Both the position numbers and the translations under genes were made by a program. 24,755 bases of DNA, taken from the IMG/VR virus record IMGVR_UViG_3300045107_000227, positions 1-24,755 of that record; one strand, 5' to 3'. Below are positions 1 to 24,755 of the stretch, piece after piece. This DNA comes from a virus. A model generated the notes under the pieces. It had not been told where the DNA came from. It saw only the letters and a program-made list of their open reading frames with translations, and made no database searches. Position 1 is the first letter of the stretch. Every line of letters begins with the position of its first letter.

Positions 1-166
1 CATCAGGCACATCCCACGTGACTATGTGCAACCGTGTGCTCAAGGAGTAACGGGAGCGACGTTCGATAATTAAAGCCTGCATCAACTCAAAGCTATTAAA
101 GGCACTTTGCTGTATCGTAGGTACCCGGAGCACCTGAACCGATTGCGCGCGATCATTGTCAAACAC
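1..166 (-). CDS. Hypothetical protein, 3' end outside window
   Basis: An open frame runs from a GTG at 166-164 to the window edge (about 55 codons). The GTG overlaps the TGA stop of the upstream gene in the arrangement GTGTTTGA, a typical translational-coupling overlap. The visible product starts (M)FDNDRAQSVQVLRVP and has mixed helical character with no motif I recognise. It would be the third gene of the unit that starts at the promoter at 982-1010. No separate ribosome site is visible. The coding call rests on the open frame and the overlap only. Confidence 0.45.
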   Translation of the reverse strand, partial: MFDNDRAQSVQVLRVPTIQQSAFNSFELMQALIIERRSRYSLSTRLHIVTWDVPD

Positions 167-392
167 TAGCGCTATCGGTAAGTATTGCAACATCCGGAGC
201 CTCCTTCACGAGCTTGACTATACCGAAACGATTGTCGACATTGGTCATACTTTTTTTGGTCTTTAGAAACTCGACTGCCTCTGCGCGCGTGTCGAAGAAA
301 GCAATTGAGGAACGGGACAATGAGAAGGGCCGGACACTAGCCGGCTTACCACCCATAAACGATACTAGCACTGGTACGAATAGATATTCCAT
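159..392 (-). CDS. Small hypothetical protein (77 aa)
   Basis: The ATG at 392 lies 8 bases after the stop of the HARP-like gene, with a modest GTAGG ribosome site inside the end of that gene. The frame stays open further upstream, but those starts lie deep inside the neighbour. The first 25 residues include a short hydrophobic stretch (MEYLFVPVLVSFMGG). The rest is mixed, with a segment FFDTRAEAVEFLKTKKSM that looks like a small alpha/beta fold. No family is recognised. It is probably co-transcribed with the gene at 400-936. Confidence 0.5.
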   Translation of the reverse strand: MEYLFVPVLVSFMGGKPASVRPFSLSRSSIAFFDTRAEAVEFLKTKKSMTNVDNRFGIVKLVKEAPDVAILTDSASV

Positions 393-399
393 AAGCCTA

Positions 400-936
400 C
401 TAGGATGCTTTCGCAGCCGCGTCGATGTACTCGAAATAGTCAACGCCGAGTGTCGCACGAACTAAGTTGAAATAGCGACCTGGTATAACCCAAGCCTTAT
501 GCGCATTATCGTAACGACGCTCTGGTAAAGACTTAACCATCGTAAGAGTTTCTTCAAACCATTTGCCACGATTGATGCGAACGACAATCCAACTGCGGTT
601 AAACTTCACTGAGCCACGCTTCTCAGGCACTTTGATTTCTTCACCATGAGGTTCGAAACTAGCACCAGTTTCTTTCGAGAACCAATCACTTTCAGGCTTC
701 TCAGGTAACTCAATATCAAAATCGGCAAGCTGCTTGCGGTATTTGCGTAACATCTTCAAAGCGGCTTCTTGTTGTCGATAGGTGAGATAAGAACGGTTCG
801 CGAGCTCGTGACCAAAATGGGTATCGACACCATTAAAGCCGCGTGCGTCATGAGTCACTGCACCATCACACACACTTGCGAGGGCACGTAATGCTTCAAG
901 AATAGTTTGCTCAGTCGTTTTAGTTTCAGTAGTCAT
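400..936 (-). CDS. HARP-like annealing-helicase accessory protein
   Basis: 178 aa. The start at 936 is fixed by AGGAGGC five bases upstream; an upstream in-frame ATG at 1029 lies before the promoter. Residues about 10-65 contain a block common in phage replication proteins (FNGVDTHFGHELA, then a basic LRKYRKQL). The C-terminus (WIVVRINRGKW, KSLPERRYDNAHKAWVIP) resembles the HARP domain of SMARCAL1-type annealing helicases, in which a basic strand-loop element binds forked DNA. In many phages these parts are fused to the SNF2 motor; here they form a separate gene 1 kb downstream of the helicase cluster. The likely role is DNA binding for the helicase at 1848-3383, which is an inference. It ends with a tandem TAG TAG. 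Confidence 0.75.
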   Translation of the reverse strand: MTTETKTTEQTILEALRALASVCDGAVTHDARGFNGVDTHFGHELANRSYLTYRQQEAALKMLRKYRKQLADFDIELPEKPESDWFSKETGASFEPHGEEIKVPEKRGSVKFNRSWIVVRINRGKWFEETLTMVKSLPERRYDNAHKAWVIPGRYFNLVRATLGVDYFEYIDAAAKAS

Positions 937-981
937 CGTAAGCCTCCTGTTGAATATGTGTTGTTTTTCTATTCTGAATTG

Positions 982-1010
982 ATTATAAAACACATTCCCA
1001 GAAAAGGAAA
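982..1010 (-). promoter_or_regulatory. Promoter cassette for 936/392/166 unit
   Basis: On the - strand, TTTCCT (1010-1005), a 17-base spacer, then TATAAT (987-982). A GGGG run lies just before the -35 element, as in the other cassettes. The start of transcription would be near 975, about 40 bases before the AGGAGG of the gene at 936. Confidence 0.75.
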
Positions 1011-1016
1011 GCCCCA

Positions 1017-1032
1017 GTTTTGAAATCAAAAC
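1017..1032 (-). terminator. Hairpin at end of gene 1026-1442
   Basis: Seven-base arms GTTTTGA/TCAAAAC around AA, overlapping the stop codon of the gene at 1026-1442 and lying just upstream of the next promoter. No U-run follows, so termination is only possible. Confidence 0.35.
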
Positions 1033-1442
1033 CAGTTAGCTTGGAAGAGAAGATTCTCTACGACATGGTAAGCGAAGCCCGCGTCGCCGAGCTCCTGGGT
1101 ATAGTTATGCATTAGGTGGATCCAATACCTGGCACGGATAAGCATAGTGTCGTAAGCGACTACGTCAAATAAGCTCGGATGCTTAACTGACTGGTAGTCC
1201 GTCCGGTAAAACTTACGAATGTAGGACCCGTAGTTAGCAATGGTAACATCGGCATCTCGGATAAAGGAACCTGGGAGCACTTCACCCGTACGAGTATCTT
1301 TGCACGTCCAGGCCTGTAAAGTTTGGGACTCATCCAACCACTCATAATCCCACTTGTAATGGTCCGTTATATGCGGATGCGATTGCGTTCCGCCAGGATG
1401 CAAGGGTCTCCCTTTCGTATTCCATTGGTTCGTAGTCACCAT
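1026..1442 (-). CDS. Hypothetical protein (138 aa), unknown function
   Basis: The start at 1442 is supported by AGGAGGT five bases upstream. The product is rich in aromatic residues (many W, Y and H; for example the N-terminal TTNQWNTKGRPLHPGG), with no family I recognise. It follows the RuvC-like gene and its first 101 bases overlap the end of that gene in another frame, so about 33 codons are read in two frames. Its position suggests a role in recombination or replication, but this is only neighbourhood evidence. Confidence 0.7.
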   Translation of the reverse strand: MVTTNQWNTKGRPLHPGGTQSHPHITDHYKWDYEWLDESQTLQAWTCKDTRTGEVLPGSFIRDADVTIANYGSYIRKFYRTDYQSVKHPSLFDVVAYDTMLIRARYWIHLMHNYTQELGDAGFAYHVVENLLFQANWF

Positions 1443-1845
1443 GCTGACCTCCTAAGACGTGGCCTAAGTACCACGCTGCAATACGTATGGCATCACGTTG
1501 ATGTTTAGATAGAGTCTGACCTAGAAATTTTTTAGGAGTAGGTGCCTTAGCATATAGACTCGGCTTCCACTGGCGCGCCTCACACCAGTAGGCTCCCGAC
1601 ACCGCAGCGTATATTGCCATCTGTTTCTCGGCAAGAGACCGATTCATTTGGGATATAGTAGGGGACAAAGCTTTCTCAAATACAACAAAACGAGGTTTGC
1701 GAGAAACTACCAGAGATACTATACGAGTAGCCGTAACATTATCGGGGATATCTTCTAGCTCTAGTATTTGACCAGTATTTGATAAGGCGGCGTAGCCCGT
1801 AGTTACGCCTATGTCAAAGGCCATAACTAGGGGACTGGGATGCAC
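1342..1845 (-). CDS. RuvC-like Holliday junction resolvase
   Basis: 167 aa from a GTG at 1845. GGAGGT at 1855-1850 decides this start; the ATG at 1857 lies on the ribosome site itself and is unlikely. The RNase H-like fold is shown by a first strand MAFDIGVTTGYA with Asp11, an acidic residue in VVFEKA (Glu57) and a C-terminal helix SKHQRDAIRIAAWYL with Asp118. These match the metal-binding carboxylates of RuvC-type junction nucleases. The GTG comes right after the helicase stop, so the two are probably translated together. The enzyme would resolve branched replication or recombination intermediates before packaging. The C-terminal tail overlaps the next gene by 101 bases. Confidence 0.8.
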   Translation of the reverse strand: MHPSPLVMAFDIGVTTGYAALSNTGQILELEDIPDNVTATRIVSLVVSRKPRFVVFEKALSPTISQMNRSLAEKQMAIYAAVSGAYWCEARQWKPSLYAKAPTPKKFLGQTLSKHQRDAIRIAAWYLGHVLGGQHGDYEPMEYERETLASWRNAIASAYNGPLQVGL

Positions 1846-1847
1846 TG

Positions 1848-3383
1848 TTACCTCCATCTACCTAATCCTTTCAATAGTACCAACAAGTCTAGCGCATTCA
1901 CGACTGCGATGCTAGCTAGCTTGCCGGCAAGTATGTCTTCTATAATATCATCCACTGAACCCGGTGCCCTTATAACCGTGAGTACGGGGTGGTGCTTGAG
2001 ACCAATCCGGACTACGCGCGCCCGGCTTTGAATATAGTCGTCTGGATTCAAAGTTCGGTCAACGTAAATGACATGTTGAGTATTGGTGAGTGTATGCCCA
2101 AATTTAGCTACTGCCAGTGATAACAACAATACGTCGACTTGACCTTGCTTATATAGTTCCAGAGACTTAGCGTCATCACCGTTAGCGATACCAACGCGTA
2201 GGTGAGGTTTGAGCTTTTTAATCTTCTGAGCCAGCTGTATGCCACTCGGCTTCCAGTTCACCCAAATGATCGCGGGTAACTCTACATCGTTGGAATTAAA
2301 CATTTCTAAGACAGCATCGTGCTTAGCCGAGATTGTAGAAGTCGGGTCAACGTTAACCAAGCCTGAGACTACTTGTTGCATCCGGATAAGGGCGGCAATA
2401 TTGTTAAGGGCCGTTAACTCGGCCCCAGACTCTAGCTCAGTTACGAAGCCGTCACGCAGCTCGTTGTGAATCCTTTGCTGCGCTTTATCGAGCGTTATAT
2501 CGCGTCTACGCTCAATATACTGAGGTAGACCTGGAAGTTCCTCTTGCTGGGTCTTGCGGATGATGACATCCGAGTAGTGCTCGATCGGGTCCCTTCTAAG
2601 ACGAGACGCAATGGGCTTTTTCCCCCAGGCATTTTCCTCAATGACACACCACTCCTCCGCGAACTTCCAATAGCCCTTGAAGGCCTCCGGCCACACCACA
2701 TGGAGTTGCATCCATAGATCGTCGTAATACCGATTCGTGGGATTGCCGGATAAAAGAATTGCACGGTCACGTTTGAGCTTGCTAATGACCTTGCTACGTT
2801 TGGCATCGGGGTTTGCAATGAGTAGGGATTCGTCGATAATGACAACCGACCAATGCTGCGCGAACGCTTCCGGATGTCGCTGCAGATATTCATAATTAGT
2901 CACCACCCAATGGCCTTGCTTGTGTATACTGCCATGCCATATTTCAGGGTCCTTGTATATGGACCATTGGTTAATCTCGGACTGCCACGTTGCGAATAGA
3001 ATCTTCTGGCAGATAACCAATACCTGCTGACGGAGTCGGGTAAAGCAATCGGCCAGTAATATAGAGATAAAGGTCTTACCTAAGCCCGGCGACAGATGCA
3101 AAAGTATCCCGGGGAAGCAAGAAACAAACGCGCGTTCTATCGTATCTTTTTGATGATCAAATGCTTTACTATAACAGGGGTGCTCCTCCGGCCGAATATT
3201 ATAATACATCTCTTGGTCGACGGATAACAGCTGCTCGGGTCTGTATCCGTGGTCTCGCAAGGCATCGACATTACACTGCATCGCCGGAATAAGAATTCCC
3301 TTTGGCTTCTTGTGGCCTAAGTAGGCAATGGACTCCGCATTACGCGGAGCCATATAGTAACGAGTCCCTTTAAACGTAGGCAT
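1848..3383 (-). CDS. SNF2/DEAD-like superfamily 2 helicase
   Basis: 511 aa. Motif I SPGLGKT is at about 98-104, motif II VVIIDES at 181-186 (a DExx variant), motif III LSGNPT at 211-216, and motif VI IQSRARVVRIG at 451-461 after DRTLNPDDY. The order and spacing fit an SNF2-family ATPase as found in phage replication modules. The nucleic-acid binding HARP-like part is encoded separately (400-936). The start has no ribosome site of its own: the ATG follows one base after the TAA at 3387-3385 of the upstream reading frame, so translation was probably coupled to that gene. The upstream gene is now split by an IS element, which may lower helicase expression. The RuvC-like gene follows directly. 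Confidence 0.9.
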   Translation of the reverse strand: MPTFKGTRYYMAPRNAESIAYLGHKKPKGILIPAMQCNVDALRDHGYRPEQLLSVDQEMYYNIRPEEHPCYSKAFDHQKDTIERAFVSCFPGILLHLSPGLGKTFISILLADCFTRLRQQVLVICQKILFATWQSEINQWSIYKDPEIWHGSIHKQGHWVVTNYEYLQRHPEAFAQHWSVVIIDESLLIANPDAKRSKVISKLKRDRAILLSGNPTNRYYDDLWMQLHVVWPEAFKGYWKFAEEWCVIEENAWGKKPIASRLRRDPIEHYSDVIIRKTQQEELPGLPQYIERRRDITLDKAQQRIHNELRDGFVTELESGAELTALNNIAALIRMQQVVSGLVNVDPTSTISAKHDAVLEMFNSNDVELPAIIWVNWKPSGIQLAQKIKKLKPHLRVGIANGDDAKSLELYKQGQVDVLLLSLAVAKFGHTLTNTQHVIYVDRTLNPDDYIQSRARVVRIGLKHHPVLTVIRAPGSVDDIIEDILAGKLASIAVVNALDLLVLLKGLGRWR

Positions 3384-3635
3384 ATTATTTAGTGCTATAT
3401 TCTTGGTAAGCGGATTGATTAGTTGAACCAGTTAACCAGCGCAGGTGCTGGCGAAGCCAATCAACGCCAGACCCGACAAACTCGAAAGCCAGCGAGACTT
3501 TATTACCATCACCATCATCTGCTATACCCACAGTGTGTATTCTAACTCCGCGGTCTTTTGAGTAACCGTTCTTAGGGTCATAGTCACCGTGATCATATAT
3601 CGCAGCTTCAGTTTCGATTGAGATTATTTTATCCC

Positions 3636-3780
3636 AGTGATTAGACCCCAGCCCTAAAGGGCGGGGCATCTACGGATTGTTTACCGGCAGTCGCTAATCC
3701 ACGACTGAGTATTACACGGGCGGCAGCTTCGTCTCGGTGCATTTCACACCCACATGGGCAGGAATGCCACCGCTGGGAAA
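3636..3780 (-). ncRNA. Possible TnpB guide RNA (omega/reRNA) region
   Basis: In IS200/IS605 elements the RNA guiding TnpB covers the 3' end of tnpB and the right end. Here that span includes the strong hairpin 3646-3666, and the guide would be the flanking sequence that begins near 3635 and reads TGGGATAAAATAATCTC. This is inferred from the family; no independent sequence proof exists in the window, and the 5' limit is arbitrary. Confidence 0.35.
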
Positions 3781-4777
3781 GTTCCTTTTTGTGGATATTG
3801 CCGCACTGGGGACAGGTCTGTGAGGTCATACAGGGGTCTACTTTTACCAGCTTGCTACCAGTTTCTTCCACTTTGTAGGCAAGTAGATTGATGAAAAGCG
3901 ACCATCCGGCATCGTTCACAGACTTGGCAAGCCGGGAAGCTGCCAGCCCTTTGACGTTCAAATCTTCGAGGGCAATTAAGCTGTAGGTATGAGCAAGCTG
4001 TCTGGAGAGTTTATGCGCGAAGTCAAGACGTTGATTACGAATACGCCTAAAAGCCCGGCTAACTGCCCGCTTAGCCTTTTGTTTGACGGGGCTAGTTCGG
4101 GGCAGATGACGAACCTTTGCCAGCTTCCGTTGCACCTTCGCCAGATGTTTTTCGCTCTTACGAAAAAAGCGCGGGTTTTCAACTTGTTCGCCACTCGACA
4201 AATTAGCAAAATGTTCAAGACCAACATCGATTCCAACTGCTTCACCCTCATGTACTGGTGGTTCAAATTCGTATTCGACCGAAAAGACAGCGAACCAACT
4301 AAGGCCATCTTTGACAATACTACAGGTTTTAACTTTACCAGCGACCGCCCGGTGCAATTTAAGTTTGAACGTACCAAGCTTGGAGAGGGTCAAACGGTCA
4401 TTGTGAAGCGACCAACCCGATTGAGGATAGGTGAAGCTGGTATAACGTTCGCGGGCTTTGAAACGAGGAAAGCCTGCTTTGACACCCTTCTTCACGCGCT
4501 CATAGAACGCCCCCCAGGTCTTGTCCAGGCGGCGCAAGGTGTCTTGCAATATCTGGGAGTAAACTCCTTGTAGGTCTGGCCGCACCTCTTTAATTTCGGG
4601 CAGTTGATTAGCCTGGTCTATATAGTTGATAGATTTGCCGCACATTCGGTAGGCATCCCGACGCTCTTGAAGGGCGGCGTTGTAAAGCTCACGGTTCAAA
4701 TCCAACACAGCCAAGAGTTTAGCTTCTTGGCTTCTAGTTGGCATAAGCCTGAACTTGTAAGCTTTACGACTTTTCAC
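3641..4777 (-). CDS. tnpB: RNA-guided endonuclease TnpB
   Basis: 378 aa from a GTG that follows the tnpA stop by 3 bases. RuvC-like catalytic residues are visible: Asp184 in GIDVGLEHFANLS, Glu271 in LIALEDLNVKGL and Asp349 in MHRDEAAARVIL. A zinc site precedes the last one (CPQCG at 322-326, then the cysteine cluster SCPCGC at 339-344). Length and order match TnpB, which cuts DNA next to a transposon-associated motif under guide RNA and helps the element persist. The last codons lie inside the right-end hairpin. No stop or frameshift is present. Confidence 0.92.
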   Translation of the reverse strand: MKSRKAYKFRLMPTRSQEAKLLAVLDLNRELYNAALQERRDAYRMCGKSINYIDQANQLPEIKEVRPDLQGVYSQILQDTLRRLDKTWGAFYERVKKGVKAGFPRFKARERYTSFTYPQSGWSLHNDRLTLSKLGTFKLKLHRAVAGKVKTCSIVKDGLSWFAVFSVEYEFEPPVHEGEAVGIDVGLEHFANLSSGEQVENPRFFRKSEKHLAKVQRKLAKVRHLPRTSPVKQKAKRAVSRAFRRIRNQRLDFAHKLSRQLAHTYSLIALEDLNVKGLAASRLAKSVNDAGWSLFINLLAYKVEETGSKLVKVDPCMTSQTCPQCGNIHKKELSQRWHSCPCGCEMHRDEAAARVILSRGLATAGKQSVDAPPFRAGV

Positions 4778-4780
4778 TTA

Positions 4781-5194
4781 CTACTTACCTTTTTGGCTTT
4801 CGATATATCGTTTCATTACTTCGATAGTAACACCACCAGTGGTAAACACAGCGTAAGAATTAGTCCACAGACTAGGCAGACGGCTTTTGAGTTCGGGAAA
4901 TTCTTTTCTAAGCAAATAGCTACTCGTGCCTTTGATGTATTTAACCAGCCGGTGAATACCGAACTGAGGGTCACACCCAACCAGCAAATGAACGTGGTCA
5001 GGCATAACTTCCATTTCGATGAACTCTTGACCCCATTTCTCGATAGTTTCGAGTATAATAGTTTTGAGCCGTTCGTCTATTGGCGGAGTCAAAACACTGC
5101 GTCGGTATTTGGGGCAGAAAACCACGTGATACCGGCAGGTGTAAACAATATTGTGGTTTGATTTAATCTCTTTTTCCACAAAGAGATTATACAC
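4781..5194 (-). CDS. tnpA: IS200/IS605 transposase TnpA (Y1 HUH)
   Basis: About 137 aa. The HUH motif MPDHVHLLV (His67, His69) and the catalytic tyrosine in IEVMKRYIESQ (Tyr130) are intact, with the family's N-terminal YHVVFCPKYRR. The longest frame opens at GTG 5194, but that codon sits on the IS promoter's -10 element; the GTG at 5179 is more likely to be used. The enzyme excises and inserts the element as single-stranded DNA, typically at the lagging strand of a replication fork. tnpB follows after 3 bases. Confidence 0.92.
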   Translation of the reverse strand: MYNLFVEKEIKSNHNIVYTCRYHVVFCPKYRRSVLTPPIDERLKTIILETIEKWGQEFIEMEVMPDHVHLLVGCDPQFGIHRLVKYIKGTSSYLLRKEFPELKSRLPSLWTNSYAVFTTGGVTIEVMKRYIESQKGK

Positions 5195-5214
5195 TAAATG
5201 TTAGATTAGCGCAA
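5186..5214 (-). promoter_or_regulatory. IS promoter for tnpA-tnpB
   Basis: TTGCGC (5214-5209), 17 bases, TATAAT (5191-5186) on the - strand, inside the left-end palindrome. It lacks the G-run of the phage cassettes, which fits an independent origin with the element. Confidence 0.6.
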
Positions 5215-5350
5215 GCTGTCTAACCTATATCTCGCTAACGCGAGTAAGGTGTCGCGCTTGTCCCCATAGCTAAAGCAAGGGGTCTTACGCGACTGAGGAT
5301 AAAAATATTGACCATCGAGCATAAACCCAGCCATAACAACCCCCTTGATA

Positions 5351-5368
5351 AAGGGGCTTGCGCCCCTT
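5351..5368 (-). terminator. Intercistronic hairpin after DUF932 gene
   Basis: Perfect 7-base arms AAGGGGC/GCCCCTT with a TTGC loop (as read on +), between the stop at 5373 and the start at 5334. No U-run follows on the - strand, so it may be a partial terminator or an mRNA processing or stability element. Confidence 0.55.
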
Positions 5369-5372
5369 ACTG

Positions 5373-6434
5373 TTAGCGACGTGCCCGCACTAGCTGCATT
5401 GATAACTCATAGGCACGAGCAATGGCGTCTGCTCGGCCACCGAATAAAACCTGCTCAGCGCGTTTCGCTACCGTCTTTTCGCCTCGCCGATACTGAATCA
5501 ACTCGGCGGCGGCCTGATACAAACGATATACCGATTCATCCAGGTCTTCGGCACCAGTCATACGGCCCTCGTAAAGAAGTTTCAATTCACCTTGGCGACG
5601 TTCTGCCATACTAGTATGTGCCTTGAATTCTTTCTTACGGCGTTCAACATCCTTAGTGCTACCGATTTCACTAGGCGGTTCAGGCTTAGCAAACAAGGTC
5701 TCCGTGAACCAAGTAAAGTCTTCTACCTTAACCGGAGTCTCAATCATCTGGTGCAATTCTTGTTTAATACGCTGGTAGCGTGCCGCAATGTCAGTATTAA
5801 GATGAGACATCCAAGCGCCCACGTTATCCAGCACCTGGCCTGTGTGCGGAATATTCTTAGTCATAACCGAACGAGCGGCAGCTACCTGCATCATATTGGC
5901 GCACTTGTGACGTACAGGCGTGATGCGAACCTTGATACTACCTTTGCCCGTCATCGGTGACTCACCTACAAGGTACACGGTGGTCATGTCACCTTTGATA
6001 TCCATCTCGCCTAATTCGCTAGAGAGGAAAAATGTCTGTCCTAATGTTCCAGCTGAGCCCATTGCGACTACAGGTTTCTTAACGTAACGGTCCCACAGCT
6101 GTACAATCTGCGAAGGTTGAATCGGCGCGTAGCGCCCTTTAACCTCACCTAGGCGAACATCGGCTCCGTGCATATCCTTAATATAGATGCCGCGGAAGTC
6201 TGAATCCACAGTCTTGGTTACCAGCCGCCCATTCTCCCACACCTGGACATCTTCCTTGAAAGGACGAATATCAACCCGATAATCGCCATAAACTTGGTAT
6301 GCTTCAAATGCCGTCATGGGCGAGTAAGTATTAACACCCATCTGTTGGAATATTGATTGGCGCTGCGTACCCGTTTTATCGCCAATGCGGTCATCGAGGA
6401 ACGCTAAAGCCTTGTCATCTACGAATGTAACCAT
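5373..6434 (-). CDS. DUF932 phage/plasmid-like protein
   Basis: 353 aa. The start at 6434 is chosen because AAGAAGG lies upstream and the promoter at 6481-6509 excludes the upstream ATG at 6509. The sequence matches the DUF932 type common in phages and plasmids: an N-terminal MVTFVDDKALAFLDDRIGDK, a central beta-rich core with GRYAPIQPSQIVQLWDRYV and VRITPVRHKCANMM, and a helical basic C-terminus. Its biochemical function is not established; such genes sit with replication or single-strand annealing modules. It is the first gene of a unit that continued through the now interrupted gene to the helicase and resolvase. Confidence 0.88.
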   Translation of the reverse strand: MVTFVDDKALAFLDDRIGDKTGTQRQSIFQQMGVNTYSPMTAFEAYQVYGDYRVDIRPFKEDVQVWENGRLVTKTVDSDFRGIYIKDMHGADVRLGEVKGRYAPIQPSQIVQLWDRYVKKPVVAMGSAGTLGQTFFLSSELGEMDIKGDMTTVYLVGESPMTGKGSIKVRITPVRHKCANMMQVAAARSVMTKNIPHTGQVLDNVGAWMSHLNTDIAARYQRIKQELHQMIETPVKVEDFTWFTETLFAKPEPPSEIGSTKDVERRKKEFKAHTSMAERRQGELKLLYEGRMTGAEDLDESVYRLYQAAAELIQYRRGEKTVAKRAEQVLFGGRADAIARAYELSMQLVRARR

Positions 6435-6480
6435 TGAGAACCTTCTTGTTAATTTATTGTCTTGAATCACTGCTGAATAT

Positions 6481-6509
6481 ATTATAACACCGATTTTGAA
6501 AACAGGCAA
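6481..6509 (-). promoter_or_regulatory. Promoter cassette for DUF932/helicase unit
   Basis: TTGCCT (6509-6504), 17 bases, TATAAT (6486-6481), preceded by GGGGG. The spacer GTTTTCAAAATCGGTGT is nearly identical to those at 11433-11449 and 15810-15826. TGT directly before the -10 also gives an extended -10. Confidence 0.85.
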
Positions 6510-6518
6510 CCCCCAATT

Positions 6519-6776
6519 TTAGCAACAAGGGTGCCGTTTACCGCATGCCGGATTCTGACAGTTGCCCGAGCCGTCCTTAGCGCCGTCGATAAGGGGCTTG
6601 TCGTGCCGATGCCCGCAATACAAACACGTGTACATGCCAATGGGCTGATTTGCAGCAGCATCAACTACCGCATAGCCCCAGTTCTCAAGGTCCGCTTTCA
6701 TCTTAGCGAAGCTGGCCGCGTCGAGGATAGTAAAAGGGGCAACTAATCGGCTAAACCGAAGGGCAGGTTTGTTCAT
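6519..6776 (-). CDS. Small zinc-ribbon protein (85 aa)
   Basis: Cysteine pairs CLYCGH (51, 54) and CQNPACGKRHPCC (73, 78, 84, 85) suggest a zinc ribbon in the C-terminal half. The N-terminal 45 residues (LVAPFTILDAASFAKM) are probably helical. There is no clear ribosome site at 6776; the gene follows the 33-codon gene at 6812-6913 by 35 bases. The stop overlaps the region of the DUF932 promoter. Nucleic-acid binding or a protein contact role is possible but not shown. Confidence 0.7.
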   Translation of the reverse strand: MNKPALRFSRLVAPFTILDAASFAKMKADLENWGYAVVDAAANQPIGMYTCLYCGHRHDKPLIDGAKDGSGNCQNPACGKRHPCC

Positions 6777-6811
6777 ACCATTGCGAACAAACGGTCAAAG
6801 AAAGTTTCCGG

Positions 6812-6913
6812 CTACAGTTTAGCATTACGTAAAGCCACAAAGACTTTTTGCGTAGAGGCGTATAACTTAGCGCCCATAATCCATCCCTCAGACACATCTA
6901 TATTCATAAGCAT
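6812..6913 (-). CDS. Very small hypothetical protein (31-33 aa)
   Basis: Frame from ATG 6913 (or the better placed ATG 6907, with TTGGA upstream) to TAG at 6812. It encodes MLMNIDVSEGWIMGAKL followed by a basic tail ending ALRNAKL. It lies between the promoter at 6992-7020 and the zinc-ribbon gene and fills that gap well. A strong hairpin with a U-run lies just before its start, so expression could depend on read-through. Confidence 0.45.
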   Translation of the reverse strand: MLMNIDVSEGWIMGAKLYASTQKVFVALRNAKL

Positions 6914-6916
6914 TCC

Positions 6917-6941
6917 AAAAATAATGGCCCGTCCAAGGGCC
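6917..6941 (-). terminator. Terminator or attenuator hairpin in leader
   Basis: On the - strand GGCCC, loop TTGGAC, GGGCC, then ATTATTTTT: a short intrinsic terminator shape about 45 bases downstream of the transcription start of the 6992-7020 promoter. Upstream in the leader, GTTCGAGC is repeated and CTTGC/GCAAG can pair, so an alternative fold (attenuation) is conceivable. Confidence 0.55.
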
Positions 6942-6991
6942 TTTTCGAAAGGAACTTGCTCGAACCTACGCAAGCTCGAACTGCTATATTT

Positions 6992-7020
6992 ATTATATAT
7001 CAGATTTGAAAATAAAGCAA
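6992..7020 (-). promoter_or_regulatory. Promoter for 6913/6776 unit
   Basis: TTGCTT (7020-7015), 17 bases, TATAAT (6997-6992). It is a variant cassette: the G-run before -35 is replaced by CTCCTC. Confidence 0.7.
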
Positions 7021-7076
7021 GAGGAGCAGGCGCGCCGATGTTTAATACGATCGATTAGGACCTCGAAACGCGTTTC

Positions 7077-7166
7077 GGAAACTGGTGGGTATCGAACCCA
7101 CCAGCCACTGGACACATAACCCGTCGATTATGAGCGAGGGCGCTTTCCCCTTTAAGCTAAAGCTCC
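7077..7166 (-). tRNA. tRNA-like gene with abnormal anticodon arm
   Basis: From 7166 down: acceptor GGAGCTT pairs (with one mismatch and G-U pairs) with CAGTTTC; D arm GCTT-AAAGGGGA-AAGC is perfect; T arm GTGGG-TTCGATA-CCCAC is perfect. The anticodon region reads CCTCG-CTCATAAT-CGACG: a C-C mismatch in the stem and an 8-base loop in which CAT follows U33. A normal 7-base loop cannot be made by any pairing I tried. About 18 further bases before the T arm could be a long variable arm. Total is about 90 bases. CAT would mean Met, or Ile if modified. It may be a decayed, frameshifting or mis-sequenced tRNA. Confidence 0.5.
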
Positions 7167-7170
7167 ATGT

Positions 7171-7198
7171 TAAGAAAAGGCGTACCGCAGTACGCCTT
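7171..7198 (-). terminator. Intrinsic terminator after tRNA-like block
   Basis: - strand stem AAGGCGTAC / GTACGCCTT (9 bp) with loop TGCG, followed by TTCTT. This is the best U-tailed terminator of the region; it separates the two tRNA-like genes. Confidence 0.75.
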
Positions 7199-7247
7199 AA
7201 CCATTTAGACCCTGCTAGCAGATTTTTAGCCCCACTAGCCAGCCCGT

Positions 7248-7315
7248 TGTCTTGTCCCGGATTCGAACCGAGGAATCTTCTCTGCCGAGTGCTTTTCCGA
7301 TTAAGCTAACAAGAC
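7248..7315 (-). tRNA. tRNA-like gene lacking a normal anticodon loop
   Basis: Acceptor GTCTTGT/ACAAGAC is a perfect 7 bp. D arm GCTT-AATCGGAA-AAGC and T arm CTCGG-TTCGAAT-CCGGG are canonical, with discriminator A and UA at 8-9. But only 17 bases (CTCGGCAGAGAAGATTC) lie between position 26 and the T stem, against about 21 expected, and they form no 5-bp anticodon stem with a 7-base loop. It looks like a tRNA with the anticodon loop and half its stem deleted. Total length is 68 bases. It is transcribed from the promoter at 7595-7623. CCA is not encoded. Confidence 0.55.
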
Positions 7316-7594
7316 ATGATTTGTATGCCGGAGTAAAATCCGGCACTCTGACCAACCACTTTGCCAGCAAATGCTGAACTGTGGACTTGCCCCAAAGTGG
7401 ATTTGTAGCCTCCGTCCCAGATTCTCACCGGTTGTCCGCTAGCAGGCAAAGGGCACGCGTTGCTCGGGTATTGTTCCCCACGGAGACATATTCTAAAGAG
7501 AGAAATAGCCGCCTCTCGGCGACTACCCTCCCAACACATTATAAGAAGGCTCCCACTAGTAGGTTTACTGCGAGTGGAATATCTTTCTATAGTT
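7316..7594 (-). other. Non-coding, structured leader of the tRNA-like block
   Basis: No convincing gene lies here. The - strand can form strong hairpins: GTCGCC-GAGA-GGCGGC (GNRA loop, near 7505-7530), TGCCGGA-TTTTAC-TCCGGCA (near 7325-7350), and a long-range pairing of CTCCGT with ACGGAG. One part resembles a D arm plus anticodon arm, but no T arm follows. It may hold further degenerate tRNAs or a separate structured RNA. Confidence 0.4.
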
Positions 7595-7623
7595 ATTATA
7601 CGCGCACGTGCTGCGAAAAGCAA
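7595..7623 (-). promoter_or_regulatory. Promoter cassette for tRNA-like block
   Basis: TTGCTT (7623-7618), 17 bases, TATAAT (7600-7595), preceded by GGGGGG. It lies just past the stop of the gene at 7631-7879. Confidence 0.75.
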
Positions 7624-7630
7624 CCCCCCA

Positions 7631-7879
7631 TTACGGCAGTTTACTAAGACAATTTCGGATTTGCATTACCACTTCATTGGCTTTGTTAACATCATGTACC
7701 AAAGATTGGTGTGTATCAAACTCCTCAAGCGGCGCAGGTATCCCGCGGTTGTGGTAATCTTCCAGGCGGTCGGACCACCATTGCTCGTGTTGTTGTAATT
7801 CAGATTGCACGGCACGATCTGTACCAAGTTGGTTCAGGAACTCAGTACGCAATTATTCCGGGTCAATTTCTTCGGGCAT
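7631..7879 (-). pseudogene. Small gene with in-frame TAA at codon 9
   Basis: ATG 7879 has a strong AGGAGGAG ribosome site and encodes MPEEIDPE, then TAA (7855-7853), then in the same frame LRTEFLNQLGTD and on to the end at 7631 (73 further codons, helical and charged, with QQHEQWWSDRLEDYH). The codon after TAA is TTG, so re-initiation could make the 73-aa protein; otherwise the gene is broken. CAA to TAA is a single-base change. Function is unknown. Confidence 0.6.
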
Positions 7880-7894
7880 AACTCCTCCTATAAG

Positions 7895-7916
7895 AAAAGG
7901 TCCCTGAGGACCTTTT
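7895..7916 (-). terminator. Intercistronic hairpin
   Basis: 9-bp stem AAAAGGTCC/GGACCTTTT with a 4-base loop, between the stop at 7964 and the AGGAGG of the gene at 7879. The stem ends in TTTT, so partial intrinsic termination is plausible. Confidence 0.65.
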
Positions 7917-7963
7917 CAAGCAGCTTGGAACAATAGAAACAAGGGACTCGTGGCTGGGTTGGT

Positions 7964-8332
7964 TTACGCCTCGGCGACCTCAGCTTCAGAAACGGGTAAC
8001 TCGCTCACTTGGGTTTCCTGGACCGGCTTGACCCGTTTAATGCGGACAACATCCATTGCCGGAGTTTGTCCATCGGAACTGGTATCTTGATAGTAAGCGG
8101 CCATTGGTTCAAACTTGAAGGGCATACCCTCCAAAGCATTCAATAGCTCATCCTGCATTGCCTTCAAGACATCGTCACGGTTTCCGGCCCCGTCAACGGC
8201 TAACCGTTTAACTTCATAGGTAAAATTCGGGAACGTCACTACCGTACTAAATCGAAAGCCGGCTTCACCTAACTTCTGACGGATTTGCTTCGGGACCGCC
8301 GGACCCTTATCTTCAATCACTGCGACACTCAT
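7964..8332 (-). CDS. Paralog family member A, unknown function
   Basis: 122 aa with AAAGGA upstream of the start. Residues about 15-100 align by eye with the proteins at 8666-9337 and 17924-18481: an N-terminal helix (IRQKLGEAGFRF), the signature FPNFTYEVKRL, a helix (DELLNALEGMPFKFE) and a final strand (MDVVRIKRV). The acidic tail (SELPVSEAEVAEA) is low complexity. The fold is probably a small alpha/beta domain. I do not recognise the family. Having three divergent copies in one phage suggests a multi-subunit or regulatory role. Confidence 0.8.
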   Translation of the reverse strand: MSVAVIEDKGPAVPKQIRQKLGEAGFRFSTVVTFPNFTYEVKRLAVDGAGNRDDVLKAMQDELLNALEGMPFKFEPMAAYYQDTSSDGQTPAMDVVRIKRVKPVQETQVSELPVSEAEVAEA

Positions 8333-8364
8333 TCTTATATCCTTTCACTTTCAACCTTGATATT

Positions 8365-8393
8365 ATTATAACGGGTCCTTATTCAAAAAGCAA
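8365..8393 (-). promoter_or_regulatory. Promoter cassette for gene 8332
   Basis: TTGCTT (8393-8388), 17 bases, TATAAT (8370-8365), preceded by CCGGG. Confidence 0.8.
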
Positions 8394-8401
8394 CCCGGAA
8401 T

Positions 8402-8596
8402 TTAGTCAGTTACGATACGACTTTCAAAAAGCTCGGCCTCTTTGGTATCACCGCGATCACGCGCATTTTGAGCTAATTCCTTAAAAGCTTGTTGGTCCAT
8501 TTCTGCCGATATCTCGGCTACAAGTTCGGCCTCTTTCTCGGGCGTATAGGGCAAAGTTGGCTTTTCCAGCTCTCCAAACCATAACTTTAATTCCAT
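8402..8596 (-). CDS. Small acidic hypothetical protein (64 aa)
   Basis: GGGAGG precedes ATG 8596. The product is highly charged and helical (EKEAELVAEISAEMDQQAF), with a net negative charge and no known motif. It shares the transcription unit started at 9396-9424 with the gene at 8666-9337, separated from it by a hairpin. Confidence 0.7.
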   Translation of the reverse strand: MELKLWFGELEKPTLPYTPEKEAELVAEISAEMDQQAFKELAQNARDRGDTKEAELFESRIVTD

Positions 8597-8616
8597 AAAT
8601 CCTCCCGGATAAATAG

Positions 8617-8634
8617 AGAGGGCTTGCGCCCTCT
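8617..8634 (-). terminator. Intercistronic hairpin
   Basis: 7-bp arms AGAGGGC/GCCCTCT with the loop TTGC on +, the same loop as the hairpin at 5351-5368. It lies between two co-directional genes with no new promoter. Confidence 0.6.
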
Positions 8635-8665
8635 TATCACAACATTCTAAGGAGGTACTGAGGAG

Positions 8666-9337
8666 TTAGAGGACTATGTCATTCAACTCATTGGCAAATG
8701 CCGTAGCTTGTTCGGGGTCTAGAGTAGGATCGGCTTGTTCCGCATGTGCCTGACGAGCTTGGCGCATCTTGGCATTGCGGCCTACTTTTTCTTTCTTAGC
8801 CGGCTTTTCAGCGCCGTCAAAACCTTCAGTATCCTGGATTGAAGGTGCGGCAACCTTGCGGGTCGATTTCTTCATCTGGGCCAAGATATCGGTACGCTCA
8901 TCTTCAGTCAATTCATCCCAGTTCGAATGGGCTTCGCGAGCTTTGGCTTCCAGCTTCTGTGCGGCATTCATTTTGGGGGCGGCAGGCGCACGACCCGGTG
9001 CATCATAACCCTGAGCTTTAATCACGACCAAATAAGTCGCACCCGTTTCACCAAATTGAATTGTAGCATCGCCCAATCGCTTAAACTGAACCGGAAACTC
9101 ACTGAGCGAATTGATAAATGTTTCCGCCGCAGCTTTAGCGGTTTCGGCGTTCACATCAACAATTTGGCCGTCGACACTTGAATCCAATGTAACTTCGTAG
9201 CGAAAGTTCGGCGTGGTTTTAATGCGGTTAAACGCAACACCTTTACTATTGAGGTATTCGCGCAAACGCACTGGCAGTGGTCTCACTTCGGTTGTAGTCG
9301 CCGCGGCTACTGGAGCTTCATCTAACATAGCAGTCAT
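8666..9337 (-). CDS. Paralog family member B, with long basic tail
   Basis: 223 aa; AAGGAG lies about 10 bases before the ATG. Residues about 20-110 form the shared family domain (LREYLNSKGVAFNRI, then TTPNFRYEVTLD, then TYLVVIKAQGYDAPGR). The C-terminal half is unique: helical, lysine and alanine rich (KKSTRKVAAP, KPAKKEKVGRNAKMRQ), ending in an acidic helix. The basic region could bind nucleic acid. It has its own promoter at 9396-9424. No known family is recognised. Confidence 0.85.
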   Translation of the reverse strand: MTAMLDEAPVAAATTTEVRPLPVRLREYLNSKGVAFNRIKTTPNFRYEVTLDSSVDGQIVDVNAETAKAAAETFINSLSEFPVQFKRLGDATIQFGETGATYLVVIKAQGYDAPGRAPAAPKMNAAQKLEAKAREAHSNWDELTEDERTDILAQMKKSTRKVAAPSIQDTEGFDGAEKPAKKEKVGRNAKMRQARQAHAEQADPTLDPEQATAFANELNDIVL

Positions 9338-9395
9338 CTGTTTTTCTCCTTGATAATCTTTTAACCTTCATTTGGTGGAATCACCGTACGTTAGT

Positions 9396-9424
9396 ATTAT
9401 CCAACATTTTTACTAAAAAGGCAA
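9396..9424 (-). promoter_or_regulatory. Promoter cassette for gene 9337
   Basis: TTGCCT (9424-9419), 17 bases, GATAAT (9401-9396), preceded by GGGGGG. Confidence 0.75.
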
Positions 9425-9459
9425 CCCCCCGACCAATGAATTTTCAAGCAATTTCGAAA

Positions 9460-9708
9460 TCAGTTTTTAAACCGATGTAATGGAATAATGGGGTAAAGGA
9501 TCATGCCTGTAAGCGGATTGAATTCCACGAGCACACATAATGCCCCCGCAAACTCGGCAGGATTGTATTTATTCTCTTGGCATATCTGCAGAAAACGGGC
9601 ATGGGCTATTTCGCAAGTCGGTGAGACCAATGAAACGCCCCCGTTATCCTGGAATATATTGAACCATTCGAATAGGTGTGATTGTAGCGGAAAGTAATAC
9701 AGGTACAT
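9460..9708 (-). CDS. Hypothetical protein (82 aa)
   Basis: The ATG overlaps the stop of the upstream gene (TGATG at 9710-9706), so it is translationally coupled. The product is rich in aromatic and hydrophobic residues (N-terminal MYLYYFPLQSHLFEWF) with ICQENKYNPAEFAGAL in the middle. No family is recognised. It is the last gene of the unit started at 11427-11455. Confidence 0.65.
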   Translation of the reverse strand: MYLYYFPLQSHLFEWFNIFQDNGGVSLVSPTCEIAHARFLQICQENKYNPAEFAGALCVLVEFNPLTGMILYPIIPLHRFKN

Positions 9709-10019
9709 CAGAGAGACAATCCTAACACGAGTAAAGTGCCTCCGAGTTCACTGCGGACAGCATTAAAGGCAGCAATGCGAGCCTCATCGGCCGTAGCAAC
9801 TTCACCACTGCGATTGAAATGGTTGCCGTTAGTCGCGCGCCACCTCCACGGAGTATTGGGCATACCGTCGATTATTAACGGCCAAGCATTTAACTCCAAA
9901 TTAAGGATCGGAATAAGCATGCGGTAAATATTGAGCCCAGAGCCTTTAGGAATCTATTCCCATTGAGGCACCCTTAACTCAAAAGTAAAAGCAGGCGTGA
10001 ACACTGGTTTATCGGACAT
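9708..10019 (-). pseudogene. Small gene with in-frame TAG at codon 22
   Basis: ATG 10019 has GGAGGAAAC directly upstream and overlaps the previous gene. It encodes MSDKPVFTPAFTFELRVPQW plus E, then TAG (9956-9954), then continues in frame with IPKGSGLNIYRMLIPILNLE to TGA at 9708. The ATG at 9920 inside the second part has no ribosome site, and the residues before it look coding, which argues for one 103-codon gene with an amber codon. CAG to TAG is one change. Downstream residues DEARIAAFNAVRSEL look helical. Function unknown. Confidence 0.6.
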
Positions 10020-10470
10020 GTTTCCTCCGGTTCTTAAACCGGGGCTTCTGGCCCGGGAAGTCAGGACGCCACACAGCCCCAATGTTCTCTTTACCCCGTG
10101 GCTTAGGAGGCTTGGGAACTGCTGCGACGGGTAGATAGGACTGCTCCAGAGCCGACTTACGGCGAGCGTTGGCCGCGTCATCGCGGATGACAATAACCTT
10201 ACGCTCCGTAGATTCGGTCTTTTCCGGTCGAGCGGTCTTGTTAGTATCACCTAACATGCGCACTAATTGGTCGCGGGATATCATAGCCAAGGCTTGCGGG
10301 TCCGATTTAATGGTTCCTGAAACCGTATTGTCTTCACGCGGGAGACGCATCTTTTCAGTCGCTTCAGCACCTATTTGCGTATTAAGGCGACGCAGCATAA
10401 CCGCGTTATACTCCTGTTGGGCTATTCGCCGGATCGCGTCAAGCGCCTTTTCAGGCGTAGCATGGTTCAT
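10009..10470 (-). CDS. Basic hypothetical protein (153 aa)
   Basis: AAGGAG lies before ATG 10470. The N-terminal half is helical (ALDAIRRIAQQEYNAVMLRR); the C-terminal third is basic and proline rich (PKPPKPRGKENIGAVWRP, ending KPRFKNRRKHVR), suggesting nucleic-acid or protein binding in a disordered tail. It overlaps the next gene by 11 bases. Unknown family. Confidence 0.75.
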   Translation of the reverse strand: MNHATPEKALDAIRRIAQQEYNAVMLRRLNTQIGAEATEKMRLPREDNTVSGTIKSDPQALAMISRDQLVRMLGDTNKTARPEKTESTERKVIVIRDDAANARRKSALEQSYLPVAAVPKPPKPRGKENIGAVWRPDFPGQKPRFKNRRKHVR

Positions 10471-10568
10471 AGGTCACTCCTTGTGCTTGTCCAGAACAGC
10501 ACGAAACGAGGCCTCGATTTTAACAGGACCTCGTCAAAATAAGTAAATTTAGGTTTATTTGATTGGGT

Positions 10569-10895
10569 CTAATCACTGCCTACGTATTTATGGTAAGCCT
10601 CTATCAGCCCAGGGCATAATTTGATAGCATCACGCTGGGCCAATTGTTTCAAGTAAGCGATGAGATAGGCCCGGTGAAGCATAGGTCCGACACTTGGTAA
10701 TGAATAGCCGCCCTGCTCCTCGAAGGCACTCATCATGTTAACCAGGTTCTCAACGATAGCCGTCATACCGGCAACCTTGAGAAGCTCCAGCAGGCGCTCT
10801 GTATTTTCGGTCTGATTAGGAAACAATTGCGCAATTGCTTCCATGGCCTGGTCAAGTGTTGGCGCCATACCACTATCAGACGAGTTTTGCGACAT
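10569..10895 (-). CDS. Helical hypothetical protein (108 aa)
   Basis: AGGAGG precedes ATG 10895, which overlaps the upstream gene by 20 bases. The product is predicted mostly helical (LDQAMEAIAQLF, LLELLKVAGMTAIVENLVNM). It ends with TAG at 10571-10569. Beyond that TAG the frame stays open for 33 codons to a TGA overlapping the next ATG as ATGA, so a longer form by amber read-through is possible but not needed. Unknown family. Confidence 0.75.
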   Translation of the reverse strand: MSQNSSDSGMAPTLDQAMEAIAQLFPNQTENTERLLELLKVAGMTAIVENLVNMMSAFEEQGGYSLPSVGPMLHRAYLIAYLKQLAQRDAIKLCPGLIEAYHKYVGSD

Positions 10896-11388
10896 CTACG
10901 TCCTCCTTCATTTCACCAATGAGAAACAGAAAATGTCTGAGTTCATTGCGATGTTTACTTTCCTTATGTAAATCCAGCCGTCCATTGAGGTTACTAGCGA
11001 TAGCTTTCTGAACCCGAAACTCTAGCTTAGCCCAGTCCTCACGAATCTTGTCGTCACTATCGACTACGTAATCCGCGCCCTGTCGCTTGAGCTCATAAAG
11101 TCCATTCGACCATTTGTCGCGCCATTGAGCGACCATAAGCGCGACATCCGAGTCAAGTCTGTTTTGACCCGAGTAACCCATGCGTACTGCATTTAACAGA
11201 TTAACCATACGCCAAAGCCGCGTATACTGTTCATTCAAATCCGATGCTGCGGTAATATATTCTAAGCCCTGTAACAGATTAGCCCGAGCCGAATCATACG
11301 CATTCCACTTGCCGAGAAAAGATACGCGCAGTGTCTGCCATTCGATGTTATACAGGCACATCTTTTCCTTTGTCAACGTAACTTGCAC
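10876..11388 (-). CDS. Hypothetical protein (170 aa)
   Basis: GTG start at 11388 with AGGAGG six bases upstream. The product is largely helical, with many W, R and E (LWRMVNLLNAVRMGY, VALMVAQWRDKWSNGLYELK). It is the first gene of the unit from the promoter at 11427-11455. No family is recognised. Confidence 0.78.
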   Translation of the reverse strand: MQVTLTKEKMCLYNIEWQTLRVSFLGKWNAYDSARANLLQGLEYITAASDLNEQYTRLWRMVNLLNAVRMGYSGQNRLDSDVALMVAQWRDKWSNGLYELKRQGADYVVDSDDKIREDWAKLEFRVQKAIASNLNGRLDLHKESKHRNELRHFLFLIGEMKEDVDVAKLV

Positions 11389-11426
11389 TTTTGCCTCCTT
11401 GTGGGTTGATTTACTTTCCTAAATCT

Positions 11427-11455
11427 ATTATAACACCGTTTTTGACAAAAGGCAA
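11427..11455 (-). promoter_or_regulatory. Promoter cassette for 11388-9460 operon
   Basis: TTGCCT (11455-11450), 17-base spacer TTTGTCAAAAACGGTGT, TATAAT (11432-11427), with TGT giving an extended -10. This is the closest match to the cassette consensus. Confidence 0.88.
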
Positions 11456-11458
11456 CCG

Positions 11459-11748
11459 TCAGTCCTTAACGAGCTCATCCCAGCGACGTTCAATCGGGCT
11501 ATAGTTAGCAAATTGCGCCCAACCTGCCGTAGTAGCTTCGATGCACCGGATGAATGAAGTCCCGCTACACTGATTACTATATATTAAGGCACAGGCTTCA
11601 GCACCCGCTATTGTTGCACCACCCACCGGTTGTTAATAGGGGCACGAATCTCAGGAATGGTCTCCTTTAACCCTTCGACATACTCCCGCTACACGGGCGC
11701 TACACCTACGCCCGCCTTAGTAGCGGTATGGGTCGATACACATGTCAT
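11459..11748 (-). pseudogene. Small gene with amber codon and frameshift
   Basis: ATG 11748 overlaps the upstream stop (GTATGA) and has GGAGG upstream. It encodes MTCVSTHTATKAGVGVAPV, TAG (11691-11689), then REYVEGLKETIPEIRAPINN in the same frame. A second TAG follows, but the neighbouring frame (-1) takes over near 11625, in a G-rich stretch, with GGATIAGAEACALIYSNQ and on to RRWDELVKD and TGA at 11459. The two halves read as one protein of about 96 aa with two lesions. Function unknown. Confidence 0.6.
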
Positions 11749-11969
11749 ACCCAGTCCTCCAACTCTGCTACATTGTCAGGCCGAACAGTGTCATTCTGCG
11801 GCACTTGGATTATCTTAAGCGGCCTTGAGTCATTATTAGCCCGCTGCGGTGGCGTATTGCGATTATATGGCACTGGTGGTTCATAGGGCGGAAAATATGA
11901 ATCAAGTCCGCGGGCCGATTCCGCAATGCTGCGTGGCACTTCATAGTAAGCATTACGCTTCGAGGGCAT
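11745..11969 (-). CDS. Small proline-rich hypothetical protein (74 aa)
   Basis: AAAGGAGG precedes ATG 11969, which overlaps the end of the LAGLIDADG-like gene by 17 bases. The middle is proline, tyrosine and asparagine rich (YFPPYEPPVPYNRNTPPQ), probably disordered. Unknown function. Confidence 0.65.
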   Translation of the reverse strand: MPSKRNAYYEVPRSIAESARGLDSYFPPYEPPVPYNRNTPPQRANNDSRPLKIIQVPQNDTVRPDNVAELEDWV

Positions 11970-12939
11970 TGTAAGCCTCCTTTAACCGCCTTGCTAACGC
12001 GACGGTTGTCTCTCTATTACTATTACACTCCAAAAGTGTTCCAAAAGCAAGCCAGGATTCCGAACGAGCTTGCATCTCGGCGGGCGAGCGATGCTTGTAA
12101 CGCTTGTCAACGCAGTGATTCGTCAGATGTGAGCTAACATGCGTTGCCATATTCTGCTTATACTGTAAAAAGGGTCCAATTATAGCGAGAACCTTGATCA
12201 CATCTTCCCCTTTGTTTACGACATAATAGTAGGGGCTAACAGCATCACTTGCCCGGTACACAATATATCCCAGGCCAATGGTCCTAAGGATGCGACACAA
12301 TAGATCTAAATTCGAACCATACAGGCGTATAATAAAGGAACGGGGCGCGTGATGCTTAGTGATAAAAGAGTTGTGATCAAACACTGCCGCGATATACGCG
12401 AGGGGAAGTGCTTCATAACTCTTAACATCAGCGAGTTCTATCTTAGGCCGTAATTGCGCCTTAGTCTTTGGTCGGTCAACCGGAATAACAAAGGGTTCGG
12501 CCGCTTTCTGCACATGACACCATTCGGTTCTTGGGACCGCCGTAATGCCCGAATCTTTAAACAGGCGTTGCGCAATATAGCGACAAACGACTTCCAACAG
12601 ATCCCGTTTCTTTTCGGTAAAGTGTCTTGCCATAACAAACGCATATAACGAGCTTTTATTGGGTTGAACACGCAGGCAATAGGGAAACATCGGATCACGT
12701 TGTGGCACGACGGCATATCCTTGGAAATTGGCCATTAGGCGAATAAGGATGTTCTGGTCGTCGCTGGCAAAGCGGAAATAATCATTGGCGACGAACTGGC
12801 AGTTGTCGATAATTATACCAACCTCAGCCCAAGACAGGGGCTCGTACTTGGCCAATAAGAAGGCATTCCAATGTAGCGCGTTTGTATAGCGGGGGCGTCG
12901 TTCACTATAGGGTTCAACAGATGTGTCAAACTTAGCCAT
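11953..12939 (-). CDS. Degenerate LAGLIDADG-like protein, two domains
   Basis: 328 aa; the start at 12939 is preferred over 12945 because AAAGGGG then has normal spacing, and it overlaps the upstream stop. The C-terminal domain (about 175-285) reads LPLAYIAAVFDHNSFI, then FIIRLYGSNLDLLCRIL and GLGYIVYR, the layout of a LAGLIDADG homing endonuclease; the N-terminal domain repeats it weakly (WAEVGIIIDNCQF, then YCLRVQPN). The acidic catalytic residue expected at the end of each motif is Asn or Cys, so nuclease activity is doubtful; a DNA-binding role is more likely. It shares GYIV and ELLCR-type segments with the next gene. Confidence 0.55.
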   Translation of the reverse strand: MAKFDTSVEPYSERRPRYTNALHWNAFLLAKYEPLSWAEVGIIIDNCQFVANDYFRFASDDQNILIRLMANFQGYAVVPQRDPMFPYCLRVQPNKSSLYAFVMARHFTEKKRDLLEVVCRYIAQRLFKDSGITAVPRTEWCHVQKAAEPFVIPVDRPKTKAQLRPKIELADVKSYEALPLAYIAAVFDHNSFITKHHAPRSFIIRLYGSNLDLLCRILRTIGLGYIVYRASDAVSPYYYVVNKGEDVIKVLAIIGPFLQYKQNMATHVSSHLTNHCVDKRYKHRSPAEMQARSESWLAFGTLLECNSNRETTVALARRLKEAYNALEA

Positions 12940-13636
12940 TAGCATTCCCCTTTAATACGGTTAGCACTTCAGCATAAACTGGCGCTAGGTTTTTATTGGC
13001 GCTGGGCGTAACTAATTCCTTGAGAGCGATCCAAGCAGCGTTGCGGACTTGAATGGCATCCCCAACAACGTACACCCGATTTAGTACCGAAGAATACTTG
13101 TTGATAAAGTCTAGGGCCTTCTGAGCCTTAACTTTCTGCAACGTTAGCGAGGGGATGATATATTCCAGAACCTCGACTATCTCGGTGGCGCGAGTTACGT
13201 TAAATATATAATTAGAGCCCGAGTTGCGATTGGCGACTATATAGCCTACCCGCAGGGTCTTCATTAGCCGACACAATAGCTCAATATCGGAACTGTGCAC
13301 CTTTAACAATATACTTCGACTAGAGTCCACTAGGCTGATAAAGGATACGGCATCCATAATAGCGACGACTTGGGGCTGAGTATACTCCGGCACCGAATCC
13401 GGAAGCATATCCCAGGTCACATGCGGCAACTTGATAAAACGCGGTTTTGTCGCGGCTTGCTCCGCTAACTCGGTGCCTCTAGGGGGCAATACCTTGCCCG
13501 CGGCTTTTAGCTTCTTACGCTGGCGATAATTCTTGCGGTACTTCTCAAGACGGTCTAGCCCGTCGCCTTCGCCGTAGCGCAATCTTTGGTAGTACTCCCG
13601 GGCATATTGGCGCTTCTGTTCCGGTGTCCATGCCAT
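12932..13636 (-). CDS. Degenerate LAGLIDADG-like protein, basic N-terminus
   Basis: 234 aa, AGGAG about 10 bases before the ATG. Residues 1-60 are a basic helical arm (PEQKRQYAREYYQRLRYGEG, then RQRKKLKAAGK) typical of DNA-binding extensions in phage homing-type proteins. The following domain has QPQVVAIMDAVSFISLVD, SSDIELLCRLMKTLRVGYIV and YIFNVTRATEIVEVLEYI, matching the next gene's C-terminal domain. The motif's second acidic residue is Val, which argues against cleavage. First gene of the unit from 13684-13712. Confidence 0.55.
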   Translation of the reverse strand: MAWTPEQKRQYAREYYQRLRYGEGDGLDRLEKYRKNYRQRKKLKAAGKVLPPRGTELAEQAATKPRFIKLPHVTWDMLPDSVPEYTQPQVVAIMDAVSFISLVDSSRSILLKVHSSDIELLCRLMKTLRVGYIVANRNSGSNYIFNVTRATEIVEVLEYIIPSLTLQKVKAQKALDFINKYSSVLNRVYVVGDAIQVRNAAWIALKELVTPSANKNLAPVYAEVLTVLKGNANG

Positions 13637-13683
13637 TGACTATACTCCTATTCTGAATTCGCATTTACACTAATCTACTATTG

Positions 13684-13712
13684 ATTATACCATAAACGAA
13701 GCAGTAAATCAA
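13684..13712 (-). promoter_or_regulatory. Promoter for LAGLIDADG-like operon
   Basis: TTGATT (13712-13707), 17 bases, TATAAT (13689-13684), preceded by GGGGCG. The -35 differs from the TTGCC of the other cassettes. Confidence 0.75.
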
Positions 13713-13989
13713 CGCCCCATCGTAAGAAATCTCGTTTAGACGTTGTACATGCATCCATCGTCAGTATATTACGTTTGACATGCGTTTAACAAATATCAAA
13801 TAATTTTTTGTATTACGTTGGGCGGTTTTACTCCTCGAATTACAGCGTTCGACGAATTACAATTATGATTTAGACGTATTTACTGAATTCTATTATAGAA
13901 TAATAGAATTCAGTAAATACGTCTAAATTATTCATGAAAAGTTACTAAACATCGTAAATATATTATGAGCCGGAACAGTGTCAGAAATG
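13713..13989. other. AT-rich intergenic region with direct repeats
   Basis: No gene is visible in the 353 bases between 13637 and 13989. Apart from the promoter and the large palindrome it contains a repeated CGAATTACA (near 13836 and 13854), recurring TTTAGACGT (also in the palindrome arms) and an A/T tract. This combination suits a replication origin or a recombination site, which is a guess. Confidence 0.4.
13868..13928. repeat. Perfect 29-bp inverted repeat, 3-base loop
   Basis: Left arm 13868-13896 begins ATTTAGACGTATTTACTG; right arm 13900-13928 is its exact complement; the loop is AGA. It is symmetric, so it acts alike on both strands. It lacks a U-run and is AT rich, unlike the terminators here. 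Candidates are an origin, a hairpin recognised by a nuclease or an insertion site. Confidence 0.9.
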
Positions 13990-14259
13990 TTACGGTTCAT
14001 TAGGCGAATGCGAGGCGGGGGCTACCGGTTTTGGTTCGGGTGTGCTAGGCGTCGAACGCCAGATGTCCAGCAGCTTTTCGGAAGCAGCCTCTAATAAGAT
14101 AGTAATGTACAACGTCCAACATGCTGGTGCGAATATCCACCAGTTAGCCAGAGGATTGACGCAGAAGAAAGCCAATGTGATGAACCAGCCTCCGCAGAAA
14201 GATATGGTCCATAAGATTACTTTAAAGCGGGAACGGCGGTCAAGTTTATTGTTGTCCAT
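13990..14259 (-). CDS. Small membrane protein (89 aa, two TM helices)
   Basis: AAGGAG lies nine bases before ATG 14259. Two hydrophobic segments (about 14-33, VILWTISFCGGWFITLAFF, and 38-57, ANWWIFAPACWTLYITILL) with a short turn; a basic N-terminus (NNKLDRRSRFK) and a proline-rich charged tail. The size and shape fit a holin-like or other small phage membrane protein, but nothing specific identifies it. It overlaps the small hydrophobic frame upstream (14246-14392). Confidence 0.7.
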   Translation of the reverse strand: MDNNKLDRRSRFKVILWTISFCGGWFITLAFFCVNPLANWWIFAPACWTLYITILLEAASEKLLDIWRSTPSTPEPKPVAPASHSPNEP

Positions 14260-14392
14260 TGCGTGTGCTCCTTATGACTCGTAACAACAGGCCCGCAACT
14301 ACCAAGGCGGCCCGTTCGTGATTGGTAAACTTGTCGAAAACGGTAAGGTTAATTAGAACTGCACCAAGCAGTATCCACGATATAGTTATTAG
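14246..14392 (-). CDS. Possible small hydrophobic protein without ATG start
   Basis: An open frame of about 48 codons reads SWILLGAVLINLTVF, then DKFTNHERAALVVAGLLLRV, and stops at 14246 inside the next gene, a coupling-type overlap. The two hydrophobic stretches look like a membrane hairpin. No ATG, GTG or well-placed TTG is present; an ATA near 14383, about 9 bases after AAGG, is the only candidate start. Either a non-standard start or a decayed gene. Confidence 0.35.
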   Translation of the reverse strand, partial: LITISWILLGAVLINLTVFDKFTNHERAALVVAGLLLRVIRSTRNGQQ

Positions 14393-14419
14393 ACCTTGGC
14401 CCTAAAGGCCGAGGTCTAA
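14389..14419 (-). terminator. Intercistronic hairpin, 13 bp
   Basis: Arms TTAGACCTTGGCC / GGCCGAGGTCTAA (one G-U) with loop CTAAA. It covers the stop of the gene at 14416-14520. No U-run. Confidence 0.6.
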
Positions 14420-14520
14420 TCACCGAACATAATCGAACGTTTAGTTACGCGGGTGTGATAGTCATTTAAATCACTTGCGGGTGCAATCAAAACCGGCGCG
14501 TTCTCGCTTACTTCGTACAT
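14416..14520 (-). CDS. Very small protein (34 aa)
   Basis: ATG 14520 has GGAGG at normal spacing. The product is MYEVSENAPVLIAPASDLND and then a basic tail (YHTRVTKRSIMFGD). It ends in TAG inside the following hairpin. Unknown function. A longer frame opening at 14637 is disfavoured because the ribosome site points to this start. Confidence 0.6.
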   Translation of the reverse strand: MYEVSENAPVLIAPASDLNDYHTRVTKRSIMFGD

Positions 14521-14521
14521 G

Positions 14522-14611
14522 TTAGCCTCCGGCTGTGTTGACTTGACGGTCGATGTTGTTGACAATGCTGGCCGGCACCTGTCTCGCGAAAATTTGTTGG
14601 CGGTTGGCCAT
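14522..14611 (-). CDS. Possible very small protein (29 aa)
   Basis: Frame MANRQQIFARQVPASIVNNI and on to NTAGG, ending in TAA within the ribosome site of the 34-aa gene (GGAGGCTAACATG), which would couple them. No ribosome site is seen for this ATG. The frame continues open upstream to a TAG, so the real extent is unclear. Confidence 0.3.
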   Translation of the reverse strand: MANRQQIFARQVPASIVNNIDRQVNTAGG

Positions 14612-14714
14612 AGTTGTAAAAGAGAAATGCGCTTCACGGGCTATCACGCTAGCGCAGCCAATCGGCGTATTTTGCGGCTACCCGCCCCGTTTCGACTGTT
14701 CCTCTTCTGTCTTC

Positions 14715-14743
14715 ATTATACTACAGCTTTGCCGAAATGGTAC
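14715..14743 (-). promoter_or_regulatory. Variant promoter cassette for 14520/14259 unit
   Basis: GTACCA at the -35 place (14743-14738), 17 bases, TATAAT (14720-14715). The spacer TTTCGGCAAAGCTGTAG resembles that of 15092-15120. The -35 is weak. Confidence 0.55.
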
Positions 14744-14842
14744 GCCCCGCAACGCACTAATTTTATGTTTGTTTCAAACATTCACTAGCATCGTACAGCT
14801 TTTTTAACGAGCTATAGCAATCTGCAGCTTAGCGCATGTTCG

Positions 14843-14884
14843 CTTGTTAGCGATTGTTATATCGCGTCTATGCGCATGGTAACG
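14843..14884 (-). repeat. Imperfect direct repeat, copy A
   Basis: Shares CTTGTTAG, GTTATA, CGCGTCTA and ATGG (as read on +) with 15218-15262 in the same order and spacing (three-base gap). On the - strand each copy holds TAGACGCG followed by a TATAAC that could act as a weak -10. A shorter relative with GCGTTATAGC is at 15131-15143. Confidence 0.65.
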
Positions 14885-14907
14885 AGCTAGCTGCGTTAAG
14901 CTAAACA

Positions 14908-15084
14908 TAAGAAAAGACGTGTGATCGCGAGTGCGAACGGGGGAGGAGGGAGAGGGAGGGGGGGGGTAACGCCCGTACCGGCTGCCCGCGACTGTTACAA
15001 CGAAACAGCCCACGTCACTGCCGCTCAAGGGGCTCCCGCCTGGCGCCGTTACACGCCTGTGCCCCGCGCTACTGTACGTAACGG
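14908..15084 (-). ncRNA. Candidate structured non-coding RNA
   Basis: A promoter (15092-15120) points into about 350 bases with no supported gene. From the predicted start near 15084 the RNA can form CCGTTAC / GTAACGG (7 bp) at its 5' end, then CTGTT/AACAG and GGCTG/CAGCC, and a long-range GACGTG (15016-15011) / CACGTC (14921-14916) followed by TTTTCTT near 14908, a plausible terminator. It includes the C-rich complement of the G-tract. The 3' end and function are inferred. Confidence 0.45.
14939..14966 (+). other. G-tract with G-quadruplex potential
   Basis: G5, A, G2, A, G3, AGA, G3, A, G9 on the + strand: four or more runs of three G with short loops, in a genome with no other tract like it in this window. 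On the - strand the transcript would carry the C-rich complement. Confidence 0.75.
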
Positions 15085-15091
15085 ATGTCTT

Positions 15092-15120
15092 ATTATACCA
15101 CATCTTGCCGTAAATGGCAA
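15092..15120 (-). promoter_or_regulatory. Promoter cassette for candidate ncRNA
   Basis: TTGCCA (15120-15115), 17 bases, TATAAT (15097-15092), preceded by GGG and the 12-base palindrome CCGCAATTGCGG (15122-15133), a possible operator. Confidence 0.8.
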
Positions 15121-15217
15121 CCCGCAATTGCGGACGCGTTATAGCCGACGCGATATAAGGCGTTTTAAGGCCTCTGTTTAAGCTCAAGCGTACTAAACTA
15201 CGCAAACAAAAATACCA

Positions 15218-15262
15218 CTTGTTAGAACGCGTTATAGCGCGTCTACGCAGATGGCAGCAACG
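15218..15262 (-). repeat. Imperfect direct repeat, copy B
   Basis: Second copy of the 14843-14884 repeat. On the - strand TTGCTG, 18 bases, TATAAC gives a weak promoter-like arrangement. The two copies bracket the promoter and the candidate RNA. Confidence 0.65.
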
Positions 15263-15280
15263 GGTGAGTGGTGTAAATGA

Positions 15281-15300
15281 GGGCTAGCTTTTGCTAGCCC
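15281..15300 (-). terminator. Hairpin after gene 15312-15530
   Basis: Perfect 8-base arms GGGCTAGC/GCTAGCCC with a 4-base loop, 12 bases past the stop. The downstream - strand reads TCATTTAC, a poor U-run. Confidence 0.6.
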
Positions 15301-15311
15301 TTAGTCTGAAC

Positions 15312-15530
15312 CTAATTACGCGATTCACGATAAATATCGAAATCCTCCTGGACATCATTCGCATCTTTGAATTGATTCCAATATCCGAAACCATCCTGAT
15401 GCTCGGCCTCATCTACGTATTCATTCACCAAATCCTCATAGCCTGGGTTATTGGCTCGTAAGGCCTGGACTAACATTTCCCCATGCTCGCTGCGTTTGGG
15501 TGTTACATCGTCTTCGTGAATGTCTGACAT
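15312..15530 (-). CDS. Small acidic hypothetical protein (72 aa)
   Basis: AGGAGG lies before ATG 15530. Very acidic (MSDIHEDDVTPKRSEHGEM, then NEYVDEAEHQDGFGYW), a DNA-mimic-like composition, though the small size and lack of homologs known to me make that speculative. Second gene of the unit from 15804-15832, after a hairpin. Confidence 0.7.
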   Translation of the reverse strand: MSDIHEDDVTPKRSEHGEMLVQALRANNPGYEDLVNEYVDEAEHQDGFGYWNQFKDANDVQEDFDIYRESRN

Positions 15531-15567
15531 CTTGAAACCTCCTGTATAATAATAAATGGTTAGGGAA

Positions 15568-15588
15568 CCGCGTACTATTTGTACGCGG
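15568..15588 (-). terminator. Hairpin carrying a stop codon in its loop
   Basis: 8-bp arms CCGCGTAC/GTACGCGG; the TAG stop of the gene at 15575-15763 lies in the loop. A downstream gene follows without a new promoter. Confidence 0.65.
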
Positions 15589-15763
15589 CTAATTCGAAAA
15601 TAACTTCGAATTCATTGTTCTCAACTTGAACCAAGACATGTTCGAATTGAGTTTTGTTTTCGTAAGCTTCCGCGAAAGCAACAGCTTCGCTTTCAAATTC
15701 AAAACCAACTTCAGCGATAACTTCGGAAACAGATTTGATGATAACAGTGAAAAAATTGTTCAT
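15575..15763 (-). CDS. Small hypothetical protein (62 aa)
   Basis: AAGGAG precedes ATG 15763; the longer frame to 15904 would include the promoter. The product (MNNFFTVIIKSVSEVIAEVG, with EFESEAVAFAEAYENK) is acidic with alternating strands and helices. It has a strong promoter and ribosome site and so is likely well expressed. Unknown function. Confidence 0.7.
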   Translation of the reverse strand: MNNFFTVIIKSVSEVIAEVGFEFESEAVAFAEAYENKTQFEHVLVQVENNEFEVIFELAAYK

Positions 15764-15803
15764 TTTGATTTCTCCTTTTTGTAATGTCTTATCTTCTGAT
15801 TTA

Positions 15804-15832
15804 ATTATAACACCGATTTTGGTTTTTGGCAA
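15804..15832 (-). promoter_or_regulatory. Promoter cassette for 15763/15530 unit
   Basis: TTGCCA (15832-15827), 17 bases, TATAAT (15809-15804), TGT extended -10, preceded by CCGGC. Confidence 0.85.
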
Positions 15833-15871
15833 GCCGGGAAGCAAGCCAGTTTTGAAAATTGGGAGCAAAAG

Positions 15872-15898
15872 AAAAGAGCCCGGGCGGTGGGCTCTTTT
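15872..15898 (-). terminator. Intrinsic terminator after gene 15927-16253
   Basis: 10-bp stem AAAAGAGCCC/GGGCTCTTTT, 7-base loop, then CTTTT on the - strand. The symmetric A/T ends could allow use from both sides. Confidence 0.8.
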
Positions 15899-15926
15899 CG
15901 ACACATATAGGAGGTGTGGCTATAGT

Positions 15927-16253
15927 CTAGTGGCCCTTGGATAGTAAAAGGGCACTCACAGCCGGCCAATCGTACGCGGGATTCATTAGTACGCCTTCTA
16001 TCCGGCTATCACGGGCAGTAATGCGCCCAACCTCAGTTCCGTTTTCTAAACAGAATACCAGGCTGTCACCTTCATCCAGCCGCATCGTGGTGCCGCCTTC
16101 AGAATGAGAGCCTTCACCTACAGCAATGCGTACCAAGCTATCGTTCCAAGGTTCTAAAGTGACATGTAGCTCGCGGTTGCCTGTAAAGATATTAAAGTGT
16201 TTAGGCTCGGTCATAAGCGCAGTTATGGTCCGGCTGTGATATTCATTCGCCAT
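15927..16253 (-). CDS. Hypothetical beta-rich protein (108 aa)
   Basis: AAAGGTAAGCGAG precedes ATG 16253. Alternating short strands (HFNIFTGNRELHVTLEPW, SLVRIAVGEGSH, DSLVFCLENGTEVGRI) suggest an all-beta fold. Single-gene unit bounded by promoter 16295-16323 and terminator 15872-15898. No family is recognised. Confidence 0.75.
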   Translation of the reverse strand: MANEYHSRTITALMTEPKHFNIFTGNRELHVTLEPWNDSLVRIAVGEGSHSEGGTTMRLDEGDSLVFCLENGTEVGRITARDSRIEGVLMNPAYDWPAVSALLLSKGH

Positions 16254-16294
16254 CTCGCTTACCTTTCGTCTTCGCCAACGTTCCGTCGGAATCT

Positions 16295-16323
16295 ATTATA
16301 CACCCAGTTTTCAAAAATGGTAG
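16295..16323 (-). promoter_or_regulatory. Variant promoter cassette for gene 16253
   Basis: CTACCA at the -35 place (16323-16318), 17 bases, TATAAT (16300-16295), preceded by CGGG. The same TACCA variant occurs at 14715-14743. Confidence 0.65.
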
Positions 16324-16443
16324 CCCGCAGTTTTGCAAAAGCAGCAGCAATTTCGCATTGCCAAAAACGCGATTTTAGCTAGTTATTTTTGTATTCAAAG
16401 AACATGTTATATTTCGGGATCGTAGCAACATTTGCGAAAATAA

Positions 16444-16485
16444 ACTGCTAGCTAGCGCAAGATGCTGCTTGATATAGCTAGCAGT
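16444..16485 (-). terminator. Intrinsic terminator after RNase H unit
   Basis: 11-bp arms ACTGCTAGCTA/TAGCTAGCAGT with an inner CAAG/CTTG pairing, followed on the - strand by TTATTTT. It lies about 70 bases past the stop at 16555. Confidence 0.75.
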
Positions 16486-16554
16486 AATTAGGGGCCTTAA
16501 CGATAGTTTTTATTGCGTGGTTTCAGTTGCGACACTGTCGCCGTTCCGAAAGGC

Positions 16555-16932
16555 TTACACGGCCGCAACAGCTTCGACATAATCTTCGCGGTCTTTTTTG
16601 TCGTATACGGCTTGGTAATAACCAACTTCGGATACACCAAACGAATTGGCCCACAGCCACAGTACGTTAGCTGGGCCACCGAATAGCACTAGGGCGCTAG
16701 CCTGCCTAGGTTCGGTATGCTCCCCGGTTGGCATAGCCCTTGGTTCTTTCAAGGCAACAGTTGCCGTTAGGAACTTTTCGCCCGTAGGGCTAGTAGTCTT
16801 TCCGAAGCTAATTTCGCCGATATTGCCGATATCCAACATCATGTTTGGGGAAACTTTAAGCTTGTCAGGGTTCAGCTGATTCGCCTTAATGGCCAAATAG
16901 TCGCACCGAATTGTCGCGACTATGCCATGCAT
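16555..16932 (-). CDS. RNase HI C-terminal part in +1 frame, or separate protein (125 aa)
   Basis: The frame opens at ATG 16932 inside the RNase H gene. Its first residues include IRCDYLAIKANQLNPD, which closely matches the C-terminal motif of bacterial RNase HI (RCDELA), including the catalytic Asp that the RNase H frame lacks. So this frame is probably the continuation of RNase HI, reached by a +1 shift or separated by an indel near 16915. The rest (GNIGEISFGKTTSPTGEK, ALVLFGGPANVLWLWANS) is an unknown beta-rich extension. No ribosome site is visible before 16932. Confidence 0.65.
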   Translation of the reverse strand: MHGIVATIRCDYLAIKANQLNPDKLKVSPNMMLDIGNIGEISFGKTTSPTGEKFLTATVALKEPRAMPTGEHTEPRQASALVLFGGPANVLWLWANSFGVSEVGYYQAVYDKKDREDYVEAVAAV

Positions 16933-17296
16933 AATTAACTTGCCGAAACTTCATAGTTAGTGATTGACATTTGGCATGAAGGATTTTCATGCGCATATGT
17001 TTTACTTGGTACTCGCCTTTTAACTGTTTGATGACCAACTCGCTATCACCGAATACTGCGATTGTAGTGTCAGCGGGATTATGGCCGGCAATCATCATAA
17101 TCTCATCCAGCTTTTGTAAGGCCCGGACTAATGCTTCATATTCGGCCTGATTATTAGTCATCGCGGAAACAAAGTCGATAGGGCCTTCCAGCAGCTGGCG
17201 CCCGGCAGCCGTTTTGATTTCAAAGCTGCCATAGCCACGCCCCGGATTTGCGCCCCTGGTACCGCCATCAAACGTGATAGTGTAATCTGCTTCCAT
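16886..17296 (-). CDS. rnhA: Ribonuclease HI, catalytic core, truncated in frame
   Basis: 136 aa; GAGGT precedes ATG 17296. Asp10 in ITFDGGTRGANPGRG, Glu52 in MTNNQAEYEAL and Asp84 in VFGDSELVIK match the RNase HI catalytic residues that cleave RNA in RNA-DNA hybrids. The fourth residue should follow in the last helix, but this frame ends WHSRDNSVRLFGH. The +1 frame carries it (see 16555-16932). As annotated, the enzyme would be inactive without frameshifting. Second gene after the repeat-disrupted gene at 17337-17613, across a hairpin. Confidence 0.85.
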   Translation of the reverse strand: MEADYTITFDGGTRGANPGRGYGSFEIKTAAGRQLLEGPIDFVSAMTNNQAEYEALVRALQKLDEIMMIAGHNPADTTIAVFGDSELVIKQLKGEYQVKHMRMKILHAKCQSLTMKFRQVNYAWHSRDNSVRLFGH

Positions 17297-17310
17297 AATT
17301 AAACCTCATG

Positions 17311-17330
17311 CAGGGGGCCGAAGCCCCCTG
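17311..17330 (-). terminator. Intercistronic hairpin with UUCG loop
   Basis: 8-bp arms CAGGGGGC/GCCCCCTG and a TTCG loop on the - strand, an unusually stable tetraloop, just before the ribosome site of the RNase H gene. Confidence 0.7.
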
Positions 17331-17336
17331 GTGCCC

Positions 17337-17613
17337 TTAGTATCCGCCAGTTAACTTGTGACCGCCTTGATAGATAGCAACTATTCGGTTGCCATTGTCA
17401 AGGTCAACGACGTGATACGTTTGGTCGGGGTGAATGTGTGACTGTTCTATTGCGTAAATGTTCTATTACGTAAATGTTCTATTGCGTAAATGTTCTATTA
17501 CGTAAATGTTCTATTGCGTAACTCTTTGCTGGGTCATAGGTGCGGAACTTACGCCCCTTTACCGGGTAACGTTTGTGAAGAATTCCGAATGGATCATTGT
17601 TGTCTTTTGGCAT
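17337..17613 (-). pseudogene. Small gene disrupted by 16-bp repeat expansion
   Basis: ATG 17613 has AAGGCGG upstream and encodes MPKDNNDPFGILHKRYPVKG and on to DPAKSYAIEH, then enters five 16-bp repeats and meets TAG at 17481-17479. With a single repeat the frame would continue AIEQSHIHPDQTYHVVDLD and on to GGHKLTGGY, TAA at 17337, a 70-aa protein. Because 16 is not a multiple of three, expansion broke the frame. The frame to 17661 starts at the transcription start and is not used. Function unknown. Confidence 0.7.
17442..17521. repeat. Five tandem 16-bp repeats
   Basis: On the - strand the unit is TTACGCAATAGAACAT, alternating with TTACGTAATAGAACAT (C/T at position 6), five copies, the last ending in G. 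The alternating variants suggest duplication of a two-unit block. There are no spacers, so this is not a CRISPR array. Confidence 0.95.
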
Positions 17614-17640
17614 TGTGGTTACCGCCTTGAATGTGTTGCT

Positions 17641-17659
17641 GAAGTACCAACGGTACTTC
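17641..17659 (-). promoter_or_regulatory. 5'-terminal mRNA hairpin
   Basis: GAAGTACC-GTT-GGTACTTC, starting about 8 bases after the -10 at 17672-17667, so it would sit at the 5' end of the transcript. The same stem sequence occurs after the 18554 promoter. Confidence 0.6.
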
Positions 17660-17666
17660 ATAATTT

Positions 17667-17695
17667 ATTATACACCAGATTTGGCAAGGAGGCAA
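17667..17695 (-). promoter_or_regulatory. Promoter cassette for 17613/RNase H unit
   Basis: TTGCCT (17695-17690), 17 bases, TATAAT (17672-17667), preceded by GGGGG. Confidence 0.85.
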
Positions 17696-17710
17696 CCCCC
17701 AATTTAAAAT

Positions 17711-17857
17711 CTATCCGCCAAACCAATGATCACGGCAACGACACGAACCGTCATGTCCATCTTGCAAAATACAAGGTCGGCTGCATAGGCAGACTCCACT
17801 GCATTGACCTACCAATTCTAAAGCCCAACGGAACAATTTGTAAGTAGCGACTTTCAT
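17711..17857 (-). CDS. Small cysteine-rich protein (48 aa)
   Basis: GAGGAGACC precedes ATG 17857. After MKVATYKLFRWALELVGQ come six cysteines in CSGVCLCSRPC and SCRCRDHW, with a His, a pattern that could bind zinc or form disulfides. It is absent from any family I know. It follows the paralog at 17924-18481 across a palindrome and ends in TAG just before the next promoter. Confidence 0.6.
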   Translation of the reverse strand: MKVATYKLFRWALELVGQCSGVCLCSRPCILQDGHDGSCRCRDHWFGG

Positions 17858-17878
17858 AAGGTCTCCTCGGCAAGTGAC

Positions 17879-17905
17879 TAGGTGACAGATTTAATCTGTC
17901 ACCTA
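17879..17905 (-). terminator. Perfect intercistronic palindrome
   Basis: 12-bp arms TAGGTGACAGAT/ATCTGTCACCTA with a 3-base centre. It lies between the stop at 17924 and the ribosome site of the Cys-rich gene. No U-run, so processing or stability is as likely as termination. Confidence 0.6.
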
Positions 17906-17923
17906 ATGATTAAAATGGGTTAA

Positions 17924-18481
17924 CTACGCGACGGCTTCTTCAACCTTTTTCGACTTGCGAACGCGTTTTGGTTTTGCAACCACTTCCGCGCTAGCCGCAA
18001 CTTGTGAGTCAATTTCTGTAACCGCGGCTTCAGTCATCGGTTCGGTAACCACTTCCGAAAAGACCGGTACTTGGTTGACCGTTTCAGCGATACTGGCTAA
18101 GCTTACACCAGCTTCGTTGAAATCGTGTTGTAATTCTTTCAAGCTACATGGTTTCGGTTTGGCTACGCGCGTTGGTGCGGTGTAGCCTTTAGCTGACAAC
18201 CGAATCACGATACACTCACTTGTCACACCAGCTTTGGTAATTTCTTGAACCTGAGCCTGACCGACCCTAATGTTCGCGACTGTAAAAGTTTCGAACGCTT
18301 CGACCAAGTCCAGATGCAATTGTGTACCAAGTTCGTCAGTGTCGGCACCTTCTGAAATCTCAAAAGCGGCGTCATAACGAAAGTTTGGATTGGTGCGTAG
18401 TGCGTACAAGTTGATGTTCTTGACCGCCAAGAAAGCGCGAATAAGTTCCGGCAACGGTTGATTGGTGTTTTCAGTAATCAT
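17924..18481 (-). CDS. Paralog family member C, unknown function
   Basis: 185 aa; AGGAGG before ATG 18481. Residues about 9-105 match the family at 7964-8332 and 8666-9337: IRAFLAVKNINLYAL, TNPNFRYDAAFEI, a helix LHLDLVEAFETF, and a last strand ECIVIRLSAKGYTAP, close to the VVIKAQGYDAP of member B. The C-terminal third is acidic and then basic (AKPKRVRKSKKVEEAVA). First gene of the unit from 18554-18582. Confidence 0.82.
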   Translation of the reverse strand: MITENTNQPLPELIRAFLAVKNINLYALRTNPNFRYDAAFEISEGADTDELGTQLHLDLVEAFETFTVANIRVGQAQVQEITKAGVTSECIVIRLSAKGYTAPTRVAKPKPCSLKELQHDFNEAGVSLASIAETVNQVPVFSEVVTEPMTEAAVTEIDSQVAASAEVVAKPKRVRKSKKVEEAVA

Positions 18482-18523
18482 GATGACCTCCTAATAATGT
18501 GTCTTGTGTTGTTATTGTCGTTT

Positions 18524-18546
18524 GAAGTACGGCTCTTCGGTACTTC
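18524..18546 (-). promoter_or_regulatory. 5'-terminal mRNA hairpin
   Basis: GAAGTAC / GTACTTC arms (7 bp) around CGAAGAGCC, at the predicted transcript start, with the same stem as 17641-17659. Confidence 0.55.
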
Positions 18547-18553
18547 TGAATCT

Positions 18554-18582
18554 ATTATACCACCGAATCTGGTTAAAGGCAA
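18554..18582 (-). promoter_or_regulatory. Promoter cassette for paralog C unit
   Basis: TTGCCT (18582-18577), 17 bases, TATAAT (18559-18554), preceded by CCGGC. Confidence 0.85.
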
Positions 18583-18590
18583 GCCGGACT

Positions 18591-18992
18591 TTAAGCCAAT
18601 TTAGAAACTGGAACACCGTGTTCTTTTTGGTTATTGGTGTTCTCGAGCACCGCCGTATCGTACAGCCTCTGGATCATGCTAGCCATACGGACTCTTTGTT
18701 CCGAGGTAAGTTTGGTATCTAGGTGGATAATAGCCGCAGCCTGGTCACATGCTCTTCCAGGTGCCGTATACCCATAGGCCATAAATAACATATGGTATTC
18801 ATATCCCGTCAAATGTAAGGCCACGGCCAACTGTTTCACTACGTCGAAGCTTGGCTGGCGGGCGCCGGACTCAATCTTCTTGTAGAAGCTTTCGCTAATT
18901 CCGGCCGCTTCGGCGCAAGCTTCTTGGGAACTAAATAGCTCTGTCCGCCACATACGTAACAGGGCCGTACCTTTCAATTTATGTGATACCAT
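18591..18992 (-). CDS. XRE-family helix-turn-helix regulator
   Basis: 133 aa. The start at 18992 is set by GAGGAAAA; the frame to 19043 lies inside the upstream gene. Residues about 9-60 form the Cro/C1-type HTH: a helix LLRMWRTELF, then SQEACAEAAGISESFYKKIE with the typical IESGARQPS turn, then a helix VVKQLAVALHL. The C-terminal part is helical (SEQRVRMASMIQRLYD). It probably binds DNA as a dimer and regulates phage promoters. Lysogeny control is possible but no operator is identified. Last gene of a four-gene unit with the zinc ribbon at 18979-19239. Confidence 0.85.
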   Translation of the reverse strand: MVSHKLKGTALLRMWRTELFSSQEACAEAAGISESFYKKIESGARQPSFDVVKQLAVALHLTGYEYHMLFMAYGYTAPGRACDQAAAIIHLDTKLTSEQRVRMASMIQRLYDTAVLENTNNQKEHGVPVSKLA

Positions 18993-19239
18993 CTTTTTCC
19001 TCGCAATACATTGCCCAACATCCGGGCGTAATATCGGCCGCAATCTTTACAGTTGGTTGAACGGTTTCTTCCTCCGGGTTATATTTGAACCTAGGACGTC
19101 GACAGCCTGTGCATTTATACAAACCTGGGCCCTTAGGTCGTCCTGAGGAAAGGAATGTCACCAGATTGACTGTTTGGCATTGAGGACATTGCCAGCTTCT
19201 TTTGCCGGGAATATTCGGTACAACTTTAAGTACTTCCAT
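18979..19239 (-). CDS. Zinc-ribbon protein (86 aa)
   Basis: GGAGGT precedes ATG 19239. Cysteine pairs CPQC (18, 21) and CTGC (43, 46) about 22 residues apart define a zinc ribbon (KRSWQCPQCQTVNLVTF, GPGLYKCTGCRRPRF). A C-terminal tail carries two further Cys. It overlaps the XRE gene start by 14 bases, so the two are likely co-expressed and may act together. Confidence 0.75.
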   Translation of the reverse strand: MEVLKVVPNIPGKRSWQCPQCQTVNLVTFLSSGRPKGPGLYKCTGCRRPRFKYNPEEETVQPTVKIAADITPGCWAMYCEEKDGIT

Positions 19240-19596
19240 TTAGACCTCCGGCCACGACATTTCGTCGTCGGCATCAACTTCTATACCTTCGCTATTTTCG
19301 CGTAATACACTTTCTAGTACGTCCAGCAAGTCTAGACAAACCAAAGACGCCCACGCCTGCAAAGCTCGGATTTCATCCTCTTTATCGGTTTCGAAATAGT
19401 AAACTTGGCCACCATCTAAGCTGGTGTGATAGTTTCTATACCAGACCTGGGCGGTTTCTTCCTCTTCGTTAAACCAAACTTCGACAACCTGACGCAGGTC
19501 AATGGCGTGCTTACCGATCCTTAGCATTGCGTTACCGATGTTAAGAGCCGGCCGAGCAGCATAAGCGTCGGGAACGGGCGGGTAAATATTTTCGAT
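19240..19596 (-). CDS. Acidic hypothetical protein with ATC in start position
   Basis: The frame extends above the ATG at 19527, which has no ribosome site, up to an ATC at 19596 placed four bases after AGGAGGTCCT. It would begin (M)ENIYPPVPDAYAARPALN and join MLRIGKHAIDLRQVV in the same frame, giving 118 aa. Either ATC is used as a rare start or ATG was mutated. The remainder is acidic (WFNEEEETAQVWYR, SEGIEVDADDEMSW). Its stop abuts the ATG of the zinc ribbon. Confidence 0.65.
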   Translation of the reverse strand: MENIYPPVPDAYAARPALNIGNAMLRIGKHAIDLRQVVEVWFNEEEETAQVWYRNYHTSLDGGQVYYFETDKEDEIRALQAWASLVCLDLLDVLESVLRENSEGIEVDADDEMSWPEV

Positions 19597-19610
19597 AGGA
19601 CCTCCTAAAG

Positions 19611-19637
19611 TTAGTTGGATCAGAACGATCCAACTAA
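19611..19637 (-). terminator. Hairpin overlapping a stop codon
   Basis: 11-bp arms TTAGTTGGATC/GATCCAACTAA with a 5-base loop holding part of the TGA of the gene at 19620-19820; then CTTTAGGAGG, the next ribosome site. Confidence 0.65.
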
Positions 19638-19820
19638 CTTGTTGTTTTCGATTTTAGTTATCGTGGTAAACTCAGTTTCACCAAAGGCACGTTTAGCTAG
19701 AACCAAACTAGCACCATTAGCCAAAGCAGCTTTCTTGTTAGCGAGATACGCGTTTTCAGCTTTGAAATAGTTAGTGCTTGCTTCAATTACGACTTTGTTC
19801 AGGATTGTGTAGAAACCCAT
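19620..19820 (-). CDS. Small hypothetical protein (66 aa)
   Basis: AAAGGAGG precedes ATG 19820. Alanine-rich helical product (NYFKAENAYLANKKAALANG, ending TTITKIENNKLVGSF). First gene of the unit from 19860-19888. Like the gene at 15575-15763 it is short, strongly signalled and terminates in a hairpin loop. Unknown function. Confidence 0.7.
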   Translation of the reverse strand: MGFYTILNKVVIEASTNYFKAENAYLANKKAALANGASLVLAKRAFGETEFTTITKIENNKLVGSF

Positions 19821-19859
19821 GATTGCCTCCTTTGTGTGTTTGTTTTTGCTCGATACTTA

Positions 19860-19888
19860 ATTATAACACAAAACTTGGAAAAAGTCAA
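19860..19888 (-). promoter_or_regulatory. Promoter cassette for 19820/XRE unit
   Basis: TTGACT (19888-19883), 17 bases, TATAAT (19865-19860), TGT extended -10. Best -35 match to the sigma70 consensus among the cassettes. Confidence 0.85.
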
Positions 19889-19891
19889 CCG

Positions 19892-20113
19892 TCAATTTTG
19901 AATCTCAGCCACAATCTCTACGCCGTCTTGTTGCCAAAGTTGGTAAACTTTGTTACTATTGGTATTGGTGATACGCAGTCCCCCGACGGCTACATCGCTT
20001 TGGTTTAACCGGAAGTATTCCGCGGCGTCTTTCTTATAATGGAAGGTGCGCGTGTAGCGGCCATCGAATTGGGGCTTACCATCGCGTCCGAATGTTTCCA
20101 CTTTCCAGCCCAT
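19892..20113 (-). CDS. Hypothetical protein (73 aa)
   Basis: GGGGGT precedes ATG 20113. The product has a compact alpha/beta pattern (MGWKVETFGRDGKPQFDGRY, FHYKKDAAEYFRLN, VYQLWQQDGVEIVAEI). Last gene of the 20667 unit. Unknown family. Confidence 0.7.
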   Translation of the reverse strand: MGWKVETFGRDGKPQFDGRYTRTFHYKKDAAEYFRLNQSDVAVGGLRITNTNSNKVYQLWQQDGVEIVAEIQN

Positions 20114-20114
20114 C

Positions 20115-20330
20115 CTATACCCCCTTTATGCGGATGCCCTTGACGTGGGCGTACTGCTCGCGTCGCGGGATAGAAGTACCCGTCTTCTTCCGGAAATCAG
20201 CTACACAACTAGTGTGTAGCTAGATGCCTTCGTAACGGGCTAAGCATTGTTTGGGCCCATTATTCTGTGCTGGCAGTTGGCAGTAGCTGCACCCTGCTTT
20301 CGGATTTTTGGGTTGTGGAAGGTAAATCAT
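20115..20330 (-). pseudogene. Zinc-finger gene with in-frame TAG and adjacent hairpin
   Basis: Frame from ATG 20330 (inside the end of the preceding gene): MIYLPQPKNPKAGCSYCQLP and on to QCLARYEGI, TAG (20222-20220), then LHTSCVADFRKKTGTSIPRR to TAG at 20115. The cysteine pairs CSYC and C..H..C span the amber codon as one zinc finger, so both sides belong together. A 9-bp hairpin (20199-20221, arms AGCTACACA/TGTGTAGCT on +) begins at the amber codon. Broken gene or stem-loop-aided read-through. Confidence 0.6.
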
Positions 20331-20667
20331 CTGGCACCGTCACAATCATTATAACGAGACTAGGCTCGTAAGTTTTAACCGACGCATTTATTCCGGCTAC
20401 GGCAATTATCTCACACCAACGTACGGCCCACTGGTGTTCCGTCATTCTGGCCGGCGCGAGTTCCCGATTTACTTTCAGTGCCACTAACATATAGCCAGGC
20501 TCTGCACCGCCGTAAACCCACTCAATCTTCTCGCCAAAACCCGATAGCCTTGCGACCATTTCAGCTTGGGCAAGTGTCAGGGTATTACGTACATTGATGC
20601 CGCTCGTCTTGATGACTCCGACCAAGGCATCACGTTGGTCATAGCCCATTCCGGTGTTTTGTGTCAT
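20260..20667 (-). CDS. Hypothetical protein (135 aa)
   Basis: AAGGAG precedes ATG 20667; the longer frame to 20778 would cover the promoter. Alpha/beta pattern (TLTLAQAEMVARLSGF, YMLVALKVNRELAP, SLVIMIVTVPDD). First gene of the leftward unit at the divergent promoter region. Its end overlaps the zinc-finger frame by 71 bases. No family is recognised. Confidence 0.72.
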   Translation of the reverse strand: MTQNTGMGYDQRDALVGVIKTSGINVRNTLTLAQAEMVARLSGFGEKIEWVYGGAEPGYMLVALKVNRELAPARMTEHQWAVRWCEIIAVAGINASVKTYEPSLVIMIVTVPDDLPSTTQKSESRVQLLPTASTE

Positions 20668-20704
20668 ACTATTCTCCTTGTTAAAACAACTTTCCGATGT
20701 TTCT

Positions 20705-20733
20705 ATTATACGCCCAAATTTGGGAAAAGGCAA
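20705..20733 (-). promoter_or_regulatory. Leftward promoter cassette of divergent region
   Basis: TTGCCT (20733-20728), 17 bases, TATAAT (20710-20705), preceded by GGTACC. Confidence 0.85.
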
Positions 20734-20768
20734 CGGTACCGTTGTCGAATATTGGTCCAAAATGGATA

Positions 20769-20797
20769 TTGAATTCAACGAACAGACGTTCTATAAT
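20769..20797 (+). promoter_or_regulatory. Rightward promoter for packaging-side genes
   Basis: TTGAAT, 17 bases, TATAAT. It lacks the G-run/TTGCC cassette of the leftward promoters, so the two arms could be controlled differently. The two -35 elements are 35 bases apart. Confidence 0.75.
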
Positions 20798-20832
20798 AAA
20801 ACGAACGCGATTTGTTATAGAAAAGGCGTGTT

Positions 20833-22221
20833 ATGCCACTTGTGTTATTAGTAGGCGGGCTTACAATTTTCTTTACAGCGGTCGTTGCCGCGGGTCCTGC
20901 CTTTCCGCTTATGGTATGGATAGTATTTGGCCTGGGAGTGTTTTTAGGCACACTTTACGGGTTAGTTGTGATTTACCTTAAACTATACCAAGGCACTCGG
21001 TTGGATCCTACACCTGAAGGCAACTACCCAATACCGACTACTCGTGCCTTAATACCTGACCGTGAGCCCTTCTTATTAGAAGCACCTAAGCCCGGTAATA
21101 ATCGTATGCCGACTCATTACGCCCCGCACAAAACGCTTCAGCAGGAGCGTCCGCACGCGCCTAATGTTATCACGGCCCAATCGCGCGTCATTGATGCGCC
21201 GATTGTTGACGTACCGCCCGACCACGTAGACTTAATGCCTTCGTTGCTCAATCTGAAAAAAACCGGGAAGGTGAAGCAGGACAATTTTGACATATACATG
21301 GGCGAGACAGCCCAAGGCCCCTTGATTGTTCCCCTGGATGATGCCCGTAATACGGGTATTGTTGGAACAACTGGTGGGGGCAAATCGGCCGCCCAGCGCA
21401 ATATATTATTTCAACTGGTTCTCGCTGATCCGCGTGGCCGGCGCATTGAACTAAACTTATTGGACTTGGAAGGGCGCGAGCTTCGGTTATTTAAGCCTTA
21501 TATGGCAACTAAATTCTACACCGAAGACGAGCGTATTGCGTCCGAGTTCTTAATAGACCAGGCCGACGTACTCGAGGACTTATGTCGCAAGACCGAAGAG
21601 GAAATTTTGGAAGAGCCTTATCGTTTGTATGTAGTTGAGGAATCGATTGACTTCCGTGACGCCATAACAATGCCGGCCGCGGATGCAATGGATAAGATGC
21701 TACGCCGCGGGCGCAAGTGTCGCATGTATTTTGTAGGTGCGAGCCAGTTGTTTAACTCCGGTGTAGTTGGCCGCTACTACAAACAAATGATGGTAACCCG
21801 TGCGTGCTTCCGGACTGAGGCCGAGAGTGCTAAGGCATTTGGGTTTAATCCCCAGCTGCTAGACTTACTCGACCGCCCCGGCCGTTTTGCATATAATATG
21901 TTGATGGCAGGAAGAGGAATTGCCCAGGCACCGTTTGTAACTAAGGAGCAGGTCAAAGCTTTGTATCCGCCCGATAGTCTAAATCGTATCATAGAAGGAG
22001 ACGGTAATTATATGGGTCAAGATGCCGAAGAATTAGCCCCTGGTATTGGCGAAACAACGACCAGTGGCATCGGACAAATGCCGCACGAGGCGAAAGTACG
22101 CAATGCCTGGCATAATGGGGCACGTACAATACCCAAGTTGAAGAAAGCAGTCCCAGGATTGTCCCACTATTACGCCAATAAGTGGCGCCAGAAGCTCCTC
22201 AAAGAGGAGTCGGAAGAATAG
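20833..22221 (+). CDS. Membrane-anchored FtsK/HerA-type ATPase
   Basis: 462 aa; AGGCG precedes ATG 20833. Two N-terminal hydrophobic helices (about 3-20 and 27-50), a proline-rich linker, then an ATPase core with Walker A GTTGGGKS at 178-185, Walker B-like YVVEES at 266-271 and a sensor-like GASQ at 302-305. The C-terminus (IPKLKKAVPGLSHYYANKWR) resembles a helix-turn-helix. This is the layout of FtsK/SpoIIIE or conjugal coupling ATPases, which move DNA at membranes. Next to the terminase it could act in DNA transfer, partition or entry exclusion. It ends in TAG followed by a terminator. Confidence 0.82.
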   Translation: MPLVLLVGGLTIFFTAVVAAGPAFPLMVWIVFGLGVFLGTLYGLVVIYLKLYQGTRLDPTPEGNYPIPTTRALIPDREPFLLEAPKPGNNRMPTHYAPHKTLQQERPHAPNVITAQSRVIDAPIVDVPPDHVDLMPSLLNLKKTGKVKQDNFDIYMGETAQGPLIVPLDDARNTGIVGTTGGGKSAAQRNILFQLVLADPRGRRIELNLLDLEGRELRLFKPYMATKFYTEDERIASEFLIDQADVLEDLCRKTEEEILEEPYRLYVVEESIDFRDAITMPAADAMDKMLRRGRKCRMYFVGASQLFNSGVVGRYYKQMMVTRACFRTEAESAKAFGFNPQLLDLLDRPGRFAYNMLMAGRGIAQAPFVTKEQVKALYPPDSLNRIIEGDGNYMGQDAEELAPGIGETTTSGIGQMPHEAKVRNAWHNGARTIPKLKKAVPGLSHYYANKWRQKLLKEESEE

Positions 22222-22247
22222 CCTAGCATAGCAGACACCCAACTATA

Positions 22248-22268
22248 GGCCCGCAAGGGCCTTTATTT
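22248..22268 (+). terminator. Intrinsic terminator after ATPase gene
   Basis: GGCCC-GCAA-GGGCC then TTTATTTT on the + strand. Confidence 0.85.
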
Positions 22269-22344
22269 TGCCTACTTTTTCTGAATCTTTCTGGTCTTTT
22301 CTGACCCAATATTGATAGATTGATAGTAATACAATTCGCAGATA

Positions 22345-22373
22345 TTGTGAACTTTTTCGGAATAGAGTATAAT
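22345..22373 (+). promoter_or_regulatory. Promoter of terminase operon
   Basis: TTGTGA, 17 bases, TATAAT. It is followed at once by the hairpin 22374-22394 (AAGCGTAG/CTACGCTT), so the transcript would start with a stem-loop. Confidence 0.75.
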
Positions 22374-22394
22374 AAGCGTAGTGAAGCTACGCTT
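22374..22394 (+). promoter_or_regulatory. 5'-terminal mRNA hairpin of terminase transcript
   Basis: 8-bp arms AAGCGTAG/CTACGCTT around TGAAG directly after the -10; it could protect the mRNA 5' end or affect initiation. Confidence 0.5.
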
Positions 22395-22441
22395 CAAATT
22401 GAGCGATCCTTTGAAATAAATAGTTCAAGAATGTCAGGCCT

Positions 22442-22987
22442 ATGAGTGACAAAGATTTAGCCATATACGATGATAATGCCGTAATAGAAGCAGCTGAACG
22501 CCGCGCCGCTGTTTTAGATTTACGCAAACAGGGATTCTCGATTCAAGCTATTGTCAAGATTTTGGTAGACAAATACCCCCTTATTACCGCCAACATGGTG
22601 CGGTATGACCTTAAGTTTACTTTGCAGGAACTTCGCCGTGAGCGCCTCGAGAATATGGCTCTATTTATTGACCTCGAACTAGCCCGTTTGGACGCCATTC
22701 AAGTACCCATTTGGCAGTATATAGGTTCGGAAAACTCGGAGGAAGTTTTCCCGGCCGTATCAATGGTACTAAAGATTATGGAACAACGCCAGCGTTTACT
22801 GGGTTTGCCTGATACTAAATTGGCACAACAGTACAAAGAGGCCATCGATGCAGGAGGAAACACTATCGAAGAAGGACTTGATCGAATTGTTGCCTTACTT
22901 AACACAGCCAGAGCAAGAAGAAATCAAGGCCTTTCTCCAACATCCGGACCTGCCATTGTGGATTCCACAGCCAGGACCACAAAGTGA
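22442..22987 (+). CDS. Small terminase subunit-like DNA-binding protein
   Basis: 181 aa. The N-terminal third has a helix-turn-helix pattern (RAAVLDLRKQGFSIQAIVKI, then YPLITANMVRYDLKF) and the middle is a long helical oligomerisation region (LQELRRERLENMALFIDLEL), as in small terminase subunits that recognise phage DNA and pass it to the large subunit. It sits directly upstream of the large terminase and overlaps it by 140 bases. The ribosome site is weak (AGGCC). Identity rests on layout and position. Confidence 0.72.
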   Translation: MSDKDLAIYDDNAVIEAAERRAAVLDLRKQGFSIQAIVKILVDKYPLITANMVRYDLKFTLQELRRERLENMALFIDLELARLDAIQVPIWQYIGSENSEEVFPAVSMVLKIMEQRQRLLGLPDTKLAQQYKEAIDAGGNTIEEGLDRIVALLNTARARRNQGLSPTSGPAIVDSTARTTK

Positions 22988-24428
22988 TGCCTACTTTAGT
23001 CAGGCCGATATTCTCGGGTATGGCGGTGCTGCTGGTGGTGGTAAAACCGGCCTACTAATTGGACTCACCCTCGAGCACCAAATTTCAGTTATCTATCGAC
23101 GTGAATCCTCGCAGCTTCGTGATATTTTGGAGAAGGCAAAAGAGTTCATCGGCGATAAAGGTAGTCTCAACGAAAACTTAGGTATCTGGCGTAACTTACC
23201 CGGCAAACGGCTTATCGAGTTTGGCGGCGTAAAGGACGAGAAAGATATTTCCAAGTGGCGTGGGCGTGCCCATGATTTCATAGGTTTTGACGAGGCTACT
23301 GAGTTCACCGAGTTGCAGTTCCGCACTTTGATAGCGTGGAACCGTTCAACTAATCCTAACCAAAGATGCCGAGTCGTTGCGGCTTTTAATCCGCCATCAA
23401 CGCCTGAAGCTCAGTGGGTCTTAAAATTCTGGGGCCCTTGGTTGGATCCAAAGCATCCTAATAAGGCCGCATTTGGTGAACTAAGATACTACACAACTAT
23501 CGACCATGAAGACGTTGAGTTGCCCAACGGCAACCCAATCATGGTTGATGGCGAAGCAGTAATTCCGCTTTCCCGAACATTTATTCCGGCCCGACTAGAG
23601 GATAATGCTTACTTAGCGCGTACCAACTATCGGCGAACGTTGCAGGCACTACCAGAGCCTTTACGCAGCCAGTTACTATATGGTAAGTTTAACATTGAGA
23701 TTGCCGGCGATGAATGGCAAGTTGTTCCGATTGAGTGGATTCGTATCTCGCAACAGAAATGGCGTGAAGCGCGTAGGAGTGGCGGTCCGCTAACGCATGT
23801 TGGCGTAGACGTAGCCCGTGGCGGCAAGGACCGTACGGTGATTTTCAAGCGGTATGGCAATTGGATTGCTCCCGCTGAAACACATCCGGGCTCGTCTACG
23901 CCCGATGGTGCGGCAGCAGCAGCGGCGGTAGAGCGGTCAATCGGGGAACAAGAGGATCCTCAGATTGGCATCGACGTTATTGGTATCGGGGCATCAGCGT
24001 ACGACCACTTGAAGAAAACCCGGCCCGATACAATTCCCGTTAATGCGGCAGCGGCTAGTGAGCGAACTGACCGTACCGGACAGTTACAATTTGTCAATAT
24101 CCGTACCGAGATGTATTGGGCCCTACGCGAAGCCCTAGATCCGGTTAATGGTGATAACATACTATTGCCCGATGACAATGACTTATTAACGGAACTCGCC
24201 GCGATACACTGGTCGCCCAAGGGCAAAGGCCTTATCGCCGTCGAACCGAAAGATGATATTAAGAAGCGGCTAGGCCGCAGTCCCGATAAGGCCGATGCAT
24301 TAGCAATGGCGTTCATTGAACCACCTGACGGAGTTCCAATCGCGACTGGTGCTAATGCCGCGGAACGTAGTGATATGCTAAATGCCATCTTGAAAAGGAT
24401 TGCCGATGGACGAGCGCAAAAAAGATGA
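22848..24428 (+). CDS. Large terminase subunit (packaging ATPase/nuclease)
   Basis: 526 aa; GAGG six bases before ATG 22848. ATPase: Walker A GAAGGGKT at 60-67, Walker B FIGFDEATEF at 144-153, motif III AAFNPPS at 178-184. Nuclease: RNase H-like acidic residues in HVGVDVARGGKDRT (Asp321), PQIGIDVIGIG (Asp376) and SPDKADALAMAF (Asp480/483). Length and order match TerL. It pumps DNA into the prohead and cuts concatemers. Its first 47 codons overlap the small-subunit gene in another frame, and both frames look constrained there. Confidence 0.95.
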   Translation: MQEETLSKKDLIELLPYLTQPEQEEIKAFLQHPDLPLWIPQPGPQSDAYFSQADILGYGGAAGGGKTGLLIGLTLEHQISVIYRRESSQLRDILEKAKEFIGDKGSLNENLGIWRNLPGKRLIEFGGVKDEKDISKWRGRAHDFIGFDEATEFTELQFRTLIAWNRSTNPNQRCRVVAAFNPPSTPEAQWVLKFWGPWLDPKHPNKAAFGELRYYTTIDHEDVELPNGNPIMVDGEAVIPLSRTFIPARLEDNAYLARTNYRRTLQALPEPLRSQLLYGKFNIEIAGDEWQVVPIEWIRISQQKWREARRSGGPLTHVGVDVARGGKDRTVIFKRYGNWIAPAETHPGSSTPDGAAAAAAVERSIGEQEDPQIGIDVIGIGASAYDHLKKTRPDTIPVNAAAASERTDRTGQLQFVNIRTEMYWALREALDPVNGDNILLPDDNDLLTELAAIHWSPKGKGLIAVEPKDDIKKRLGRSPDKADALAMAFIEPPDGVPIATGANAAERSDMLNAILKRIADGRAQKR

Positions 24429-24755
24429 ATTTATTGAAGCGGTAGAAGATATTGTGCGTCAGTATGTTAGAGAGCCCGTTTCAATCGAACCGCCTTTGCC
24501 GCCTGATGTTGCTTGGCGTAAAGCAAGACTTGCGCTAGCTCGGGAACAAATGGCCTTCGCGGTTCAGTGCCTGCGTGCGGCTTTTATTGTGCCCTTTAAA
24601 GCGGCTTTTATTAAACATGACAGCGAAGAATACGTGAGTGGCTACCTCACGTATCGCGAAGTGGGCTGCCCTAATGGCGCTACCGACGCCGGCTTCCGGA
24701 CATGGTATACGAAGAACGCAGCGGCAATAGTTAACGCGGCCTTAAAGGAACGCGC
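24406..24755 (+). CDS. Hypothetical protein, 3' end outside window
   Basis: AAAAGGA precedes ATG 24406, overlapping the TerL stop. Visible 116 residues: an acidic start (MDERKKDEFIEAVEDIV), a hydrophobic helical region (AFAVQCLRAAFIVPFKAAF), then SGYLTYREVGCPNGATDAGF and WYTKNAAAIVNAAL, which look like a helix-turn-helix. By position a portal gene would be expected next, but the sequence does not show portal features. Confidence 0.75.
   Translation, partial: MDERKKDEFIEAVEDIVRQYVREPVSIEPPLPPDVAWRKARLALAREQMAFAVQCLRAAFIVPFKAAFIKHDSEEYVSGYLTYREVGCPNGATDAGFRTWYTKNAAAIVNAALKER

Follow-up and report, generated by a model that had tools for sequence, protein, structure and literature searches.

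Does the number of repeat units in a short phage gene switch that gene on and off, or has the repeat broken it? The question is raised by a tandem array on the minus strand of the window (the whole stretch of DNA analysed, 24,755 nucleotides from a linear viral record), for which an earlier note had proposed that copy number toggles the gene, as in contingency loci. The array, the reading frames on its two sides, possible relatives and the surrounding genes were analysed; the array and the gene that holds it, with its signals, lie on the minus strand.

Structure of the tandem array

The array occupies positions 17443–17521 and comprises 4.94 units of the 16-bp sequence TTACGYAATAGAACAT. Read along the coding strand, the units are of two types, TTACGCAATAGAACAT and TTACGTAATAGAACAT, with C and T alternating at one position in the order ABABA. 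Two methods agreed on this description: (i) TRF placed a 16-bp unit, repeated 4.9 times, at 17443–17521 with a score of 144, which far exceeds that of every other array in the window; and (ii) a motif search found 5 matches in register, whereas 100 shuffled sequences yielded 0.42 on average and never more than 2. The 16-bp tandem repeats inside a gene, with their C/T alternation, are thus as first described.

In principle, five near-identical units could serve as DNA-binding sites (iterons or operators) that lie within a gene by chance, and iterons within a phage gene have a precedent in the lambda origin, where they are located in O (PMC5043065). The palindrome TTACGTAA in the B units and the spacing of like-typed units, which are 32 bp or about three helical turns apart, are in line with such a role. 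Plasmid iterons, however, are generally in helical phase (PMC5043065), whereas adjacent units are here 16 bp apart and out of phase, and near-phase spacing is reached only between alternate units. No copy of the unit was found outside the array in the window record or in the sibling record described below, and no initiator-like gene was recognised when the neighbours of the array were scanned. The composition showed no origin-like feature at the array, neither a strong skew turn nor an AT-rich stretch. Overall, a binding-site function is unlikely, although of the alternatives considered here it is the least improbable.

The interrupted gene

With a single unit, the flanks of the array join into one gene with its ATG at 17613 and its TAA ending at 17337; the interval delimited in the earlier note (17337–17613) corresponds exactly to this stop and ATG. 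The array separates a 5′ part (17522–17613; MPKDNNDPFGILHKRYPVKGRKFRTYDPAK plus the first two bases of the next codon) from a 3′ part (17337–17442; SHIHPDQTYHVVDLDNGNRIVAIYQGGHKLTGGY followed by TAA). An independent start of the 3′ part was excluded, as its frame contains no ATG, GTG or TTG downstream of the array.

The model used to score codon usage of the two parts had as its training set the remaining phage genes, which were picked by eye from the lists of open reading frames and did not include the disrupted gene. The scores were 0.121 for the N part and 0.111 for the C part. Off-frame stretches that were open and reached such a score made up just 0.9% (for the N part) and 0.8% (for the C part), the control consisting of stretches inside genes rather than intergenic DNA, and 21–26% of true coding stretches scored equal or lower. 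Both flanks look coding-like, in exactly the frames joined by one unit, as is the case for a disrupted gene. The array therefore probably sits within a formerly single open frame that is broken by the length of the array.

The gene is preceded by a Shine-Dalgarno-like sequence (AAGGCGGT, 17621–17628) 7 nt before the ATG, by a stable hairpin (TGAAGTACC/GGTACTTCA, 17640–17660; folding z −3.1) at the predicted 5′ end of the transcript, and by a promoter-like TTGCCT-17-TATAAT (17667–17695). Directly past the TAA, a GC-rich hairpin was folded (AGGGGGC-TTCG-GCCCCCT, 17313–17330). On the basis of the promoter-like site, the upstream hairpin, the Shine-Dalgarno-like site and the codon usage, the small gene looks real.

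Reading frames at different unit numbers

The frames were worked out for 0–8 units. One unit yields an open reading frame of 70 residues, and three or more units yield 44 residues terminated by TAG, which bears out the earlier claim that copy number sets the frame. Two points had been absent from that claim: zero units also join the flanks in frame (65 residues), and two units give a frameshifted reading frame of 53 residues, which is off without TAG. With 4 or 7 units the length restores the frame, yet TAG lies inside. Translated, the five-unit sequence starts at the ATG, crosses two units with the frame shifting from one to the next, and stops at the TAG in the third unit (17479–17481), and the C-terminal 34 residues are lost. 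The TAG of the array is unremarkable and points to no special design, because a stop would arise in one frame or another from 58% of 16-mers drawn at random from this phage.

An alternative genetic code or TAG suppression was rejected, since several other genes here end in TAG, and for the same reason general readthrough of TAG in this phage is unlikely. Readthrough at five units would, moreover, still miss the frame of the C part.

The truncated 44-residue protein could itself be the functional product, the 3′ part being a dead remnant. The promoter-like site, the hairpin, the Shine-Dalgarno-like site and the N part are all intact, and the truncated form is the consensus of both assemblies; the residues just before the stop are, however, merely coded by the array, and the coding-like look persists in the 3′ part. 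We regard a functional short product as improbable.

Relatives and copy number

The record IMGVR_UViG_3300045256_000087 (31,353 bp) covers positions 1–19888 of the window with one SNP (at 6670) and contains five units in the order ABABA. This sibling record may come from the same site as the window, and its five units are therefore weak evidence on variation: the copy number is five in 2 of 2 assemblies, possibly from one site. That the true genome has fewer units and the array is an assembly artefact is very unlikely. Both sequences are indeed metagenome assemblies, but the two records, one SNP apart, agree on five units and on ABABA, and common short reads are longer than 79 bp, so that the 79-bp array fits within them.

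The joined 70-residue protein matched the sibling record alone among viral contigs, gave no match in genomes or the PDB, and found nothing credible among phages (best E 6). A hit to Pfam DUF1811 (E 0.013) fell short of the cut-off of that family and was set aside. Relatives sought via the RNase H gene, the gene at 17924–18481, the terminase and the DpdA-like gene yielded no copy of the disrupted gene; beyond the sibling record, none was found in 46 viral records linked through terminase or RNase H. The one-unit form was not found among relatives, the sole one found being the same virus with five units. Scanning viral and genome contigs depended on an exact 8-residue match, which distant relatives would escape, and the absence of relatives therefore says little. 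Since no homologue was found beyond this virus, a one-unit ancestor and a real 70-residue protein are argued for solely from composition and gene signals.

Outside the window, positions 4826–9362 of the sibling record carry genes whose translations, judged by eye, look like QueD, QueE, FolE, a class II glutamine amidotransferase, QueC and a DpdA-like protein. This gene set suggests, from its sequence, 7-deazaguanine modification of the phage DNA.

Promoter-like sites and neighbouring genes

The promoter-like site of the disrupted gene (17695–17667) belongs to a family of about 11 TTGC(C)-17-TATAAT sites on the minus strand of the window, with −35 elements starting at 20733, 18582, 17695, 15832, 15120, 11455, 8393, 7623, 7020, 6509 and 5214. 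The sites are strong and sigma-70-like, often in a GGTTGCC...CGGTGT context, and a further member lies at 1359 (plus strand) of the sibling record. A twelfth pattern match, at 1634, falls inside a gene and seems fortuitous; the opposite (plus) strand has a single loose match. Together these sites may mark the transcription units of the phage. The disrupted gene seems to lead one such unit, with an RNase H-like gene next (16886–17296; Pfam RVT_3), then a gene at 16555–16932; the following promoter-like repeat is at about 16283–16333.

Several other features of the window were recorded. Three apparent paralogues (7964–8332, 8666–9337 and 17924–18481, minus strand) share a PNFxY-type motif, noted by eye; the one of them that was scanned (17924–18481) had no match in PHROG or Pfam. 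An IS200/IS605-type TnpA and TnpB pair is present at 3641–5194 (minus strand), the TnpB sharing 64% identity with a TnpB encoded by a Candidatus Chlorohelix allophototropha (Chloroflexota) plasmid, which is a weak hint at the host. The sequence at 7248–7315 (minus strand) is tRNA-like (Rfam, 44.8 bits): its acceptor and T arms are good and its anticodon region is shortened. A standard anticodon arm could not be recognised in it, and it was not called by ARAGORN. A near-perfect inverted repeat with 32-nt arms and a 3-nt loop occupies 13865–13931, in the intergenic stretch after 13636.

Switch or broken gene

In a contingency locus, slippage would alter the number of units, and the 70-residue protein would be on at one unit and off at two or more. 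The array has several properties of such a locus: it is a tract in a reading frame with a unit that is not a multiple of three, it lies within a gene bearing promoter-like and Shine-Dalgarno-like signals, and one unit restores a coding-like frame. Tandem 16-bp units can also contract, so that passage from OFF to ON via deletion is possible. Reversible slippage, however, calls for several ON copy numbers, and here ON is one unit or none; an ON genome thus has nothing to slip, and because it keeps no tandem repeat, passage to OFF would need a fresh duplication. This structural argument is stronger than the agreement of the two assemblies. Four and seven units, though in frame by length, contain TAG, and both assemblies have exactly five units. 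In addition, according to a paper on phase variation, imperfect VNTR-type tracts have not been tied to it, owing to lower mutation rates (PMC6321876).

What stands of the proposed switch is therefore the array within a probable former gene whose frame is broken by the array length, as the coding-like flanks indicate; the toggling is unsupported. Reversible switching is unlikely, and we give a contingency locus little credence. A one-way release by slippage, in which rare contraction of the five-unit OFF state to one unit would give a minority of progeny with the 70-residue protein, appears more doubtful still. Most probably, the locus holds no on/off switch but simply a broken gene.

History of the array

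The bases at the junctions of the units carry traces of how the array arose. All 4 internal junction positions have T, and both outer flanks have G, which simple duplication would have left at the junctions. Units 2 and 4 share a C to T change. Both shared substitutions must predate the last expansion, and the array therefore most likely grew stepwise, as judged from the sequence. With one unit, two AGT trinucleotides stand at a distance of exactly 16 bp, as would be the case at about 5% of sites by chance, and this 3-nt microhomology is a plausible seed.

We consider it probable that a small phage gene of no assigned function was inactivated by stepwise slippage expansion of a 16-bp segment. 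The ancestor would have had one unit and a product of about 70 residues. A slip between the two AGT would have duplicated the segment, after which the junction base may have changed from G to T and one unit from C to T. Larger slips of 32 bp would then have amplified the array to ABABA; the order of these steps is suggested by the shared substitutions. The outcome would be truncation or loss of function, present as the consensus of both assemblies, rather than a working switch. Besides the lack of a homologue outside this virus, one observation counts against this explanation: the C part is still open and coding-like even though the array is old enough to have acquired the two shared substitutions, which could hint at some selection to keep the C part or at rapid evolution of the array.

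If the gene is broken, the locus is an example, from an uncultured phage, of a minisatellite growing step by step, and the gene leading the unit with the RNase H-like gene is one that the phage can do without. Variation of copy number in the population would make the locus a rare instance of a phage gene that varies through repeats.

Comparison with known systems

The iteron array of the lambda origin likewise consists of short repeats clustered in the coding DNA of a phage (gene O). Here, in contrast, the units are directly spaced at 16 bp and have no other copies, no initiator was recognised, and the array breaks the gene that contains it. With the contingency loci of Haemophilus, Neisseria and Campylobacter, in which simple sequence repeats cause translational phase variation, the locus shares a repeat within the reading frame and a copy number that sets the frame; it differs in its imperfect 16-bp units, in being ON at one or zero units with no reversible series, and in the lack of copy-number variation among the two assemblies. 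Frameshift mutations by tandem duplication, which arise by slipped-strand mispairing at short direct repeats, resemble the locus in a unit that is not a multiple of three, microhomology at its ends and a truncated product. Whereas those mutations involve one duplication, the array described here would have passed through several rounds of expansion, marked by the substitutions that its units share.
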